Both the position numbers and the translations under genes were made by a program. The notes beneath the pieces were generated by a model. It ran no database searches. It was not told the origin of the DNA and worked only from the letters and a program-made list of their open reading frames with translations. A stretch of 64,000 nt of DNA, taken from positions 124,001-188,000 of the forward strand of contig CALZUA010000004.1 of NCBI GenBank assembly GCA_945829235.1, given 5' to 3'. The DNA comes from an uncultured Clostridia bacterium. GTDB lineage: Bacteria; Bacillota; Clostridia; Oscillospirales; Ruminococcaceae. This document shows positions 1 through 64,000 of the stretch, piece by piece; position 1 is the stretch's first letter; every line of letters starts with the position of its first letter.

Positions 1-703
1 TTCCGCAGATAAGCGAAACGGTGATGAAAACCGCGTTTGTCCACAAAAACGCCGGAAGCGCGCTCATTTCGGTGTGCGAGAGCGAAATACTCCACAAGTT
101 GAAATTATCGGGGAAGTTCATTGTGACGCGCTCAATCGCGTAGCTGAAAACAAACGGCGCACAAATTGCGATATATTTGCTCGGGAAAAAAGCCGTCAGC
201 ATAAGCCCCATAACCGACCACATAGCGCAGCTTGCCGCGAAAACAAATGTAGTCGCCGCCAAATCAAGCACGGGAAATCCGTTTAAGGAAAATATTCCGT
301 AAGGACCGGATTCCGCACCTCCTCCGACAGAGTAAAACGGATAAAAAATTGAATATATTCCCGCGAATATCATCATTCCGAAAAAAACTGTTGCAAGCGC
401 GGAAATATAGCACACCGCAGCGTTTGCGACAGAGTATTTTTTCGCGCTTTTCCGTGTTACGCAATTCGTTGTCACCATACAATTCCATTCATCGGAAAAA
501 TTTGCCGCAAACGGCAGCGCGCCCAATATTACGAATATTTTACGGTAACCGTCAAGAGAACGGATAATCTCCATTTCCATCAAAACGTCGCTGCCCTTAA
601 ACGCGCTCGGCAAAAGCCGCAAACTGCAAATACCGATTACGCCCGCAATTCCTATGTAAAACAGCGGCGAACGAAATAATTTATAAAAATAGGCATTAAG
701 CAT
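1..703 (-). CDS. ABC-2-type permease-like membrane protein (partial, runs off left edge)
   Basis: An open frame of 234 codons starts at ATG 703 and has no stop before the window edge. A good AGGTGAG ribosome site lies just upstream, and the start is 9 bp past the stop of the lipoprotein gene, so the two are probably one operon. The product begins MLNAYFYKLFRSPLFYIG and has several long hydrophobic stretches separated by short charged loops, like a multi-span ABC-2 permease subunit. The pattern YKLFRSPLFY followed by TM1 is typical of these permeases. No ATPase partner is visible in the window; it may lie to the left. The substrate is unknown. Confidence 0.6.
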   Translation of the reverse strand, partial: MLNAYFYKLFRSPLFYIGIAGVIGICSLRLLPSAFKGSDVLMEMEIIRSLDGYRKIFVILGALPFAANFSDEWNCMVTTNCVTRKSAKKYSVANAAVCYISALATVFFGMMIFAGIYSIFYPFYSVGGGAESGPYGIFSLNGFPVLDLAATTFVFAASCAMWSVMGLMLTAFFPSKYIAICAPFVFSYAIERVTMNFPDNFNLWSISLSHTEMSALPAFLWTNAVFITVSLICG

Positions 704-712
704 TTTCTCACC

Positions 713-1912
713 TTAATCTCTTGCTGCAATATATCTGTGTCCCGTATCAGCCCAGATATATTCGTATTTTTGAGAACGGTAAAGAAAACTACTGAGTTCC
801 GAAGTCTCATTGTCTAACTCAAGTGACGAATATCCTGCGAATTCCCACGCGGGCTTAAAATTTACAGTCATGTTGTCGGACGTGCCGCTGTAGGCGATAT
901 AAACGGGTTGACACCTGTAATATTTTGTTGTTGAAGTTGGTACCAGATTGGAGAGATATTCCTTAAATTTATCGACCGATTTATTCGTATTGCAATTTAC
1001 TGTGACATTTTCCACGACCTCATAACTCTCCGAAAAAATAGTTGATATATTCAGCGATATTATTTTGTCTTTTGAAACAACGGCAATAGCGCCGGGGTCT
1101 TTTATTGCAAATCCGCTGCTAGCTTCAGCGTCCGTATAATAATATGCTGTGCCAGCCATTGCAAGCTCGGTGTTTTCAAAAACCTGCGGATATCGTAAGA
1201 TGTATATTTCCTCGTTTTCTGTCCAAGGGGTTGCCTCAAATTCCGTCCCTTGCTTGTCCAAGGTATCTTTCACATATGGCAGTACCAAATTCGCGAATTC
1301 TGCGCGGACGGAAATTACGCGCGGCTTTCCTAAATTTGTAATCCCGAGTTTATTTATCATCTCTCTTGCGCGTTTGTCGGCGTCCGCTGACGAAAATGCC
1401 GCAAGCTCGCCGTTTGTGGCATAGCAATCGTCAATCAAAGCACAATCGTTCGCTACGAAGCCATAAACGCTGCCGTATTGATATTCACCGCCCGTTTCGG
1501 CTGTATCTTCATAGCTAAATCGTCCGGGCTGTATGATGATATCCAACCCGTCTTCCGTTTTCCAAAAATACATTTTTTCATCGGGATAAAACGGTTCATC
1601 TCTTTCATTTAACTCGGCGATTTCCTTGTCCGCAAGAAAAAGCCGTTCTATTTCTTCCTTATCCCACGTTTTCAAGGTGAGCTTTATCGTTGGAAATTCA
1701 TCGGGAATATTATCGGGCATACTTAAATCGAGTATAAATTTGTCCGAAATTTGTATTGGTGATGATGATTGAAGATCGGTACTCTGAGCCAAATTATCGA
1801 GTTCGGTGCTCTGATCCGAATTATCAATAGGAGCTTGACCTGTCGGGTAACAACCGGTGAGCAGCATTGTAAGCAGGACAATTATTGCAGTCGAAGATAA
1901 TGCTTTTTTCAT
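713..1912 (-). CDS. Lipoprotein of unknown function
   Basis: The 399-aa product starts at ATG 1912 (MKKALSST), placed 6 nt after a GGAGGAG site; an upstream in-frame TTG lies inside that site and is rejected. It has a lipoprotein signal peptide with lipobox LLTGC, so it is probably anchored to the outer face of the membrane through the lipidated cysteine. A Ser/Thr/Gln-rich linker follows, then a globular, acidic, mixed alpha/beta extracellular domain without motifs I recognise. It may resemble the DUF6034-type clostridial lipoproteins, but this is from memory. It is transcribed just ahead of the permease, so a role as an extracytoplasmic partner is possible. An inverted-repeat element sits directly upstream of its ribosome site. 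Confidence 0.75.
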   Translation of the reverse strand: MKKALSSTAIIVLLTMLLTGCYPTGQAPIDNSDQSTELDNLAQSTDLQSSSPIQISDKFILDLSMPDNIPDEFPTIKLTLKTWDKEEIERLFLADKEIAELNERDEPFYPDEKMYFWKTEDGLDIIIQPGRFSYEDTAETGGEYQYGSVYGFVANDCALIDDCYATNGELAAFSSADADKRAREMINKLGITNLGKPRVISVRAEFANLVLPYVKDTLDKQGTEFEATPWTENEEIYILRYPQVFENTELAMAGTAYYYTDAEASSGFAIKDPGAIAVVSKDKIISLNISTIFSESYEVVENVTVNCNTNKSVDKFKEYLSNLVPTSTTKYYRCQPVYIAYSGTSDNMTVNFKPAWEFAGYSSLELDNETSELSSFLYRSQKYEYIWADTGHRYIAARD

Positions 1913-1933
1913 TTTGAACTCCTCCAATATAAA

Positions 1934-2113
1934 TTAAGGCAACAACGCACAATTTTTTTGTTTGATTTCTGAGTAATTTTATTCAGCAGACAGTATGGAT
2001 TTGACGCATCAACGCAGACATGACATTTTGCGGATTGTGCGTAATGCGCACAAAAAGGACTTTGTGTAATATGCTGAACAGCTTTAGCAAACAATTGCGC
2101 GTTATTGCCTTAA
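1934..2113. repeat. MITE-like element with 21-bp imperfect terminal inverted repeats
   Basis: The ends are TTAAGGCAACAACGCACAATT (first 20 bases at 1934-1953) and its inverted copy at 2093-2113, differing at two of 21 positions. The 180-bp interior has no convincing gene; a 61-codon minus-strand frame here lacks a ribosome site. It also holds a smaller dyad (TGTGCGTAATGCGCACA). The left end is only about 9 bp from the lipoprotein ribosome site, so in the minus-strand transcript the element would form a long hairpin leader. A structured RNA leader is the alternative reading. Confidence 0.45.
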
Positions 2114-2194
2114 ATAGCACAATGCGGACAGGATTAAAACCATACTATAACCTGTCAGTTAGCCGACTAAACGGTTAATTCAATCAACCGCGTT

Positions 2195-2608
2195 TTACGG
2201 ATTCCAATATCCGTTAGCAGTTACCGAGTATGCCCCGGTTTCACCAAGAAGGGAGTAGGTATTGCCCGATGAAACAAGGTTGGGATCCGTATACGATAAG
2301 TAGACCACGCTGCCGGTACTCTTTATCATATTGGTACCGCTAACGCGATATACATTACCCAGCTTCTTAAGGTAGTAAGCTGTAACGTATACAGGCTTGC
2401 TTGCGGTCATATTCCCTCCCTGAGTAACAATCTCAGCGTTTGTACTGTACCCGGTGTTTTTCGTTGCATAAGAAGACCAACCGTAATATGACGAAGAAGT
2501 AAGGTTGTAGTTGAATGTGTCGGTAACGCTTGCTGATGCGCTGACCGCCATTGCTCCTAAAACTGCACACGCTGCAATAGAAGCTACCGCCTTTTTAAGT
2601 TTGTTCAT
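2195..2608 (-). CDS. Small exported protein, predicted Agr-regulated
   Basis: The 137-aa product starts at ATG 2608, 9 nt after AGGAGG; an upstream in-frame start has no such site. A clear Sec signal peptide (MNKLKKAVASIAACAVLGAM, then a VSASAS cleavage zone around residue 27) precedes a mature part rich in Ser, Thr, Tyr and Gly with no charged clusters. This suggests a secreted beta-rich protein. No family is recognised. Its promoter carries the same tandem repeats and spacing as the agrB promoter, so it is inferred to be an output of the neighbouring Agr circuit. It stands alone: an AT-rich gap with small dyads separates it from the lipoprotein gene. Confidence 0.7.
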   Translation of the reverse strand: MNKLKKAVASIAACAVLGAMAVSASASVTDTFNYNLTSSSYYGWSSYATKNTGYSTNAEIVTQGGNMTASKPVYVTAYYLKKLGNVYRVSGTNMIKSTGSVVYLSYTDPNLVSSGNTYSLLGETGAYSVTANGYWNP

Positions 2609-2708
2609 AGTATTAAACCTCCTAAAAATTTCTGAGATATAGTTATGCTGATCAGACATAAATCATATCAAAAGTTTGCAAGTATCACAAAGTTAACCTT
2701 GTGGTTGC

Positions 2709-2780
2709 AGTATAGCACATTCCTCGTGGCTTATCAATAACATTTCTTCTGAGTGGTCAAAATTCGCTCTTGAGCGGTCA
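2709..2780 (-). promoter_or_regulatory. LytTR operator pair and promoter of the exported-protein gene
   Basis: Read on the minus strand, TGACCGCTCA (2780-2771) and TGACCACTCA (2759-2750) are direct repeats with a 21-bp period. Exactly 12 bp then separate them from -35 TTGATA (2737-2732), followed by 17 bp and -10 TATACT (2714-2709). Nine- to ten-base repeats at this period are how AgrA-type LytTR proteins bind DNA. The promoter faces the exported-protein gene and leaves a leader of roughly 95 nt. Confidence 0.75.
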
Positions 2781-2903
2781 TAAATTTTGACGATTTGTAA
2801 AATGCAGCATAAAGTTGGTTGCAATTTTGTTCAAATTGTTGTACAATATAATTACAAAAAATTGTGAGATATACAAGCAAGATTTACAGGAGGAACGATA
2901 AGT

Positions 2904-3641
2904 ATGATTAAAATCGCCGTTTGCGATGACGACGCGCAATTCATATCCGAAGCGCTAAAGTATGCTATTTCTATAGCAGAAAAGGCGGCAGAAATCACCC
3001 CCGATATTCGATTTTTCACCGATGGAACGTTACTTTTGAACGAATTTCAAAGCGGAGTGTACTACGATATTGTAATTCTTGATATAGATATGCCCAAAAT
3101 TAACGGCAAAGAGCTTGCGGCAAAGCTCCGCGCGATTGATATGTCGTTCTTCCTTGTTTTTATTACGTCATACTCGGACGAGCTTGCCAATACGATTCCA
3201 TATAGAATAAACGCATTTATATCCAAAAACGGAGATATAGAAAATTATAGCGCAGAGCTTACACGAGTATTTTCCGAATACCAAAGAATAAAGCCGGAGC
3301 GTGAAATTATCGAGGTCAACAAAAATGGGGAACAGGTTTATATAACCGTTCCGTTGAATTCAATTTATTGGTTCAAATTCTCGGAAAAGAATATATGTAT
3401 GAAAACCATTTTGGATAAATATTTTCTTGCCGAAAAAACATTTTCAAAAATTATCGAAAAGTACATAAACAAAGGCTTTTTTGAAGTACATAGGAACATA
3501 CTCGTGAACCTAAAAAAGATTCGTTCGGTGGGAGAGTCCTCGATTGCGCTTGATGACGGCGAGAAACTGCCGTTAAGCCGCCGAAAACGCAAAGCATTGC
3601 TGGAAGCAATGGCAGGAAACATAATTTGGGAGGTTACATAA
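2904..3641 (+). CDS. LytTR-family response regulator (AgrA-like)
   Basis: The 245-aa product starts at ATG 2904 after AGGAGGAACGATAAGT. Residues 1-125 form a receiver domain: acidic cluster D8-D10, phospho-acceptor D60 in VILDIDMP, a FITSYSD beta-4 strand and conserved K in ISKNGD. Residues 140-240 form a LytTR DNA-binding domain, with VYITVPLNSIYWF and a FFEVHRNILVNLKKI stretch and a basic LPLSRRKRK end. It is the transcriptional output of the Agr circuit. Its stop overlaps the kinase start by one base (TAATG), so the pair is translationally coupled. The two TGACCACTCA operators flanking this operon are its likely targets. Confidence 0.9.
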   Translation: MIKIAVCDDDAQFISEALKYAISIAEKAAEITPDIRFFTDGTLLLNEFQSGVYYDIVILDIDMPKINGKELAAKLRAIDMSFFLVFITSYSDELANTIPYRINAFISKNGDIENYSAELTRVFSEYQRIKPEREIIEVNKNGEQVYITVPLNSIYWFKFSEKNICMKTILDKYFLAEKTFSKIIEKYINKGFFEVHRNILVNLKKIRSVGESSIALDDGEKLPLSRRKRKALLEAMAGNIIWEVT

Positions 3642-4975
3642 TGGTTAAAATAATAGAATTTATGTTGTGCTTAATTGAAAATACGATTATTTTTATGTTC
3701 TTTAATTCACTTATGGAAAGAAGATTTAAAAGCGGACTTTTCATTATACCCATTATTTTTATAAATGCTACAATAGTTTTTTTCTGCACCGCATTAAACG
3801 TTCCTTTGCGGTCAATCATTTTGGTCGTAATAACAATTATAGGATGCTGTGTATTATATAAAGGAGCAATTCACATAAAATCCGCTCTTTCACTCACAGT
3901 GTTATTCTTATTTAATATAATTGATATCATATTCGGACTTTTGTCATCACTTGTTTTAGGTGAACACGTTTATCAGGTGTTTTTTGGAAACGTAATACGA
4001 CGCGTAATTTTGTGCTTGATTATCAAGACGGTGGACGCTTTAGCCGTTTTTGCCGTTTACAAAATGTTCTCTAAAAACTGCCTTGAAGCGAGCAAAAGGG
4101 TTTGGATTTTATTCTGCTTGGTAATATCCACATTTTTGTTTGTTACTGTTATTTTTACCGAATTATATCAAAATTCTCCCGAAAACTCATCTTTTTCTTC
4201 GCTTTACTTAACCGCTTCCATAGCCTTTTTTATAACCGGTATCATTTCAATCTACTTTTTCACACATATTTGCAGCTCATTCACTAATGAAAAGCGTATG
4301 TACGTCCTGCAAACCTGTTACGATGGTATAAGAGAACAGCTTGCTATTCAGTCGGACAACTCTAAGAAGCTAGCCAAAATCAGACACGATACCAAAAATC
4401 ATCTGCAAAACGCAAAGGTTCTTTTATCACAAGGTCAATATGATGCTGCGGAAAACCTTGTTTCTGAAATGATTGAACAAACCAACAATATTCACCTTGA
4501 TTTTAATTCCGTAACGGGAAATGATATTATTGACGCTGTGATAACTGTGAAGTCCGCAATATGCAGAAACAGCAACATAGATTTTAAACTGATTTGCGAA
4601 ACGCTTCCAAAGATAAATATAAGCGAGATAGATTTATCGTCGCTTATCTCAAACATTCTGGATAACGCTATAACCGCAGCCGAGGAAACTGACTCTCCGC
4701 GAGTTATACTGAAAATATTTGTCCGCGGAGAGTACCTCAATATCGTATCCGAAAACACATATAGCGGCATGATAAAGAAGTGCGATGAAGGAAAACTGAC
4801 AACATTTATTACCACTAAGTTTAACTCCAACGAACATGGATTTGGCACGCAAATAATCGGCGAGATTGCGCAGAAATACGACGGAGTCTGCGTTTATGAA
4901 TATGAAAACGGTCTTTTCAAGATGAATGTAATGCTCAATTATTCAGAAACGTGTACTCTTTGTAAACAAGCGTAA
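3641..4975 (+). CDS. AgrC-type membrane histidine kinase
   Basis: The 444-aa product starts at ATG 3641, overlapping the regulator stop. Residues 1-215 contain about six to seven transmembrane helices, the usual peptide-sensing part of AgrC kinases. The cytoplasmic part has the HPK10 set: H-box KIRHDTKNHL (phospho-acceptor histidine), N-box SSLISNILDNAITAAE and G-box NEHGFGTQII. It should sense the mature AgrD peptide at the membrane and phosphorylate the preceding regulator. Length and layout fit the family. A 111-bp gap holding the agrB promoter follows. Confidence 0.9.
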   Translation: MVKIIEFMLCLIENTIIFMFFNSLMERRFKSGLFIIPIIFINATIVFFCTALNVPLRSIILVVITIIGCCVLYKGAIHIKSALSLTVLFLFNIIDIIFGLLSSLVLGEHVYQVFFGNVIRRVILCLIIKTVDALAVFAVYKMFSKNCLEASKRVWILFCLVISTFLFVTVIFTELYQNSPENSSFSSLYLTASIAFFITGIISIYFFTHICSSFTNEKRMYVLQTCYDGIREQLAIQSDNSKKLAKIRHDTKNHLQNAKVLLSQGQYDAAENLVSEMIEQTNNIHLDFNSVTGNDIIDAVITVKSAICRNSNIDFKLICETLPKINISEIDLSSLISNILDNAITAAEETDSPRVILKIFVRGEYLNIVSENTYSGMIKKCDEGKLTTFITTKFNSNEHGFGTQIIGEIAQKYDGVCVYEYENGLFKMNVMLNYSETCTLCKQA

Positions 4976-4992
4976 CTGATTTTAAAAAATCA

Positions 4993-5064
4993 TGACCACT
5001 CAGGGGCTTTTTTTGACCACTCAGATAAAAATGGGTTGATTTTTGACAATGGCGATGTTATAAT
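4993..5064 (+). promoter_or_regulatory. LytTR operator pair and promoter of agrBD
   Basis: TGACCACTCA occurs at 4993-5002 and 5014-5023, a 21-bp period. Twelve bases later comes -35 TTGATT (5036-5041), then 17 bp and -10 TATAAT (5059-5064). The layout is identical, base for base in spacing, to the minus-strand promoter at 2709-2780. This implies positive feedback on the peptide genes. Confidence 0.8.
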
Positions 5065-5086
5065 TAAAAACAATGAGGTAATTAAA

Positions 5087-5674
5087 ATGTTTAAAAATAT
5101 AGCGGACGATTTATCAATATTGCTTGAGGAAAAGAAAATAATCAAACCAGAAAACCGTGAGTTTTACTTTTACGGGTTGCAACTCGCAATCAGTAAGTTG
5201 TTCTTCTTTTTGGTTATTCTTGTGATTTCCCTATTTACTAAAACTTTTCTTGTAAGTATGGCTTTTGTGTTTATGTACTCGGTAATAAGGCAGTTCTCGG
5301 GCGGTCACCATTGCCAATCCGAGGTGAGTTGCTTTTTTGTATCGATCCTTTTGTATCTGATTATGATACTGTTATATGATGTTGATATGCACGGTGGAAA
5401 GATATTTCTATGCGTATCGGCTGCTGTATCAGTTTTGCTCATAATGATTTTCTCGCCTGTTGAGCATAAAAACAAGCCCCTATCGGCTGATGAGCGTAAA
5501 AAGTATGGGGTCATTTCAAAGATTGCCGCTATTGCTTTGGCTATAACCGCATGTGTTTCAATGTTACTAAATATCAACATATTATTTTATTCGTCTTCGT
5601 ATGCCCTTACAGCGGACGCTGTTTTAATAATTCTTGCTTTGAAGGAGGTGAAACATCGTGAACACGATTCTTAA
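5087..5674 (+). CDS. agrB: AgrB-like peptide-processing membrane endopeptidase
   Basis: The 195-aa product starts at ATG 5087 after AATGAGGT; an in-frame TTG at 5036 is inside the -35 and cannot be used. The diagnostic AgrB motif RQFSGGHHCQSEVSCF is present, with H75 and C82 seven residues apart as in the AgrB cysteine protease catalytic pair. Several transmembrane helices follow. The enzyme trims AgrD at its C-terminal side and forms the thiolactone. The gene overlaps agrD by 17 nt, and the agrD ribosome site lies within its last codons. Confidence 0.92.
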   Translation: MFKNIADDLSILLEEKKIIKPENREFYFYGLQLAISKLFFFLVILVISLFTKTFLVSMAFVFMYSVIRQFSGGHHCQSEVSCFFVSILLYLIMILLYDVDMHGGKIFLCVSAAVSVLLIMIFSPVEHKNKPLSADERKKYGVISKIAAIALAITACVSMLLNINILFYSSSYALTADAVLIILALKEVKHREHDS

Positions 5675-5786
5675 AGTGATTGCTCGGATTGCTGAGGCAA
5701 ATATCGCAATAAGCAATAATACTGCTTGCTGCTTTTGGAGTTACCAGCCCAAAGTCCCCAAGAACATCAAAGACTTTAAAAAGTAA
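5658..5786 (+). CDS. agrD: AgrD-like autoinducing peptide precursor (42 aa)
   Basis: A GTG-started 42-codon frame begins 8 nt after an AAGGAGGTG site inside the end of agrB. It has the AgrD three-part layout: an amphipathic N-terminal helix (MNTILKVIARIAEANIA), a core around NTACCFWSY, and a charged tail QPKVPKNIKDFKK whose QPKxP pattern is typical of clostridial AgrD. By family knowledge AgrB would cut after the core. A five-residue thiolactone CFWSY closed on C25, with or without extra N-terminal residues, is an inference. Confidence 0.88.
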   Translation: MNTILKVIARIAEANIAISNNTACCFWSYQPKVPKNIKDFKK

Positions 5787-5839
5787 GTCGGAGTCTTGAA
5801 CAAATCTTTACCTATGTGTAATTCATTTGAAAAGGACAT

Positions 5840-5884
5840 AATACCCGTATATCGCCTTTACAGCGCCAATACGGGTATTTTTGT
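5840..5884 (+). terminator. Intrinsic terminator of the agr locus
   Basis: AATACCCGTAT (5840-5850) pairs with ATACGGGTATT (5869-5879), followed by TTTTTG. It closes the plus-strand agr transcripts and marks the boundary with the conjugative region, whose genes run the other way. Confidence 0.8.
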
Positions 5885-5906
5885 CATCTTTTGTTTATAT
5901 GAGGAA

Positions 5907-6083
5907 TTAAAGTTTGGGCTTTCTTTGCGGCTTGTCTTGTTCCGGATGTTCCTTGCCGTGAGAATATTTTCTTTCACACATCTTCTCGTAGGTATCAGCA
6001 AACTTTTGAACGCATTCATCGTCCGATATTTCATAGCAATATACGAGCCTATGAATCTTAAGCCTTATTTGTTCTCGGCGCAC
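5907..6083 (-). CDS. Small hypothetical protein downstream of virD4
   Basis: A 58-codon frame starts at GTG 6083 inside the end of virD4 and continues past its stop. The product is hydrophilic (IHRLVYCYEISDDECVQ, then KFADTYEKMCERKYSHGKEH) and looks protein-like rather than random. The ribosome site is weak, so it would depend on coupling to virD4. No family is recognised. It is the last possible gene of the minus-strand transfer operon. Confidence 0.35.
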   Translation of the reverse strand: MRREQIRLKIHRLVYCYEISDDECVQKFADTYEKMCERKYSHGKEHPEQDKPQRKPKL

Positions 6084-7824
6084 GCCTTTTGCAGCTTTTC
6101 TCCGTTTCGGCAAAAAAATCATCCGCAAACTCAACCGGCACCGGCTTGAGCGAATACTTCTCCATCACCGCCGCCTCGACCTCTTCTCTATCGGCATACA
6201 GCACCTTGCGCTCGGATTTTTCCTCAATCGAGTAGGCTTCCTCGAACTGAATACCCCACTTGAAGAACAGCTTGAGCCGTGTTTTCATCGGATGGCAACC
6301 GGTTTTCATCACTATAAAATGACCTTTCGGCATGGATTTCAGTTCGTCAACAGTCATCAGCGATCGCTCAATCATCTGCAGCTGCCGAGAACCGCCGCCG
6401 TTTCCCGAAGACCGCGTCACCGAACCGCTGAGAACCGTCTGTTTACCGAGGTTGCGGGACATCTCCTCGGCAGTTTTTGAGTTCGGCGCAAACGCTCCGA
6501 ACAGCGTGCATTGGCAGTTGTCCACGATAATTTCCGCGCCCTCTTTTCCGTAGGTTTTCTCGAACTGCGCAATCGATTGAATTATCGCGACAATCGAAAT
6601 TTTGCGTGAACGCGACGCCGAAAAAATCATCTCCAATCCGTCAATTTTCGGCAGCGTGCCGATTTCGTCCATATAGAACATCACGCGCTTGTCGAGCGCG
6701 CCGCCCTTTTCATCCGCAACGGTCAAAATCTCACGGTAAAGCTGCTGAAAAATCAGCGAAATGAGGAAATGCTTGGTCGCGTCCTCCTCCGGCAAAACCA
6801 GATAAATCGCGGACTTTTGGCTGCAAAAATTCTCCACGTCAATGCTCGTATCAAAGCACAAAATCTGCTCCAATTCCGAGTCGATAAACGAGTTCAGCCG
6901 CGACAGCGCGGTTGACATAACGCTTGCCATCGCCTGCTCCGAGGAGTTGAGCGCCGCACCCGCAAACCACCTCGCTTTGTGCTCACTCGGCAGCTTGTCA
7001 ATCAGCATCTGAAACCGCGACACGCCCTTTGTTCCGGACGGCGCGAGCAAGTCTTGAATGAGTTTAAACACGCTGATTATATGCCGTTTTTCGGGCGGGC
7101 AAAACTCCGCGATTAGTAAAATTGCCGCCGTCAGCAAGCCCTCCGCCGCTTCATAGAAAAACGCGTTCTGCCCCATATTTGACACATTTCCGTCCGCCGA
7201 AATTATCGTTTTGGCGGTTATTTTTGCAAATTTTTCGGACTTCGCCTTATACTCCAGTTTGCCCTCTATCTTGTATAAATCCATATATTTATTCACAAGA
7301 TACAGCATATTGTATCCGCTGCTGCGTGTTGGATTTCGCAGGTCGATAACCGAAATTGTGTAGCCGTAATACCTCTCGGCGATGGTCGCGGTGTTGCGGT
7401 AAAGGTCGCCCTTACTGTCGGTTGTGACGAACGACATTCCCGCCGCGCAGCAATACTCGATGTTCGGGTAAAGAAAATTCGCGGTTTTGCCGACGCCTGA
7501 CGCGCCAATCATCAGCGTGTGAATATCCGCGTCATCAACAAGCGCGGTCATTGTTCCGGCGCGTTCCGCACAACCAACAATCAGCCCGTCAACGCTCGGC
7601 AAATGTTCCCCATTTCGCCACAATTTCGGCGTGTATGGTATCTGCTTGTAGGTTCGCGAAATCTCGCTGTTAGTCGCAAATCGCGCCGTTCCGTGCTGTC
7701 CGTTGCCCACGCGCTTGTTCGGTATTCCCTTGAGCGAGTATAGGTTTCCAATCGCGGCGATTATCGCGATTACAACAAAAAATGCTCCGCAAAGGCAGAG
7801 CAGAAGAATTTGAACAGAGTTCAT
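6058..7824 (-). CDS. virD4: VirD4/TraG type IV coupling protein
   Basis: The 588-aa product starts at ATG 7824 (MNSVQILLL) after AAAGGA; the frame is open further upstream without a ribosome site. One N-terminal transmembrane helix (about residues 5-25) is followed by the ATPase: Walker A MIGASGVGKTANFLYPN near residue 110 and Walker B VMFYMDEIGTLPKI near residue 370. The C-terminal region keeps FGAFAPNSKTAEEMSRNLG as in TraG/VirD4 hexamers. It delivers the relaxase-DNA complex to the secretion channel. It is separated from the other transfer genes by the relaxase region and the cargo. Confidence 0.93.
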   Translation of the reverse strand: MNSVQILLLCLCGAFFVVIAIIAAIGNLYSLKGIPNKRVGNGQHGTARFATNSEISRTYKQIPYTPKLWRNGEHLPSVDGLIVGCAERAGTMTALVDDADIHTLMIGASGVGKTANFLYPNIEYCCAAGMSFVTTDSKGDLYRNTATIAERYYGYTISVIDLRNPTRSSGYNMLYLVNKYMDLYKIEGKLEYKAKSEKFAKITAKTIISADGNVSNMGQNAFFYEAAEGLLTAAILLIAEFCPPEKRHIISVFKLIQDLLAPSGTKGVSRFQMLIDKLPSEHKARWFAGAALNSSEQAMASVMSTALSRLNSFIDSELEQILCFDTSIDVENFCSQKSAIYLVLPEEDATKHFLISLIFQQLYREILTVADEKGGALDKRVMFYMDEIGTLPKIDGLEMIFSASRSRKISIVAIIQSIAQFEKTYGKEGAEIIVDNCQCTLFGAFAPNSKTAEEMSRNLGKQTVLSGSVTRSSGNGGGSRQLQMIERSLMTVDELKSMPKGHFIVMKTGCHPMKTRLKLFFKWGIQFEEAYSIEEKSERKVLYADREEVEAAVMEKYSLKPVPVEFADDFFAETEKSCKRRAPRTNKA

Positions 7825-7854
7825 AAAAAATCCTTTCGATAACAAATTTTCCAC

Positions 7855-7883
7855 TTGACATTTTGGAATAAATGTGATATAAT
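7855..7883 (+). promoter_or_regulatory. Consensus promoter for the leader RNA and DUF3800 gene
   Basis: TTGACA (7855-7860), 17 bp, TATAAT (7878-7883): a perfect vegetative promoter facing right. Transcription would begin about 7890, just before the three-hairpin leader. It also lies 30 bp upstream of the divergent virD4 start. Confidence 0.85.
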
Positions 7884-7897
7884 GAGAATACAATAAA

Positions 7898-7970
7898 GTG
7901 CAGCTTGCTGTACTTTGGCTTGGTCTTCAGACCTGGGCCACCGCAGACGGGGACACTTCCCCGTCATTTT
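7898..7970 (+). ncRNA. Three-hairpin leader RNA upstream of DUF3800 gene
   Basis: Three adjacent stems can be drawn. The first is GTGCAG-CTTG-CTGTAC (7898-7913). The second is TGGC/GCCA enclosing GGTC-TTCA-GACC (7916-7940). The third is GACGGGGA-CACT-TCCCCGTC (7946-7965), followed by ATTTTTATT and looking like a terminator. The RNA lies between a strong promoter and the ribosome site, so it could attenuate the gene. Conserved RNA motifs upstream of DUF3800 genes have been described as a class (the DUF3800 motifs); whether this is one of them needs a covariance search. Confidence 0.6.
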
Positions 7971-7987
7971 TATTATGGAGAATTATA

Positions 7988-8665
7988 ATGAGTACATTAA
8001 GCATTTTTGTTGATGAATCAGGTGACTTTGGAAAGACGGAAAACAATTCTCCCTACTATCTGGTATCGCTCATTTTTCACAATCAATCGGACGATATTTA
8101 CGGGGCGATTTCAGCTCTTGAAAACTCGCTTTCTTATTGTGAATTTGAGCAGAACTACATTCATACCGGACCGCTAATCCGCAGAGAACCGCCGTATCAC
8201 AATATGACGATTGACGAACGGCGACAGTTAATCTACAAGATGCGCACATTCTTTCTTCACGCTCCCATTCTACATACAACCATAAAAATCAACCGCAGAG
8301 AAGCGGGAGACAAATTTGCGCTCACCTCTCAACTTTCAAAATCACTCAAAGCGTATATCAGCAATCATTTTGAGTACTTTTCATCATTTGACAAAATCAT
8401 AGTTTACTACGATAATGGTCAGCAGGAATTGAACCTTGTGCTAAACACAATTTTCAGCTTGCTTTTATCGAATGTTGAGTTCAGAAAGGCTTCCCCGCTG
8501 CAATATCGTTTACTTCAACTTGCTGATTTTGTCTGCAGCGTCGAGCTGTTGGCAATAAAACTATCCGAAAAGCGATTGAGCAAATCAGAAACAGGCTTTT
8601 TCTACAAGCCTCAAGAACTGAAAAAATCTTTTGTTCGAGCAATCAGAACCAAAGAATTGCTGTAA
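7988..8665 (+). CDS. DUF3800 domain protein
   Basis: The 225-aa product starts at ATG 7988 after GGAG; earlier in-frame codons lie inside the leader RNA. It opens with STLSIFVDESGDFGK, the acidic DExG signature of DUF3800, a family with RNase H-like features common on mobile elements. The C-terminal part includes YYDNGQQELNLVL and a second conserved acidic region LLQLADFVCSVELLAIKL. It is the only plus-strand gene in this part of the element and has its own promoter, so it is probably a separately regulated passenger. Its biochemical function is not established. Confidence 0.85.
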   Translation: MSTLSIFVDESGDFGKTENNSPYYLVSLIFHNQSDDIYGAISALENSLSYCEFEQNYIHTGPLIRREPPYHNMTIDERRQLIYKMRTFFLHAPILHTTIKINRREAGDKFALTSQLSKSLKAYISNHFEYFSSFDKIIVYYDNGQQELNLVLNTIFSLLLSNVEFRKASPLQYRLLQLADFVCSVELLAIKLSEKRLSKSETGFFYKPQELKKSFVRAIRTKELL

Positions 8666-8671
8666 AAAATT

Positions 8672-10060
8672 TCAAATCAATACTTGAAACGGCTCGTCCG
8701 AGGGTACTTCCTCGGGCGATTCTTTTTGCTCTGCACGTTGAACGAGCGTTTCTTCGGTTGTCAACCTCAACGCGCAGTCCGCGATATCGAACAATTTCCG
8801 CGCTGTTATTTTCAATTCATCGGCTGTCTGTGAGAAACTGTGAAGTCGCTCTGCGACTACGTTTACGGCACTTCTCAACTTGTCGGATTTTACGGAAATT
8901 CCGCCCTTGTCAAGGTAGCATTTATACTCGTTTGCAAGCCTGTTTTTCATCATTTCGAGCGTGAAATTCTCGCCGGAAATCTTCAGAAAATGAACGCTTG
9001 CGGCAACAGAAAACTCCGCCAATCGAAGGTAATCGGCGGAGTTGTAAATCGAAATCAAGTCGGCTGAAATTCGGTTTGGATTGATTCTTGTTTCACGCAA
9101 ATTTGCGGCTAAATCCAAATATTTTTCCTTGCGTTCGTGCGGAACAGAGGGCAGAAATTCCGCACCGTTATGCGCTTTCAAGTCCTCGTTCCAGTCTTTG
9201 TATTGCGGTAAAATTCTGAAAGCATTCTCGTAATTTTTCGCGCGAAGAATGTCCCTCAAACGCTCAGCGGCTTCAATTCCACCCTCGTCATTGTCGGTGC
9301 AAAGATAGATATTTTTCAAGCCCGAGTGGCTCTCCAAAGCCTTTAGCAGCGCGCTTTCGTACACTCCGTTCATCGCGATGTAGCTGTGATTTTTCCAATC
9401 TTTTGGGTTCAGCGTGATGAACGACAGCATATCAATCGGCGCCTCAAACACGAACAGCTTCCCGTCATTTCCGAAATGCGAGAAGCCGTAATTTGTATCC
9501 GAGCCCGCAACGGTTATACGAAACGGCTTTCCGAAGCTGATTGTAGAGCGCACCGAGGCTTGTTTCGGGACGCCGTTTTCGTCCGTGCCAACGAACACGA
9601 CATTGTGGAATTTCTTGTCCTCGTAGATTTGGTGCTCGTGCGCGAAGTGCGAAATTATCTGCGGATTGATAAACCTTTGTTTGGTCAAATACGCGAAAAC
9701 TCTGCGCATATCCGAGTTCGCTTCGGGTAGCTCAAACGGCTTTACAACAAGCTTTGTTGGCTCTTTCGCAATTTGTGAACTGCAATTCCCGCCGAGCAAT
9801 TCAAGCACGGAATCTTGAAAAGAAAAACCGAGAAATTCCTGCAAAAACTTGACCGCATAACCGCCGCGCTGATTTTTGTGGTCGTACCACTTGCCGCCGG
9901 AAATTGTCACGCTGTCGTGGGTGCCGGCGGCGTCCGTGTAGATGTACTGAAACGTTGCCCCGACACGCTTTACGCGCTCGCCGCGGCTCTCCAAAAACGT
10001 CACCAAATCTGAGTTATTCGCACGATACAAGTCCTCATCTGAAAAATTGAAGTAAGGCAT
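8672..10060 (-). CDS. DUF3991/Toprim domain protein (mobile-element primase-like)
   Basis: The 462-aa product starts at ATG 10060 after GGAGGAAAAAAT. The N-terminal third has VKRVGATFQYIYTD and a GGKWYDHKNQRGGYAVKF zinc-finger-like/DUF3991 region. The middle carries a Toprim fold: FEAPIDMLSFITLN (catalytic Glu) and IYLCTDNDEGGIEAAERL (DxD). Proteins of this type sit beside relaxases in Clostridia conjugative elements and probably help strand synthesis after transfer. The C-terminal 150 residues are helical and uncharacterised. Its stop is 6 bp from the convergent DUF3800 stop. Confidence 0.85.
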   Translation of the reverse strand: MPYFNFSDEDLYRANNSDLVTFLESRGERVKRVGATFQYIYTDAAGTHDSVTISGGKWYDHKNQRGGYAVKFLQEFLGFSFQDSVLELLGGNCSSQIAKEPTKLVVKPFELPEANSDMRRVFAYLTKQRFINPQIISHFAHEHQIYEDKKFHNVVFVGTDENGVPKQASVRSTISFGKPFRITVAGSDTNYGFSHFGNDGKLFVFEAPIDMLSFITLNPKDWKNHSYIAMNGVYESALLKALESHSGLKNIYLCTDNDEGGIEAAERLRDILRAKNYENAFRILPQYKDWNEDLKAHNGAEFLPSVPHERKEKYLDLAANLRETRINPNRISADLISIYNSADYLRLAEFSVAASVHFLKISGENFTLEMMKNRLANEYKCYLDKGGISVKSDKLRSAVNVVAERLHSFSQTADELKITARKLFDIADCALRLTTEETLVQRAEQKESPEEVPSDEPFQVLI

Positions 10061-10090
10061 ATTTTTTCCTCCGGAATAAATTTTTATATT

Positions 10091-10122
10091 GGTTACTTAA
10101 CCTTGTGGGTTCACGGTGAACC
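10091..10122. promoter_or_regulatory. Paired palindromes upstream of the Toprim gene
   Basis: GGTTACTTAACC (10091-10102, arms GGTTA/TAACC) and GGTTCACGGTGAACC (10108-10122, 7-bp perfect arms) lie between the HTH gene and the Toprim gene. A further GTTCAC half-copy follows at about 10131. This could be an operator of the adjacent HTH protein or part of an element replication origin. Confidence 0.4.
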
Positions 10123-10175
10123 TATCCCGAGTTCACTTTTCGGACAAAATTTTCCCTTGTAAGTGAGCAAAAAAA

Positions 10176-10439
10176 TCAAGGCGGCCGCTCCACAAAATAG
10201 AGATTTGTGGAGTTGCCGCCCGATTGTCTGTAACGCCTTTCGTGCCGAATGTAATGCGCTTTTTCGAGGTCGGAGAGCGCGCGTTTCACGGTGCTTTTGG
10301 ACATTTTCAAGTCACTCGCAATCGTGGAAATTGCCGGGAAACACGAGCCGTTTTTATCGGCACGGTCGCGCAGATACATGTACACCGCAATCGCGCGATG
10401 CGGGAGATTTGTCGAGTAAATTTCGCGGTTGTTAAGCAA
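10176..10439 (-). CDS. Helix-turn-helix protein (element replication/regulation)
   Basis: The 87-aa product is best started at TTG 10439, 7 nt after an AAGGAG site that overlaps the relaxase stop. It contains a winged-helix type DNA-binding domain: FPAISTIASDLKMSKSTVKR ALSDLEKAHYI is the helix-turn-helix with wing, preceded by YSTNLPHRAIAVYMYLRD. It resembles the N-terminal domain of plasmid replication initiators and small HTH regulators next to relaxase genes. It is cotranscribed with the relaxase. The nearby palindromes at 10091-10122 are candidate binding sites. Confidence 0.75.
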   Translation of the reverse strand: MLNNREIYSTNLPHRAIAVYMYLRDRADKNGSCFPAISTIASDLKMSKSTVKRALSDLEKAHYIRHERRYRQSGGNSTNLYFVERPP

Positions 10440-10443
10440 AAAA

Positions 10444-11640
10444 TCACTCCTTAAATGCGGGATTTTCAAGCGGATTTTCTTTGAGTCCGAGAGCCGCTTT
10501 TTTGCGCCGAATTGCGGCTTTCAGCTTGTGTTCCGTACGCAATTTTTGTCCTCGAAATTCGCGGTTATAATCATCGGAAATAAGTCTGCCAAAGGCTCCG
10601 AGCATATTGAAAATTGCGTTTTGAGCAAATGACTGCGTGTTATTCTGCGGCGGTGTAATGTCAGTTTCAGACAATTTATCACTGTCAAAATTCGGCTCAC
10701 TCACAGGATACTGCATATCCAAAACTGCATGAATAACCGCGTTCATGATTGGCTTGAACGCCTTGTTTTCCTCCAACGGCGGGAACTTCTGCAACGCGCT
10801 TGTGAAGGTTTCGTACTTTCGCTGTTCAAGTTCGCACCACTCATCGTACATCTTTTTGAGAACAGGATTTTTTGCGAGTTCCGCAATGATTTCGTCAACG
10901 GTTTTCTTGACATTCAGCTGCAAGTACCCGTAGATTTTCTTGCCTTTTGAATCGCGAAGTTGGGAGTGTAATTTCAGGACAAGCGCTTCGAGATGTTGGT
11001 TTTCAAAGTTGCTATTTTGCAGCTCCAACAGTAAATTTTTCATCACATTTTTCGCTTCGGAGCGCAGTTTGTCGCGCACGGCAGTCTGCTGTTGATACAG
11101 ATTTTGCAGCTCGTCTTTGTAGATATCATTGGAGAACACGCTTCGAATTTTCTCAATTCCAGCGTTTGTCAGATACCCCTCTTTCGGATTTTGCGAATAC
11201 ACCACGATGTGGACGTGAGGATTGGTTTCCTTGTCGTGGAAAGCGGCGTACCAGCGAATATTTTGGGGCGAGATTTTCTGCGCTTCGGCGATATCCTTGA
11301 TGTGACGCCGAACTAAATCCCGCCATGCATTTAGCGTGTTGAAACCCATTCTTTCAGCGTCCTCGCGCCGCAGAGAAACGATGTACGTCCACACAGTTCC
11401 GGCATGATTTGCGACCTCTTTTGCCGCCTTATCAAGCACGATTTTCTCGTTCGTTCCAGTGAATAAGCCGTGAGATTGCGGGCGGGAATCGAGATAATTT
11501 ATAAAAATTTCGCGGTCGATTTCACGCTTGTTTTCCGGAATTGCAACACCTTCGCGGGTAGCAATGTACTTGATGTAATTGCCGAACTTTTTATGCGTGT
11601 TTGGCTTGATGTAGCGGCTGGTGACTATTATTTTTGGCAT
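10444..11640 (-). CDS. MobP-type (MobP3-like) relaxase
   Basis: The 398-aa product starts at ATG 11640 (MPKIIVTSRYIK) after AAGGAGGTTATCA. The N-terminal half is the relaxase domain, with the catalytic-tyrosine region near SRYIKPNTHKKFGNYIKYIA and the metal-binding motif WYAAFHDKETNPHVHIVVYS (three histidines). The C-terminal half is helical. It nicks the element at its origin of transfer and is carried into the recipient covalently bound to DNA. A 24-codon upstream extension exists but lacks a ribosome site. A palindromic site and a terminator lie upstream. Confidence 0.9.
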   Translation of the reverse strand: MPKIIVTSRYIKPNTHKKFGNYIKYIATREGVAIPENKREIDREIFINYLDSRPQSHGLFTGTNEKIVLDKAAKEVANHAGTVWTYIVSLRREDAERMGFNTLNAWRDLVRRHIKDIAEAQKISPQNIRWYAAFHDKETNPHVHIVVYSQNPKEGYLTNAGIEKIRSVFSNDIYKDELQNLYQQQTAVRDKLRSEAKNVMKNLLLELQNSNFENQHLEALVLKLHSQLRDSKGKKIYGYLQLNVKKTVDEIIAELAKNPVLKKMYDEWCELEQRKYETFTSALQKFPPLEENKAFKPIMNAVIHAVLDMQYPVSEPNFDSDKLSETDITPPQNNTQSFAQNAIFNMLGAFGRLISDDYNREFRGQKLRTEHKLKAAIRRKKAALGLKENPLENPAFKE

Positions 11641-11660
11641 TGATAACCTCCTTGCTATGA

Positions 11661-11690
11661 AAAAAATCTCCTCTACATGAATAGAGGAGA
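11661..11690 (-). terminator. Intrinsic terminator of the HAD gene
   Basis: On the minus strand TCTCCTCTA, loop TTCATG, TAGAGGAGA, then TTTTTT. It would stop transcripts from the HAD gene before the relaxase gene, isolating the cargo from the transfer operon. Confidence 0.75.
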
Positions 11691-11716
11691 AATGGATATA
11701 TGTAATGGTCAACGTA

Positions 11717-11734
11717 GGATAATATCAAATTATC
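11717..11734. repeat. Palindromic 18-bp repeat, left copy
   Basis: GGATAATATCAAATTATC is identical, in inverted orientation, to 16062-16079. The sequence is itself a dyad (GGATAAT, 5 bp, ATTATC[C/T]). The two copies bracket the three-gene cargo. This copy lies between the HAD stop and the relaxase start. Confidence 0.75.
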
Positions 11735-11742
11735 TGTTTTTA

Positions 11743-12534
11743 CTAACAATATCCCCAGAATTTTAATCCATCAAGAATACCGTCTCCAACTCTTTGGGAA
11801 CTAACATAAGAAGCATTTTCTTTCAGAAGAGGTATAGCATTTGCCACTGCACATGTGTTGGGAACGAGTTTAAACACATCAAGATCGTTCATACTATCGC
11901 CAAAGGCAAAAGAATCAGCTATATCAATGCCATAGTATTCAAGAACGCGGGGGATTGCTAGTGATTTATTCTTCCCAACAAAAGATATATCAGCAGTATA
12001 ATCTCCTTGAAAATGATTGATTGTAATTCTTTTATCAGATCGTAAATATGAATAAACTCGGTTATACTCGAAATTATTTTCAAAAAACAGATCAATGGCA
12101 TAGAACTTGTTATCGTTAGCTTTGGAAAACTGCGTATATGTTTCCCCAGCCATATAGATCCGGTTTAAAATATCTTTGTATTTGGATGAGATGTTATATG
12201 TCTGGCAGGAATAATTTCCAATAAAAATATAGCTGATATTCAACGAGTTGAAGTGATGTTTAATTTTATTAATACTTCCTGAAGAAAAAGGCTCATCAAT
12301 TAAAATAGTATTATCTACTTCTACATACGACCCATTAAGGAGGATATAGCAATTAAAAATGTCTGGCAAATTAAGATTTACAAATTGCTTGGGGCGCGCA
12401 GTACAAACTGCAGTTATATTACCTGTGTTCCGAAGTGTTTTTATACTATTGATCAGCTTGGGGGAAAGAGTAAAATCCCCGTTGGCAGTATCAAGAATAG
12501 AGCCATCTATATCAAATAGAAATATTTTTCTCAT
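11743..12534 (-). CDS. HAD-superfamily phosphatase (Cof-type)
   Basis: The 263-aa product starts at ATG 12534 after GAGGTAATAAAA. Motif I is FLFDIDGSIL (D8 nucleophile, D10), motif II is CTAR in ITAVCTARPKQF, and motif IV is SFAFGDSMNDLDVFKL, which together define a Cof-like type IIB HAD hydrolase with a cap domain between. Likely substrates are small phosphorylated metabolites such as sugar phosphates; the sequence does not say which. It is divergent from the P-loop/TPR gene, with only 30 bp between starts. The gene is visibly more AT-rich than the surrounding transfer genes. Confidence 0.85.
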   Translation of the reverse strand: MRKIFLFDIDGSILDTANGDFTLSPKLINSIKTLRNTGNITAVCTARPKQFVNLNLPDIFNCYILLNGSYVEVDNTILIDEPFSSGSINKIKHHFNSLNISYIFIGNYSCQTYNISSKYKDILNRIYMAGETYTQFSKANDNKFYAIDLFFENNFEYNRVYSYLRSDKRITINHFQGDYTADISFVGKNKSLAIPRVLEYYGIDIADSFAFGDSMNDLDVFKLVPNTCAVANAIPLLKENASYVSSQRVGDGILDGLKFWGYC

Positions 12535-12564
12535 TTTTATTACCTCACAGAAAGGACATGTTAT

Positions 12565-15045
12565 ATGGACAACCGCGAATTATTAAATTTTCGATTCGTT
12601 GATAGAATCGAAGCTCAGAAAACTATGAGAGATTATTTACACAGCGGTACTAATAATCCTCCTCTATGGATATTAGGGGATAAAGGAGTAGGAATAACAC
12701 GTTTGATAAATGAAGTCATTTCAAAAGATGACACTAACGAAGTAGTACATGTCTTCTGCTCATTCGACGATGACAAGGACTCTTATCAATTATCAGAACT
12801 AATTGCTGCTCTTCAAGAAAAAGCCAAACTGAAAATTTCCGATTTTATAAAGGCAAACTATACACAGATTTTGGATATTTCCAAAAAAGTATCTTCCCAA
12901 ATACTGAAACTGGCAGGAATAGATGTGTCAGATTTTGTTGCTTCGTTTTATGACAGTTCAAAGCTTTTTGTAAACCAAAAGCAACAGCAGCATTCATCGC
13001 TAAAGGTTCTTAATTCATATATTTCCCATATTATTAAGCGTAATACTTTGGTTGTTATTTTGGAACATTTTCCTTGCTGCAATAAGAATTCTGCCGACTT
13101 TTTCATGCAGGTCATTATGAATTTCATAGATACCTCCAATATATTTTTTATTATTACTTCCACCAAAGATGAATTTGAATCAAACCAGAGTTTTGTTGGA
13201 GAACTATTATCTAAAATACCAATCAATAGGCTGGAAATAAAACCATTGGATGACATATATTTCTATGAAATATTACAGGACAAATTTTTTATTCCAAATG
13301 AAGCCAGAAATATAGTTTCTCAATTTTCTGAATTATGCGAAGGTTCACCGATGCGATTACATGCCGCATTGACTAAGATGTTTATGAATGGAACCATTAA
13401 ACTCAACAGTAATACCAATACCGCTGAAATAGACTTGGATGAATTGAAAAAAACAATTAAGTTCAAGGACTTGAGTTTTGACTATACTAAACTTGACTTT
13501 TGCCAAAAAAGTATTCTTCGCTTAATAATAGCTTTTAAAGAACACGCATCGTTGGAATTGTTAATCAAATCATCATCTCAAATCATAAGAAAGATTGCAA
13601 AAATTCCGATGACAGAAGAAAAGATTTCCGACGCTGCCTTTATCCTGTTATCCAATGAAGTTATTTGCATTAATTCAGAAAACAATGTGAAGATAGCCAA
13701 TTCACTGATTCGTGATGCTATTGAGGAAGCGATTAGTCAAGAACCAATACATAGGTTGTTTAGTAACTATATTCTAGAGTACATTCTTGAAAACAAAGAA
13801 CAAATTGTTGCTTCTGGCATCTCCAAAGAATTGTTGGAGTATCTTATTGTTCTTCATTCTATAATTGGAGTTTCTCAGGACTGGATTGAACAAGCCGTAA
13901 ATTATGGATTATCTCTATATGACAAGAATCATATTGCTGTTGCTATTGAAATTTTTAATCATGTGAAAAAAGAGGTCAAATCTGTTGCCAGCGACAAGCT
14001 GACAATAATAGCGGATTGTTATTTTCAGGATGGTAATTATGAGACAGCAGAACAATTGCTGCAATTGGTTGCCGACAGAAACGATTACGAAACATGGCAA
14101 TTCTATTATTCGTTTTGTAAAGTAGAGAATTTGCTTCTAAAAAAAGACTTTGCGTTGGAACTCGCCCAAAATGCCGAAAATAAGTCCGCTAATATCGTGG
14201 AACAGATAAAGTCATTAAATATGCAACAGCAAATTCTTGTTGATATGTCAGACGGCAAAGAAGCTGCCGCGGAAATTTTTAATAGGCTAATAGAAATGGG
14301 TGAAAATTACGATGAACAGGTGGAGAAAGCAATTCTTCCTACGTTAAAATGTGCCATAGACTTTTACCACGGTCAAGATGCGTTTGTTTATTTGAACCAA
14401 GCTGAGGAAAAAGCCATTAAATTTAACTACCAATTTGAAGAGGCTCTTATTCTTACAAATAAAGGATTTGAATATTTTCGTCAAGGAAATCTGATAGATG
14501 CAAAGTCTTGCTTTGACAGATCGATAGAAATGCTGACTAATCTGCGTATTCACGAAATTTCTTATCCGCTTAATAATTTGGCAAATTACTATATGTCAAA
14601 AGATATGTTCCACAATGCTATTACAATTATTACTAAAGCAAATATGTGGAATACATCTACATACGTTTCAATTTCCTTGAAAACGTTGCTTATGGTGTGT
14701 TACGCTCACACTGCTGAACGTGAAAGGAGCTTAAAGATAGCATCCGAACTAATAGACTACATCAGATACTATAAAATCACAGATAATACTATGCTTAGAA
14801 AAATATATCTAAACATTGCCCTCGTATATAAGCATCTTAATGAACCAGAAAGTGCCATTAATGAGTATGCAGAAAAAGCATATAAATTGTCTGCTAATAC
14901 ATCATCATGGTATCGTGCATACGATGTTGCACGCAAAATTCTAACAACAAATGATGATCCATTGTCCCATTGTTTACCTGATGAGGAATGGTATTGGACT
15001 AATGGGAAATACGAACCATGGCTTGTAACTTTCAGTCACGATTAA
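12565..15045 (+). CDS. STAND-like P-loop protein with C-terminal TPR-like repeats; degenerate Walker motifs
   Basis: The 826-aa product starts at ATG 12565 after AGAAAGGACATGTTAT. Residues 10-300 look like an AAA/NTPase domain (RFVDRIEAQKTMRDYL, then PLWILGDKGVGITRLINEV). In the P-loop the lysine position is Ile44 (GDKGVGIT), and the Walker B-like strand LVVILEHF has no aspartate. ATP hydrolysis is therefore doubtful. Residues about 450-800 form helical pairs typical of tetratricopeptide repeats (for example ALILTNKGFEYFRQGNLIDA). The architecture recalls signalling ATPases of defence or regulatory systems. It overlaps the convergent ATP-grasp gene by 14 bp. Function is unknown. Confidence 0.75.
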   Translation: MDNRELLNFRFVDRIEAQKTMRDYLHSGTNNPPLWILGDKGVGITRLINEVISKDDTNEVVHVFCSFDDDKDSYQLSELIAALQEKAKLKISDFIKANYTQILDISKKVSSQILKLAGIDVSDFVASFYDSSKLFVNQKQQQHSSLKVLNSYISHIIKRNTLVVILEHFPCCNKNSADFFMQVIMNFIDTSNIFFIITSTKDEFESNQSFVGELLSKIPINRLEIKPLDDIYFYEILQDKFFIPNEARNIVSQFSELCEGSPMRLHAALTKMFMNGTIKLNSNTNTAEIDLDELKKTIKFKDLSFDYTKLDFCQKSILRLIIAFKEHASLELLIKSSSQIIRKIAKIPMTEEKISDAAFILLSNEVICINSENNVKIANSLIRDAIEEAISQEPIHRLFSNYILEYILENKEQIVASGISKELLEYLIVLHSIIGVSQDWIEQAVNYGLSLYDKNHIAVAIEIFNHVKKEVKSVASDKLTIIADCYFQDGNYETAEQLLQLVADRNDYETWQFYYSFCKVENLLLKKDFALELAQNAENKSANIVEQIKSLNMQQQILVDMSDGKEAAAEIFNRLIEMGENYDEQVEKAILPTLKCAIDFYHGQDAFVYLNQAEEKAIKFNYQFEEALILTNKGFEYFRQGNLIDAKSCFDRSIEMLTNLRIHEISYPLNNLANYYMSKDMFHNAITIITKANMWNTSTYVSISLKTLLMVCYAHTAERERSLKIASELIDYIRYYKITDNTMLRKIYLNIALVYKHLNEPESAINEYAEKAYKLSANTSSWYRAYDVARKILTTNDDPLSHCLPDEEWYWTNGKYEPWLVTFSHD

Positions 15046-16039
15046 TACGGGCGATAATACTTTCAATGTATTGAGCCAATATATCTGAGTAATTCCATTT
15101 GTAATAGTTGCATATGAACCCTAATTCTGATGTATCGCTAACCCGCGGCACTGTATTAGCTTCCAAAAAGAAGATGCGATCATCTTTGGTGATACGATAA
15201 TCAAAACGAACAATATCGCGAACATGTAGCGCCCTTGCGGAATCTATTGATATTTTTTTAATTTTCTCAATTACTGATTCTGAAAGGACGTCATTTGCCA
15301 TGATGTACTCCGTCCGTTTTTTAGCATGGTCAGACATTTCTATAACCTCTTTATCAAAAAAGAGCTTTTCATGATGTTTGACCAGTAAAACTTCATTTAC
15401 AACGTAATTATCTTCGTTCCCCAATAAAAAACATGTGGCATCTGCACCGGGTATGTATTCTTCAACAACTACTTCTGAAAATTCCTTGAGCAAGATATCC
15501 AAACATTTAATAATCTCCTCAATAGAGAAGCAAACATTTTGTTGCGATATACCAACAGAGGAACCTTCTGTATTAGGTTTAATCATCGCGGGTAATTTAA
15601 TATCTTTTATTACTTCACGATTATATTTTTTGCTTGTAAACAACATTCCTTGTGGACATACAATTCCTTTTTCTTGAACTGCAAGCTTTGTAAAATGCTT
15701 ATTAGTCATTAACGCGACTTCAAAGGGACCTGAGCCGCTGTATTTTATTCCAAGCATATCGCAAAGAACAGGTATCTGAACTCTACTGTACGGTTGTGTC
15801 AATCCATCAGACATATTAATATATATCGTGTTCTTATCTAATTGTTCTTTGTTTGCGAAAGCATAAGTAAGTTCAGGAACTCCACCAAAAATACTGCAAT
15901 CATATCCTTTTTTCTTTAGTGAATCGCAAACAGCTTCTATGCTCTGTTTCTTCGGATGATCATTAAAAATTGTCGTTTCATTTGTATCTTTTGTTGGGAA
16001 GGATTCTCTGAAATCGGATATAATAGATATTTTAGACAT
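15032..16039 (-). CDS. D-Ala-D-Ala-ligase-like ATP-grasp enzyme
   Basis: The 335-aa product starts at ATG 16039 (MSKISIISDF), 7 nt after AAAGGAG; an ATG six bases earlier is too close to that site. The fold order matches D-alanine-D-alanine ligase: an N-terminal Rossmann part, KYSGSGPFEVALMTNKHFTK, an ATP-grasp region with PAMIKPNTEGSSVGISQ and EVVVEEYIPGADATCFLL, and the metal-binding end FRYD-like DIVRFDYRI and FFLEANTVPRVS. It should join a carboxylate to an amino group using ATP. Being in a cargo module and not beside cell-wall genes, it may act on a peptide or modified amino acid instead of peptidoglycan. Confidence 0.8.
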   Translation of the reverse strand: MSKISIISDFRESFPTKDTNETTIFNDHPKKQSIEAVCDSLKKKGYDCSIFGGVPELTYAFANKEQLDKNTIYINMSDGLTQPYSRVQIPVLCDMLGIKYSGSGPFEVALMTNKHFTKLAVQEKGIVCPQGMLFTSKKYNREVIKDIKLPAMIKPNTEGSSVGISQQNVCFSIEEIIKCLDILLKEFSEVVVEEYIPGADATCFLLGNEDNYVVNEVLLVKHHEKLFFDKEVIEMSDHAKKRTEYIMANDVLSESVIEKIKKISIDSARALHVRDIVRFDYRITKDDRIFFLEANTVPRVSDTSELGFICNYYKWNYSDILAQYIESIIARINRD

Positions 16040-16061
16040 ATTCATTCTCCTTTGCACATAG

Positions 16062-16079
16062 GATAATTTGATATTATCC
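16062..16079. repeat. Palindromic 18-bp repeat, right copy
   Basis: GATAATTTGATATTATCC is the exact inverted copy of 11717-11734. With its flanking bases it is a full dyad GGATAAT-N5-ATTATCC. It lies between a TATAAT-like -10 (about 16097-16102 on the minus strand) and the ATP-grasp start, the place expected for a repressor operator. Confidence 0.75.
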
Positions 16080-16179
16080 ACAGTTACCTATTTCATTATA
16101 CCACACTCCCGCGAAATTTCCACAATTTTCCCGAAATTTCATCATTATGCACAAACATTCGCGCCACGGGTTGTACAAT

Positions 16180-16208
16180 TTGAAAAGCGGCGCAAATAGT
16201 TATATAAT
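16180..16208 (+). promoter_or_regulatory. Integrase promoter
   Basis: TTGAAA (16180-16185), 17 bp, TATAAT (16203-16208), 29 bp before the integrase start. Confidence 0.7.
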
Positions 16209-16237
16209 ATAAGTATTCTAGAAAAGGAGAAACCGAT

Positions 16238-17143
16238 ATGGAATTAAAAAAAATTATACCCCTTTACCTCAATTATTGTCTGGAGCAGAAAACTCTCAGT
16301 TCCAAAACAACCAAGGCTTACTGCACCGATTTAACTCAGTTTGCTGAATTTTCCGAGGGAACGTTCGACAAAAATGTCATAATCGACTACATCGCTCACC
16401 TGCACAAACAGTTCAAGCCCAAAACCGCGAAGCGCAAAATAGCCGCGCTGAAAGCATTCACGCATTATCTGATGACGCAGGAAATAATCGAAACAAATCC
16501 GTTCGACAAAATTGACACGTCGTTTCGTGAGCCGATGGTACTGCCGAAGGTTATCCCGATGAACATTATCGGAAAAATTCTTGCAAACGCTTACGAAAAT
16601 TTTCGGCAGTGCCACACGGATTTTGCCCGCAAAAACGCGATTAGAAATATTGCGGTACTGGAAGTTCTGTTCGCAACCGGAGCAAGGGTTTCCGAGATTT
16701 GCACGCTCACGCCGGACGCGGTGGACTTGACCAATCACACAGTTAAAATCTTCGGCAAAGGTTCGCGAGAACGCATAATTCAAATCGAAAATCACGATGT
16801 CTTGAACGCGCTGAACCGTTACTACGAAACGTTTCGCGAGGATATATCCGAATCGGGATATTTCTTTGTAAATAAACTTCACCATCGTCTTACGGAGCAA
16901 TCGGTTCGGTCAATGATAAACAACCAAGCAGCCGCAATCGGATACGAAAAACACATCACGCCGCACATGTTCCGGCACTCTTTCGCAACGCTGCTGCTCG
17001 AAGAAGACGTGGACATTCGGTACATACAAAAAATTCTCGGTCACAGCTCAATTTCCACAACTCAAATTTACACGCACGTTTCGATGGCAAAGCAGAAGCA
17101 AATTCTCTCGGACAAGCACCCGCGGAATAAAATCATAATCTGA
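16238..17143 (+). CDS. Tyrosine recombinase/integrase (XerC/D-like)
   Basis: The 301-aa product starts at ATG 16238 after AAAAGGAGAAACCGAT. An N-terminal SAM-like core-binding domain (residues 1-95) is followed by the catalytic domain with the full set: R150 (ATGARVSEICTL), K174 (GKGSRERIIQ), H243 and R246 (HMFRHSFATL), H269 (LGHSSISTTQ) and nucleophile Y278 (QIYTHV). It probably integrates and excises the element, although it lies in the middle of the transfer genes instead of at an edge. Its stop abuts the convergent small gene. No att sites were recognised. Confidence 0.88.
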   Translation: MELKKIIPLYLNYCLEQKTLSSKTTKAYCTDLTQFAEFSEGTFDKNVIIDYIAHLHKQFKPKTAKRKIAALKAFTHYLMTQEIIETNPFDKIDTSFREPMVLPKVIPMNIIGKILANAYENFRQCHTDFARKNAIRNIAVLEVLFATGARVSEICTLTPDAVDLTNHTVKIFGKGSRERIIQIENHDVLNALNRYYETFREDISESGYFFVNKLHHRLTEQSVRSMINNQAAAIGYEKHITPHMFRHSFATLLLEEDVDIRYIQKILGHSSISTTQIYTHVSMAKQKQILSDKHPRNKIII

Positions 17144-17611
17144 TTATTCGTTCTGAAACTTGACCGCGCTCTCAAAATTTATCACGCCGTTGATGTGCCG
17201 AACCTCGTCAACACACATCGCGTGCAGCTCGCACAGAGTGTCCTCGTCAACATCATTCGCCGCGGCAAGAGTGTGCGAGATTTTCCCGAGTTCAACAGCA
17301 ATTTTGAAAAGATTTCGGTTTATGCGTTGCTCCGAACCATTTATCACAGCTTCAACCGAAGAAGTAATTTGCGGCGATAAATAATTCACGTTGCCCTCGG
17401 ATTTCAGATAGCCGATATAGAAATTTATCGCTTTCTCGATGAACTCGCTCCGAGATGCGCAGTTATCCTCTTCAAAACGCAAATTCACCTCTTTCATTGT
17501 CGCGGGATATACCCACAAAGGGAACTTAATTTTGTTCGGAAACCCCTCGAAATTTCCCTTAACAATCGCGTTTTTTGAGGTTCGTGACTCCGAATTTTTC
17601 TGCTTTCCCAT
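17144..17611 (-). CDS. Accessory mobilisation-like protein (ribbon-helix-helix-like N-terminus)
   Basis: The 155-aa product starts at ATG 17611 after GGAGAGGGGTTGTAAA. The stretch FPLWVYPATMKEVNLRFEEDN then CASRSEFIEKAINFYIGYL resembles a ribbon-helix-helix DNA-binding unit. A helical C-terminal part follows. Proteins of this size beside relaxase regions often help the relaxase at the origin of transfer. The role here is inferred from context and from the structured non-coding DNA just upstream. Confidence 0.6.
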   Translation of the reverse strand: MGKQKNSESRTSKNAIVKGNFEGFPNKIKFPLWVYPATMKEVNLRFEEDNCASRSEFIEKAINFYIGYLKSEGNVNYLSPQITSSVEAVINGSEQRINRNLFKIAVELGKISHTLAAANDVDEDTLCELHAMCVDEVRHINGVINFESAVKFQNE

Positions 17612-17644
17612 TTTACAACCCCTCTCCAAATTTTCAATATTCGT

Positions 17645-17863
17645 GATTGCGGCGGGCTTTGCCCGTCCGATGTGAATGGGGCGACACCGTCCCTTTAACT
17701 TGCATAAAAATCATACCCCCGAACTACCCTCACGTCAATCACAGAGCCGTTTCGCAAACTATGCGAAAACTGCCCAAATCGGCGCGAGAACTGCTCGGAG
17801 GTGTGTTTACTCTACCTTTGCTGCAAAGTCGCACAAGGCTCGCGACAACCGTCTTAAAATCGG
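17645..17863. other. Non-coding region with inverted repeats, candidate oriT
   Basis: No convincing gene lies in this roughly 220-bp gap. It contains CGGGCTTTGCCCG (about 17653-17665), GGGGCGACACCGTCCC (about 17679-17694) and a 7-bp arm hairpin TTTCGCA/TGCGAAA (17750-17768), with a C-run TCATACCCCCG between them. Its position beside a small DNA-binding protein of the mobile element makes it a candidate origin of transfer. No nick site could be assigned. Confidence 0.3.
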
Positions 17864-18091
17864 TCACGGATGATTGCTTGACTTCGTGAAAACGCTTTTC
17901 GGTTTTGCCACATTCTGCCGCTTTGCCGTCATTTCAATAAAATCGCGCACATTCTGCGGCACAACTTTGCCGTAAAGCTGCTCGGCAAACCTTGTAATCT
18001 CATCGTCAAGCGAAGAATTTTTCTGCGCAAGATACATTTTCAGCGCGAGAATTTTCTCATTGTCAAGCGAGATATTCACCGTATTTTTCAT
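17864..18091 (-). CDS. Small conserved element protein (DUF6103-like)
   Basis: The 75-aa product starts at ATG 18091 (MKNTVNISLDNEKILALKMY) after GAGGGGTGAAGCT. It has a beta strand then two helices, with the typical segment YGKVVPQNVRDFIEMTAK and a basic tail. I associate this layout with DUF6103 proteins of Clostridia elements, from memory. The strand-helix-helix start also recalls ribbon-helix-helix regulators. It is the distal gene of the accessory string beginning at the ArdA-like gene. Confidence 0.6.
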   Translation of the reverse strand: MKNTVNISLDNEKILALKMYLAQKNSSLDDEITRFAEQLYGKVVPQNVRDFIEMTAKRQNVAKPKSVFTKSSNHP

Positions 18092-18102
18092 AGCTTCACC
18101 CC

Positions 18103-18486
18103 TCAAAGCCCAATGAGCGTAATGCCCACATCCTGCTCAACCTCGTTCTGCGAAATTCTCTCGGGAACGGCGAATTTCTGCACATATTTCTCACAAAGTT
18201 CGTCCGAAAGCGAACAAAAATCCATGCCGTCCTCGGTCATTTTTTCGCCGCAAATGAAAAACGGACCGGCAACAATCCTGTCGCCAAAACGCCTGTTACC
18301 TTCCATTCCTATAAGCTTTGCCTCCTCGTTTCCAACCATCACGGCGCGCGGTTCATCGAGGTAATAAATCGGCTCTATAAGCCCGCCGACAGCCTCTTTC
18401 ATACCCTTGAGGGAGTGCTCAATTTCCGTGATGTAGGCGGGTTTGTTCGGTTCAACCATCACAACTTTCATCATTTCAGACGCCAT
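18103..18486 (-). CDS. DUF3846 domain protein
   Basis: The 127-aa product starts at ATG 18486 after AAAGGAG. The sequence KVVMVEPNKPAYITEIEHSL, then AVGGLIEPIYYLDEPRAVMV and EEAKLIGMEGNRRF, is the DUF3846 pattern. These small proteins are widespread in phages and conjugative elements. Their function is unknown. It is followed 11 bp later by the small DUF6103-like gene. Confidence 0.8.
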   Translation of the reverse strand: MASEMMKVVMVEPNKPAYITEIEHSLKGMKEAVGGLIEPIYYLDEPRAVMVGNEEAKLIGMEGNRRFGDRIVAGPFFICGEKMTEDGMDFCSLSDELCEKYVQKFAVPERISQNEVEQDVGITLIGL

Positions 18487-18497
18487 AAAAACTCCTT

Positions 18498-19142
18498 TCA
18501 AAACAGCGTAAGCTGTACAAAATCTTCCCGAATTTCCGGCGTTTGTTCTGTGTCAAATTGCTCACTTTCAACACATTCGTCCTCACAAAATTCCTCGTCA
18601 TCATCAGCCGAAACCGTCTCCATTTTTTTGAGATTTTCCGGCGAACGCAGCTTCTGCGCCGCACTATGAAAGCTGTCAAGATAACTTTGTGGATTTTCGT
18701 ACCGCCGCATTGTCAGCAAATCGTCCTCGGAAATGGCTCGGCGCAGGTTCTCGGCATAGCCGAGAATTGCCGGAATACAGAGCTGTTTCTGCTGTTTTTC
18801 GGTCAGATTTGCCGACTGCTCGCGGACAAATTTCAGGTTTTCGTCCTCGTCAATTTTCTGCATTGACCGAGCCGCGTTCTGCCGAATTTCGTCTGCACGA
18901 GCCATATAATCGTTGTCCACAAGCGGCGGAGTTTCCCTATAAAACGCCTCCGGAAGCAGGAATAATGTGGTTTCCTCGGACAGCTTTTGCTTGTAAAAAA
19001 TAATGTGATTCCGCACCAAATTCATGTTCACGCCGTCCGCCCAGAACGGGTCGGAACAGCCGTTTTCGCGAATGAAATCCCACCGCGCGAAGCTTTTCTC
19101 CAGCGCTGCGGCATAGTCAAAATTCTTGCCGGACTTGCTCAT
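18498..19142 (-). CDS. Conserved conjugative-element hypothetical protein
   Basis: The 214-aa product starts at ATG 19142, overlapping the upstream stop as ATGA, so translation is coupled. It begins MSKSGKNFDYAAALEKSFAR and has FWADGVNMNLVRNHIIFYK, then a helical middle with LTEKQQKQLCIPAILGYAENL, and a very acidic C-terminal tail ending VQLTLF. I recognise the layout from Clostridia elements but know no function. No catalytic motif is visible. Confidence 0.6.
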   Translation of the reverse strand: MSKSGKNFDYAAALEKSFARWDFIRENGCSDPFWADGVNMNLVRNHIIFYKQKLSEETTLFLLPEAFYRETPPLVDNDYMARADEIRQNAARSMQKIDEDENLKFVREQSANLTEKQQKQLCIPAILGYAENLRRAISEDDLLTMRRYENPQSYLDSFHSAAQKLRSPENLKKMETVSADDDEEFCEDECVESEQFDTEQTPEIREDFVQLTLF

Positions 19143-19582
19143 AAGGACATCACTTGCGCCTCGGATTCGCGCTGTTCCTGCGCGAGAAGCAGCTCGCGCT
19201 TGTCGTAGCAATAGCAGTAACAGTCGTAATTCCCGCGTTCAGGACGACAACGAAGGAGAAAAAGATGGCTGTCGGTTTCCACGGAAAAGCCGCAGTTTTC
19301 GTCCAAGTTCAAGCTCTGATGAGCGTCACAAAACCGCTGCATTTCACGCCTGTTTTTGAGCAATCCGTCCCTCCGTAGCTCGTTCACGACCTCGTTAAAT
19401 TCGGCTTTGAAAGCGCTGTCGTTCAAGTCCTCACGGCTGCCAAACCACGAAGAATAGAACTCGTTTCCGCTGCCGAAATCCATTCGCAGATGTCCCACGC
19501 AAGCGTTTCGCAGAGCGGGTTCGCAGTCGCTGTAAAACATAGATTTCTGCTCCGTGTCGGCGCATTTTATTTTGTATTTCAC
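19139..19582 (-). CDS. Conserved conjugative-element hypothetical protein
   Basis: The 147-aa product starts at ATG 19582, overlapping the ArdA-like gene stop by 4 bp. It begins MKYKIKCADTEQKSMFYSD and contains HLRMDFGSGNEFYSSWFGSR, a segment I associate with small proteins of Clostridia mobile elements. A cysteine/tyrosine-rich stretch (NYDCYCYCYDKREL) lies near the C-terminus. It could bind a metal but no standard motif is complete. Function is unknown. Confidence 0.6.
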   Translation of the reverse strand: MKYKIKCADTEQKSMFYSDCEPALRNACVGHLRMDFGSGNEFYSSWFGSREDLNDSAFKAEFNEVVNELRRDGLLKNRREMQRFCDAHQSLNLDENCGFSVETDSHLFLLRCRPERGNYDCYCYCYDKRELLLAQEQRESEAQVMSL

Positions 19583-20739
19583 GAAATTCCTCCCATCGTA
19601 AAATCAGATTTTTGTTCTTGTTCGGAGGATTTTATCGGGGAATACAAGTGTCCGTCAATTCCCGAAATAACCCCGTAATCCGTGAATTTACAGCCGTTTG
19701 CGGCGAGCAAATTTCTCGTAAATTCTACGCTGCCTATACCGGATAAAACCTCCTTGTCAAAGTCTTTGGGCAGCATTTTCAAGAGATATTTTTCGCCGTA
19801 TTCGCTGAAATCGTTTATACAATTATCGAACTCGTAACGGTCAAGATTCCGCATAACATTGAGGATTTCGCGCACATCACTGCAAGTTGAATTTTGAAGA
19901 ATCGCCTTGCATTTTGCGGCGTTTTCGCGGGACAGCTCGGAGAATTCTTTTGCAAATAAATTCAGCGAACAGATTTCTGCGCTGTCCAATATGCGCTTGT
20001 CTATCTGCGGAATTGACGACTGAAAATCCGCGCAAATGCAGTCCTCAAGGTGCTTTTCGCCAAGTATTTCGGGTATTTCAGCAATCGTTTTTTCACTTGC
20101 GGGGAGCGTTAAAACTTCGGTTTTTCCCGATGAATTTCCCGCGATTTCAAGCCGAAAAATCCAATCTTCCATTTGCTCCGGAAGTTCTTCATCATACACC
20201 AAAACAGGCTCGAAGCAGTCTGCAACGATATAGTAACCGTCAATGAAAACGCCGTTCTCGCGCTCCGCCATCACGCGCCCAACCTTTTCGGGGTCAAGCA
20301 AATCATACACTTCATCGGGCACCTCGCGCAGCTCCTCAAGAAGCTCGTTGTCCAACACGATTTCACCGTATTCGTAAAAATTTTTGCACGGGTAAACGGG
20401 CACGGTTTCAAGATTAAAAGTGCGGTTTATCGCCTCGTTAACCGTGTCAAACGGCTTTCGTAAAAGCGCTCTGTAAGCGAGAATTTGCGTATTGTCCTCG
20501 GAAATTTCCTCGATTCTTTTTGCAAGAAAATTCAGCTCGTCAAGAGTGGGTTCTTCCTCAAATTCGTATGCTTCAAGCTCCGGAATTTCATCGCAGCTCG
20601 CTATTCTCAGGAACGTTTCTCCACGGATTTTCGCTCTGTCCATCGCGTCGATAACCGCATTTTTGTTTGCCGGAAGCGTAACATAAGCGACCTTGTCGTT
20701 CCCGATTCCAAGCTCGTCTATCGATATTTCAAATGCCAA
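19579..20739 (-). CDS. ArdA-like antirestriction protein
   Basis: The 386-aa product starts at TTG 20739 after AAAGGAAGATGAATT. It is strongly acidic throughout, with repeated units such as VIDAMDRAKIRGETFLRI, and ends with YGVISGIDGHLYSP. Acidic, DNA-mimicking proteins with this ending are annotated as ArdA-type antirestriction factors in Clostridia elements. They would protect incoming element DNA from type I restriction. It is longer than classical ArdA (about 165 aa), suggesting duplicated or added domains. The assignment rests on overall resemblance only. Confidence 0.55.
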   Translation of the reverse strand: MAFEISIDELGIGNDKVAYVTLPANKNAVIDAMDRAKIRGETFLRIASCDEIPELEAYEFEEEPTLDELNFLAKRIEEISEDNTQILAYRALLRKPFDTVNEAINRTFNLETVPVYPCKNFYEYGEIVLDNELLEELREVPDEVYDLLDPEKVGRVMAERENGVFIDGYYIVADCFEPVLVYDEELPEQMEDWIFRLEIAGNSSGKTEVLTLPASEKTIAEIPEILGEKHLEDCICADFQSSIPQIDKRILDSAEICSLNLFAKEFSELSRENAAKCKAILQNSTCSDVREILNVMRNLDRYEFDNCINDFSEYGEKYLLKMLPKDFDKEVLSGIGSVEFTRNLLAANGCKFTDYGVISGIDGHLYSPIKSSEQEQKSDFTMGGIS

Positions 20740-20742
20740 AAT

Positions 20743-21282
20743 TCATCTTCCTTTCTCGTTCAAATATTCGTAAACCTTCGCTATTCCACAGGATAAATAA
20801 GCCGTTATTTCGTATTGTGGAAACCTCTCCGAAACGTTTTGCAGAGCCGTTTCAAGCTGTTCAACAGTCAACTCCTCAAAGCACCCGCAGAACGTTTCGT
20901 AATCGAAATCTTCATCGAGTTCACCACCAAAATTCAGACAATAAAATGCAGCCCTGACCAGATTTCCGTCAAGGCTGCATTCCTCATCTTTTTCTTTTTC
21001 GTCAATATTTTTGTCCAGCTCGCCGAGCCAATCCCGCATATTTTCGACAGCACAGCGCTGTTCAACGGTGAAATTATCCGGGATTTTCGCGCCCGAAAAA
21101 CTGCAATCAAGCAGGTTGTTGTTCGCCGTTTCCATTGACGAAACAATCGAGCCTATCATCAAAATTTGAAGGATTGTCGGGATAAAAATTGCCACTATTA
21201 TTACCGCCGAAATCGTTCGGTTGCGCTTGTCGGTCGCAGCCGTTGCTAAAATTTTTATTATTGCAGGAGATACAGCCATCAT
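20743..21282 (-). CDS. Short membrane protein downstream of VirB4 (hydrolase N-terminus only)
   Basis: The 179-aa product starts at ATG 21282, overlapping the virB4 stop (ATGA). It begins MMAVSPAIIKILATAATDKR, then one transmembrane helix (about 25-48), then an acidic soluble part. The N-terminus matches what precedes the lysozyme/NlpC-P60 domains of bifunctional cell-wall hydrolases placed after virB4 in Tn1549-like elements. Here the catalytic domains are absent and the frame ends normally. It may be a truncated derivative or an independent channel component. Confidence 0.6.
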   Translation of the reverse strand: MMAVSPAIIKILATAATDKRNRTISAVIIVAIFIPTILQILMIGSIVSSMETANNNLLDCSFSGAKIPDNFTVEQRCAVENMRDWLGELDKNIDEKEKDEECSLDGNLVRAAFYCLNFGGELDEDFDYETFCGCFEELTVEQLETALQNVSERFPQYEITAYLSCGIAKVYEYLNEKGR

Positions 21283-23102
21283 CGCCCTCCCGCCGTGCCA
21301 AACAGCGCCGCCTTGTGTTCCGGGGCAATCACGCACAGGCAATACCTTTCGTTTCCGCACTTGTAAAGGCAAGTTCCGCGCCGGGAGCAGCGTATCAGGT
21401 CGTATTCCGACTCCTCCACCTGAAGCGCGTCCATATAAAACCGTGCCTCGATAGTACCCGGCGAGAACAGGAATTGATGCGTTGGAATTGAGAAAAGCGG
21501 CTTTGTCAATTCGCGGACATTTTCCACAAGAAAATCCTCAATATTCTGGCTTGCGAGTATCACGGCGGACTCCTTTTTGCGAACGCGTTTCATAAAGTTT
21601 CGAATATATTCCACGGCAGTCAGATTTGTCAGAAACAAATAGAATTCGTCAATGCTCGCGACGGTGTTTCCCTTTGTGAGAAGCTGTTCGGACATATATG
21701 CGAGGACGTTGAACAGCAGCGCATTTCGGATATTTTTGCTTGCCTGAAGCAGTCCTTTCACACCGAAAGTTATAAATCTGCTGTCGGTTATATTTGTATA
21801 ACCATTGAAAAATTTGCTCTCCGCACCAACACAAATCGAGTGCAGTCCAAGACAGATATTTTGCAGATTTTCGGCTGTATAAAGCCCTTTTTCTTTCGGA
21901 TTGAACGACTTGTATTCCGCCTCAATCAGCTCGTAAAAATCCGAGAGAATGGGAAAATCTGTCGGCTTCATTGCGTTCCACTCCGTGTTGTCGGATATCC
22001 CGAATTTCTTGTAGAGCTTTATCAAAAGCAGCTCGATTGTATCAATTTCGCGGTCGGAAAAATCCTTGTAGCTGCGGAAAAAATCGCGCAGGAAACTGAT
22101 GTGCTGGGACAGCTTCGTCTTGCATTTAAAGGCTTGCGGAGCGTCTTCATCAATGCTTGTCCCATCGTCCCAAGATTTCGGTTCAAGCACATTTATGATG
22201 TATTCGCCGGACATTAAATCAATAAAACAGCCGCCCAAATTCCGCGTCAAATCAGCGTATTCGGTCTCGGGGTCAAGGCAAATTATGCTCTTTCCACTCT
22301 CGCGCAGATTGGTTAAAATCAGCTTGAGAAGGTAGGATTTGCCCTGTCCGGAATTGCCCAGAATAAGCGCGTTTGCGTTGGTTTTGTCATCGGAACGCTT
22401 GTCGAAATCCACGATAATATTGCTCCCGAATTTATCGCGCCCGAGATAAAAACCGTTCTCATCGGTCTTTCCGGAGAATGAAAACGGGTATAAATTTGCG
22501 ACCGATGACGCGGGGAGAACGCGCTCAAACTGCTCCTTGAACATATTCCGTCCGCTTGGCATAACGCTCATAAAGCCGTGCTGCTGGCGGAGAATAAGCC
22601 TGTCCACGTTCAGCTTTGAGCGCACCAATTCGGTCTGCACCTCGGTTTGCAGAATTCGCAGATTGTCAAGATTATCCGAAATCATTTCGATGAAAACAGC
22701 CGTGTGAAGCAGCGGTTCGCGGTTGCGGTGCATATCCGCAGCAAGCTGCGCCACGTCCTGAAGGTTGCTTTCGGCGGCAACGGTTTGCTGCAAATTGTTG
22801 GTGGAAATGCGCTGCATACGGTTTTTGTTGGCGGCATTTGCGATGATGCGTTTTTCCTCGGCAGCGGTCACAGGTCGCGTGTAAATACGCAGCGTCACGC
22901 CGTCTTTTTCGCCGAGATAACGCAGAATTGCCTGCTCCGAGGTGCTTGTCGGGTACTCGCGCAGCGCCCAGACGCAGCGAAAAGTGTTCCCACAAATGAA
23001 GTAATCCGTGTAGAATTTTATCACGGACGGCGCAATCATATCGAGGAAATTTTTCTGCGGTTTGGTCGAAAAATCCCTCTCGTTTAATCTGTTTTTCTTC
23101 AA
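21279..23102 (-). CDS. virB4: VirB4/TrsE-type conjugation ATPase
   Basis: The 607-aa product starts at TTG 23102, overlapping the previous stop (TTGA), after GGAGGATTAAG. Walker A is LILGNSGQGKSYLLKL near residue 250 and Walker B is VASIDEFYLFL near 480. Further conserved VirB4 segments include ICLDPETEYADL and VILASQNIEDFL. It powers assembly and transport in the secretion channel at the inner face of the membrane. It lies within a tightly overlapping operon. Confidence 0.92.
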   Translation of the reverse strand: MKKNRLNERDFSTKPQKNFLDMIAPSVIKFYTDYFICGNTFRCVWALREYPTSTSEQAILRYLGEKDGVTLRIYTRPVTAAEEKRIIANAANKNRMQRISTNNLQQTVAAESNLQDVAQLAADMHRNREPLLHTAVFIEMISDNLDNLRILQTEVQTELVRSKLNVDRLILRQQHGFMSVMPSGRNMFKEQFERVLPASSVANLYPFSFSGKTDENGFYLGRDKFGSNIIVDFDKRSDDKTNANALILGNSGQGKSYLLKLILTNLRESGKSIICLDPETEYADLTRNLGGCFIDLMSGEYIINVLEPKSWDDGTSIDEDAPQAFKCKTKLSQHISFLRDFFRSYKDFSDREIDTIELLLIKLYKKFGISDNTEWNAMKPTDFPILSDFYELIEAEYKSFNPKEKGLYTAENLQNICLGLHSICVGAESKFFNGYTNITDSRFITFGVKGLLQASKNIRNALLFNVLAYMSEQLLTKGNTVASIDEFYLFLTNLTAVEYIRNFMKRVRKKESAVILASQNIEDFLVENVRELTKPLFSIPTHQFLFSPGTIEARFYMDALQVEESEYDLIRCSRRGTCLYKCGNERYCLCVIAPEHKAALFGTAGGR

Positions 23103-24136
23103 CTTAATCCTCCAATCATCTGCTTTATATCCGGTTCGGGAAACATTTCGCTTTCGGGCAACAGAAAGAAGTTTTCGCTGTTCCAGAACGAGATGTAAAC
23201 GACGTCATCTCCGAGCCGGATTTCGCGCTGTTCAAAGCTCTCGCCCCAGCCGTCGGAAAGCTGTCCTGTGAGCTCTTCGGCAAGGTCAATCAAATCCGCC
23301 TTATCCGGCTCCCCGTAAGACTTCACGGCAATCACGCCGTACAGATTTCCGTCACGATTTTCAACCTGCGGAAAGGCAGAAAACACCTTGCTGTACAGAT
23401 GATTGTTGTCGGTAAATGCAATCAATCCGCGAGTTTGCATATCCTCATCTCTCGAAATATCCGCGTGAATTTTTGCGTTTATTTTGGCAGCATAATCGGC
23501 GTATTTTTCGGGATTTTCCTCGCATAAATCCGCAGAATAATTCTCGGGTTCGGAAACAATTTTCAGCGGACAGTACAGCTTGGTTTCGGTAAGCTCGCCC
23601 TTAACGGCGACAATCTCGTCGTTTTTTCTTTCAAGAAAACCAATTCTCGGGTGCTTTCGTATTTCCTGACAAACCCACTCGTTAAGCAGTTCCAGCGTAT
23701 GTTTGTCGCCCAGAAATTCGTTTGTGTGAACGCAAAAATCTAACTTGTCACCGCTGTCTGAAACGCAGTCTGCGACCCAATTTTTCAAGCATTTTTCGAG
23801 TTCCGATAAAGCAGACGTCTGTTCGTGCGCGGCGATAATTCCACTTGCGTTTGGGATAAACTGCGAATATCTCGCGTAATCCGCGCCCTCGGATTTAATC
23901 AGCAAACCGTCGCCGCTTTCCTTTCCGACAGCAAGAATACAGTGGCTGAGATTGCCCTCAACGCCCATCAGCTCGCGGTATTTCCGGATAAAATATCTCT
24001 CCCGAAGCGGGTGCTCGACAAGGTTTTTGAACTCAGTTTCGTTCAGCTTAATCACCTTATCCACCACGCATTTTTCGGGCGAATAACAGTCTGCTTTTCG
24101 GTTCAAAACAGCGTTAATTATAAGCTTTTCAGACAT
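23099..24136 (-). CDS. Conserved element protein of unknown function
   Basis: The 345-aa product starts at ATG 24136 after AAAGGTGGATTTTGA and overlaps the flanking genes by 4-8 bp, so it belongs to the secretion operon. It is soluble and acidic. A recognisable patch is LTGQLSDGWGESFEQREI, which recurs in proteins of Clostridia conjugative elements and in antirestriction-associated domains. Its fixed place directly upstream of virB4 suggests a role in transfer regulation or protection. No enzyme motif is seen. Confidence 0.55.
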   Translation of the reverse strand: MSEKLIINAVLNRKADCYSPEKCVVDKVIKLNETEFKNLVEHPLRERYFIRKYRELMGVEGNLSHCILAVGKESGDGLLIKSEGADYARYSQFIPNASGIIAAHEQTSALSELEKCLKNWVADCVSDSGDKLDFCVHTNEFLGDKHTLELLNEWVCQEIRKHPRIGFLERKNDEIVAVKGELTETKLYCPLKIVSEPENYSADLCEENPEKYADYAAKINAKIHADISRDEDMQTRGLIAFTDNNHLYSKVFSAFPQVENRDGNLYGVIAVKSYGEPDKADLIDLAEELTGQLSDGWGESFEQREIRLGDDVVYISFWNSENFFLLPESEMFPEPDIKQMIGGLS

Positions 24137-24704
24137 TCAAAATCCACCTTTCTCCGTCTGCGTTATCAAATTTTTCCGTTGTGACATTCTGCTCAAAATA
24201 TACGGCGAGAAGCGTTTTTATATCCTCGCCGTCATATCGTCTTGCGGAAAAACCATTTTCGCTCAAGGTCTTTTCAATCCTGTTCAGATACGAAAATATT
24301 TCTTTATCTTTAAGCCCGCGAAGCCGCACTATAAGCAGGAATTCGCGCGCTGTTGCCGTCAAAGCCTGAATGTGGTCAAGGTGCTTTTCGTCCTGTTCAA
24401 GCAGTTTCCGGACAGCCAGATTTTCCTCATTTTTCGCGAGGTTTTTCAAGTGATTTTTGTTGCCGTCAAAGCTCTCGCGGCTGTTCACGCAGAGTATCTC
24501 AATCTCCGTTAAGCCTTTCAGAACGTTCATCAGCGAGTAGATTTTTGCCGACAAACCCGCCTCGGACATCACCGAAATATTGCTTGGCTTGACGCTGAAA
24601 AAGACCGCCTCATTTGAAGCGGTCTTGAGCGAATATTCGGTTATGCAATCTATTCCGAGGAGCTGGCGGGTGCTCTGGTTATTTTGCTGATTCTTTTTCT
24701 TCAA
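24129..24704 (-). CDS. VirB4-N-terminal-like/Orf16-type transfer protein
   Basis: The 191-aa product is best started at TTG 24704, 5 nt after GGAGG and overlapping the PrgI stop (TTGA); a more upstream ATG has no ribosome site. It starts KKKNQQNNQSTRQLLGIDCI and has FFSVKPSNISVMSEAGLSAK, similar to the N-terminal domain that precedes the ATPase in full-length VirB4 proteins. It appears to be that domain encoded separately, split from the ATPase gene by one other gene. The assignment is by layout and short similarity. Confidence 0.55.
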   Translation of the reverse strand: MKKKNQQNNQSTRQLLGIDCITEYSLKTASNEAVFFSVKPSNISVMSEAGLSAKIYSLMNVLKGLTEIEILCVNSRESFDGNKNHLKNLAKNEENLAVRKLLEQDEKHLDHIQALTATAREFLLIVRLRGLKDKEIFSYLNRIEKTLSENGFSARRYDGEDIKTLLAVYFEQNVTTEKFDNADGERWILNV

Positions 24705-24961
24705 TTTAACCTCCATCTAAATTCCTGCTGTTCCACAAAGAAATATCTCACGGCATATCTGAGGAAATCCAAAATGCTGGTGTCCTCGAAACGGATAGCG
24801 AGAAACGCATACGCAAGCGTAATAACAATCGGGATTGTAAGCCCAATCTGCGACAGCGCAAGCACCGAAATCAGCGCGCCTACGCCGATTACCGCGAGGT
24901 CTTTCAATCGCCACAAAAATAGCGTCGGCGCGGCTTTAAGGTTTTCCGGATAAATATACAT
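24701..24961 (-). CDS. PrgI-family membrane protein (VirB3-like)
   Basis: The 86-aa product starts at ATG 24961 (MYIYPENLKAAPTLFLWRLK) after AAAGGAG. Two adjacent transmembrane helices (about 20-60) are followed by the short cytoplasmic end ILDFLRYAVRYFFVEQQEF typical of PrgI/TcpE-like proteins. By analogy with VirB3 it helps anchor VirB4 at the membrane. It overlaps the following gene. Confidence 0.82.
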   Translation of the reverse strand: MYIYPENLKAAPTLFLWRLKDLAVIGVGALISVLALSQIGLTIPIVITLAYAFLAIRFEDTSILDFLRYAVRYFFVEQQEFRWRLN

Positions 24962-24972
24962 AATTTCTCCTT

Positions 24973-25866
24973 TCACGCTTTGTGCGTAACCATTCGCGCC
25001 AGATGCACCGCCGACTGCGCCGTGTTTATAACGCCGTTTATGTTCGGGCGAATTGATGTTTCCAATCCGAACATTCCCGCAATCCTCGGAATTTCTCCCG
25101 CAGCAAGAATTACGCCAAGTCCGAGCAGCCAGTAATCCTTAAACAGAATAAGCCCGCAGACAAGCATTACCGACTGCAAAAACGCCGTCAGACAGGTCGC
25201 AATAACCTGCTTTATCCACATGATGAAACCGTCCGTGAAGCCGCGCGGTACACTGAACATGTACAGCGAGCCGACAGCAATTTGTATCAGCAAGATTCCT
25301 CCGCGCTTGATGCTTGCGAAGAACACTTTTATTATCGTGTACCCCATCATAATCGTTATGAGTATTGACAAAAGCGGACCGAACATCAGGCTTTCAACGA
25401 CTTTTAGGCAGGATTCCGCGAGAGTGCTGCCCTCGGGGAAAATAAGGCTTGTCATATCGTCGCTCATTCCGAATTGCAGTTTTACCGCGAGTCCGTAAAG
25501 CTGCACGGGAACATTGCAGAACAAATTCACCGCGAAAAATCCCTTGATTATATTCAGCGCGAGAGCCTTCGCGTCACCGCGCCCGTTCTGCGATTCAATG
25601 GCAAATTCAAACAGCGCCACAACTATTCCCACGACAAAAAGCGCCCAGCCCAGATTGCTGAAAAGCTGCACGATTTGCCTGACCCAGGGCAGCCCGAACA
25701 AATCCACTCCCAGTGCGTTCATAGCGGTAAAAAATTCGCCCAGCATTTTGACGACCTGCTGATAAATCCAGTCCGTGATGTAGTCGAACATTTTGCTCAC
25801 CAAATCCGCGCCAACATCAAAATAATAAATACAATCACCTCCCGAAACGACAGCGCCCGTTTTCAC
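24973..25866 (-). CDS. VirB6/TrbL-like channel protein
   Basis: The frame gives up to 297 aa with about six transmembrane helices, including WALFVVGIVVALFEFAIES and the typical NGRGDAKALALNIIKGFF loop; the end has the conserved amphipathic ARMVTHKA. It forms the membrane channel of the secretion system. The start is uncertain. GTG 25866 has no ribosome site. A strong GGAGGTGAT site (about 25841) is followed 7 nt later by an in-frame ATT, and the next ATG is far downstream. A non-standard ATT start is possible. Confidence 0.82.
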   Translation of the reverse strand: MKTGAVVSGGDCIYYFDVGADLVSKMFDYITDWIYQQVVKMLGEFFTAMNALGVDLFGLPWVRQIVQLFSNLGWALFVVGIVVALFEFAIESQNGRGDAKALALNIIKGFFAVNLFCNVPVQLYGLAVKLQFGMSDDMTSLIFPEGSTLAESCLKVVESLMFGPLLSILITIMMGYTIIKVFFASIKRGGILLIQIAVGSLYMFSVPRGFTDGFIMWIKQVIATCLTAFLQSVMLVCGLILFKDYWLLGLGVILAAGEIPRIAGMFGLETSIRPNINGVINTAQSAVHLARMVTHKA

Positions 25867-25869
25867 AAA

Positions 25870-26208
25870 TCAGACGTTGATTATCGTCCAGACATAGGTC
25901 GGCGCGGTCAGCGTGAACACCAGACACGCGAAAAGTATCGCGGGCGCAGTCCATTCAAAGTGACCGGATTTGCGGTAATCGAAATACGCAAGACCAAGCT
26001 TTGCGAAGAAAAACACTGCCAAAACGACATCAATTATCGGGAAGACAACGTTGTTCACGACCTGTTTTATCTGCGTTGAGGCGGTGTTCCAGGTGCCTTC
26101 GATTGCACCCGCAACATCGCCCTCGGCAAAGGCGCAGAGCGACATCGCGGATATTGCTGCAATCATAATTATTGCCGTAAAGACAAATTTTGCGGTTTTC
26201 TTTTTCAT
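25870..26208 (-). CDS. VirB2-like small membrane protein (DUF3852-type)
   Basis: The 112-aa product starts at ATG 26208 (MKKKTAKFVFTAIIMIAAIS) after AAAGGGGA. It has a cleavable signal peptide ending near CAFAEG, then two hydrophobic helices separated by a short loop FDYRKSGHFEW. This matches VirB2-like pilins and the DUF3852 type of element proteins (from memory). It probably forms part of the transfer channel or pilus. It lies between the secreted protein and the VirB6-like gene. Confidence 0.7.
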   Translation of the reverse strand: MKKKTAKFVFTAIIMIAAISAMSLCAFAEGDVAGAIEGTWNTASTQIKQVVNNVVFPIIDVVLAVFFFAKLGLAYFDYRKSGHFEWTAPAILFACLVFTLTAPTYVWTIINV

Positions 26209-26222
26209 AAAAATCCCCTTTC

Positions 26223-27920
26223 TCAATAAGACGGCGAGATGTGCCAATCGTCAAATACATTGCCTTGAATTTTCAGCGAATCGGTTAAATTAGCGGACAA
26301 CATTCCCGCGGGAGTCCAGCAATCCATCGCCCAGGTGTAAACCGTGTAATTCCCGTCCAGATACCACACGGGAGTGAAATGCGTTCGGTTGTTGTAGGTG
26401 CTGTACTTGTTTTTTCGGAACTCCAAGACGTTTGCCGAGGTGCTTTCCAGCAGCCGCCAATAGCTCTTGTAATAAAATTCGGGGAAATACGAAACCGCGT
26501 TCTGAAGCGAAGTATGCTCGCCGTTTCCCGTAATTGAAGCAGTAACTTTTTCGTTAATTCCATAGCCGGATTTCATCGAAAAAGCTGCTGCCGTGGGATT
26601 TTTTTCGTCCGGAGAAATCTCCATTTTCGCACTCAGCGAAACGCGGTAAGACTTGCTGCGGAATTTCCACTCGCCCTCGTCAACCCATCTCCCGCGGTCA
26701 ACCCAGCTCGTTCCCGTCCACTTCCAGTTTGGATGCCAAACCCATTTTGCTTTCCAATACGCGCTCCAGACGCTCCACGCAGACGAGGTTTTCTGTGGCT
26801 TTTTGGGAACGGAAACAGCACGAAAACTATCGTTTCGGTCATCGGCAGTCGGGTCGGGAGGCGGATTTTTGTTCAAATCCACGACGCTTGCAGTAATGTT
26901 GTTTTGGCTGACGGTCGCGCCGCCCGTTGCCGTAACGCGAATGTTGAACGTCTGCTCGGTTTTCGGCGTGTGCCACTTGCACCAAACGAGCTGCGAACCG
27001 CCCTTCGGATACACGATATTCCCCACCGTGTACACCTTGTTCTTGACGTAAAACCGCACGGTTACAGGATTTTCGGGAGTGTGTTCACCGCCGGTTACGG
27101 TCACGCTAGTGTAAACATCCGTGTCAACGCGGTACTCAAAATCGCTTGAAACTGGCTCGTTTTCTACCACTTTTTCCTTGAACGACACAATTCCAATCCC
27201 GAGAAATCGGATAATATCGCTGTCTGCTGCATACGAATTTTTCGAGCCCGTCCACGCGGAATAACCCAAATCGTCCTTTTCGAGAAACATCGCAAGCGGC
27301 AGATTTTTATGCGAAAGCGGACCTAATTTTCGGATAAGGTCGCCGCCCGTCTGCATATTGTACAGCGCGGCTTCGGTTGCCGTCATCGCAGTCCTGACGC
27401 CGTTGTAGGTGACATACATTATCGGCTCGAGCATCAATTTATAATCGCCGCCGGTCAGTTTTTCAAAGTCAATTTCAACATGATTTGCAATCCCACGGAC
27501 AACCTGTTCATCGGTAAAATATCTGCGGATCGCTTCGATATCTGTCGCACTTCTGCCGTTGGAAATAATCCTCGGGATTGGCTGCGAAGGTGTTTTGTAG
27601 GTGTATTTCGCCGTGCTTATCGAAATCAATTTTCCTCCGACATAATCCGCCTTGCTCACCTTCCCGAAATGAAAACGGATATCTCCCGCGTTTGTGTTCG
27701 TGTAATCAACCGACGCGGATTTCACCTCGCCCGTTTCCGAATCGACAACGGTTATACGAACCCCGTCGTCGCCGGAAATCCAGAAATTGCTTGAGCTGCC
27801 CTCCTTCAATCCACCGCCGCCGTTGTCGATATTCGGGTCGCCGCTTTCCGCAAACGCGGCGGTCTGCAAACAGAAAATTGCCGCCATAACAGCGGCAAGA
27901 ATCCTCAAAATTTTCTTCAT
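26223..27920 (-). CDS. Large secreted protein of the transfer operon
   Basis: The 565-aa product starts at ATG 27920 (MKKILRILAAVMAAIFCLQT) after GGAGG and has a signal peptide ending at AAFAES. There is no membrane anchor or sortase motif. The extracellular part is beta-rich: an N-terminal domain (FWISGDDGVRITVVDSETGE), a middle with paired VTGGEHTPENPVTVRFYVKN strands, and a Trp-rich end (WSVWSAYWKAKWVWHPNWKW). Secreted proteins of this size occur in the same place in related elements. It may be an adhesin or a cell-surface channel component. Function is unknown. Confidence 0.7.
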   Translation of the reverse strand: MKKILRILAAVMAAIFCLQTAAFAESGDPNIDNGGGGLKEGSSSNFWISGDDGVRITVVDSETGEVKSASVDYTNTNAGDIRFHFGKVSKADYVGGKLISISTAKYTYKTPSQPIPRIISNGRSATDIEAIRRYFTDEQVVRGIANHVEIDFEKLTGGDYKLMLEPIMYVTYNGVRTAMTATEAALYNMQTGGDLIRKLGPLSHKNLPLAMFLEKDDLGYSAWTGSKNSYAADSDIIRFLGIGIVSFKEKVVENEPVSSDFEYRVDTDVYTSVTVTGGEHTPENPVTVRFYVKNKVYTVGNIVYPKGGSQLVWCKWHTPKTEQTFNIRVTATGGATVSQNNITASVVDLNKNPPPDPTADDRNDSFRAVSVPKKPQKTSSAWSVWSAYWKAKWVWHPNWKWTGTSWVDRGRWVDEGEWKFRSKSYRVSLSAKMEISPDEKNPTAAAFSMKSGYGINEKVTASITGNGEHTSLQNAVSYFPEFYYKSYWRLLESTSANVLEFRKNKYSTYNNRTHFTPVWYLDGNYTVYTWAMDCWTPAGMLSANLTDSLKIQGNVFDDWHISPSY

Positions 27921-27945
27921 CTGCACCTCCAAAAGATTGCGTTTT

Positions 27946-28527
27946 TCACCCGAAACTGCCTATTTTATTGCCGTTTTCGTACATGTCCGGCGCGGGTTCG
28001 CCGCTTCCGCCACCGCCCTCATCGACCACCCAACCGAAGCCGTTGATGTAGATTTTACCGTCTTTGGTGTCGCCGTGTTTTGGGGTATCCGAGGGCAATT
28101 CTGTCTGCTGCGGCTCAATCTGCTCGGGCTTGTAGATTGGCTCTGCCTCGGAGTTTGTCAGCATATTCTCGTCCTCAATTTCGGGAGGAGCGGGCGGCGC
28201 ATTTTCCTCTGTTTCCGGTTCGGTTTCGGGGAAATTCTGCTCGATTTCAATGCCGCCGCTTTCGATAAATTCCGCATGAATTTCGTCCGGATTTACAACG
28301 CTGTTGTCAAGCGCAGTTTCGGCATTTTCTGCTTCTTCAGACTTGATTTCCTCGTGTCTTTCGGAAGGAATTTCCACGCTAATCTGCACCTCGGAATTTG
28401 ACTCGGAAACGTTCGCCGCGAGTTCCTTGTCATCGCTCGCGAACCGCGCTGCAATGAGGATTGCAAGAGCTGCACAAAGCACCGTTCCGCCGCCTGCTGC
28501 AAGGTTTCTTTTCGTTTTCATTGTCAT
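27946..28527 (-). CDS. DUF6550-like surface protein with acidic linker
   Basis: The 193-aa product starts at ATG 28527 (MTMKTKRNLAAGGG). One N-terminal transmembrane helix is followed by a long Glu/Pro/Ser-rich disordered region, and it ends with a short conserved domain DGKIYINGFGWVVDEGGGGS and PDMYENGNKIGSFG. I associate this ending with DUF6550 proteins of Clostridia elements, from memory. It is probably anchored in the membrane with the linker spanning the wall. It belongs to the Tad/T4SS operon. Confidence 0.65.
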   Translation of the reverse strand: MTMKTKRNLAAGGGTVLCAALAILIAARFASDDKELAANVSESNSEVQISVEIPSERHEEIKSEEAENAETALDNSVVNPDEIHAEFIESGGIEIEQNFPETEPETEENAPPAPPEIEDENMLTNSEAEPIYKPEQIEPQQTELPSDTPKHGDTKDGKIYINGFGWVVDEGGGGSGEPAPDMYENGNKIGSFG

Positions 28528-28604
28528 AAAAATCACCGTTCCTTTCGTGTTTTGGTTACCTCAACAATACCACATTTTTCCGCGAAAATCCAGCAGAAAA
28601 AGCA

Positions 28605-29150
28605 CTAAAATTTCGGCGTAAATTTTGACCTTACGCACAAATCGACTTTCATCGGCGGCAGCAAATTTCCGCAAAATGAAAGCGGTACTTCAAGCGTTAT
28701 ATATGAGGTCGCGGAGAACTGTTTTATCTCATTTGAATTCGGTGCAAACTGCGCATTATCCACATTCACCGAAAGCCCGTAAACGCTGTATTCTACGCTG
28801 TTCGAGGAGATTTTCGCGTGCTTGCCGCCGGTGTTTTTCAAGCCAAGCAGCTCGTCCAAACGTCCGTAAATATCTCCCGCCGAAATCGCCGTTTTCCACG
28901 AATTTCCCGCGAAGCGATAACCGCCCGAATAGCCCTCGCGAATGCCGTCATAGACATTGCTGTAATTGTCCACCAAGGTTGAAATAACCGCCGACTGCAG
29001 CGCGTCCTTAACGCCCGCAGAAATGGTTATAAGCCGCACGACTTGCCACAAAACAACGAAAAACATCATTCCAACAAGCGCGATTACAACGGCTAACGGT
29101 GCGGCTGAAAAGCCCTTTTTCGAGCGCAAAATTTCAGCAATTTTTTTCAC
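28605..29150 (-). CDS. TadE-like pseudopilin
   Basis: The 181-aa product starts at GTG 29150, overlapping the previous stop (GTGA), after GAGG. It begins VKKIAEILRSKKGFSAAPLA, where the KKGF motif precedes one long hydrophobic helix, as in TadE/TadF-like minor pilins. The rest is a beta-rich extracellular domain. In Tad systems such proteins sit with the TadB/TadC platform, as here. Processing by the downstream prepilin peptidase is plausible. Confidence 0.6.
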   Translation of the reverse strand: MKKIAEILRSKKGFSAAPLAVVIALVGMMFFVVLWQVVRLITISAGVKDALQSAVISTLVDNYSNVYDGIREGYSGGYRFAGNSWKTAISAGDIYGRLDELLGLKNTGGKHAKISSNSVEYSVYGLSVNVDNAQFAPNSNEIKQFSATSYITLEVPLSFCGNLLPPMKVDLCVRSKFTPKF

Positions 29151-29557
29151 TTCCAATACACCTCGCTCTTGCCTGTTGCCTTTGCGGTAAGTGTTACGGG
29201 AAAGCTTCCGAACTTTGGAGGCAGCTTCTGCCCGCCGAAACCGATGTCCATTGTGTAAGTGCAAGTAACCGAGAATTCTTGGTTAAGCTGAATTTTGCCC
29301 GTCCGCGACCATTCAATTTTCGGCGAAAGTCCCGTTTTTTCGGTCAAAACGCGCGCCCGCGAAGTGGTTTCCGAGCCGATTCTGCCCGAGATTTCGGCTT
29401 CTCTCACAAGCTCGTCCGCGTAATTGTCCAGCTGAATTTTCGCCGAAACAACAGGCGCGACCGCCATTATCAACGCAATCACCATCACCACGACAAGCAC
29501 AATTATAACCACATCGAAGTACCCCTCGCCGCGCTTTGAACGTAATAATTTTCGCAT
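29147..29557 (-). CDS. TadE/DUF4320-like pseudopilin
   Basis: The 136-aa product starts at ATG 29557 (MRKLLRSKRGEGYFDVVIIV). The SKRGEGY then hydrophobic helix is a class III (pilin-like) signal, the site cut by A24 prepilin peptidases. The remainder is a compact extracellular beta domain. DUF4320 proteins in element-borne Tad clusters have this form. It follows TadC by 12 bp and overlaps the next pilin-like gene. Confidence 0.7.
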   Translation of the reverse strand: MRKLLRSKRGEGYFDVVIIVLVVVMVIALIMAVAPVVSAKIQLDNYADELVREAEISGRIGSETTSRARVLTEKTGLSPKIEWSRTGKIQLNQEFSVTCTYTMDIGFGGQKLPPKFGSFPVTLTAKATGKSEVYWK

Positions 29558-29569
29558 TTTTCACCTCCG

Positions 29570-30442
29570 TCAAGCCATCGAGCCGAGCGAATCCAGCAGC
29601 TGCATTCCCATAACAACCAAGTAAGTTAAAAGGAACAGCATCAGCATTCCAAAGGAAAAAACGCGGATTTTCGGCGGGATTTTCGCGGCTTTTGCTTTCA
29701 ATCGCTGTAATTCAATCAGCTTGAAATCATGCGCCAGCATTTTGAAATAAACCGCGCTGTCATCGCCGCGAATTACCGAAACAAGTCCTCGCACAACATC
29801 GGACAACTGCGCCGACCCGATTCGTGCCTCAAACCTCGTCAAAGCCGCTTCATAGTTTGAACTTCGCATATCCGCGCAGGTCACGTCAAGCTCGTATGCA
29901 AAATGCACTCCCGCGTGTTTTTTGTAATTTTCCATTATTGAAAGCACATCGCGAGAGGTCTTTAATTCCTGTTCCACGGTTGCCACAAATCGCGGCAATT
30001 CCTGCTCAATAGCCTCGCGTTTTTCCCGCATTTTCTCGTCAGCTTTTCCGATTTCTCGGAAATATACAGCGACCGCGAGGATTATGACAAACGGTATAAC
30101 GAGCGGGAAAATGAACGAGCACGGTATCGCTAAACCCGCAATACAAAAGGCTTTGACGAACGCAAGCGCCGTGAAGGTTTCGGGCGTCATTTTAATTCCC
30201 GCGGACTTCAGCGTGCTTTCCAGACGCGACTTTTTGTACTTGTCCATCGGGATAATTTTGCCGAGTTTTGCCGCAATTCCGAGCAAAATCGCCTCAATGG
30301 ATTTGGACAGTTTTTTGTCGTTTCTGCCTGTGTTCATAACCGCTTGCGAGGTTTTCAGATAAGGGATTTTCAGCACGTTTGCAAGCAGAAAAAACAAGCC
30401 TAAACCGAGAAAAATTCCGAATAAAATAAGCAAAAACTGCAC
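29570..30442 (-). CDS. tadC: TadC-like type II secretion F-domain platform protein
   Basis: The 290-aa product starts at GTG 30442 after AAGGAAGTGAAAAA. It has an N-terminal membrane helix, a pair near 105-135, and a C-terminal pair, with a GspF-type helical cytosolic domain containing IEQELPRFVATVEQELKTSR. With TadB it forms the inner-membrane platform of a Flp pilus machine. It is followed by the two pilin-like genes. Confidence 0.82.
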   Translation of the reverse strand: MQFLLILFGIFLGLGLFFLLANVLKIPYLKTSQAVMNTGRNDKKLSKSIEAILLGIAAKLGKIIPMDKYKKSRLESTLKSAGIKMTPETFTALAFVKAFCIAGLAIPCSFIFPLVIPFVIILAVAVYFREIGKADEKMREKREAIEQELPRFVATVEQELKTSRDVLSIMENYKKHAGVHFAYELDVTCADMRSSNYEAALTRFEARIGSAQLSDVVRGLVSVIRGDDSAVYFKMLAHDFKLIELQRLKAKAAKIPPKIRVFSFGMLMLFLLTYLVVMGMQLLDSLGSMA

Positions 30443-30454
30443 TTTTTCACTTCC

Positions 30455-31384
30455 TTATCTTTTGTACTCAATCGGCTTGGTGAGGCGGATTACAATCGCG
30501 GTTGAGATGAAAATTGCGACCGCCGAAACCGCCAGAACAATCTGCCCCAAAACCGTGTTCATCAGCGAATTAAACCACGCCTTGTTCAGCATATACAGCA
30601 GCGGCACATTGCCGATTACGAGGAAAACCATCGAAATAAATTCCTTTCGCGGACCGGTGATGAGGTACTCCAAATCCGCGTTTACAACCCGCATATCCGA
30701 GAGCTTGTTCACAATCGGAGTGAGTGTGGATTTCAGGCTGCGGTCGCTCTTGCAGAGGATTAAGCTGTCACACCACTCGTGAAAAACCTCGTTGTCGATG
30801 TGCTGTTTCATATCCAGAATTGCGGCGGTTAAATCCGGATTGGACAGCTTAATTCTGCTGATAAAATTCTCGAAAACCGCTTTAACAGGCGCGTTCAGAT
30901 AATGCACATTTTCCTCGATAGACGTGATTATATCCTCGTTTCTGAGGTACGCCGTGGTGATGATTGAGAGCGCTGTTTCAAGCTCCGAAGAAATCGCTTT
31001 TTTATAATTCGTGGCAGTGGTTTTGACGTACCAGAACGGCACGAACATCAGTCCAACCGCCATCACCGGCGCGAGAAAAGCGTTTCCGATTGCCACCGCA
31101 ACGCAAATTCCAATCGCCGACAAACCGAGCGAACAAGCGCACAAAATTCCGAACATGTGCGAGCGATTTGTAAGCCGCAGAATTTCCTGCGCTTCGGAAA
31201 TTTCTCTGCGAAAAATGTTCGGCTTTTTCCTTTTTGTAGCTTCGTTTATCTGGGATTTAATGCTGTTTGGTTTGGCGAGAATTTTTGTGAAAATCCCCTC
31301 GGTGAACTCCATCGGCGAGATTCCGAAAAGCAGGAAAAATCCCACAACCAAGCCAATAAACGCCGCTAAAAGTATGATGTTCAA
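30455..31384 (-). CDS. tadB: TadB-like type II secretion F-domain platform protein
   Basis: The 309-aa product starts at TTG 31384, overlapping the CpaF stop (TTGA), with GGGGG upstream. It has membrane helices at 1-22, near 80-120 and at the C-terminus, and a GspF-like helical domain (SSELETALSIITTAYLRNED, FHEWCDSLILCKSDRS). Partner of TadC in the pilus platform. The gene order CpaF, TadB, TadC is the standard Tad order. Confidence 0.82.
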   Translation of the reverse strand: MNIILLAAFIGLVVGFFLLFGISPMEFTEGIFTKILAKPNSIKSQINEATKRKKPNIFRREISEAQEILRLTNRSHMFGILCACSLGLSAIGICVAVAIGNAFLAPVMAVGLMFVPFWYVKTTATNYKKAISSELETALSIITTAYLRNEDIITSIEENVHYLNAPVKAVFENFISRIKLSNPDLTAAILDMKQHIDNEVFHEWCDSLILCKSDRSLKSTLTPIVNKLSDMRVVNADLEYLITGPRKEFISMVFLVIGNVPLLYMLNKAWFNSLMNTVLGQIVLAVSAVAIFISTAIVIRLTKPIEYKR

Positions 31385-32769
31385 CCCAAATTTCCCCCTT
31401 TCAAAATCCTATCAAGTTCACTTTGAGGCATTCCGTTTTCAAGAAGCCGTCTTTGCAATGATTTTGAGATTTCCTCAACTTTTTCGTGAGTTCCATTGAC
31501 AATAAATTTCCCGTTTTCAACGCGGTTTTCGGTTATATTGTAGCGGTACAGCGAGTGGTATTTTCGGGTTCCGTCCGCGCAGATTTCGCACTCCATAATC
31601 TCCATAATCCGCCGCTGTTTGTTCTCGAGCTGCTTCGCGTAAACCACGATGGGAAAGGCTTCCGTGACAAGATTGAGGATAACTTTATCGTCCACATTCG
31701 GGTACTTTCGCTTGCAAAGCGTCACCATTCTGCGCCAAGTGGATTCGCAGGAATTCGAGTGAATCGTGGTTATAACCGTGTGACCGGTTCGTGCGGCTTC
31801 CTGAGCCGAATCAGCCTCACTGCTTCGCATTTCACCGACCACAATATAGTCCGGGTGAAAACGCAGCGCCATATCCAGCAAATCGTCCTGTGTAACGGAT
31901 TTTCGCTCGTCCTCGCTTTCACGGGTGATGGTGTGGACAACCTTGTTGAGGATTTTTCCGTCCTTGTCGCGCTCCACCAAATCCAATTCACGCGAACCGT
32001 TTTCAATCGTGAAAATGCGCTTGTCATGCGGAATTGTAGTCAGCAGCCAGCCCGTCAAGGTTGTTTTTCCCGAAGATGTCGCGCCGGCAACGGTTGTCGA
32101 AACGCCGTATCTCACAAGCGCGGAAAGCAGCTCCATCATCTCGTCCGTTGCCGTTCCCGACTTTATAAAGTCCTCTTTTTTCAGTTTCTGAGCGTTTACA
32201 ATTCTGATTGAAGCCGCAACGCCGACGTCCTCGTCAACAAGCGGCGTCTTCAGCACGGCAATTCGGATATTCTTCGACAAGTGCCCGAGAATAGCCGGCG
32301 AAGTGTTGTCCAGAACCATTCCGGAGACGTGCAGCATTCGCCGTACAACGTTAATCGCATGCTCGGGCGACTCAAATTTCTCGTCAAGTTTTACACTCGT
32401 TCCGCTGCTGTATTGCACCTCGATATCGTCCCAGGAATTGATGTTTATTTCCTCGATTCCCGTGCCGAAAATGTACTTTGTGAGGAACGAAAACTCCGCC
32501 ATTTCGGTGTACAATTTATCCACCAATTCCGCTTGAGAAAGCCCCTCGACAGAGATTCTGCAATCCAGCAGATACTTGCCGATATACCGCTTGACCTGCC
32601 GTTTCACCTCGTCATTACCGGTATTCACATTGTTGATTCCGTCAATCACGAGCGCGGAATATTTGCTTGAAATATACGACTGAACCTCGTTCAGAACATC
32701 GGAAAAATCCCGCTTTCTCTCCGATTTGAAGAACAAATTCTGCGTGTTACTTTGGGCTGTCAGGCTCAT
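31381..32769 (-). CDS. cpaF: CpaF/TadA secretion ATPase
   Basis: The 462-aa product starts at ATG 32769, overlapping the TadZ stop. It has the VirB11/CpaF hexameric ATPase motifs: Walker A GATSSGKTTLTGWLL, Asp box ENGSRELDL, Walker B YIVVGEMRSSEADSAQEAAR and His box TGHTVITTIHSNS. It powers pilus assembly at the cytoplasmic membrane. In this element it could also serve as the VirB11-type ATPase of the conjugation channel; the sequence cannot separate these. Confidence 0.9.
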   Translation of the reverse strand: MSLTAQSNTQNLFFKSERKRDFSDVLNEVQSYISSKYSALVIDGINNVNTGNDEVKRQVKRYIGKYLLDCRISVEGLSQAELVDKLYTEMAEFSFLTKYIFGTGIEEININSWDDIEVQYSSGTSVKLDEKFESPEHAINVVRRMLHVSGMVLDNTSPAILGHLSKNIRIAVLKTPLVDEDVGVAASIRIVNAQKLKKEDFIKSGTATDEMMELLSALVRYGVSTTVAGATSSGKTTLTGWLLTTIPHDKRIFTIENGSRELDLVERDKDGKILNKVVHTITRESEDERKSVTQDDLLDMALRFHPDYIVVGEMRSSEADSAQEAARTGHTVITTIHSNSCESTWRRMVTLCKRKYPNVDDKVILNLVTEAFPIVVYAKQLENKQRRIMEIMECEICADGTRKYHSLYRYNITENRVENGKFIVNGTHEKVEEISKSLQRRLLENGMPQSELDRILKGGNLG

Positions 32770-33623
32770 AATTCAAACACCTCATTTGCAATTTTTGCCA
32801 CGGCTTTGCGAAAATCCTTGCTGTCCTTTTCGGTCAGCGCACCGAACAAATTCCCCGAAAGAAACTGCCGATAAACCTCATCGCTATGCGGAATTTTAAA
32901 GCTCACGCCGCCCACAATCTGCTCAATCTCATCATCGGCTTGAAACGAGGAAACATTGCTTGCTGCCTTATACTGCTTGTTCGCGTTGAATTTATTGTCG
33001 AGCAATAACGGCAGCTGCGAATTGAGATAACTTATGGATTTCAAATCGCACGAAACAAGCCGCAAAACCGCGTCAGACTCAATTAGCGAAACCGCCGAAA
33101 GCGCGTCATTTGTGATGTTTGAGGTACAGTCGATGATGATGAAATCGCACATTTTCCGTAATTCCGAGAGCAGCTCCCGCGCCTGCGTTTCGGTGTACGG
33201 CGCGTATGAAAACGCGTTCTCGCCTTTCAGCATTGCAAGCATTGTGAGATACTCGTTTTTCTTGTGCAAAATAGCGTTTTGTCTGATGAGATTTCCGTCA
33301 ACATGAGCCGCGCCGAGGATATTTCCGAGCGAGTTTTCCTCCTCCAAATCCGAAGGCGGACAGACGTAGGGAAGCGGCGGCGCGGACATATCCGCAAGCA
33401 CCAGAATTACGTTTTTCTTCTGACTTGCAATGTACCGCGCAAGCTTCACGCTCATAATTGTCTTGCCCGACGACGGCGAACCCCACACCGCCAGAACCTG
33501 ATTATCCTGCCTGTCGGGAGGCAGCTCAAAGCAGTCGTTTTCGGGTGAATTGAGGTCGAATTCAAGGTCAATCTCCTCGTCATCATCGCCGCGCGAAATT
33601 AGAGATTTAAACAGATTCGGCAT
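32766..33623 (-). CDS. TadZ/CpaE-like MinD/ParA-family ATPase
   Basis: The 285-aa product starts at ATG 33623 after GGAGGTGAATTCAG. It has a deviant Walker A, AVWGSPSSGKTIMSVKLARY, and FIIIDCTSNITNDALSAVSL as the Walker B/A-prime region, typical of MinD-like ATPases. In Tad systems TadZ/CpaE positions the machine. It overlaps both CpaB and CpaF genes. Confidence 0.8.
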   Translation of the reverse strand: MPNLFKSLISRGDDDEEIDLEFDLNSPENDCFELPPDRQDNQVLAVWGSPSSGKTIMSVKLARYIASQKKNVILVLADMSAPPLPYVCPPSDLEEENSLGNILGAAHVDGNLIRQNAILHKKNEYLTMLAMLKGENAFSYAPYTETQARELLSELRKMCDFIIIDCTSNITNDALSAVSLIESDAVLRLVSCDLKSISYLNSQLPLLLDNKFNANKQYKAASNVSSFQADDEIEQIVGGVSFKIPHSDEVYRQFLSGNLFGALTEKDSKDFRKAVAKIANEVFEL

Positions 33624-34473
33624 CTGAATTCACCTCCGTTTCGGTATTTTCTTCGCCGGAAGTTTCCTCGGCAATCTCGCTCTGCGAAAGCGTTTCCGGC
33701 TCTTCGGGCTTGCTGTTGTTTTCTTTTTCATTGTCTTTTTCCGCCTTCAGTTCCTCCAAAAATTTCTCCTGCGCGTCAACAAATCTCTGCGCATTTTCAT
33801 CCGTTCCGCGATACACAAGCGCAACGTGAATTTCGCCCTGCGCCTCAAGTTCCGCGAGAATATTCGCCTGCTCGGGCGTCACAAGCAAGGTCACCGTTTC
33901 GGGCAGAGATGTTTCCTCCTCGCCGTCCGGCTTAATCGTGGTTGTTTCCTCGTCGTTGCCCTTTTTATCCGTGACCGCGATAACCTCGACATACTGCAGT
34001 TCATCGGGCACGCGCGTTTCGCCCGTTTCCCTGTAATCGACCGCAATCACCGACACAATATCCCCCGAAATTAGCTTGCCGGAAAGCCCGCCCGCAAACG
34101 AGGGAATCGTGATTGAAATAGCGCGCTTTTCACCCGTCAAGCCGTACAAATATGCGTTTTCGCTGGCGGGAGTGTCGCTTATTTTGGCTTCGATAACGTA
34201 CTCGCCCTTGAACATCTCCGCAGCCGCATATTTCCCGACAACAGCCTCGGATTTCTTCACCACCTCGGACGGCAAATTGTACGCACCGACTTCAACTGCC
34301 TCGATGTCTTTAGCCGTGATTTCCTGACCGATTTTCAAGTCGTTCTTAACGCGCACAATCCGCATTGTACTGCTCTTTGACGCGTTAAAAAGCGGAGTGA
34401 TCGCAAAGCAGATAATAAGCGCCAGCGCTATACACACCACGCCGAGAACCGTTCTGTTTTTCAAAAATTTCAT
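33607..34473 (-). CDS. cpaB: CpaB/SAF-domain pilus assembly protein
   Basis: The 288-aa product starts at ATG 34473 (MKFLKNRTVLGVVCIAL) after AAAGGAAAGATTATA. One N-terminal transmembrane helix is followed by a SAF domain (VRVKNDLKIGQEITAKDIEA, GKYAAAEMFKGEYVIEAKI) and RcpC-like region, then a long Glu-rich tail. CpaB-type proteins connect the platform to the outside in Tad systems. It begins the Tad block after the peptidase gene. Confidence 0.83.
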   Translation of the reverse strand: MKFLKNRTVLGVVCIALALIICFAITPLFNASKSSTMRIVRVKNDLKIGQEITAKDIEAVEVGAYNLPSEVVKKSEAVVGKYAAAEMFKGEYVIEAKISDTPASENAYLYGLTGEKRAISITIPSFAGGLSGKLISGDIVSVIAVDYRETGETRVPDELQYVEVIAVTDKKGNDEETTTIKPDGEEETSLPETVTLLVTPEQANILAELEAQGEIHVALVYRGTDENAQRFVDAQEKFLEELKAEKDNEKENNSKPEEPETLSQSEIAEETSGEENTETEVNSDAESV

Positions 34474-34487
34474 TATAATCTTTCCTT

Positions 34488-34904
34488 TCAGAAAAATATT
34501 TTTGTAACCAAGTAACCGATAAAAATAAACGGCACAAACGGCAAGGTTTTGCTTGCTGTTTTGCCGTAAATTTTGCAGAAAAAATAATTTCCTGCGTAAA
34601 AAATGAGCATAGCAGTCTGCGCGAACAGGAGCAGCGAAAAACTGCCCCAAAGTCCGCAAACCACGCTCAATGCCGTTATCAGCTTGACATCACCGCCGCC
34701 AATTTTCCCCGTCACAAGCGCGGTGACGAAGAAAACGGCGGCGACAACCAGTCCCCACAAATTCTCCGGTCGGAAGTTGATTACCGCAAAAAGCGCGACA
34801 AAAACGCTTATCCAATTCGGAATTTCGCGGGTTTTAATGTCCATAACGGAACCGATGCCAAGCAAAATTGAAATAGCGGCAAACTGCACCACAGAGCCAA
34901 TCAT
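34488..34904 (-). CDS. A24 prepilin peptidase (CpaA/TadV-like)
   Basis: The 138-aa product starts at ATG 34904 and overlaps the pilin stop by one base. It has several transmembrane helices and both catalytic aspartate motifs: SVMDIKTREIPNWIS and TGKIGGGDVKLI (GxGD). It lacks the N-methylation domain, like TadV/CpaA. It would mature the Flp-like pilin and the two TadE-like proteins encoded nearby. Confidence 0.87.
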   Translation of the reverse strand: MIGSVVQFAAISILLGIGSVMDIKTREIPNWISVFVALFAVINFRPENLWGLVVAAVFFVTALVTGKIGGGDVKLITALSVVCGLWGSFSLLLFAQTAMLIFYAGNYFFCKIYGKTASKTLPFVPFIFIGYLVTKIFF

Positions 34905-35134
34905 CAGCCGTTAAAATCGAACATATCCTCGACTTTTTCCGTTACTGTGGGCATAATTGTATCGCCAAAAAGTGCGTACAAACCGCCGAGAAGAAGCGCA
35001 CCGATTACGACCGCAATCAGGATTTTGATGCCCGAATCAACGAAATTCTCGCCGCACTTTTCCTTCATCAGCACCGCCGCGCGAACGATTTTTGCCTGAA
35101 TTTTAGTTCTTGTGTTCTTGAAAAAATTTCTCAT
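34904..35134 (-). CDS. Flp-like pilin (DUF6133-type)
   Basis: The 76-aa product starts at ATG 35134 (MRNFFKNTRTKIQAKIVRAA) after GGAGG. A basic N-terminus leads to CGENFVDSGIKILIAVVIGALL, a single hydrophobic helix, and a short tail. Size and place just before the prepilin peptidase gene suit the major pilin of the Tad-like machine. The acidic residue next to the helix is preserved. Confidence 0.65.
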   Translation of the reverse strand: MRNFFKNTRTKIQAKIVRAAVLMKEKCGENFVDSGIKILIAVVIGALLLGGLYALFGDTIMPTVTEKVEDMFDFNG

Positions 35135-35153
35135 AAAAACCTCCAAAAATAAA

Positions 35154-35486
35154 TTACATAGTCATTGTCGGAGCAGATTCACTCATCTGCTCCGACTGAG
35201 TAAAATTTGCGTTTGACTGCTCCTGAAGCTGCACAATTGCCTGCTTATATGCGTCCGCAACCGCATTGTTAAGCTGTTTTCTCATCTCGGGAGTCGTGGG
35301 AAAACAAAGGTCGTGATACTCGCCGTCCGCACCCTTGTACGACGGCATCGACACGAAAAGACCGTTTTTGCCCTCGATAACGCGGATATTTTTGACCGCA
35401 AAGCAATCGTCCAGATTTGCCGAAGCAATCGCCTTAACATTACCTTCGCCGGGCGTCAGACTGTTAATTCTGACATCAATTTTCAT
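35154..35486 (-). CDS. spoVG: SpoVG-family protein
   Basis: The 110-aa product starts at ATG 35486 (MKIDVRINSLTPGEGNVKAI) after GGAGGAAAAAGA. The SpoVG core is clear: ASANLDDCFAVKNIRVIEGK, then GLFVSMPSYKG. SpoVG proteins bind nucleic acids and regulate gene expression. Element-encoded copies occur at the head of transfer operons, as here before the pilin gene. The C-terminal tail is Gln/Ser-rich. Confidence 0.9.
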   Translation of the reverse strand: MKIDVRINSLTPGEGNVKAIASANLDDCFAVKNIRVIEGKNGLFVSMPSYKGADGEYHDLCFPTTPEMRKQLNNAVADAYKQAIVQLQEQSNANFTQSEQMSESAPTMTM

Positions 35487-35515
35487 TCTTTTTCCTCCAT
35501 TCCTTCAGCTGCTTG

Positions 35516-35577
35516 CCGCCAAATTTATTTCCGATTTCGACAATATTTTGTGGCTCGATTCTGAATAAATTTGGCGG
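35516..35577. repeat. Perfect 14-bp inverted repeat with 34-bp loop
   Basis: CCGCCAAATTTATT (35516-35529) is exactly inverted at 35564-35577. It lies in the 147-bp gap between the SpoVG gene and the DUF3849-like gene, upstream of the transfer operon. No poly-T follows, so it is not a classical terminator. It may be a protein-binding site or an RNA switch at the operon head. Confidence 0.6.
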
Positions 35578-35633
35578 ACTTTACGCACCGAATTTTAATT
35601 ATTTATGCAAAAACCGCAGAATTCTCCGTGGCT

Positions 35634-36353
35634 TTACATCTTGATTTCGGGCGAATTATTTTGTTCCTGCAATATATCCTCGAACAGCTCTGCAAGCCGT
35701 TCCCGCGCCCAATCGGGAATATGCTCATCGGCTATTTCTCCGAGAAAATCCTCACGGTAAAAGTGCGTTCTTTCGCCGTCCGAAAGGAACTGCCCGAACA
35801 CCTTTCTGCCAATTTTATCCGGCGAACACCCGAACCCGTTTTCCGCAAGAAACAGCTGATTTTCCGGCGTGCGAAACTCCTCTTTCAACGCTGTGTCGCG
35901 GATAATGAGCAGCTTTCCCGCGTAATCCTGCGGCTCGTCCGACTGCACGATATGCTTTCCCGAAAATAAATTCAATTTCGCGTACATTTTCTGCACTTGC
36001 CCCGCAAGCCCGTCAACGATGCAGCTATGCGAATTCAGCGCAAATTCACTGTTTCTGCTGCTGTTTGGGATATTGAAATTTCTCGCCCAATTAACATTTT
36101 CACGGTGAAATCTGCCGTCGCCTTTGCGTTCGAGAATTGTATTCGCGATAACCCAAAATGTACGGTCAAACCCGAATTCCTTAACAGCGTTTTCGGCGCA
36201 CTCATCGGGCAAATTCATGCCGTCAAAATGCTTTCTCACTTGCTAGTCAAGATAATCCCGACAGCTGATATTCTCGTTCAAGCTATCCCGCCAAGCCGCT
36301 ATTTCATCGGTATTTTTTGCCGTTGACAGCGAAAATCTATATAACGGTTTCAT
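35634..36353 (-). pseudogene. DUF3849-like gene interrupted by in-frame TAG
   Basis: The true start is ATG 36353, 6 nt after AGGAGG, giving MKPLYRFSLSTAKNTDEIAA and continuing 36 codons to TAG at 36245-36243. The same frame then continues without a break (QVRKHFDGMNLPDECAENAV) to a stop at 35634. DUF3849 proteins begin in this way and run straight through this point, so the amber codon splits one gene. A GTG at 36239 could restart translation of the last 200 codons, but it has no good ribosome site. TAG is a normal stop in neighbours, so suppression is unlikely. Confidence 0.7.
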
Positions 36354-36585
36354 CGCAAGCCTCCTGTACAATCACGCGACCATTTTCCGCGTAAACTTCG
36401 AGTACTGCGTCCTCGGGAATCCCCGCCTCGTCAAGAAAATCCGGCGGGATTTTCAATTCCTCGGGCGATTCACAATCGAGTGTTACGGTCACTCTGTCGT
36501 TCGGTTCAAGACCGAGAATTTCCCTTAACTGTGCGGAAATTTTAAGGTTTCCGCCCTTTGTAATCCTGCTGTTAAACGTCACCAT
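36337..36585 (-). CDS. AbrB/MazE-like DNA-binding protein
   Basis: The 82-aa product starts at ATG 36585 (MVTFNSRITKGGNLKISAQL) after GGAGGACGATT, inside the end of the Dam gene. The first 45 residues are a swapped-hairpin AbrB domain (SRITKGGNLKISAQLREILG, DRVTVTLD). The rest is acidic with GIPEDAVLEVYAENGRVIV. It may regulate the accessory operon or act as an antitoxin, but no toxin gene adjoins it. Its stop overlaps the start of the broken DUF3849-like gene. Confidence 0.75.
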   Translation of the reverse strand: MVTFNSRITKGGNLKISAQLREILGLEPNDRVTVTLDCESPEELKIPPDFLDEAGIPEDAVLEVYAENGRVIVQEACDETVI

Positions 36586-37390
36586 AATCGTCCTCCATCT
36601 CAAAAAGCGTCATCTGCGGATTTGCGTTTTTCCTCTCGTTCAAATCGTAATTTGCAATAAGCAATTCGCCGAACATACTCCCGCCGTCAAACCGCTGGCG
36701 AATGTTGTTCAACCGTTCGTAGCTGTACATTTCGTAACCGTTATACAACTCGCGGATTTCGGGGCAGTCATTGTAAGAAACCAAAAATTTCCCCGAAATT
36801 TTATCCAGCGAATTGCGCAAGCGCTCGTGATCCGAAGCCGTAAACCCCACGTTTTCGTAATAACTTTCCGTCGAAAAATACGGCGGGTCGCAATAAAAAA
36901 AGCTCACCTCGCTGTCCTGCGCCGAGATGAGTTTCTCAAAATCCTTATTCTCGATAACGACCTTCTGCAATCGCCGCGAAGCCTGTTCAATAAGCGGAAA
37001 ATTCGACCACATCGAGTGCGGTTTGCCGCCAAAACTGTCGCAGGAACTTGCGTAAGAATAGCGAATAAGCTGATAAAATTCCGCAGCTCGTTGCACATCG
37101 CCAATCTCCGCTTTTTCGCTGACAATATGCTTAATTCTGTCGAAATCCTCGCGGCTGTTCAACACGAAACGCAGCTTCTCGATAAGCTCCGCGCTCTTAT
37201 CCCGAACGCAAAAATACAGATTTGAGATGTTGCTGTTGAAGTCGTTGAACACCTCGAAATCGTTGCCGGGCGGTTTCGCGAAAAGAATCCAACCCCCGCC
37301 GCCAAAAACTTCAATATACTTTTCGTAATACAGCGGAAAACGGGGAATTATGATGTCGCGGCTGGACTTTTTCCCGCCAATCCAACTCAT
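36572..37390 (-). CDS. DNA adenine methyltransferase (Dam, D12 class)
   Basis: The product (about 272 aa) has the SAM-binding motif SWIGGKKSSRDII, VEFGGGGW-like YIEVFGGGGWILF and catalytic SFFYCDPPYFSTESYY (DPPY), which define an N6-adenine methylase. It probably masks element DNA from host restriction, alongside the ArdA-like protein. The start is uncertain: ATG 37390 is 20 nt from the GGAGG site. An in-frame ATC at 37402 is at ideal spacing, and homologues often begin xNSFISWIGGKK, which fits that ATC. Confidence 0.87.
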   Translation of the reverse strand: MSWIGGKKSSRDIIIPRFPLYYEKYIEVFGGGGWILFAKPPGNDFEVFNDFNSNISNLYFCVRDKSAELIEKLRFVLNSREDFDRIKHIVSEKAEIGDVQRAAEFYQLIRYSYASSCDSFGGKPHSMWSNFPLIEQASRRLQKVVIENKDFEKLISAQDSEVSFFYCDPPYFSTESYYENVGFTASDHERLRNSLDKISGKFLVSYNDCPEIRELYNGYEMYSYERLNNIRQRFDGGSMFGELLIANYDLNERKNANPQMTLFEMEDDYGDV

Positions 37391-37417
37391 AAAACTGTTG
37401 ATTTTTGTCACCTCCAA

Positions 37418-37566
37418 CCGTGTTTATGCAAAACAGCAAGGAACCGGTGTCCGAGGTAACCAATCAACCTATATTCAATTTGGAGTTGTTCTGCCTTGAA
37501 CGCCGGCATTCTGCTGTTTCACAGGCGAACACAATTCATATAGTTTGATTCGCTAATTATTTGTTT
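37418..37566 (-). other. Structured non-coding leader upstream of Dam gene
   Basis: No gene is visible in this gap. On the minus strand it contains a GAATGCCGGCGTTC dyad, and distant complementary segments AACAGCA and TGCTGTT bracket about 80 nt that include GGTTACC and ACCGGT palindromes. It may fold into a leader RNA for the Dam-AbrB operon. No known riboswitch is recognised. Confidence 0.3.
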
Positions 37567-38298
37567 TCAAGTAATTTGAGGAACTTCACTCGGCTCATTG
37601 CGGTACTCATAAGTCTGCGTTTTTTCATTGAAAACCAAGCCTTCTTCCGCAAGGTCAAGTCCCCAAAGCTCTGCCGCAAGCTCGTATGCCTCTTTAGAAT
37701 TTGGTTCATAAAATTCATCGGAAACAATCTCTCCGTTTTCAAAATCAGCCTTTCCGACATTCACGCCCAAATCCTCATCAGCCCAGGAATACTCGAATTT
37801 CAAGTCGGTGAAGTTCTCCGCGAGCTTTTGAACAATCGGCAATGCACGCGTCCAGGCGGTGTTGAAAATAAGCGTATTATCCTCGGAGATTTCCGCATTG
37901 TACGCCGACCATTTCGTTCCCCAATTCTTGACGCGCCACTCATACCACGTCGGAGCGCCGTATTTTATCTGGTTTTGGAACGCAGTTTTCCCGACCTGAA
38001 ACTCATCGGTACGGACGTCATTACGCTGCCGAAGAAACGCTTTTTCGCTTTCTTCGGGAATATTCAGCAAATCCGGCTTATTCCGCGCACCATCAAACGT
38101 GTACACGGATATGAAGTCGCGATAGGCCTTCAGACCTTTTTCCGTGCGGCTTCCAGCCTCAATATCCAGACTTTCCGGCATTGGAATTATCTTATTGAAA
38201 TCCAACACGGAATCCTTTCTTTTTACGCTCCCCAAAAGCTCGTTAATCCGTTTCTGATTTCCCGACAACCGAAGTTGGTTCATCACATGATTTGGCAT
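37567..38298 (-). CDS. DUF1281/Api92-like ferredoxin-fold protein
   Basis: The 243-aa product starts at ATG 38298 (MPNHVMNQLRLSGNQKRINE) after GGAGGTGAAAAAT. The N-terminal MPNHVxNxLxxSG and the aromatic middle APTWYEWRVKNWGTKW, with a later FEYSWADEDLGVNVG, are characteristic of the YubB/Api92 type carried by plasmids and phages. A ferredoxin-like fold is assigned to this family; the function is unknown. It starts a run of four small accessory genes on the same strand. Confidence 0.78.
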   Translation of the reverse strand: MPNHVMNQLRLSGNQKRINELLGSVKRKDSVLDFNKIIPMPESLDIEAGSRTEKGLKAYRDFISVYTFDGARNKPDLLNIPEESEKAFLRQRNDVRTDEFQVGKTAFQNQIKYGAPTWYEWRVKNWGTKWSAYNAEISEDNTLIFNTAWTRALPIVQKLAENFTDLKFEYSWADEDLGVNVGKADFENGEIVSDEFYEPNSKEAYELAAELWGLDLAEEGLVFNEKTQTYEYRNEPSEVPQIT

Positions 38299-38320
38299 AT
38301 TTTTCACCTCCAAAAACAGT

Positions 38321-38590
38321 TCACATCGACATCTCCGGCTCAATATCCTGCGATTCCGTCTGCTCGGAAATTTTGTGGAAACTATCCACCTCGGGGCAAA
38401 TTCCAAGCGACCTGCCGTTGTCGAACTTGCAATGCAAAGTTCCCATATCATCGACCGCAATCACAGTGCCTTTGGTACCGGCGGGAATCGGTCGCGGGTC
38501 ATCGCCCATTCTGTCAAGCTGCACGCGAGTTCCTGCGGGATAACGCGCCTTGAGAGCCTCAATTTGCGCTCTGCTCATTCCTTTCATCAT
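38321..38590 (-). CDS. DUF4314 domain protein
   Basis: The 89-aa product starts at ATG 38590 after AAAGGGGTGCTG. The signature is complete: RYPAGTRVQLDRMGDDPRPI, PAGTKGTVIAVDDMGTLHCK and FDNGRSLGICPEVDSF. DUF4314 is a small beta-barrel-like domain common on Clostridia and actinobacterial mobile elements. Its function is not known. A further ATG four codons in is an alternative start. Confidence 0.85.
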   Translation of the reverse strand: MMKGMSRAQIEALKARYPAGTRVQLDRMGDDPRPIPAGTKGTVIAVDDMGTLHCKFDNGRSLGICPEVDSFHKISEQTESQDIEPEMSM

Positions 38591-38601
38591 CAGCACCCCT
38601 T

Positions 38602-38976
38602 TCACATTTTCATTTCGCAAATTTCCTGTTCCGCGCTCATCTTCAATTCATTAAACGCATCGCAGATATTTTTCGCACCGCGAATATCCTGTTCAACAAG
38701 CACTTTTTCAAGCTCCTCGTCACCAATCAGCCATTGCCCGTCAAGCCTTTTGCAGAGCTGATTTACATCGGAAATTCTGTCATCGGGCAAAAGCCTTTCA
38801 CAAACAATTTCCGCGATTTTGTCATCTTTGGGAAAACGCTCAACCGAAATTTTCTCAGTCCCGCCAATCGTAATATCTTCGCTAATTCCGATGCTTTTCA
38901 AATGGTCAAACAGTTCGTTCGTAGGCACATCAAACTTCAACGAGTTTTTCCCGTTACTAATAAGAAATCTTATCAT
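38602..38976 (-). CDS. Conserved element hypothetical protein
   Basis: The 124-aa product starts at ATG 38976, one base after the upstream gene stop. It begins MIRFLISNGKNSLKFDVPTN and continues with a small acidic helical domain (LLPDDRISDVNQLCKRLDGQ). The opening resembles short segments of ArdA-type antirestriction proteins, but that is weak. No function can be assigned. Confidence 0.55.
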   Translation of the reverse strand: MIRFLISNGKNSLKFDVPTNELFDHLKSIGISEDITIGGTEKISVERFPKDDKIAEIVCERLLPDDRISDVNQLCKRLDGQWLIGDEELEKVLVEQDIRGAKNICDAFNELKMSAEQEICEMKM

Positions 38977-38977
38977 A

Positions 38978-39358
38978 TCAAGTCCTCCAATTCAGCAGTC
39001 CAATGCCGTTTCTCAGCAAAAGCGCACCCGAAAAAATTGTCTGAAAAGTGCTCTCGCCGATGAGGTCGATGTCGCACAATTCGTTCAAGGAGATTTCCGC
39101 GCTGCCGTTGTAAACGGATTTTGCCGCCTTGAACAGGGCATAGCCGTCTGTGGAAATCCCCGTCAAATCGATGTTTCCGAAATCCACCGAATGCGCTGTC
39201 AACGCGCTCTGTGAGCGAGTCCACAAGAACTTGTCCGCTGACAAAAGAAAAACAGCCGCAATATACTCGCTGCGGCTGTAATACGGATTTTTGACATTCT
39301 CGGAAATAAATCCCGTGAATGTTTTTCTGTGATAACTGTTTCTGAAATTTAGCTTCAT
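38978..39358 (-). CDS. Conserved element hypothetical protein
   Basis: The 126-aa product starts at ATG 39358 (MKLNFRNSYHRKTFTGFISE) after AGGAGGATTAAA, overlapping the stop of a 25-codon upstream frame. The middle LLSADKFLWTRSQSAL and the pattern YHR..F near the start recall the small DUF6075-like proteins seen in Clostridia elements, but the match is not firm. It heads the accessory operon that ends at the DUF1281-like gene. Confidence 0.55.
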   Translation of the reverse strand: MKLNFRNSYHRKTFTGFISENVKNPYYSRSEYIAAVFLLSADKFLWTRSQSALTAHSVDFGNIDLTGISTDGYALFKAAKSVYNGSAEISLNELCDIDLIGESTFQTIFSGALLLRNGIGLLNWRT

Positions 39359-39432
39359 TTTAATCCTCCTATTTTTTTGCACCAAAAATTTTTTGAGTTG
39401 CGCGTGCCATTTCGAATTTTTGCCTCTGTCAT
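39355..39432 (-). CDS. 25-aa leader or small protein coupled to next gene
   Basis: ATG 39432 follows AAGGAGGTCACA at good spacing. The frame encodes MTEAKIRNGTRNSKNFWCKK plus five residues, and its TGA overlaps the next ATG (ATGA). It is basic, with one Trp-Cys pair. The strong ribosome site and stop-start overlap suggest it is translated, either as a small protein or as a coupling leader for the operon. Confidence 0.5.
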   Translation of the reverse strand: MTEAKIRNGTRNSKNFWCKKIGGLK

Positions 39433-39501
39433 TTGTGACCTCCTTATCTTATATTTAAGCCCGAATGAGCCTATTTCAAGCCTATTTTTTCGCCGGGAAA
39501 C

Positions 39502-39554
39502 AAAAAAGCGCCTGTAAATTTCCACTCACCATATGAGTAGAAACTTACAGGCGC
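39502..39554 (-). terminator. Intrinsic terminator downstream of the DUF6088-like gene
   Basis: A long imperfect hairpin (GCGCCTGTAA at 39508 pairing with TTACAGGCGC ending at 39554, loop around CCATA) is followed on the minus strand by TTTTTT. It separates the DUF6088-like gene from the element accessory operon. Confidence 0.75.
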
Positions 39555-39645
39555 CTAATAATTCTACAATTCTTAATGAAAATGAGATAAATAACCCTTT
39601 TACATAGTCAACTGCGGCAACTGTTTTTCATCCTGTGACAGTACC

Positions 39646-40305
39646 TTATAATGTGAAATCATCCCCCACAATAATATCAATAACCTTTGGAAGAATCCTT
39701 TGCGGATAAAACTTCCTCGCGAACCCTACAAGTCGTATCAGATCAATTTTGTTCTTTGCAATAACCGAAGAAATAATTTCTTCCGGATTTTCAGCGTCAA
39801 TGTGAAGCCTTCTCATGTCATTTATAACATCAAGCATTTGCAGGTATCGATAATTGTCGCTTGTTATATTAACGGGAGGTTTTTTCGCGGTTACATGACA
39901 ATTATCAGGCAATTTTCTTCTGTAATTATTGGAAACCACCTCAATCTCTCGAGGAATGAGCGTTGACAAACCAATCCGATTAAAGAAAGACGCACCGCTT
40001 TCATATCCAATTATCTCGTCGGCAGATATTGTTAACATTTTTACTGCATATCGATCATAATCGGGCTTGACCTGTCCGAAAACAGTTTGCTTGGGAACAT
40101 AATAAACGCCTTTTTCGATACGTCCAAGCTTCCCCTCATCATACATTCTCTTTAACTTATTGTTTGTAATAAGCATAGCGTCTCTTTGAGCGAGGTCAAA
40201 TTCCTTTTTCAGTATCTCAGCTATATTTTCATTTATGAATGGCTCACCCACAGGATAATTCTCAATAATTCCACGAATTCGCTCGCTGTAAATTCCAATC
40301 CGCAT
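39646..40305 (-). CDS. DUF6088/AbiEi-like antitoxin-type protein
   Basis: The product (219 aa from ATG 40305; ATG 40311 is closer to the AAAGAG site) begins MRIGIYSERIRGIIENYPVG. It has a winged-helix-like N-terminus (NKLKRMYDEGKLGRIEKGVYYV) and a second domain with IIGYESGASFFNRIGLST and IPREIEVVSNNYRRKL, the layout of AbiEi/DUF6088 transcription-repressing antitoxins. A nucleotidyltransferase (AbiEii) toxin normally follows; here a terminator follows instead. It has its own consensus promoter. Confidence 0.75.
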   Translation of the reverse strand: MRIGIYSERIRGIIENYPVGEPFINENIAEILKKEFDLAQRDAMLITNNKLKRMYDEGKLGRIEKGVYYVPKQTVFGQVKPDYDRYAVKMLTISADEIIGYESGASFFNRIGLSTLIPREIEVVSNNYRRKLPDNCHVTAKKPPVNITSDNYRYLQMLDVINDMRRLHIDAENPEEIISSVIAKNKIDLIRLVGFARKFYPQRILPKVIDIIVGDDFTL

Positions 40306-40365
40306 AGTCATTACTCTTTCTATAAGATATTTATTCGTTTTATTTCAATATTATATCATAGCCTT

Positions 40366-40394
40366 ATTATATCATATTATTCTTGTTTTGTCAA
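40366..40394 (-). promoter_or_regulatory. Consensus promoter of the DUF6088-like gene
   Basis: TTGACA (40394-40389), 17 bp, TATAAT (40371-40366) on the minus strand. A second TATAAT-like box overlapping a near-repeat ATATAATA follows. The rest of the roughly 420-bp gap to the tRNA contains only terminator hairpins. Confidence 0.75.
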
Positions 40395-40504
40395 GGTGTA
40401 TCAACTTTTGTTTTCGGCATTCTGCCCAATTTCAACCGTTGATTTTTTGCAATAAAAAAGGTTCAAATCCCCCAAAAATCTTTTTCGTCACAATCTCGAC
40501 TAAT

Positions 40505-40555
40505 AAAAAACCGCCTGCAATCAACTCCTCACTCAAAAGAAGCCAATCGCAGGCG
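40505..40555 (-). terminator. Intrinsic terminator downstream of tRNA-Ser
   Basis: CGCCTGC (40512-40518) pairs with GCAGGCG (40549-40555); on the minus strand TTTTTT follows (40510-40505). It would end the tRNA-Ser transcript. Confidence 0.65.
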
Positions 40556-40665
40556 TTCTATACATATTGCACAAAAATTCTCGAAAAAATTTTGCAAACG
40601 GGGGTACATATCCATTTAACCTTAAAAAATATCTACGGTGACGATTTCTTATTTCCGAAAAGATT

Positions 40666-40705
40666 TATGCCCGCAAGTGGCTTTGTGAAGCCGTTTGCGG
40701 GCATA
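40666..40705. terminator. Hairpin just downstream of tRNA-Ser
   Basis: TATGCCCGCAA pairs with TTGCGGGCATA, with an inner GGCTT/AAGCC stem. There is no long T-run on either strand. It may be a processing or weak termination hairpin after the tRNA. Confidence 0.45.
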
Positions 40706-40728
40706 ATATCTATTTGGTCACATAAAGT

Positions 40729-40817
40729 TGGCGGAGAGGAAGGGATTCGAACCCTTGTGGGATTGCTCCCAAACGGTTTTCAAGACCGCCTCGTTATGAC
40801 CACTTCGATACCTCTCC
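40729..40817 (-). tRNA. tRNA-Ser (anticodon UGA)
   Basis: The 89-nt gene has acceptor GGAGAGG pairing with CCTCTCC, an encoded CCA end, the anticodon loop CTTGAAA with anticodon TGA, a long variable arm as in class II tRNAs, and a TTCGAAT T-loop. A TTGACA-17-TAAAAT promoter lies upstream. tRNA 3' ends are common integration sites, but no second copy of this 3' end was found in the window. Confidence 0.95.
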
Positions 40818-40832
40818 ACATTTAACTTATAT

Positions 40833-40861
40833 ATTTTACCACATTTTTGCCGTTTTGTCAA
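40833..40861 (-). promoter_or_regulatory. tRNA-Ser promoter
   Basis: TTGACA (40861-40856), 17 bp, TAAAAT (40838-40833) on the minus strand, 15 bp before the tRNA 5' end. Confidence 0.8.
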
Positions 40862-40878
40862 GGGCTTTTGCAAAAAAA

Positions 40879-40905
40879 GTCCGCGAAATTTTCACGGACA
40901 TTTTT
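40879..40905. terminator. Bidirectional hairpin terminator
   Basis: GTCCG (40879-40883) pairs with CGGAC (40895-40899), with extra GAAA/TTTC pairing inside. It is flanked by an A-run on the left and ATTTTT on the right. Confidence 0.6.
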
Positions 40906-40934
40906 GCTCAGTAGTATGACGCTGAACCCAATTT

Positions 40935-40966
40935 CGCCCCCAAGTTTCATCTAGGGGCGATTTTTC
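40935..40966 (+). terminator. Hairpin with T-run
   Basis: CGCCCC (40935-40940) pairs with GGGGCG (40954-40959), followed by ATTTTTC. No plus-strand gene precedes it closely; it may be left over from a lost gene. Confidence 0.45.
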
Positions 40967-41003
40967 TTCCCGAAGGCGGCAAATCTATTTTGCCACAATT
41001 CCA

Positions 41004-41257
41004 CTATTTGTGCAAAAAAGCAAGTTGAAAATTGTTTGTATCGGCAACTATGTAAACCTTGTTCGGCTTGTCGGCAATGCCACACACACGATTGATTTAA
41101 AATGCTTTATAGGCAGGCAAAATCGGTTCTGTTAGCCGTCTTTATCGTCAAAGTATTTATAGTTTTCGGGAATCTGTTTTATAAGGGTATTTATCGACTC
41201 AATTGTATTTCTGCTTTTTGGAAGGTCATTTATATTGAATATCCTTCTAATATATAC
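41004..41257 (-). pseudogene. Decayed coding remnants
   Basis: Two short minus-strand frames read like protein but lack starts. Frame 41132-41257 gives NINDLPKSRNTIESINTLIK then QIPENYKYFDDKDG. A second frame ending at 41004-41006 gives GIADKPNKVYIVADTNNFQL then AFLHK. The first adjoins the end of the 76-aa gene in another frame, suggesting that an originally longer gene was frameshifted and eroded. Evidence is by appearance only. Confidence 0.35.
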
Positions 41258-41477
41258 TTATATGAAGAATATCGCCCGATACCTTTTCACGCCTATGAAA
41301 ATAAAGCACCCCCTTAAAACCGCCGGAATATAAAAATTCAATTACAAATCCCGCGTTTTTGCCAATGATTTTTTGGAGGTGTTCCGTTACATCGGCTACG
41401 GTAAGCGTGTGTTGCGGACGCTCGTTTTTAAACCGCGGCTGTCCCGAAGCATAGGTCAAAAATTCCTGTTTTGTCAT
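41247..41477 (-). CDS. Small hypothetical protein (possibly truncated)
   Basis: The 76-aa product starts at ATG 41477 (MTKQEFLTYASGQPRFKNER) after AAGGTGATGTT and overlaps the stop of a 33-codon frame (ATGA). It contains LTVADVTEHLQKIIGKNAGF. It is soluble and matches no family I know. Coding-like sequence continues past its stop in another frame, so it may be the front part of a broken gene. Confidence 0.5.
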   Translation of the reverse strand: MTKQEFLTYASGQPRFKNERPQHTLTVADVTEHLQKIIGKNAGFVIEFLYSGGFKGVLYFHRREKVSGDILHISIY

Positions 41478-41575
41478 AACATCACCTTGATTTGCAATTC
41501 AAACCCCAATATCACGCTATCTTTTTGCACTCGGGAAAGCTCCTCGACTATGCGGTTGAAATCGACCTTCTCCAT
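41474..41575 (-). CDS. 33-aa small frame coupled to the 76-aa gene
   Basis: ATG 41575 opens MEKVDFNRIVEELSRVQKDS and 13 more residues, ending TGA overlapping the next ATG. A TTGTAT-17-TATAAT promoter ends only 3 nt before this ATG, so the message would be leaderless or begin inside the codon. The product looks helical and plausible. Translation is unproven. Confidence 0.35.
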   Translation of the reverse strand: MEKVDFNRIVEELSRVQKDSVILGFELQIKVML

Positions 41576-41578
41576 TAC

Positions 41579-41607
41579 ATTATAGCAAAATTTTTTTGAA
41601 CATACAA
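41579..41607 (-). promoter_or_regulatory. Promoter of the small-gene pair
   Basis: TTGTAT (41607-41602), 17 bp, TATAAT (41584-41579) on the minus strand. Confidence 0.6.
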
Positions 41608-41643
41608 GACCTTTTTGACACGATTTGCAATTAAACACCAAGC

Positions 41644-42954
41644 CTAGTCCGTGTAACGCACAAGCTCCACCCAGTCGGGAGCGAAATTCGGTTCAAAAAA
41701 CTCACCCGAATTTTCAGATTTCGGAATAAAAAAGGTTGTGCGATAAGAGGGCTTTTCATCGGGGAAAAAGCCTTCTCCGTCCGAAAAGAAGAACAATCCC
41801 TTCAGCCTTTTTCCGTTGTTGTTTTGGGCAAATTTATCGGCATAGTCAAACACACATCGAAAATTCGTGCCGCCCCAGCCTTCTCCCTTGTAGTTGTCAA
41901 AAAAACTGTGTACGTCATTTTTCGAGCGAATTATTTTTGTGAATATCAATTGCGTATCAAAAGCAACAACGTGAATATTGACAGCACTGCGAATGTTCAT
42001 CTGCTCAAACAGCGTCAATACCTGCCGCAGAAAATTCTCCGCAACCTCGCCCGCGCACGAACCCGACATATCAATCGCGATGATTATATCCGTGGCGGTG
42101 CATTGTTCGCGCACCTCGCTGAATTCCACTATCGGAGTGTCGTCAAGGTTCTCCATACCCCATGTGTACATCATCATATCAATGGTATCGGGGTCCTCCG
42201 AAACTATCTCCTGTCGGGCAAATCTGCGGATATATTCAATGTAATCGAACCTGCTGAATCGGTCGGGCTTCTTGATTTCCATAAACATATTCCCGTGCAT
42301 ACTGCCAAAGCCGTCGGTTTTCGCACTGAGCTTTGCATCGGATAACAGCTTGCTCCAGATTTGCTCCTGAATTGAAGAACCTTGCCCCGAATTATCGCTT
42401 ATCATATCAGCTTGTTGCTGTCCCTCGTGCTTGAGATACCATAAGCTGTGGTCGTCCTCCTTTAGCTTCGATACAATGGAATACATCTTGCTGAACGCCT
42501 TTACGTCCTTTTGCGACAGCTCGTAAAGCTCCCCGACAGAGGACGCTGAATGTTTCCGCATAAACTCCTTGATGTCCTCGGAAATCGAATAGCTGTTCAG
42601 CAAATTCGCGCAAGCCATCATACCAAACACCGCAAAATCCGCCGCAGTATCGTAATCCTTATCCTGCTCGGTTGTAATTGACGGGTGAAGAAACAGGTTG
42701 TGCAGTACACAATGAACTATGCAGTTGCGAAGCTTAGCGCCGCCCTTTCTGTACTTTTCGAGCACCCAGCGCGGGTTGTAGTAAAGCCGCTCATAATCGG
42801 CGCAGACAGAGCTTGTCTTGTCAGTGGGCTGTGGCTTCAGCGAGTACACTGCCTTTTGCAGAAAAGACATATCCGAAACAACCATTCTCATAACGTGATT
42901 GATTATCTCGGCGGAAACGTCCAGCTCCTGCTGAGTAAATCCGTTGTCGGGCAT
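41644..42954 (-). CDS. vWA/DUF2201-type putative metallopeptidase-like protein
   Basis: The 436-aa product starts at ATG 42954 after AAGGAGGTGTCGAT. The N-terminal half contains IVHCVLHNLFLHP, the histidine-rich helix of the predicted metallopeptidase domain in DUF2201 proteins. The C-terminal half is a von Willebrand A domain with a full MIDAS: IAIDMSGSCA, GGTNF, and FFFSDGEG. Such proteins pair with MoxR AAA+ ATPases, which here precede it by 15 bp. MoxR-vWA pairs act as metal- or protein-remodelling chaperones. It ends the five-gene operon with a TAG stop. Confidence 0.87.
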   Translation of the reverse strand: MPDNGFTQQELDVSAEIINHVMRMVVSDMSFLQKAVYSLKPQPTDKTSSVCADYERLYYNPRWVLEKYRKGGAKLRNCIVHCVLHNLFLHPSITTEQDKDYDTAADFAVFGMMACANLLNSYSISEDIKEFMRKHSASSVGELYELSQKDVKAFSKMYSIVSKLKEDDHSLWYLKHEGQQQADMISDNSGQGSSIQEQIWSKLLSDAKLSAKTDGFGSMHGNMFMEIKKPDRFSRFDYIEYIRRFARQEIVSEDPDTIDMMMYTWGMENLDDTPIVEFSEVREQCTATDIIIAIDMSGSCAGEVAENFLRQVLTLFEQMNIRSAVNIHVVAFDTQLIFTKIIRSKNDVHSFFDNYKGEGWGGTNFRCVFDYADKFAQNNNGKRLKGLFFFSDGEGFFPDEKPSYRTTFFIPKSENSGEFFEPNFAPDWVELVRYTD

Positions 42955-42969
42955 ATCGACACCTCCTTA

Positions 42970-44205
42970 TCAGGTCTTGGCGGTCTTTTTCATCTTCTTT
43001 TTAATATTCGCTTCTGCGCCGGTGAGATTTTCGAGATACTTTCCGAATTTTGCGTTGTGATTTGAAATTGCCGCTTTCACAACCTCACCATCGGTAAGAA
43101 TCCCGCTCATAAACACCTCAAGCTCGCCGTTCTTTCCATACACCTCTTCAACAAAGTCGGTGACATTATCCATCATCTGCGAGGTCTTTTTCGCATCGCT
43201 GTGAACAGCCGCGCTGTGCAATCTTCTTCTCATACACTCGATAATCATAAATCTTATCGGCATTGTGCAGTCCTTCAATCGCGATTTTATCTCCGCCGTT
43301 GCCTTGCCCTGTACAACAAGGTCAATCTCCTGCTCGGTGATGGTTTCCTTCACAAGACAATAGTAAGCGTAGAAATCCCCCGCAACCTCGGGCATTCCGA
43401 TAAACTGCTCCACAAGGTCATCGGTTATCGGAAAACCGTTTCGCTCGTAAGAATAAAGCGTGATGGAAAGCTCCTCCCAGCCTCTCGGTGTAACAACGTT
43501 GTTTTCGGCGCTGTCAAAGCTATACAGCTTACTTCCGTCAGAGGCTATGTAAGCCGTGATAATAGGGTGAATTTCCTTTTCCGCGGCGTACTCCAGCCAC
43601 GCCGCGCTGTCAGGCGCAATGTTGATAATCCGCAAACGGTCGCGGGTTACCGCATCGAACTCCTTGACGCTCTTGTTGTACTCGGGCGGGTTTCCCGCAA
43701 GCACAAGAATCCAGCCGTCGGGAATTTTGCTTTGCCCGAGCGTCTTGTTCTGGAACAGCTGGAGCATCGGTGCAGACAGCGTTTCGGAAGCGCAGTTTGC
43801 CTCATCGATAAAGAGAATACCGTTCGGGTTTCCCGTGCGCTCAATCTCATCTCTCACGGAAGTCACAATCTCGCTTGCGGTATATTCTGTCGTGGAAACA
43901 TTCTCGCCGTTGTAGCTTCTTGTGACTATCTTCGGCAGACCAAGCGCGCTTTGTCTTGTGTGATGGGTGATGGAGTAGGAAACATACCCAAGCCCCATTT
44001 TTTCAGCCACCTGCTTCGGGATATCCGTCTTGCCGATTCCCGCGGGACCTTTCAGCATAATGGGACGCTGTCTGTTCACGGGAATAACCGAAGCTCCTTC
44101 GTTATTCTTCTCAAGATAGGTTGTGATAATCATTTCCAGCTGTTTTTTCGCCTGCGCGATGGAAACCGTGTGATTTGCAAAAGATACGTTTGCTGTGTTT
44201 TGCAT
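42970..44205 (-). CDS. MoxR-family AAA+ ATPase
   Basis: The 411-aa product starts at ATG 44205 (MQNTANVSFANHTVSIAQAK) after AAGGAGGATTTTATT. Walker A is MLKGPAGIGKTDIPKQVAE, Walker B is GILFIDEANCASETLSAPML, sensor 1 is LVLAGNPPEYNKSV and the arginine finger region is FDAVTRDRLRI. A helical C-terminal lid follows. The pairing with a downstream vWA protein is the classic MoxR arrangement. Here it is embedded with a second, different AAA+ gene. Confidence 0.9.
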   Translation of the reverse strand: MQNTANVSFANHTVSIAQAKKQLEMIITTYLEKNNEGASVIPVNRQRPIMLKGPAGIGKTDIPKQVAEKMGLGYVSYSITHHTRQSALGLPKIVTRSYNGENVSTTEYTASEIVTSVRDEIERTGNPNGILFIDEANCASETLSAPMLQLFQNKTLGQSKIPDGWILVLAGNPPEYNKSVKEFDAVTRDRLRIINIAPDSAAWLEYAAEKEIHPIITAYIASDGSKLYSFDSAENNVVTPRGWEELSITLYSYERNGFPITDDLVEQFIGMPEVAGDFYAYYCLVKETITEQEIDLVVQGKATAEIKSRLKDCTMPIRFMIIECMRRRLHSAAVHSDAKKTSQMMDNVTDFVEEVYGKNGELEVFMSGILTDGEVVKAAISNHNAKFGKYLENLTGAEANIKKKMKKTAKT

Positions 44206-44233
44206 AATAAAATCCTCCTTGTTTTTAACTATA

Positions 44234-45532
44234 TTATACATCATCTTTTCGGGGTTTTTTCTTCAAATTTGAAGAAGCACGCTCTTCAAGAATTTTCCTC
44301 ACCACATTCAGCGCACCGAACTTTTTCTCTTTTATGCACGTTTCAACCAGCTCGGTCAGCTGTTCTTCGGAGAACTCCTTGTTGCGAAGAACTAATTCCA
44401 GCATCTGCGGAGTATTGATAAGATTTTTTGCCGCGTGGCTTTTCGCAAAATTCTCCTCGGTGTGCAAAGGAAATCCCTCCTTGATAAGCCTTGTCAGCTT
44501 GCTTCGGAAATCTCTCTCCGACGCATATTCCGATGATTCGGGGAACGTCTTGTCCGTTAAATTGATATAAACCCTGTCCCTAACGTCGCCTATCGCATCA
44601 AGAATTTGCAGAAACTCGGACACGCTTTCTCCTCGAAGCATAAAAATGTCAATGTACACATCATCAGCCAAAATCGGTTTGATATACCGTTTCAAAAGCT
44701 CAATGCTGTCAGCCGCATTTTCGCGATATTCGTGAATAAAGTAAATCAGACCGGAGGCATTGTGAAGCCTTATGCCTTTTTCCCTCATATATTCCCACGA
44801 ACGGAAATAATAGTCGTGAATGTGGTCTTTGCATACGCCCAAAAGCATCCATTCACGTCCCTCAATCAAAGCTTGTATACGGTCATTTCCGCAACACGCC
44901 GCCGGACCATACCTCTCTGCCAACTCGCAAAAAAATTCTATGACCGTTTTGCTGAAACTATCGTTTTGATGAACCAAAACCAATCCGAGTACATTGATAA
45001 ATTCATCTTCCGAGATACCGGAAAACAGCACGTCAAGAAGCTCATAGCGCTGTTCGTCAACTAAAATCAGGAAATCGTTTATAACGCTGTCCTCAAGATA
45101 CGACCACGGTTTTTCTATTCGTTCAAGACAGTATAAAAGGAACTCATACCACCCGCTACAAATAGAAAAACTCAAAATCAAAGTAACAAGCTCCACGTTT
45201 GCCGATGATTTGAAAACAACATCGGCGATTTTATACGAAAACTCGTCCCTGTTGCTGATGGACTTAACCAGAAGCAATTTCAGAGAGGTTTCAAAAAAAT
45301 TCGCTCGGTCTTTCTTCATAAACTCCGCGGGAAAACGCTGAATATAAGCCTCAGCCAGATCGCAGAAAATATATTCAACCGTGGTTCTGCCCATATGATA
45401 GTCGTTATAAAAAATGATTGATAACTCATACTCGGAAATGATTTCTTCAAAATCTTCCACGCTTCCGCTCTCGGCGCAGACTTTTACCTTGTACGCCAGC
45501 TCTGCAACATCACAATTACTCACAACTCTCAT
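44234..45532 (-). CDS. Helical repeat-like protein of unknown function (MoxR operon)
   Basis: The 432-aa product starts at ATG 45532 after AAAAGGAGGACTGCA. It is soluble and almost entirely helical, with regularly spaced hydrophobic helices as in HEAT or ankyrin-type repeats (for example VINDFLILVDEQRYELLDVL and FSGISEDEFINVLGLVLVHQ). The end is basic (ASSNLKKKPRKDDV). No family is recognised. It shares general character, but no clear identity, with the first gene of the operon. It might be a substrate adaptor for one of the AAA+ ATPases. Confidence 0.7.
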   Translation of the reverse strand: MRVVSNCDVAELAYKVKVCAESGSVEDFEEIISEYELSIIFYNDYHMGRTTVEYIFCDLAEAYIQRFPAEFMKKDRANFFETSLKLLLVKSISNRDEFSYKIADVVFKSSANVELVTLILSFSICSGWYEFLLYCLERIEKPWSYLEDSVINDFLILVDEQRYELLDVLFSGISEDEFINVLGLVLVHQNDSFSKTVIEFFCELAERYGPAACCGNDRIQALIEGREWMLLGVCKDHIHDYYFRSWEYMREKGIRLHNASGLIYFIHEYRENAADSIELLKRYIKPILADDVYIDIFMLRGESVSEFLQILDAIGDVRDRVYINLTDKTFPESSEYASERDFRSKLTRLIKEGFPLHTEENFAKSHAAKNLINTPQMLELVLRNKEFSEEQLTELVETCIKEKKFGALNVVRKILEERASSNLKKKPRKDDV

Positions 45533-45548
45533 TGCAGTCCTCCTTTTG

Positions 45549-47213
45549 TCAGAAACCTATTACTTTATGCTTGCCGCCGCCCTCAAGCTCCGATGACAGA
45601 ATATCCTCGGCGGCTTCGGAAATGTCCTCCGGTTCAAGCGTGGTGAGCATCTTTGACGTAATCCGCTTAGACGCGCCGATTCTCAGCGCAAGCTTTTGTT
45701 TGGCGTTTACAAACAGGTTGCGTGCTTCTCTGCCGTTGCCGAATTGCGCGCCTCTTGCACTGCGCAGACGCTTGAAGAAGCTACACAGCACGTCCTCGCA
45801 CTCCCGCGGAATTTTGAAATTGTCCGAAGCGGCGATGCTCCTGAAAATTTCGCACAGCGTTTCATTTGAATAACCCTCAAATTTCACCGTAAAACTCATA
45901 CGCGAGCGCAGTCCGGGATTACATTCGAGAAACTCGTTCATCTTGTTCTCGTACCCCGCGAAAATGCAGAAAACGTTGCCGCGATAGTTCTCCATATTCT
46001 GCGTGATACTTGTAACTGCCTCCTTGTCATAGATAGTTGAATCCGACTCGGACAGCGTATAGATTTCGTCAAAGAAGATAACCCCGCCGCCGTTTTTTGA
46101 CATCTGACCAAACAGCCTGTCCACCTTAGCCGCGGTATGTCCCACATACTGCCCGACAATATCCGACTTTACGCACTCCTTAAAGCAGGAGGAGCTTTTT
46201 ATAATTCCCAGCTCCTCCAGACGAGCGGCAAATTTTCTCGCAAGTGTAGTTTTTGCTGTTCCGGGAGGTCCTGCAAATACCATACTGCACCCGTTGAAGC
46301 TGTCGGAAATGCCCTTGTCATAACGAAGCTTGTCGATAGACACGGAGTTGAGTATTCCGTTTATCTTGGCGGTTTCGCGCTCCAATCCTATCAGTCCTTT
46401 GCTTTTTGACGAGCGCTTTGGCTTTCTTGCGGAAAACAGAGCCGCAACTCCCTTGAAATCCTCGGGCAAAAGCTCGCGTTCACTCTCATCGCCGAACAGA
46501 TGATTGCTCACAACCTGCCGTGCCGCCGCAGTGATGACATATTCGTTGCGGGGCTGTATGCTATGAACAAGAGCGTCTATTTCCTTTTCCACACCGTCCC
46601 ACTCATAGTCTTTTTCATAGAAATAGTCCGTGAGTATTGCCTTTGCGTCCTCGGATTTGCCGCTGTCGATTGCAACACATCTGCAACAGCCTTCAAGCTT
46701 TTTAAAAGAAGGATTTGGCTTGTTCGCGGCAGGGCAGTTGATAAAAAATTCCACGCGGTTATCGAGAAGAATTTCACTGCCCATCTCGGTCTGCGAGCTA
46801 AGAGTATGTATTATGGGATTTCTTTCGTCAGAAAGGCTGTTCATAAAATCCTCGTCCTCCGCCTCCATCGGAACCCTGAACATCATAGGATACCCTCCGA
46901 CCGCATGAAGCTCCTCTTCCTCATCAAACACGATAAGATTTCCCACATAATTCAGCTTCTCGGCGATACTCCAGTAGACAGCAAGAACAGCTATGTACGC
47001 GTCATTGATATGCTCTGCTGTTATAAAATACTTGTTTGTGGCTTCAGCGAGGTCGTCTGCGTCTATCCGGTCAAGCTTGCGTAAAAGCTCCGTTACATTA
47101 CAAAATCTTTCCCGCTGAAACACAACATTCCTCGCTTCATCACCGCCAAGGTCTGTCGGCAACAAATATTTTGTTCCGCCGGCTTCGTGCTTTGAAATCA
47201 TAGGTATACTCAT
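45549..47213 (-). CDS. CbxX/CfxQ-type AAA+ ATPase with N-terminal extension
   Basis: The 554-aa product starts at ATG 47213 after AAGGAGGACAAAGT, overlapping the previous stop by 4 bp. Residues 1-260 are an extra domain without recognised motifs. The C-terminal AAA+ part has Walker A VFAGPPGTAKTTLARKFA, the pore-type segment VKSDIVGQYVGHTAAKVDRL, Walker B GGVIFFDEIYTLSES, sensor CIFAGYENKMNEFL and arginine finger NPGLRSRMSF, as in CbxX/SpoVK. These form hexameric remodelling machines. A CbxX-type and a MoxR-type ATPase in one operon is unusual. Confidence 0.88.
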   Translation of the reverse strand: MSIPMISKHEAGGTKYLLPTDLGGDEARNVVFQRERFCNVTELLRKLDRIDADDLAEATNKYFITAEHINDAYIAVLAVYWSIAEKLNYVGNLIVFDEEEELHAVGGYPMMFRVPMEAEDEDFMNSLSDERNPIIHTLSSQTEMGSEILLDNRVEFFINCPAANKPNPSFKKLEGCCRCVAIDSGKSEDAKAILTDYFYEKDYEWDGVEKEIDALVHSIQPRNEYVITAAARQVVSNHLFGDESERELLPEDFKGVAALFSARKPKRSSKSKGLIGLERETAKINGILNSVSIDKLRYDKGISDSFNGCSMVFAGPPGTAKTTLARKFAARLEELGIIKSSSCFKECVKSDIVGQYVGHTAAKVDRLFGQMSKNGGGVIFFDEIYTLSESDSTIYDKEAVTSITQNMENYRGNVFCIFAGYENKMNEFLECNPGLRSRMSFTVKFEGYSNETLCEIFRSIAASDNFKIPRECEDVLCSFFKRLRSARGAQFGNGREARNLFVNAKQKLALRIGASKRITSKMLTTLEPEDISEAAEDILSSELEGGGKHKVIGF

Positions 47214-48655
47214 ACTTTGTCCTCCTTGAAATACATCTTGTTCAGCTCAGCAAGACAATTGTAAAGCTTGTTTTCTACTAGATAAGAAATCGCCTCACCT
47301 ACGTTTGCGTCGGAAAACGCACCTTTTTTTATCATAAGCTTTGCCACGGCGGCGCTGTTTCTTTTCAGCAGTTCCCGATGGAAATCGGTAAGCTCATCGG
47401 TGTTGAACAGTATATCAGAGTTTCTGAGCAGTGATTTTATATATGACACGGAACAATACTGCAAGCCGCAGTATTTGGACTCACCGTTGCACTTTCTCAT
47501 ATCAAAGGTAACTTTTTTGTTGAGAAGATAGGACGGGTATTCATCTATTCTCCCGCTATCCGCGATTATCGTGATTTTCTCCGAAACATACCTATTCAGA
47601 AGCGCAATGATGTTTACGTCATATCTGATTCCGTTGTACGATGGAACATTGTCTAAGCTATTGCAATCAAAGGAATCCCCGATACAGCGACCGTAAATAA
47701 GCTTGGAAAAATCTTTCTCGTGTATTGTTACAATTGGACTAAGGCAATTGAACACCCTGTCGCAGACCTCCATACCGTAATTTCTGAACATTTTCATCAG
47801 AAACGCCAGCTGGTTTTCCCAAGGAATGCATATACGTTTTCTCGCGCTGTTATCATCGTGAAACTCAGCAAGCGGCACTATCTCTTTTCGCACGTCCCAC
47901 ACCCGCGAAATGTAATCAAAATTCTGCTGATTTGAGTAAATATAGGTGAGCGCCGCCATATTATTTGAAAAGTCAAAGCCATAGTCGCACAGCAGGTCAA
48001 GAAATTCCTCCTGATAATACTCCACAGCCGATTCCACATAGCCTTCGAGATTCAATGTCTTTGCAAGCTCGGCTTTTGTCAGCTCTCTCGCTTGAGCGGT
48101 TTTTTCAAGAAAATACTTGATAAGCTCAAAGTTTTCGGTAATCATCAGCGGGTACAACGGGCTTACAATAAATTCAACGTGAACAACTTTATCGTCCGAC
48201 CAATAGTGCTCCCGGCTTTCGCCGTCCTGAATAGCTATCCATCTGTCAATAAGTCTTTTGCACAGCTCATCGTCCGTCTTTCGCAACAAAAACAGCGTAA
48301 GCACAAAGAGCAATGTAAGCCGAGAACAGGTGTTTATGCTGTACGTTTGGTATAACTGCCACTCCTTAAAATCTGTTTCTTCATTAAAGCGCTCTGAGAT
48401 AATGCTTAAGCACTGCTTGTTGTTTTTTTGATACAATACAGCTGACATAATATAATACAATGCCGGCAATATATCTTGGTTTGAGGTTGAGTACATATCA
48501 AACTGCCGCTTCACCTTTTTCAGGTCAATAATCAGCTGTTCTTCGCTTATGTCATGGAGGCAGTCGCGAATAAGTTCGTCCGCAACGTAATACGGCGAAT
48601 CATCATAGCGGTTAAATTCCAGATTGTAATTATACTTTTCAAATACATTATCCAT
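47210..48655 (-). CDS. Helical repeat-like protein of unknown function (first gene of MoxR operon)
   Basis: The 481-aa product starts at ATG 48655 (MDNVFEKYNYNLEFNRYDDS) after CGGAGGAAAAAGCT. It is soluble and helical; the C-terminal part has ankyrin-like phrasing (LLKRNSAAVAKLMIKKGAFS, then DANVGEAISYLVENKLYNCL). No catalytic motif is seen. As first gene of the operon, divergent from the WYL regulator, it may be the specificity or sensor component. Its stop overlaps the CbxX-type start. Confidence 0.7.
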   Translation of the reverse strand: MDNVFEKYNYNLEFNRYDDSPYYVADELIRDCLHDISEEQLIIDLKKVKRQFDMYSTSNQDILPALYYIMSAVLYQKNNKQCLSIISERFNEETDFKEWQLYQTYSINTCSRLTLLFVLTLFLLRKTDDELCKRLIDRWIAIQDGESREHYWSDDKVVHVEFIVSPLYPLMITENFELIKYFLEKTAQARELTKAELAKTLNLEGYVESAVEYYQEEFLDLLCDYGFDFSNNMAALTYIYSNQQNFDYISRVWDVRKEIVPLAEFHDDNSARKRICIPWENQLAFLMKMFRNYGMEVCDRVFNCLSPIVTIHEKDFSKLIYGRCIGDSFDCNSLDNVPSYNGIRYDVNIIALLNRYVSEKITIIADSGRIDEYPSYLLNKKVTFDMRKCNGESKYCGLQYCSVSYIKSLLRNSDILFNTDELTDFHRELLKRNSAAVAKLMIKKGAFSDANVGEAISYLVENKLYNCLAELNKMYFKEDKV

Positions 48656-48680
48656 AGCTTTTTCCTCCGTGCTTTTTTCT

Positions 48681-48782
48681 GTTATATCATTATCATAACA
48701 TATCTGGGACGGCAATGTTTCTCATTTTTGAAGAAAACACACCGAAGCCTTGCTTGACAATCTTTTGCTTTTATGTTATTAT
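48681..48782. promoter_or_regulatory. Divergent control region between MoxR operon and WYL gene
   Basis: The plus-strand promoter of the WYL gene is TTGACA (48754-48759), 17 bp, TATTAT (48777-48782). An AT-rich dyad GTTATATCATTATCATAAC (48681-48699) lies just before the operon start and is a candidate operator. A TTGCCG box faces left near 48717. The arrangement suggests the WYL protein controls both directions. Confidence 0.55.
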
Positions 48783-48821
48783 TTATATTATGAAATTAAC
48801 CTACTGTCTAAGGAGGAGCTT

Positions 48822-50021
48822 ATGTCTTATAGAAAAAATAATCTTGAGGACGCGCCTTACACTATAACCGAAAGTGATATTATACAGTTTCTTATTGACA
48901 ATTCATCAAAGGGACATATGGTTTCGGGACGGGAAATCTATGCCGCAATGTACAAGCTGCGCTACCATACGGACAGGGTTGACACATGGTCGGACAGCAC
49001 TACCTATAACGTGTACCGCACTCTCGATAACCTCGTTGCACGGTCGCAACAGCAGGGCTTCTACTACGGGCTTAAGCTTCACGTTGAAAAGGTTCCCGAC
49101 AGTATGGACAACAGTTCAAGAGATCTGAGAAAATACTATGTCGAGGGGCCGCTCTCCGACTCGCAGATAAGAATTTTACGCGACGCTATCTCCGTGTACT
49201 CCTTCGCTAACCCCACGGAAACCAAAGATATTATCTTCGGGCTAAATCGGCTCACTCCCGAATACAATCAGGAGCCGTATGACCCGAAGCGCGTGTCTGC
49301 AATAAAATACCACGGAAGCTATTATCAGAACATTGCCGAGATATGCAAGGCGCTCTCGCGAAAGAAGTACATACCCGAAGTCAGCCGCTCCGATAAAGAA
49401 ATGATAGGCGAGGACTATGACGATATTTCCCTGACAAAGGATATAAACACCATTCAATTCAAGTATTGTGAATACAACTCCAAAAAGGAGCTTGTGATAA
49501 AGAAACCCAAGCACCCTATTGACGAAAACGACACTGACCTGCGCGAGGTTAACCCCGTAAAGCTGATGTGGACAAACGGCTTCTACTATCTTGTTACTTG
49601 TATGCCGAGCAAGGAGCACGGAGTTTTGTATGCAAACTATCGCGTTGACCGAATGAGGGACGTAAAATGCACCGACAAGAAGGCTATGTGCCCGCCCGGC
49701 GGTTTTAACGAGGTTGATTTCAAGAACAGAAACCCCGTAATGTACAGCGAAAGCGTCAAGTATGCGGTGACGATGATATGCAGTCGAAAGCTTATCAACA
49801 ATGTTATCGACACATTCGGCTTTGACGTGACAATAACCGATATTGACGAAAAACGTGTTCGTGTGGATATGCCTCGCACCTCGCCCTCGGGAGTGAAGAT
49901 GTGGGCTTTGGAATATAGCTATGGCTGTGAGATAATATCACCGATGATTCTTCGCAAGGAGCTTAAGGAAGCGGCAGAAAAAATGCTCAGAACCTATGAC
50001 CGCGACCCCACAAAGCTCTGA
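48822..50021 (+). CDS. WYL-domain transcriptional regulator
   Basis: The 399-aa product starts at ATG 48822 (MSYRKNNLEDAPYTITESDI) after AAGGAGGAGCTT. An N-terminal winged-helix domain (QFLIDNSSKGHMVSGREIYA, then STTYNVYRTLDNLV) is followed by the WYL ligand-binding domain (VNPVKLMWTNGFYYLVTCMP, YANYRVDRM). A C-terminal WCX-like domain (YAVTMICSRKLINNVIDTFG) completes it. WYL regulators sense ligands, often nucleotide or nucleic-acid signals, and are frequent controllers of defence operons. It is divergent from the AAA+ operon. A terminator follows. Confidence 0.88.
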   Translation: MSYRKNNLEDAPYTITESDIIQFLIDNSSKGHMVSGREIYAAMYKLRYHTDRVDTWSDSTTYNVYRTLDNLVARSQQQGFYYGLKLHVEKVPDSMDNSSRDLRKYYVEGPLSDSQIRILRDAISVYSFANPTETKDIIFGLNRLTPEYNQEPYDPKRVSAIKYHGSYYQNIAEICKALSRKKYIPEVSRSDKEMIGEDYDDISLTKDINTIQFKYCEYNSKKELVIKKPKHPIDENDTDLREVNPVKLMWTNGFYYLVTCMPSKEHGVLYANYRVDRMRDVKCTDKKAMCPPGGFNEVDFKNRNPVMYSESVKYAVTMICSRKLINNVIDTFGFDVTITDIDEKRVRVDMPRTSPSGVKMWALEYSYGCEIISPMILRKELKEAAEKMLRTYDRDPTKL

Positions 50022-50044
50022 TTTTGCTTTCAGCGTTGAGCGGA

Positions 50045-50082
50045 AGAAATACAATCATTACAACAATGATAGAATTTCTTTT
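50045..50082 (+). terminator. Terminator of the WYL gene
   Basis: AGAAATacaATCATT (50045-50059) pairs with AATGATagaATTTCT (50065-50079), followed by TTT. A second hairpin with AATGAG/CTCATT arms follows at about 50094-50122. Confidence 0.65.
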
Positions 50083-50134
50083 AAACAAAAAGGAATGAGC
50101 CCGTTGCAATTCCGAACTCATTTTCAAATATGTT

Positions 50135-50162
50135 TGTTACAAAAAGAATATTTTTTCGTATA
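50135..50162 (+). promoter_or_regulatory. Predicted ECF-type promoter, copy 1
   Basis: TGTTAC (50135-50140), 16 bp, CGTATA (50157-50162), followed by TACAAACAGAAAC. The same hexamers and the same 16-bp spacer occur before four other family genes. Confidence 0.7.
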
Positions 50163-50227
50163 TACAAACAGAAACGCAAAACAACAAACACTGCGGCTTA
50201 ATTAAAACTTATTCAGGAGGACATTTT

Positions 50228-51553
50228 ATGAAAATAGTAAATTTGGTTGATGAAAACGGCAAAGAGATTAAGGTTGATGAAACCAACGTAAACGAGTTCG
50301 TTATCCGCAATGCGGTTGAGATGACGAAGGAATCGCTCCCGAAAAATGTTGGGTTCATTCCGACAGGAAAAGGCACTTCTTTAGATGCCTATACTATGGA
50401 TAATTTCACAGATATGATTATGAAAAGATATCAGGAAAATGGTCTTTTCGATGAAAACAGCAACATTCCTCAGACTAAGAAAACAACCGCTTTTGCGACT
50501 ATGCGCGCCGCACAGCTTGTTTATAATATGTGCGTGGAGCAGGAAATAAAAAGAAATATCCGCACGCTGTTTAATGAGTCTGAAATCGGAAATAAGCTTA
50601 AGCCCTCGGTTTGTGATGACTCGATAAAGAAGGTTGAAGAAACCTTTGAAAAAATGAACAACATCAGTATGAACAAGCAGTTTGTTAATTCTATTCGGGC
50701 TGCTTTCAATGAGAACTCAACATCTCGTCAGGAAATGTTCCGTTTCCTCGACCAGAGCCTGAGATATGTCGATGAAGTAAGCCAGAACGTGTTTAAAGAG
50801 GAATATGACTATGAGGACGCTTTGTACTGGGGACGCAAGAACAGAGTAATTAACAGCGAGAAAACCCTGCCTATTCACGGCGCTGTTTACGATTTTGTTG
50901 AGCCGCTTACAAACGGTATGCAATTTGGTATTTCCTACGGCGAAGGCGACATAAAGCCTCACGAATTCCTCGAAAGGTACAGAAACGCCCCCGACACTTT
51001 TGCGGATAATCTTACAGCGGAAGAGAAAAACTGGGTGGAAAAAACCTATCGTCAACTTGAGGACAACATCTCGGGAAAACAGGTTGCAAATCAGGTGGGA
51101 ACTGATAGAGTTGAGCTGACCGATTTCAAGTCGGACGGAGTTCAGATTGTTTCGGATCAGGAATTTAAAGATGCAAAGGACCACACGAAGCTTGAAGCAA
51201 GAATTATCGCGGAAATCCTTTCGGGCAAGCAGGTAACCTCTCAGCCCAAGAACTCTCAAAAACCGCCCGTTGAGATTAACCCTACGGTTGTTTGCACAAA
51301 GCCCGAGGGCATTCTTGACTGGATAATCGAATTTTTTAAGAAATTTAAGAATTTTGTAACGGAGAAGGATAAGGTTAAGGCAATGAACGACAGTCTTAAC
51401 AAGGAAAAGAGCGAGGAAGACCTCAGAGCTGACCGTCAGAAAATGGGCCTTAACGACCTTATGAAGAACACGTTTGACAAGGTAACCACGCCCCTTCAAA
51501 AGGAAGCGGAGGAGAACGTCGTAGAAATCAGCCAACCTACAATAGGACGCTGA
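50228..51553 (+). CDS. Paralogous family protein A (shared module and C-terminal tail)
   Basis: The 441-aa product starts at ATG 50228 after CAGGAGGACATTTT. It has no signal peptide or membrane helix. The N-terminal half has TTAFATMRAAQLVYNMCVEQ, the diverged counterpart of the INNIN segment of the other members. Residues about 235-385 match the shared module (IKPHEFLERY, LTAEEKNWVEKTYRQL, IIAEILSGKQV, GILDWIIEFFKKF). Near the end is RQKMGLNDLM (403-412), the shared tail motif. It has a predicted ECF-type promoter. Function is unknown; it stands alone between the WYL gene and the ABC genes. Confidence 0.75.
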   Translation: MKIVNLVDENGKEIKVDETNVNEFVIRNAVEMTKESLPKNVGFIPTGKGTSLDAYTMDNFTDMIMKRYQENGLFDENSNIPQTKKTTAFATMRAAQLVYNMCVEQEIKRNIRTLFNESEIGNKLKPSVCDDSIKKVEETFEKMNNISMNKQFVNSIRAAFNENSTSRQEMFRFLDQSLRYVDEVSQNVFKEEYDYEDALYWGRKNRVINSEKTLPIHGAVYDFVEPLTNGMQFGISYGEGDIKPHEFLERYRNAPDTFADNLTAEEKNWVEKTYRQLEDNISGKQVANQVGTDRVELTDFKSDGVQIVSDQEFKDAKDHTKLEARIIAEILSGKQVTSQPKNSQKPPVEINPTVVCTKPEGILDWIIEFFKKFKNFVTEKDKVKAMNDSLNKEKSEEDLRADRQKMGLNDLMKNTFDKVTTPLQKEAEENVVEISQPTIGR

Positions 51554-51642
51554 ATGAAGATTTCAGGCTTATCACCAAAAGATAATTGAACCCTTTTCCG
51601 GCGCGAAATCACAAAAAGCCGCTAATTGTGTATATTATAACG

Positions 51643-51686
51643 AAATCCCGCATTGCTTTCACAAATGGTTGTGCAATGCGGGATTT
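51643..51686. terminator. Bidirectional terminator
   Basis: AAATCCCGCATTGC (51643-51656) pairs with GCAATGCGGGATTT (51673-51686), with T- and A-runs on both sides. It serves family gene A and the convergent ABC operon. Confidence 0.85.
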
Positions 51687-51704
51687 TTCGTTTTGCTGTG
51701 CGGT

Positions 51705-53666
51705 TTAGTTCTGCGTTACGTTCACGCAGTTGTTGAGATATTCAATCGTGTTCTCCATCCAATCCTCAACAAATATAGTGTAAGCGATTGGACCGTATTT
51801 TATTCTTTGGAAAGCAATTTCAACCCTGTTCAAATAATTTTTATTGCAGTTCCAGTAAAGCTCGAAATTCATCTTCTCGCTGTCCTTGCGGATTGCCTCA
51901 AGGAAGCGGTTTACGTCGAATTCGGACGGCTTGAGATAAACCTTGTTTTGGGTGTTATAAGCGTCGTCGTCCACATATTCTATTTCGCTCACCGAAATTT
52001 GTCCAACCTCTGAACCCTGTTCTTTTAAGGTTTGCTCAACCTCTCCGTATATATTTTCGTACCAATTCTTGGGAGTGACAATTCTAGTCATCATCTCGGA
52101 ATAAAGCTCGGGTGAAATCCAATAGCTCCGCGTAACTATTTCACCGCTTGTGAGAAGATAATTCAGCAAGATTATATAGTCCGAGGTATCCTCCGTTTGG
52201 TGTTTCGGAACTTTTTTGTGAAGCTCGGTTATTTCGGCGATTGTGTCTTTGTCCGTGGTAAAGTTGATGCGGAAATCTGTTTTATTGTCGGGGTATTTTA
52301 AATAGTCCGCCCAAATCTGTACATCTGCTCTTACAACCTGCTCGGGTGCGGGAACAAACTCCGCTTTCCCGAAGCCGTTCGAGAACACAAGCAGTGCCGT
52401 TATTCCCGCGCAGCCGACAAGACTTCCCGCCCATTTTGCCACGGTGAGGTGGAATTTGCGGAACGCTTTTCCGCTGATAAGCTCGAGGATAATGTACACG
52501 ATAAACGTTGAGATAAGCAGTCCCAAAACCCACGCGACCGTATCATTCTGCGGGGTGTAATAGCTGGTATGTGCAAGCTTCGCGAAAACCATATTCCACA
52601 TCGGAAGCGACATCGCCAAAACCACAATTCCCGGTATAATAACCGACATTCCCTTGTAAACATACGGGCTTCCGACGCGCTCGTTTCTGCGGAATTTTAT
52701 CAGGAAATACGCGCCCACAAAGAAAATTATCGTGAGCAGAATTGCCCAAATGAGATAATCCACGCGCCAGATTGGTAAAGTGCTGTCAACGTTGCCGATG
52801 TTACTGCGACCGCGGGCGAGGTAGTTTATGCAGAAAAGTGCTGAAATTGCCAGCATACCTACGGGTGAAGTTGCTGTGGCGGGGTAATAAATTGTATCTC
52901 CGAAGGTTTCTGAGCCGTATGTGTTGTTTTCTATGATGAAAAGCGCAAGCGCGTGGATTATCGGAATTGCGATATTTATCAGCACGGGGAAGACCGCCGC
53001 AACCGCTTTTTTGCCGCTTGTCGAAATTGTAAGCAGACTGAAAGCAATCTGCATAAAGCACGCGAAAAGTCCCGCGAACATACATTGCAGAACAATCGAA
53101 GAAACCACCTCGACTATTTCGACATTTCCTGCGTTGTGCGCGCCCCAAAATACTTTCGCTTTCTCGGAAATCACGTTTGTGAAGATAATTCCGACAAGTA
53201 CCGAGATAAAATGCGGGATAATGCTCGTTGTGAAAACCGCCGCCAAGTCCGCGAAAAAGCGCGTGTTGTGGTTCACGGGGAGCGCGTAGTCCATATCAAC
53301 GGCGTTTTTGTTGTAAAGATAACGGAACGAGCGAAGCGTTGTCACAAACGTGAAAACAAACATTCCCACAAGGCAGATTCCGCCGATGACAATGCTCATT
53401 TCCGCGAGCGATTGCGCTAATCTCTTGAAGCTCAATGCTGCCTGAATTTCTTGTGTTGTAGAGTTAGTCAACGCGCTCATTTCAGAAAGTCTGATATCCG
53501 CGTCAATCCACATATTTACGAAAATTCCAACCAGCGGATAGCTTAACAGCGCGAAAATTCCCGTCATTATCATCTGCGGGCGCAGAAAGCGCAGTTTTGT
53601 GAGAAAATACGGCAGGAATTTGTAGAACGGCTTGTTTTGCAGATTAACCGAGCTTTGAGCTGTCAT
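51705..53666 (-). CDS. ABC transporter permease (ABC-2-like, large)
   Basis: The 653-aa product starts at ATG 53666 (MTAQSSVNLQNKPFYKFLPY) after GGAGGTGCTCGGAT and overlaps the ATPase gene end by 23 bp. About ten to twelve transmembrane helices occupy residues 30-480 (for example MIMTGIFALLSYPLVGIFVN), and a soluble C-terminal region of about 200 residues follows. The set with a YtrA-type regulator and an ATPase resembles the YtrABC-like exporters that respond to cell-envelope stress. The substrate is unknown. Confidence 0.8.
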   Translation of the reverse strand: MTAQSSVNLQNKPFYKFLPYFLTKLRFLRPQMIMTGIFALLSYPLVGIFVNMWIDADIRLSEMSALTNSTTQEIQAALSFKRLAQSLAEMSIVIGGICLVGMFVFTFVTTLRSFRYLYNKNAVDMDYALPVNHNTRFFADLAAVFTTSIIPHFISVLVGIIFTNVISEKAKVFWGAHNAGNVEIVEVVSSIVLQCMFAGLFACFMQIAFSLLTISTSGKKAVAAVFPVLINIAIPIIHALALFIIENNTYGSETFGDTIYYPATATSPVGMLAISALFCINYLARGRSNIGNVDSTLPIWRVDYLIWAILLTIIFFVGAYFLIKFRRNERVGSPYVYKGMSVIIPGIVVLAMSLPMWNMVFAKLAHTSYYTPQNDTVAWVLGLLISTFIVYIILELISGKAFRKFHLTVAKWAGSLVGCAGITALLVFSNGFGKAEFVPAPEQVVRADVQIWADYLKYPDNKTDFRINFTTDKDTIAEITELHKKVPKHQTEDTSDYIILLNYLLTSGEIVTRSYWISPELYSEMMTRIVTPKNWYENIYGEVEQTLKEQGSEVGQISVSEIEYVDDDAYNTQNKVYLKPSEFDVNRFLEAIRKDSEKMNFELYWNCNKNYLNRVEIAFQRIKYGPIAYTIFVEDWMENTIEYLNNCVNVTQN

Positions 53667-54540
53667 ATCCGAGCACCTCCATTTCATAAATAAATATCTC
53701 CCCGAGCGAAAGCGGAACTTCATCGTACAGCTTCGGCGAGAGTTTTTCAACCGCCGCACGAACCTCATCGCGCTCACCGCGGACAATCAGGTGAGTTATG
53801 CTGCCGATGTTTTCGATGTGCAGAACGTCAATTCCCACAAAGCTCTCTTTGGTGACGGGCGCGTCAAACGCTGTCTGAATTTTGAACACACTTCCCTTAA
53901 CGCTGTCAAGCTCTCGGTCAAAGACAACCTTTCCCGCGTGAAGCAGTCCGACTCTGTCGCAGAATTCATCGATTTCGCCGAGATTGTGCGAGCTGAAAAT
54001 AACGGTAAGTCCCGTGTCCATCATCGCGTCAATCAGCATTTGCTTGACGATAATTCGCATTGTCGGGTCAAGACCGTCAAACGCTTCGTCGAGGAACAAA
54101 TAAGGCGTTTTGCAGGCAATTCCGCAGATAACCACAGCCTGCCGCTTCATACCTTTCGAGAATGTGTTGAGGCGCTTTTTGAGCGGCAAATTCAGCGTTT
54201 TGTACAGCTTTTGCCACAGCTCCTCGGAAAACGTGCTGTAAAACCGCTTGAAGTAGTTTTTCATATCGGTGAGCGTCATATTGTTGAACTGCGCCGTTTC
54301 ATCGTTGATGAAAAACACGCGTTCTTTCATCGCCGCGTTGTCGAAAACCTCGTTTCCGTCAATCCTGATTTCGCCCGAAGCCGGTCTGTAAATCCCCGAC
54401 AACAGCCGCAAAAGCGTGGATTTTCCCGCGCCGTTTGAGCCGAGCAGTCCGTAAGCGCAGCCCTCGGGTATAGAAAGCGTTATCCCGTCGAGCGCGTTTT
54501 TCCCGTCAAACTGCATAACCGCGTCCTTAACTTCAATCAT
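53644..54540 (-). CDS. ABC transporter ATP-binding protein
   Basis: The 298-aa product starts at ATG 54540 (MIEVKDAVMQFDGKNALDGI), overlapping the regulator stop by 8 bp. It has Walker A GLLGSNGAGKSTLLRLLSG, signature-type FSKGMKRQAVVICGI, Walker B YLFLDEAFDGLDP and switch histidine FSSHNLGEI. The LSGGQ signature is diverged to FSKGM, as in many ABC-2 exporters. It couples ATP hydrolysis to the large permease encoded downstream. Confidence 0.92.
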   Translation of the reverse strand: MIEVKDAVMQFDGKNALDGITLSIPEGCAYGLLGSNGAGKSTLLRLLSGIYRPASGEIRIDGNEVFDNAAMKERVFFINDETAQFNNMTLTDMKNYFKRFYSTFSEELWQKLYKTLNLPLKKRLNTFSKGMKRQAVVICGIACKTPYLFLDEAFDGLDPTMRIIVKQMLIDAMMDTGLTVIFSSHNLGEIDEFCDRVGLLHAGKVVFDRELDSVKGSVFKIQTAFDAPVTKESFVGIDVLHIENIGSITHLIVRGERDEVRAAVEKLSPKLYDEVPLSLGEIFIYEMEVLGYDSSKLG

Positions 54541-54919
54541 CTGTACCACCGTCCCTTTCCTCGCTCACAATTTTCTCCGCAAGCGATACTATTTCATCAA
54601 AACCAACCCCTGCCGAAAACGCCTCGCGAAGCGTTTTTTCCACATTCCGAAGCGCTTCTTCCTTAACCGCGGCAGCCGTTTCCTTTTGGTCGGAAATGTA
54701 GCTCCCTTTTGCGGGAATTGAGTAAATCAGCCCCGCTTGTTCAAGCTGAGCGTAGGCTTTCTGCACCGTGTTCGGGTTTATCCCGAACTGCTTTGCCACC
54801 TCGCGCACCGCCGGCAGTTTTTCATTCGGGGAAAGCTCCCCAGCCGCCACAAGCCGCGCTATTCCGCGAAAAAGTTGCTCGTAAATCGGCGTTTTGCCCT
54901 CAAGCCGTATATTCAGCAC
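54533..54919 (-). CDS. GntR-family (YtrA-type) repressor
   Basis: The 128-aa product starts at GTG 54919 after GGAGGATAAAC. The N-terminal winged helix is clear: PIYEQLFRGIARLVAAGELS, LPAVREVAKQFGINPNTVQK and AYAQLEQAGLI. The short helical C-terminal part is typical of the YtrA subfamily, which represses its own ABC operon. A dyad AACTGTA-N13-TACAGTT sits next to the promoter -10, consistent with autorepression. Confidence 0.9.
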   Translation of the reverse strand: MLNIRLEGKTPIYEQLFRGIARLVAAGELSPNEKLPAVREVAKQFGINPNTVQKAYAQLEQAGLIYSIPAKGSYISDQKETAAAVKEEALRNVEKTLREAFSAGVGFDEIVSLAEKIVSEERDGGTDD

Positions 54920-54957
54920 GTTTATCCTCCTCTCTGAATAACTGCATTATTTGTATT

Positions 54958-55013
54958 AACTGTATTATTCGTTCTAGTACAGTTATTATAGCACGCGATT
55001 TTTGATTTGTCAA
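54958..55013 (-). promoter_or_regulatory. GntR/ABC operon promoter with operator
   Basis: TTGACA (55013-55008), 17 bp, TATAAT (54990-54985) on the minus strand. It is followed directly by the dyad AACTGTA/TACAGTT (54958-54964 and 54978-54984), a likely GntR binding site over the start of transcription. Confidence 0.8.
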
Positions 55014-55051
55014 TAGTTTTTGCAAAAAATTCTGAAATTTCTTGTTTACGG

Positions 55052-55087
55052 CATAAAAAAACTCCGAATGCAAACTGCACTCGGAGT
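55052..55087 (-). terminator. Terminator of family gene E
   Basis: On the minus strand ACTCCGA-G-TGCA, loop GTT, TGCA-T-TCGGAGT, then TTTTTTT. It ends the 793-aa gene. Confidence 0.85.
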
Positions 55088-55105
55088 ATTATTTTGTTCA
55101 AGCGA

Positions 55106-57487
55106 TTAAGGTTTGCTCATGCCAATCTGCTTTGTGGGGGCTTGCGTTTCCTTGCCGGTGGACATATTCATTTTCGGTTTGATGCCTGTAAGATCGTCTA
55201 AGGTAATTCTCGTCTTGGTTTCGGTTTGAAGCCCCTCCGCTTCCTTCATAACCCCATCAATTTCTTGTGCAACCTTTTTGTCATGCTGTTCGGTTTTCCA
55301 CAAAAGCTCGGCATTTTCGCGGGATATGCCGTCTTTCATTGCACCGGTTATGTAATTTTCCTTCTCCTGCGCGGCTTTTTCTGCTTCTGTGAGAGGTCTG
55401 TTTCTTTCAGCGGCGAGCTTTTCTTCTTGTTCTTTCTTAATGGCTTCTTGTTCTTTCTTCATAGCTTCTTCCGCGGCTTGTTTTTTGAAACCTTCGTCTA
55501 TTTTTGCATGAATATCTGCGTAATATGCTTCTTTAGCAGATTTTTCCGCTTCGGAAATCGGGTGAGCGCGAACTCCGTCTTCATAAGCATCGGTGAACGT
55601 CATAGTGTTATCGTAGGTGAAATATTTATTATAGGCTTTTTGGCCCTCGGTAACGTTTTTGTTAAAGGCATCGATGGAAGGGGTAGAATCCAGCATATTG
55701 TTTGCCGGAGTGTCATTGCCGAAAAATACGACTTTGTTTGTGTTTGCGTCATATACCACCGTTTTCATTTCGGGGTCGTTTGTACACAGGAAGTTGTTGA
55801 GGGCAGAATCGGCTAGATTTTTATTTCCGAATAAACTTTCTGAGGAGGCAGTAAATAACATTGATTTCTTGCTCAAATCATCGTTGTCAAAGAGACGCGC
55901 CAAACAGTCCACATTATTATTTATTTCATCATGGAAGAACTGCAATGCAGCCTTTCCTTGTGAAGCAAGATTGATACCACCGATATTATTCGTATATTCT
56001 CCTGACGACGCAAAAGCGGGGCTTGCAAGAAACGACAAATAATGTGACGCGGGTGAGTGTGCAGCAGTGAATTTTCCGACTTCGGAATTTACATATTTAC
56101 AAACCGCAAAAAGCCTTTGGGACGCGTCCAAAGACGTGGGGTCATTTTTGTCGAAAGCATTTCTTTCAATCGGGTATATGTTCACGGCCTGTGTCAGATC
56201 CTGAGCAAACGATCCCATAAACTCGAATTTTCCGAACTTTTGGATAATGTCATTGTAATCATTGGGATCGGGGAAATCTATGCTCTCAGCTCTCAGAGCG
56301 TCATAGCTCTTACACATAAACTTTTCGATTTTTGCGGAATGATTTAAATAGTACTCCCGATACGCCTTTTTGGTTTCGGGGTCATCCAAACCTTTTTCAA
56401 GATTATTTTTCTTGGCAAATTCATCAAAGGTCATTGTACCCATCTCTTCAACGAATTTTTTCCCCATCTCTTTACGCAGGGCGCTGTTTTCGGGTTTGGT
56501 TATCTCGTCAAGGGAAATGCCCTGAGTCATTGCGTAAAAAATAGCCAGATTAGTGCGCCTCGGAATTGCCGCTAGACCTACAAGCGAACTTGTTTTGGAT
56601 GCTCTGCCATTTTTATCTATGTATGTCAGTTTAAATTTTTTCTCAATTTGACTTGAGATGAAATTGTTGTTCGTTTTTCCGTCTTCCTGCTTGAATTGGT
56701 CACCAAAGAAATCGAGGTCCATCTGACGTCTGAGTTTAGCCAGCTTGACGGATTCGCTTGCGATCCGAGCGGTAATTGCCTGTCTTTCTGCTACGGAAAG
56801 CGTCTTGGGCTTACTGGGAACTTTTACATTGATATCATTAAGCTGATTTTGCGCGACCTTTTCTTTGGCAGCCGCCAAATCATTCTTGAATTTTGCCGTT
56901 TCTTCCTGATTGGGGGTGGTTTCCTGATAAAGATTGTCGTAATTTCTCTCACTATTGTTGGCTTTTTCAACCCTTTGGCTTAAGTCCGAAGACCTTAATC
57001 CTAACGCCTCCAATATACGGCGGAAAAAGCCGGTTTTTTTCTCCTTAATATTTTTGGAGAGGTTTGTGGTTACGGGAACAGTTTCCTGCGGCTTTAAATT
57101 GCCGTTTTCATCAAATCCGAATTTAGTCACGGCGATTTCTTTGCCTTGTAGAACGTTCGCGAGTATTTTGCTCTTGCCTGCACTGTTATCTACTTTGACA
57201 ACGGAAGTGAATTTTTTACCTGTCCCGTACAAATCTGCGGGTTTTCCATCGATAAGTATTCCAATGGCGGGGTCAATTCCCGCTTCCTTGAGCTTACTCA
57301 GTTCTTCCGCTGTGTAAAGCCCGCTAATCATATCGTCTATGCACTTCGCGCCCCAGTCGAGTTCCTCCTTGGACAATCTTGTGTCGGCAATGTCAAGAGC
57401 CGCTTTTTCGATAAATTCATCTGCATACACCTTAAGGTTTTTGCCCTGGTTTATATTAAGGACAGCTTTAGTTGTATTATTAGGCAT
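55106..57487 (-). CDS. Paralogous family protein E (large member, shared module at N-terminus)
   Basis: The 793-aa product starts at ATG 57487 (MPNNTTKAVLNINQGKNLKV) after GGAGGAAAAAGTT. Residues 18-164 match the shared module (LSKEELDWGAKCIDDM, ILIDGKPADLYG, KILANVLQGKEI, KTGFFRRILEALGL), which in the smaller members lies in the C-terminal half. Residues about 230-640 are a unique region, then a charged coiled-coil-like stretch (EEAMKKEQEAIKKEQEEK). The shared tail motif TRITLDDLT lies near residue 760. There is no signal peptide or membrane helix. It reads opposite to the other members but has the same promoter. Function is unknown. Confidence 0.75.
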   Translation of the reverse strand: MPNNTTKAVLNINQGKNLKVYADEFIEKAALDIADTRLSKEELDWGAKCIDDMISGLYTAEELSKLKEAGIDPAIGILIDGKPADLYGTGKKFTSVVKVDNSAGKSKILANVLQGKEIAVTKFGFDENGNLKPQETVPVTTNLSKNIKEKKTGFFRRILEALGLRSSDLSQRVEKANNSERNYDNLYQETTPNQEETAKFKNDLAAAKEKVAQNQLNDINVKVPSKPKTLSVAERQAITARIASESVKLAKLRRQMDLDFFGDQFKQEDGKTNNNFISSQIEKKFKLTYIDKNGRASKTSSLVGLAAIPRRTNLAIFYAMTQGISLDEITKPENSALRKEMGKKFVEEMGTMTFDEFAKKNNLEKGLDDPETKKAYREYYLNHSAKIEKFMCKSYDALRAESIDFPDPNDYNDIIQKFGKFEFMGSFAQDLTQAVNIYPIERNAFDKNDPTSLDASQRLFAVCKYVNSEVGKFTAAHSPASHYLSFLASPAFASSGEYTNNIGGINLASQGKAALQFFHDEINNNVDCLARLFDNDDLSKKSMLFTASSESLFGNKNLADSALNNFLCTNDPEMKTVVYDANTNKVVFFGNDTPANNMLDSTPSIDAFNKNVTEGQKAYNKYFTYDNTMTFTDAYEDGVRAHPISEAEKSAKEAYYADIHAKIDEGFKKQAAEEAMKKEQEAIKKEQEEKLAAERNRPLTEAEKAAQEKENYITGAMKDGISRENAELLWKTEQHDKKVAQEIDGVMKEAEGLQTETKTRITLDDLTGIKPKMNMSTGKETQAPTKQIGMSKP

Positions 57488-57525
57488 AACTTTTTCCTCC
57501 AATGCAATTTTTATTTTCGTTTGTT

Positions 57526-57553
57526 TATACGCTCGATTATCCAAAATGTAACA
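57526..57553 (-). promoter_or_regulatory. Predicted ECF-type promoter, copy 2
   Basis: On the minus strand TGTTAC (57553-57548), 16 bp, CGTATA (57531-57526), followed by AACAAACGAAAA. It is the same as copies 1, 3 and 4 even though the gene is inverted. Confidence 0.75.
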
Positions 57554-57698
57554 TTTTTTTGAGAAATTGTCCCGTTTATTCGATTTGGAACGAAATGTAG
57601 ATAGCACGGAACGAAATTAACCAAGAAAATGTAAAATCTTTTTAAGATTTTTTCTGAATTTTGTATATATTTACAAAATCCGTCAAAATAACCCGATA

Positions 57699-57716
57699 AC
57701 TGTCCGAACGGACAGT
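57699..57716. promoter_or_regulatory. Palindromic operator candidate upstream of LuxR-type gene
   Basis: ACTGTCCG-AA-CGGACAGT, 8-bp perfect arms, sits about 100 bp before the LuxR-type start and about 150 bp before the ECF promoter of gene E. AT-rich promoter-like boxes follow it. The other sequence in this 328-bp gap is AT-rich without a gene. Confidence 0.55.
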
Positions 57717-57815
57717 AGATTTTGGAATTGTTTTATTCTATAATATTATATAGATATGTGTATAATTAGGATAAAGACGGGTTTATTCTGATGTGGAAAG
57801 CAGTGAGGTTGGGGT

Positions 57816-60182
57816 ATGCAAGAGTATATATCGCCGCATAAGGCGCTGAAAAAAATTCGTGCGTGCCGTTCTATCGAGAACGTTGTTTATATTTACGGCG
57901 CAACAGGCTACGGCAAAACCGAGCTGGTTCGGCAGTTCCTCAAAAACAAGCCGTATTTCTATGCCTCGTGTGCTGAAAAATCGCCGGATTTCGCGGAGGT
58001 CAACGTTGACGAAAATCCTAAAAAAGCTCTGCCTGTTGTGATAGACGATTTGCATTTGCTCTTTAACGAAGAAAAGCGCCGCGAGGTTATCGAGCTTACG
58101 AAACGCAACGATATCTGGCTTATTCTGATTTCCCGCAGTAACGTGCCCGCTTGGCTTCGTGACGCGTACATCGAGCGCAACTTTATACTCATCTCCGAGG
58201 AGGATTTGGGGCTTACCTGCGACGACATCAGCGAGTATCTCCGACACGAGCACTTTGAGGTTTCCGAAGGCGAGGTCAAAATTATTGTTGAAAACAGCGA
58301 GGGCAACGGGTATATCGTGAAATACGCGCTGGTTGAGGTGCTGAACGGAAATTCCGTCAACAAGGAGCAGGTTGAAAAAATACGCGATTCGTATATTTCC
58401 TCGCTTACCGAAAAAGTGCTTCTTTGGCTTGAACCCGAGGTCAAGGAGCTTCTGATGAAGCTGTCGCTGGTGGAGAGCTTTGACATCGGGCTTGCAAAGG
58501 TGCTTACGGGCGACAAAAATGTCGGCAGGATTATCGAGCGCGCAGGTGAAAGCGGCAATTTTATGCGGAAAAACGGCGAGAGCTATTCTTTCCGCAAGCC
58601 TATGCAGAAAGCGCTTTACGATGAGCTTCAGCGCTGTTATTCGCACGAGCAGATTGACGGTTTTCTCAGAAATATCGCGCTGTACTTTGAAATGGACGGC
58701 AACGAAATGAAGGCGCTCGAGTTTTACGCGAGGTGCAATGATACCGACAAAATCCGCGATATGCTTGTGAGAAACGCGAAGCTGAATCCCGAAATGGGTT
58801 ATTTTTACGAGATGCGAAAGTATTATCTGATGCTCTCGGATAAGGATATCGAAAGCGAAACGTGGCTTATGATATCAATGTCGTTGCTTTATTCGGTGAT
58901 GCTGAACATTGAAAAAAGCGAGTTTTGGTACGGCAGGCTGAAGGAGCGCCTCGCGAGTGCAAAAGGCTCGGAGAAGCGCGAAATTCAGGTGGGGCTTGCT
59001 TATCTCGATATTGCGCTCCCGCACAAGGGCAGTGTGAACACGCTTGATACTATCAAAAATCAGTATGTTTTGATGAAAGATAAGTCGTCAACCTTCCCTG
59101 AGCTTTCCGTCACGAGCAACATTCCGTCAATGCTTAACGGCGGAAAGGATTTCTGCGAGTGGACGAAAAAGGACAAGGAGATTGCACGGACAACGGGAAA
59201 GGTTCTCTCGGCGTTTCTCGGCTCTCACGGAAAGGGCTTTGTAAGCCTTGGGCTTGCGGAGAGCTTCTACGAAAAGGGCGGCGACTCCTACGAGATTTCG
59301 AGCCTTATTTCAAAGTCAAAAAACCAAATCGATGCAGGCGACGGAAACTACAATATGATGTTTGTCGCAATCGGACTTCAGTCAAGACTTTTCCTGATAA
59401 ACGGCGAGATTTCCGAGGCAAGAGAGCTGGTTGAGGGCTTTCGTGAGCGCACGGAAAAAACTAAGCTAATTTACAAGCTCGGAAAAAATATCAACGCCTT
59501 GTTGTGCAGAATTTCGCTCTACGAGGGCGATTACAATGCGGTTAACGATTGGCTTTTGAAAGAAGCGCCCGATGAAAACGAGTTTTTCGTACTGTACCGT
59601 TATCAGTACATCACGAAAATCCGCTGTTATATCGCGCTCGAGCGGTACGCGCCCGCGCTTGCGCTGATTGACAGAATGTCGGATTATGCGGAGATTTGCG
59701 ACAGAAAGTATATTTCGATGGAGCTTGCGGTTTTCAAATCAATCATAAAATTCCGCAAAAAAGCCGCTTGGCAAGAGGAATTTACTGCGGCTCTCCGCAA
59801 AATCAAGGAGTACGATTTTATCAGAATTGTTTCCGAGCACGGAGCGGCTGTTTATCCGCTTCTGGACACGGTTCGCGAGGAATTTTTGTCCGACGGGAAC
59901 ACCGCTGATTGGTTTGGGAAAATGCTTGATGAAACTCGCAAAATTGCGCTTTGTTATCCCGTTTATCTCAAAACGGAAATCGCAAATCTCCCCGCGCTCT
60001 CGGAAACCGCTGTGAATATCCTCAAAATGCAGGCGGAGGGTATGACGCTCAGGCAAATCGGCGAGCGCCTTGGCATAACCGAGCGCACGGCTAAATTCCA
60101 CGCGCAGGAAACATACAGAAAGCTTGGCGTGAACAGCCGCACCGAAGCAATTCTTGCGGCGAAAAATCTGAATATAATTTAA
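57816..60182 (+). CDS. MalT-like LuxR-family regulator with N-terminal ATPase
   Basis: The 788-aa product starts at ATG 57816 (MQEYISPHKALKKIRACRSI) after GAGGTTGGGGT. Residues 20-220 are a P-loop NTPase: Walker A IYGATGYGKTELVRQF and Walker B LPVVIDDLHLLF. A long helical TPR-like middle follows, and residues about 725-788 are a LuxR helix-turn-helix (LSETAVNILKMQAEGMTLRQ, GERLGITERTAKFHAQETYR). This is the MalT/LAL plan, activated by ligand and ATP. It directly precedes the sigma factor gene by 55 bp, so it may control it or act with it. Confidence 0.87.
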   Translation: MQEYISPHKALKKIRACRSIENVVYIYGATGYGKTELVRQFLKNKPYFYASCAEKSPDFAEVNVDENPKKALPVVIDDLHLLFNEEKRREVIELTKRNDIWLILISRSNVPAWLRDAYIERNFILISEEDLGLTCDDISEYLRHEHFEVSEGEVKIIVENSEGNGYIVKYALVEVLNGNSVNKEQVEKIRDSYISSLTEKVLLWLEPEVKELLMKLSLVESFDIGLAKVLTGDKNVGRIIERAGESGNFMRKNGESYSFRKPMQKALYDELQRCYSHEQIDGFLRNIALYFEMDGNEMKALEFYARCNDTDKIRDMLVRNAKLNPEMGYFYEMRKYYLMLSDKDIESETWLMISMSLLYSVMLNIEKSEFWYGRLKERLASAKGSEKREIQVGLAYLDIALPHKGSVNTLDTIKNQYVLMKDKSSTFPELSVTSNIPSMLNGGKDFCEWTKKDKEIARTTGKVLSAFLGSHGKGFVSLGLAESFYEKGGDSYEISSLISKSKNQIDAGDGNYNMMFVAIGLQSRLFLINGEISEARELVEGFRERTEKTKLIYKLGKNINALLCRISLYEGDYNAVNDWLLKEAPDENEFFVLYRYQYITKIRCYIALERYAPALALIDRMSDYAEICDRKYISMELAVFKSIIKFRKKAAWQEEFTAALRKIKEYDFIRIVSEHGAAVYPLLDTVREEFLSDGNTADWFGKMLDETRKIALCYPVYLKTEIANLPALSETAVNILKMQAEGMTLRQIGERLGITERTAKFHAQETYRKLGVNSRTEAILAAKNLNII

Positions 60183-60237
60183 AGTGAGCGGTATTGGTTT
60201 GGTAATCTTTGAACAAAGTCAGATTAGGAGCAATTTT

Positions 60238-60732
60238 ATGAGCTTTGAAATATCAGCCGAACAGGTGTACAAGGACTACAAGAACAAGGTGTTCGGCTAC
60301 ATATTCAACAGAATACACAATTACGCCGAGGCTGAGGATTTGACGTCCGATGTTTTTGCGAAAATTGTCGTGCACATCGACAGCTACAACCCCGAAAAAG
60401 CCTCCCTGTCAACGTGGGTTTTTGTCATCACGCGAAATACCCTTATCGAGCATTTCCGAAAGCAACGCGTCACCGAGGATATCGAAGAACTTCAGATACC
60501 GGTGAGCGACGAGCCTGTCGATAAAATTGTCATGGAAGAACAGCAGGAACTGCTTGCAAAGGCGCTTGGGGAGTTGCCGGAGAAGTTGCGCGATATCGTT
60601 GTTGCGAGGTATTATTACGGGTTCAGATTTGCCAAAATCGGCGAAATGATGGACATTTCCGAGGCAAACGCGAGAGTTTCCCACGCAAGAGCACTGGAGA
60701 AGCTCAAGGCGATAATCGAAAGGCTTTCTTGA
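60238..60732 (+). CDS. ECF-like RNA polymerase sigma factor
   Basis: The 164-aa product starts at ATG 60238 (MSFEISAEQVYKDYKNKVFG) after AGGAGCAATTTT. Region 2 is seen in VFGYIFNRIHNYAEAEDLTS and DVFAKIVVHIDSYNPEKASL (with STWVFVITRNTLIEHFRKQR). Region 4 is ALGELPEKLRDIVVARYYYG then FRFAKIGEMMDISEANARVS. The length suits a two-domain extracytoplasmic-function sigma factor. No anti-sigma gene adjoins it. The next gene begins 78 bp later with the unusual TGTTAC promoter, which is proposed to be its target. Confidence 0.88.
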   Translation: MSFEISAEQVYKDYKNKVFGYIFNRIHNYAEAEDLTSDVFAKIVVHIDSYNPEKASLSTWVFVITRNTLIEHFRKQRVTEDIEELQIPVSDEPVDKIVMEEQQELLAKALGELPEKLRDIVVARYYYGFRFAKIGEMMDISEANARVSHARALEKLKAIIERLS

Positions 60733-60737
60733 ATTGT

Positions 60738-60765
60738 TGTTACAAAATTCCTGAAAATCGGTATA
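60738..60765 (+). promoter_or_regulatory. Predicted ECF-type promoter, copy 3
   Basis: TGTTAC (60738-60743), 16 bp, GGTATA (60760-60765), followed by AACAAATGAAAACAA. It matches the other copies. Confidence 0.75.
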
Positions 60766-60810
60766 AACAAATGAAAACAACAATACAAGATAGTTTTAGG
60801 AGGAATTGTA

Positions 60811-62112
60811 ATGGCCGGAACAGCATTTGATTTTATTTTGAATCAGGCGGTTGGTGCGGCAACAGAAAACGCTCCGAATGAGATAGCTTATCCCGATAAG
60901 AACGGAAAAATCGTGACCATGGACTCGGAGGAGTTTATGGATAATCTTTCGGTCCTGATGTCGCAGAACGGTCTGCACGATTTTGAGGAGCCCGAATACG
61001 GTGCGGATATTAAAAACTTTACGGAGCGCAGAAACGCAACCCGCTCTATGACCTTCGCCCTGCACGCGATAAACAACATCAATACGGCGGGCAAAATCAA
61101 GTCGAATATCGACAAGCTTTTTGAGGTGGAAAACGTTCAGCGCTATCTGGAAGAACAAGGCTATGAAACCGCTGAGCAGAAGGAAGCTCTCCGCAATGAG
61201 GTTAAGAAGCACATCGATGATAATCTGGCGATTAAAACTTCCTCAAGAGAAGCAAATTCGTTTGTTAATGAGCTTCAGACGCTCTATAACGAGAACTATA
61301 AGGATAACGAGGACAAAAACGCGTTCCTTAAGGAAGGCTTGGCGTATGTTTATTCCGCAAGCCAAGAAATGAAGAACTATAGGGCTCTTACGGCTGATGA
61401 TACCTTGCATTCTTTGATTGGAGCTTATGAAAAATGTAGGGATATTGGCTTTGGACCGCTTGCCGATAAATTGTCAGATGGGCTTACGCTTTCAGACGAC
61501 AGAGCCATATTTGCCGAAGAGGCTACGCCGTCGCGCGAACAATTTAAGACTAGTTATGTCCTGTACGGCACCGCGTCGCAAATAAAGCTGTCCGAGTTCC
61601 TTGAACACGCTAAATCCGGTGAATTTACCGATGATGAAAAAAACTGGGCGGCAGGTATATATGATTATATCAAGAACAGGACATTGGGTTTTGAATTCAA
61701 GGATATTATGATGAACGGAAAGCCGATGTTTTCCGAAGATGAACTGAAGAAAAATCCCGAGGAGCTTTCCTGCAAGGTTGTCGAGAATATGCTCAAGGGC
61801 GAGGACATTGCCGCCAAGAATTCTTTCGACGGCAAAATCACTCACCTTACTCCGAAATTTGAAGAGATAAACAAGTCGAGAAACTTCTTTCAGAAGCTCT
61901 TCGATTTGATTGTGGAAGTTTTTACCAAGGATAAGCAGCGGGAACATCAAAAGGTTGAGGATATCAAGAACGATATCGCCAAAAAAGAGCCGGAAAATAA
62001 GGCTAACCGTGAGAGAATCAGCTTTAGCGAGCTTATGGGCAACAATGACGTTAAAAAGGTTACCGCAATGTCCGATAAGACGCAGGAGAAGTCTTTGGAC
62101 AAGGGAATGTAA
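60811..62112 (+). CDS. Paralogous family protein B
   Basis: The 433-aa product starts at ATG 60811 (MAGTAFDFILNQAVGAATEN) after AGGAGGAATTGTA. It has no signal peptide or membrane helix. The shared N-terminal segment is TRSMTFALHAINNINTAGKI (78-97). The shared module is at 256-372 (IKLSEFLEHAKSG, FTDDEKNWAAGIYDYI, MMNGKPMFSED, VVENMLKGEDI, NFFQKLFDLIVEVF). The tail motif RERISFSELM is at 400-409. It is adjacent to and similar to protein C, so they arose by tandem duplication. Function is unknown. Confidence 0.78.
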   Translation: MAGTAFDFILNQAVGAATENAPNEIAYPDKNGKIVTMDSEEFMDNLSVLMSQNGLHDFEEPEYGADIKNFTERRNATRSMTFALHAINNINTAGKIKSNIDKLFEVENVQRYLEEQGYETAEQKEALRNEVKKHIDDNLAIKTSSREANSFVNELQTLYNENYKDNEDKNAFLKEGLAYVYSASQEMKNYRALTADDTLHSLIGAYEKCRDIGFGPLADKLSDGLTLSDDRAIFAEEATPSREQFKTSYVLYGTASQIKLSEFLEHAKSGEFTDDEKNWAAGIYDYIKNRTLGFEFKDIMMNGKPMFSEDELKKNPEELSCKVVENMLKGEDIAAKNSFDGKITHLTPKFEEINKSRNFFQKLFDLIVEVFTKDKQREHQKVEDIKNDIAKKEPENKANRERISFSELMGNNDVKKVTAMSDKTQEKSLDKGM

Positions 62113-62120
62113 ATCGGTTT

Positions 62121-62148
62121 TGTTACGAATTTTATTGTATTTCGTATA
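62121..62148 (+). promoter_or_regulatory. Predicted ECF-type promoter, copy 4
   Basis: TGTTAC (62121-62126), 16 bp, CGTATA (62143-62148), followed by AACAGGTGAAAACAA. It lies in the 80-bp gap between two family genes, so each gene has its own promoter. Confidence 0.75.
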
Positions 62149-62192
62149 AACAGGTGAAAACAAAAAACGAACGTTTTGGAAAGGAAAGTATT

Positions 62193-63533
62193 ATGACAAT
62201 ACCTACACCTGAATTTTTGAACATTGTGGCTGAAGCTACAAAAAAGGCGAATGGAAGGTCTTTTGACGAGGTTGATGTTTTGGACAAGGACGGCAATGAG
62301 AAAACGATGAAATCAAAAGATTTTCTCGAATTGTTTGCCGATACTTTTTTGAACAAAAGGGTAATGGAAGAAGATGTCAGCAAGTCTGACAACCCTCTGA
62401 TTACAACGCGCGCTTTGGCGTTTTCGATCAATGCGATAAACAACATAAATATGGCGGGAAAAGTCAAGTGGCATATTGACGATATCGTAAATCATCTTGA
62501 CTCAGACACTATCAAACAATACGGCGAAACCGTATACGGACATTCTGTCAGAGAAAAAGAGGCGAGGGAACATATCCGCAGATCGCTTAAAGAGTACGTT
62601 GATAATCAGTATAAGGTTGAGACGGAAAGCCCGTATGCGAAGAGCCTTTTGGCAGATCTTCAGAAGACCTATGACAGGGACTACGCCAAGACCAACGCGA
62701 CCATGGAGCCCGACCGCTTTCTCAAAGAGGGGCTTTTGGTTATCCACATGATAAACGACGCGACTGACAGCAAAGACATAGAAAATGGCGGAGACCTTGC
62801 TATAGAAAAGGTTAATGATAACCCAGATGTTTCGGTCTGGAATATCGGAAGAGCGTTGCTTGACGGGCTTGAGTCGGCAGAGGCGAGATATGATGTTGCA
62901 ATGGGTATGAAGCAGCCCTCCGCGGAGAAGTATAACGTCGACATCAAATTCGGAGATTTGAACGGCATAAAGCTCTCCGATTTCTACAGTAAAGCCAGTA
63001 CAGACGTGATTTCAGGCTCGCTTTCACAAGAGCAGCTCGACTGGGCTTTTCAGACGGTTGAAGATATGCGTGCAAATGTTTTCGGAGATAAGTCGCTTGC
63101 CCCGTTAAAGAATTTTATGGTAAACGGCAAGCCGATGTTTGGTGATGCGGACTATCCAAAAACTCCCGCCGAGCTTTCAAGCATGGTTATAAAGAATATG
63201 CTTGAAGGCAACATTGTTTCCGTGAAGAACGAAAAGAACAACTTAATCGTGAATTTGGAACCGAAGCTCATTCAAGAGGACAAGGAAAAGGGCTTTTTTG
63301 AGAAGGTTTACGAGGCTATTGCAGATTTTTTCAATTTTAAATCCGCGAAGGAAAAGAAGCTTGAACAAAGTGGGGTTCAAAAATATCAGGAGAATATAGA
63401 CAAAAAGGAGAACAAACATGTTGGTGCTCGTGAAAAACTGTCTTTTTTGGACCTTATGAACACAAACGAAGCCAAGAGAACTGTTCGCCCGCCCTCGAGT
63501 TCCTACGAAAAATCCAAGGGCAGGGAAATGTAA
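62193..63533 (+). CDS. Paralogous family protein C
   Basis: The 446-aa product starts at ATG 62193 (MTIPTPEFLNIVAEATKKAN) after GGAAAGGAAAGTATT; the frame is open upstream without a site. Shared parts are TRALAFSINAINNINMAGKV (72-91), the module at 257-381 (IKLSDFYSKAST, LSQEQLDWAFQTVEDM, MVNGKPMFGDAD, VIKNMLEGNIV, GFFEKVYEAIADFF) and the tail REKLSFLDLM (413-422). It has no signal peptide or membrane helix. It is the closest relative of protein B in the window. Confidence 0.78.
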   Translation: MTIPTPEFLNIVAEATKKANGRSFDEVDVLDKDGNEKTMKSKDFLELFADTFLNKRVMEEDVSKSDNPLITTRALAFSINAINNINMAGKVKWHIDDIVNHLDSDTIKQYGETVYGHSVREKEAREHIRRSLKEYVDNQYKVETESPYAKSLLADLQKTYDRDYAKTNATMEPDRFLKEGLLVIHMINDATDSKDIENGGDLAIEKVNDNPDVSVWNIGRALLDGLESAEARYDVAMGMKQPSAEKYNVDIKFGDLNGIKLSDFYSKASTDVISGSLSQEQLDWAFQTVEDMRANVFGDKSLAPLKNFMVNGKPMFGDADYPKTPAELSSMVIKNMLEGNIVSVKNEKNNLIVNLEPKLIQEDKEKGFFEKVYEAIADFFNFKSAKEKKLEQSGVQKYQENIDKKENKHVGAREKLSFLDLMNTNEAKRTVRPPSSSYEKSKGREM

Positions 63534-63538
63534 AAATT

Positions 63539-63566
63539 TGTTACCTGATTTCATTTGCTTTGAAAA
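63539..63566 (+). promoter_or_regulatory. Predicted ECF-type promoter, copy 5 (weaker)
   Basis: TGTTAC (63539-63544) and a 16-bp spacer are kept. The -10 is diverged to TGAAAA (63561-63566), followed by AAGCTGTGAAAGCACAAAAA, which still aligns with the downstream GTGAAAACAA of copy 4. Confidence 0.5.
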
Positions 63567-63609
63567 AAGCTGTGAAAGCACAAAAACTTGTTTTTAAGGA
63601 GGGAATGAC

Positions 63610-64000
63610 ATGGCTGCTGACTATGAGTTTTTGTTGAGAAGAGCGTTTGGTCTTGCACAACAGACCGATATTGTTAATATTGAAGTTCCGACAGCGAACC
63701 CGAAACCGGGCTCTCACAATTTTATGCATATCGCAAATTTGGAGAGGGAGCTCTCACAAAATATGATGCATCTCGGTTTGACCGATACCGCGGCGAAGGG
63801 CGAATTAAGCGAGCAACAAAATGAGATTTACAAAGACACGGCGTACGCGCTTACTTTTTCGCTTATGGCGATTAACAATATAAATATGAAGGGCAAGGTC
63901 AAAGCGAAGGCGGAACAGTTTATTGCAAACGAGCTGTGTACCGATGAAGAAAGACGGGAACTCCGTGAGAAGATGATGTCGAGTATCGACGAAAAGTTTA
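63610..64000 (+). CDS. Paralogous family protein D (partial, runs off right edge)
   Basis: ATG 63610 follows AAGGAGGGAATGAC. The 130 codons present begin MAADYEFLLRRAFGLAQQTD and include the family segment YALTFSLMAINNINMKGKVK. The expected module and tail lie beyond the window. It is the third member in a row on this strand, so the cluster probably continues to the right. Confidence 0.72.
   Translation, partial: MAADYEFLLRRAFGLAQQTDIVNIEVPTANPKPGSHNFMHIANLERELSQNMMHLGLTDTAAKGELSEQQNEIYKDTAYALTFSLMAINNINMKGKVKAKAEQFIANELCTDEERRELREKMMSSIDEKF

Follow-up and report, generated by a model that had tools for sequence, protein, structure and literature searches.

The DNA analysed here is a window of 64,000 nt from an uncultured Clostridia bacterium (Ruminococcaceae; GCA_945829235.1, CALZUA010000004.1:124,001-188,000, forward strand). 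Its last part, positions 50,135-64,000, appears to belong to a single programme, in which a LuxR-type (MalT-like) regulator would act through an ECF sigma factor on a protein-exporting T4SS and its substrates. The probability of this reading is put at about 0.7, on the basis of five sequence elements: the promoter, the gene order, co-occurrence, co-variation, and a shared C-terminal core. In such a programme, the LAL/MalT-type regulator (57816-60182) probably perceives a signal and controls the adjoining downstream ECF gene, whose product would guide RNA polymerase to TGTTAC-N16-[CG]GTATA promoters. These would drive the T4SS genes together with dedicated substrates, namely nine family proteins plus small proteins. 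The C-terminal core would then serve as a signal that the VirD4 coupling protein recognises, so that the substrates are exported in one step, most likely to an adjacent cell. The earlier note had predicted a regulon of unknown purpose; the regulon is strongly supported, and its purpose can now be narrowed to a T4SS and a family resembling secreted substrates.

The shared promoter

The region contains five genes of one protein family. F1 (50228..51553, + strand; 441 aa), F3 (60811..62112, +; 433 aa), and F4 (62193..63533, +; 446 aa) are short-type members placed by the family alignment, and F2 (55106..57487, - strand; 793 aa) is a long-type member from a separate alignment. F5 (63610..64000, +) runs past the window end and is complete, with 433 aa, in locus L016 (611-1912). 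ABC-transporter and GntR genes occupy 51705-54919. The earlier note had placed one promoter with a constant 16-bp spacing before all five family genes, and this holds for four of them. TGTTAC-N15..17-SGTATA is matched exactly at four places in the window, where 0.01 would be expected; all four have the 16-bp spacing, and none of 100 shuffles reaches this count. These putative ECF-type promoters lie at 50135..50162 (+; F1, TGTTAC-N16-CGTATA), 57526..57553 (-; F2, on the opposite strand), 60738..60765 (+; F3, the GGTATA variant), and 62121..62148 (+; F4), with their 3' ends 38-65 bp ahead of the genes starting at 50228, 57487 (-), 60811, and 62193. The proposed fifth site, TGTTAC-N16-TGAAAA at 63539..63566 (+), was not accepted as a separate promoter; it has 3 mismatches, and the best match upstream of the same gene in the relatives G156 and G170 has 4. 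Because the site matches poorly and is not conserved in those two genomes, the F5 gene is probably co-transcribed rather than having its own promoter.

Scanning the whole genome for the motif had also been proposed. Across 3.23 Mb, TGTTAC-N16-[CG]GTATA occurs exactly at 9 sites (expected 0.21), compared with 2 for a reversed-pattern control; with spacings of N15-17 there are 10 sites and 3 control matches. Seven of the nine exact N16 sites precede family genes, and two precede genes of the T4SS locus, one encoding an 81-aa protein and the other a VirB2-like pilin ahead of VirD4, VirB6, and VirB4. Degenerate sites were set aside, as allowing one mismatch adds 9 (18 in total) against 34 control matches, which is the level of chance. 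An N15 match on contig C25 was also rejected, since it falls within a 201-aa ORF.

In a survey of four genomes, 23 of 30 distinct family genes carry the promoter with at most one mismatch, with N16 throughout (the survey table has 31 rows, one gene appearing twice, and two start positions were entered by hand). The same is true of 0/123 other ORFs, and of 6/123 at up to two mismatches; these background ORFs, like those used in the core scoring below, were called mechanically and some are spurious. The seven family genes without the promoter at this threshold include every copy of F5 (three) and of F8 (two). Several family genes adjoin one another, as they would if the pattern were due to chance or tandem duplication. 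However, this explanation is already refuted by the motif counts, given the expectation for the window and the sites on other contigs, on both strands, and before unrelated genes; moreover, the -35 element of other clades differs.

The sigma factor, its regulator, and promoter co-variation

An ECF sigma factor gene lies inside the cluster (60238..60732, +), as had been proposed. Its 164-aa product matches Sigma70_r2 (8.6e-17) and Sigma70_r4_2 (3.3e-11), scores 108 bits with the sigma70-ECF model (cut-off 42.9), and, like ECF (group IV) factors of about 160-180 aa, has sigma2 and sigma4 regions only. Orthologs in G156, G167, and G170 are 80-91% identical, and another ECF factor (38% identity) is encoded in the same genome at C23:40808. 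Directly upstream of the sigma gene lies the gene for the LAL/MalT-like LuxR regulator (57816..60182, +; 788 aa), which has an ATPase, TPR, and HTH arrangement and matches GerE (3.9e-13) and, below cut-off, TPR_MalT (8.7e-8) and the MalT model (3.6e-22). Regulator homologs (71-92% identical) adjoin the sigma gene in three relatives. Taken together, the regulator, sigma factor, VirD4, and VirB4 are 71-96% identical in relatives, with VirD4 and VirB4 above 90%.

Among 43 genomes of the genus, VirB4, the ECF ortholog, and the short-type family are present in the same four, which have 9, 4, 3, and 7 promoter sites. There are 0-2 sites in each of 38 others. The exception is G152 (83% complete), in which 9 promoter sites occur together with a long-type member but VirB4 (at E 1e-100), the ECF factor (1e-25), and VirD4 (1e-10) gave no match at those limits. 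Apart from G152, -35 and -10 elements of fixed spacing before the targets thus co-occur with the sigma gene. Together with the co-variation described below, these data argue strongly for the dedicated ECF regulon that the earlier note had predicted.

The promoter was also followed through a set of 80 T4SS loci, whose sites are not all independent, because L155 and L156 duplicate the contigs of G156 and G167, and L201 is closely related to L202. Gene counts in the neighbourhoods of distant loci are lower bounds, since the greedy ORF caller overlooked at least two real genes (the ECF gene of L184 and the pilin gene of L196). In L157, which contains the family, an ECF factor (47%), and a T4SS, TGTAAC-N16-CGTATA occurs three times (expected 0.0009). 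A second ECF clade is found in six loci, L166, L184, L186, L196, L201, and L202, which contain 8 TGAGCT-N16-SGTATA sites in 115,757 bases, compared with one site in the 1.26 Mb total of the other 74 loci; this count is after the fact, as the box was first picked out by inspecting those same six loci and was scanned within the 80 loci only. Controls with spacings of 14 and 18 and with the reversed boxes TCGAGT and CATTGT gave 0. The -35 element therefore differs by ECF clade (TGTTAC or TGTAAC vs. TGAGCT), with N16 and the -10 element constant, so that the two clades offer a natural experiment on sigma-promoter co-evolution.

TGTTAC could instead be an activator site, bound by the LuxR-type regulator before another promoter, or the promoter could be read by a different ECF factor. 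The regulator gene does adjoin the sigma gene, and the factor at C23:40808 would be a candidate reader. Nevertheless, every site with no more than one mismatch has a 16-bp spacing to the -10 element, and the -35 element shifts together with the ECF clade. Furthermore, within the DNA fetched, only 1 of 77 distant loci has a LAL homolog, and ECF-bearing loci that lack it still have the promoter. The 36-38% identical ECF factors of five other genus genomes accompany 0, 0, 1, 0, and 0 motif matches. An activator site or a different reader is accordingly held to be very improbable, and recognition by the adjoining ECF factor is preferred.

The T4SS locus and its putative cargo

The T4SS pilin gene starts 1.3 kb past the window end. 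The locus encodes a VirB2-like pilin (profile match 1.2e-10), a CAAX-type protease, VirD4 (1.2e-33), a membrane protein, two VirB6-like proteins, and VirB4 (1.9e-20; structure match 5.8e-44), as well as RsbV/RsbW. The VirD4 and VirB4 ATPases, VirB6, and VirB2-like pilin thus stand in one locus, as in a T4SS. Neither a VirB1-like cell-wall hydrolase nor VirB8 was recognised by Pfam or NCBIfam among the genes scanned, a search that sequence-divergent forms may escape.

The T4SS parts score as conjugation proteins in NCBIfam. The pilin and the VirB6-like protein that was scanned pass the cut-offs of the mycoplasma-ICE conjugation models, and VirB4 (546 of 590 bits) and VirD4 (242.5 of 250 bits) come near. 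The T4SS might therefore be the conjugation machine of an integrative element, with the family as helpers, similar to polyvalent proteins, that either accompany the DNA or function in the donor cell. This would fit the presence of the locus in so few genus genomes and the lack of synteny between the window's flanks and those retrieved for G156 and G167. It would also fit one LPD18 match in F4 (E 0.025), which is below cut-off; no LPD or enzymatic domain of polyvalent proteins was found over cut-off. On the other hand, Pfam recognised no relaxase in the scanned part of the locus, which excludes the 81-aa protein and the genes for the ABC transporter and GntR, and the only genome-wide match to the PF03432 relaxase, the sole MOB family searched at that scale, is on another contig, C3. 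In addition, the cargo genes are not confined to a single contig and stand apart from the T4SS. A mainly mobile-element-borne family is not supported either: tblastn with a 1075-aa long-type member gave no plasmid or phage match, and F3 had no match among viral contigs. Conjugation is on balance considered unlikely.

We infer instead that the family proteins are exported. Hydropathy revealed no signal or membrane segment in the nine family proteins of this genome. No Pfam domain exceeded its cut-off in the cargo scanned, including known T4SS effector C-terminal domains such as XVIPCD (a name tied to X-T4SS cargo), BID, and others; F1 also lacks an NCBIfam family over cut-off, and F2 a Pfam family. 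Searches for remote homology in PDB and PADLOC gave no result, with Pfam matches below cut-off only, and PHROGs returned no match for the eight proteins tried.

What the family proteins do share is a C-terminal core resembling RxKISFxEL that lies 35-51 residues before the end and has a consensus of about [RK]-x-[KR]-[ILVM]-[ST]-[FL]-x-[DE]-[LI]. By leave-one-out PSSM, the core is DRQKMGLNDLMKN in F1 (51431..51469, +; 40 aa from the end), TKTRITLDDLTGI in F2 (55181..55219, -; 37 aa), NRERISFSELMGN in F3 (62005..62043, +; 35 aa), AREKLSFLDLMNT in F4 (63426..63464, +; 35 aa), and EREKVTFNELIGN in the complete F5, beyond the window. Small T4SS-locus proteins also bear it. With a PSSM of 11 cores aligned by eye, 9/11 programme proteins score above all 148 background ORFs in the leave-one-out test; those that do not are F8 (6/148 background ORFs as high) and p142 (1/148). 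A strict regular expression matches only 5/9 family proteins. In 76 distant Clostridia T4SS loci, 19/1059 ORFs reach at least 12 bits within their last 100 residues, compared with a mean of 1.1 and a maximum of 8 for permuted matrices (n = 60), and the 297,459 residues outside the last 100 in 671 distant-locus proteins yield one match. At least one of the 19 matches is false, being inside the ECF sigma factor of L186. Domain matches of the distant core-bearing proteins are very weak, the best being Fam20C in L180 (E 0.007, below cut-off).

The same regulon and the same core would also be expected if the family proteins belonged to the T4SS itself, whether in its structure or in its assembly (as surface, adaptor, or scaffold proteins), with the core docking to VirD4 or the channel instead of serving as a secretion signal. 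In several other loci, VirD4 has as its neighbour a small protein whose tail is core-like and which behaves like a fixed component; in the second-clade loci, only 2/6 small VirD4 neighbours score above the background maximum. In contrast, the family comprises several separate paralogs per genome, and the short-type cargo is only 20-56% identical to F3. Since copies vary in number and sequence against the highly conserved VirD4 and VirB4, the family has the pattern of cargo rather than that of a machine part, and a structural role is judged distinctly improbable. The putative role of the family as T4SS substrates is therefore retained.

The distant loci belong to records titled Oscillospiraceae, Lachnospiraceae, Hungatella, and Defluviitaleaceae; one closed genome that carries this T4SS is that of Hungatella hathewayi (CP102274.1). 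They raise a broader reading, at roughly even odds, of a new relaxase-less T4SS class across Clostridia that would export protein arsenals with a new short C-terminal signal and in which, in several lineages, a co-evolving ECF factor would link machine and cargo. If true, Gram-positive bacteria would possess a T4SS devoted to effector delivery.

Comparison with known systems

According to a 2025 review, nearly all known functions of Gram-positive T4SSs are limited to DNA transfer, and a dedicated effector translocator is a long-standing question, with the 89K T4SS of Streptococcus suis as the first apparent case (PMC12857230). Protein-exporting T4SSs of this kind have hardly been described so far in Gram-positives, and no published description of such a system was among the matches listed from the titles and abstract starts of open-licence literature. 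The locus offers a concrete test case, with a machine, a predicted cargo list, a predicted signal, and a switch, and the promoter motif allows cargo genes to be listed independently of homology.

The S. suis 89K system is a proposed exporter of SspA-1 (PMC12857230). Compared by description, a single protease is named there, whereas here a paralogous cargo family has a common C-terminal core and its own sigma factor. The bacteria-killing X-T4SS of Xanthomonas and Stenotrophomonas is likewise reported to have a cargo set defined by a C-terminal consensus (PMC6536674, PMC8262851), but it is Gram-negative, and XVIPCD is absent by Pfam from the cargo here. The T4SS of Patescibacteria is likewise monoderm, mostly without a relaxase, related to MPF_FATA, and marked by the T4SS_pilin family; an ECF regulon and a cargo signal go unmentioned in the passages covered (PMC12102498). 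The closest machine parts are those of MPF_FATA conjugation T4SSs (mycoplasma ICE Mbov_0395/0396/0397 and the C. difficile CD1115 type), which have a homologous VirB2-like pilin, VirB6-like protein, VirB4, and VirD4, so that the present T4SS would probably take the MPF_FATA label. Unlike these, it has no relaxase among the locus genes scanned, a dedicated ECF regulon, core-bearing cargo genes outside the locus as well, and a CAAX-type protease and RsbV/RsbW within it.

Promoter sites in the source genome and the genus

The earlier note proposed that five genes of a paralogous family (nine members in the source genome, among them F1-F8, of which F1-F5 lie in the window) share one promoter beside an ECF sigma factor gene (60238-60732). 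The window holds 4 exact matches to TGTTAC-N15..17-SGTATA (S, C or G), each with a 16-base spacing, a number never reached in 100 shuffles (mean 0.01), which bears the proposal out for these sites; the fifth, at 63539, lacks a proper -10, shows no conservation in two relatives, and is dropped. The genome-wide scan suggested in the same note also agrees: in the 3,226,107 bases (52 contigs) of the source genome, the N16 form has 9 exact matches, compared to 2 with the reversed control and ~0.21 expected from a dinucleotide model. These 9 sites end 34-65 bases upstream of seven family genes, one gene for an 81-aa protein, and one pilin gene. A tenth match, with N15, was rejected, as it falls within a 201-aa ORF on contig C25. 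Allowing one mismatch adds 9 sites against 34 control matches; thus, it is the exact form that defines the regulon.

The family proteins are of two types, short (425-446 aa, with an 835-aa relative) and long (793-1075 aa), which have in common a module of ~125 residues, detected by comparing profiles (probability 90%, E 1.8e-6). Searches gave them no Pfam or NCBIfam family over cut-off and neither a PHROG nor a PDB relative, and a hydrophobic segment is absent from all nine. One long-type gene with its own perfect promoter (L017:9192-11981) is located on contig C13, away from the type IV secretion system (T4SS), near genes that we take to encode transposases.

Across 43 genomes of the genus, orthologs of VirB4 (92-100% identity) and of the ECF factor (80-100%) are found in the same four genomes, to which the short type is also confined, while the long type is found in these four and in the relative G152. 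The four carry 9, 4, 3, and 7 exact promoters, and 22 of these 23 are followed by a family gene, a 79-81-aa gene, or a pilin gene, the remaining one being at a contig end; the other 38 genomes have 10 matches together (at most 2 per genome). A site with no more than one mismatch, always N16, precedes 23 of 30 distinct family genes and 0 of 123 other ORFs (24/30 and 6/123 with two mismatches). In all three relatives, the LAL/MalT-like LuxR regulator gene (57816-60182) adjoins the sigma gene. Identity across relatives is 91-96% for VirD4 and VirB4, while short-type proteins of the window and relatives are 20-56% identical to F3. The flanks from G156 and G167 have no synteny with those of the window. 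In a family-level draw of 148 genomes, the short type was found in the window's own genome alone.

Two observations here count against the overall reading. A good site is missing from 7 of 30 family genes, and G152, which is 83% complete, gave no sigma or T4SS match despite its long-type member and its 9 TGTTAC-N16-SGTATA sites over several contigs (L134-L143). Six of these 9 sites are 21-56 bases upstream of genes for proteins of 292-812 aa, none with a Pfam family over cut-off. We place the probability that the regulon exists at about 0.93.

The T4SS locus and its neighbors

Contig C4, whose positions 124001-188000 make up the window, stops 4.4 kb beyond it, inside a virD4-like gene whose remainder opens C23 with a 55-base overlap, from which we infer that the two contigs adjoin. 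After F5 come the 81-aa protein and a T4SS pilin (PF18895, 1.2e-10), each with its own promoter site, then a CAAX-type, Rce1-like protease (L016:2773-3753), VirD4 (1.2e-33), a membrane protein without a Pfam match, two VirB6-like proteins, and VirB4 (1.9e-20; 5.8e-44 to the solved structure 4ag5). Downstream of VirB4 are a lipoprotein resembling solute-binding proteins, a protein of 142 aa, three proteins presumed to be membrane-bound or exported (of which one has an Ig-like match below cut-off), an RsbV-like STAS protein and an RsbW-like ATPase (L018:8496-9238), and F6, F7, and F8. F8 is directly followed on C23 (L021:1314-6028) by two genes whose products, of 1230 and 354 aa, gave no Pfam family over cut-off. 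Provided that the regulon exists, the T4SS very probably belongs to it.

The CAAX-type protease gene recurs in at least 37 of 77 distant VirD4 loci. RsbV/RsbW-like genes also accompany the T4SS in such loci (RsbV in at least 40/77), even where no ECF gene was seen, which suggests that as a regulatory partner of this T4SS they are older.

The pilin and the first VirB6-like protein pass the NCBIfam cut-offs of mycoplasma-ICE conjugation families, and VirB4 and VirD4 fall just short of those for conjugation families. Two further points against the overall reading are that the parts belong to such families, so that the T4SS may have a conjugative role, and that VirB1 and VirB8 were not recognized at the locus. 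Nor was a relaxase recognized in the genes scanned, which were those other than the 81-aa protein gene and the ABC-transporter/GntR genes (51705-54919); the sole PF03432 match in the source genome is on contig C3. A main role other than conjugation is somewhat favored.

Other genes in the window include a WYL-domain regulator upstream of F1 (48750-50021, plus strand; WYL 6.5e-5, WCX 2.3e-5, both over cut-off). A minus-strand cluster (29570-34659), which we take from its translations to be of the Tad/Flp pilus type, has two TadB/TadC-like membrane proteins, a TadA-like ATPase (31381-32769), a ParA-like protein (32766-33623), and a CpaB-like protein (33607-34659). The adjacent genes at 41644-44244 (minus strand) presumably encode a MoxR-type AAA ATPase and a vWA-like protein; a further AAA ATPase nearby (45549-47213; AAA 2.5e-15) has IetA-type PADLOC matches (best 1.7e-8).

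Sigma clades and -35 boxes in other genera

A VirD4 scan gave 211 relatives, of which 80 were kept as loci; by tblastn, 11 have an ECF gene of this kind within the DNA fetched. One locus of an uncultured Clostridia (L157; VirD4 77%) encodes an ECF factor 47% identical to that of the window, together with a short-type family protein and a protein of 75 aa that bears the core (see below). The sites of this locus read TGTAAC-N16-CGTATA (three, 0.0009 expected), including those upstream of the family gene and the pilin gene.

A second ECF clade is found in six further loci (L166, L184, L186, L196, L201, and L202), 46-88% identical within the clade where compared and 27-35% to the window and L157 factors. 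Its gene adjoins VirD4 and a 73-81-aa protein with a core-like tail, which in 2 of 6 (L184, L186) scores above the background maximum. A TGAGCT box, first noticed among the CGTATA sites of eight loci and counted afterwards, gives 8 TGAGCT-N16-SGTATA sites in the 115,757 bases of these six loci, upstream of the ECF gene itself (3 loci), the small protein (2 sites), a pilin gene, and two genes for larger proteins, one of 381 aa with the core and one of 739 aa. No site was obtained with the spacing set to 14 or 18 or with either of two reversed -35 boxes, and the other 74 loci (1.26 Mb) have one match, which is intragenic and antisense to that gene. The -10 and spacing are thus constant while the -35 goes with the sigma clade; of the arguments for recognition of these promoters by the ECF factors, this co-variation is the strongest.

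The C-terminal core and putative export

Otherwise unlike proteins of this program end alike, in NRERISFSELMGN, EREKVTFNELIGN, TKTRITLDDLTGI, SRERVSLDELSDV (the 81-aa protein), and YRVKITFEELLRE (the 142-aa protein of the T4SS locus, which has no site of its own), the core starting 35-51 residues before the C-terminal end. A strict regular expression matches 5 of 9 family proteins and, among 151 ORFs, otherwise only a duplicate F4 tail and the 142-aa protein. In leave-one-out scoring, 9 of 11 program proteins exceed all 148 background ORFs, the exceptions being F8 (6/148 as high) and the 142-aa protein (1/148). With the full matrix, 19 of 1059 ORFs from 76 distant T4SS loci, spread over 17 loci, reach at least 12 bits in their last 100 residues, compared to a mean of 1.1 (maximum 8) for 60 column-permuted matrices; the 297,459 residues that lie outside this terminal stretch yield 1 match. 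The 19 include at least one false match, inside the L186 ECF sigma factor. A core-bearing protein of a distant T4SS locus (445 aa, L180:1-1338) has a very weak, kinase-like Fam20C match (E 0.007, below cut-off).

In other T4SSs, cargo is marked by a short C-terminal signal and is co-regulated with a VirD4-bearing machine. Because the core is likewise a short C-terminal feature of proteins co-regulated with such a machine, we infer by analogy that it is a cargo signal; one case of C-terminal marking is given in the abstract of PMC8262851. The family proteins are probably exported. In the likely mechanism, a signal would act through the LAL/MalT-like regulator on the ECF factor, which would activate the promoters for the T4SS and its cargo; VirD4 would then read the core, and the cargo would cross the envelope, probably into a neighboring cell.

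The papers searched, judged by titles and the opening lines of abstracts, describe neither this system nor the core, and no ECF regulon that matches. According to a 2019 review (PMC6540685), only conjugative systems had been characterized in some detail among those of Gram-positive bacteria. Effector translocation by Gram-positive T4SSs is described in a 2025 review (PMC12857230) as a long-standing question, for which the S. suis 89K system is named as the first apparent example.
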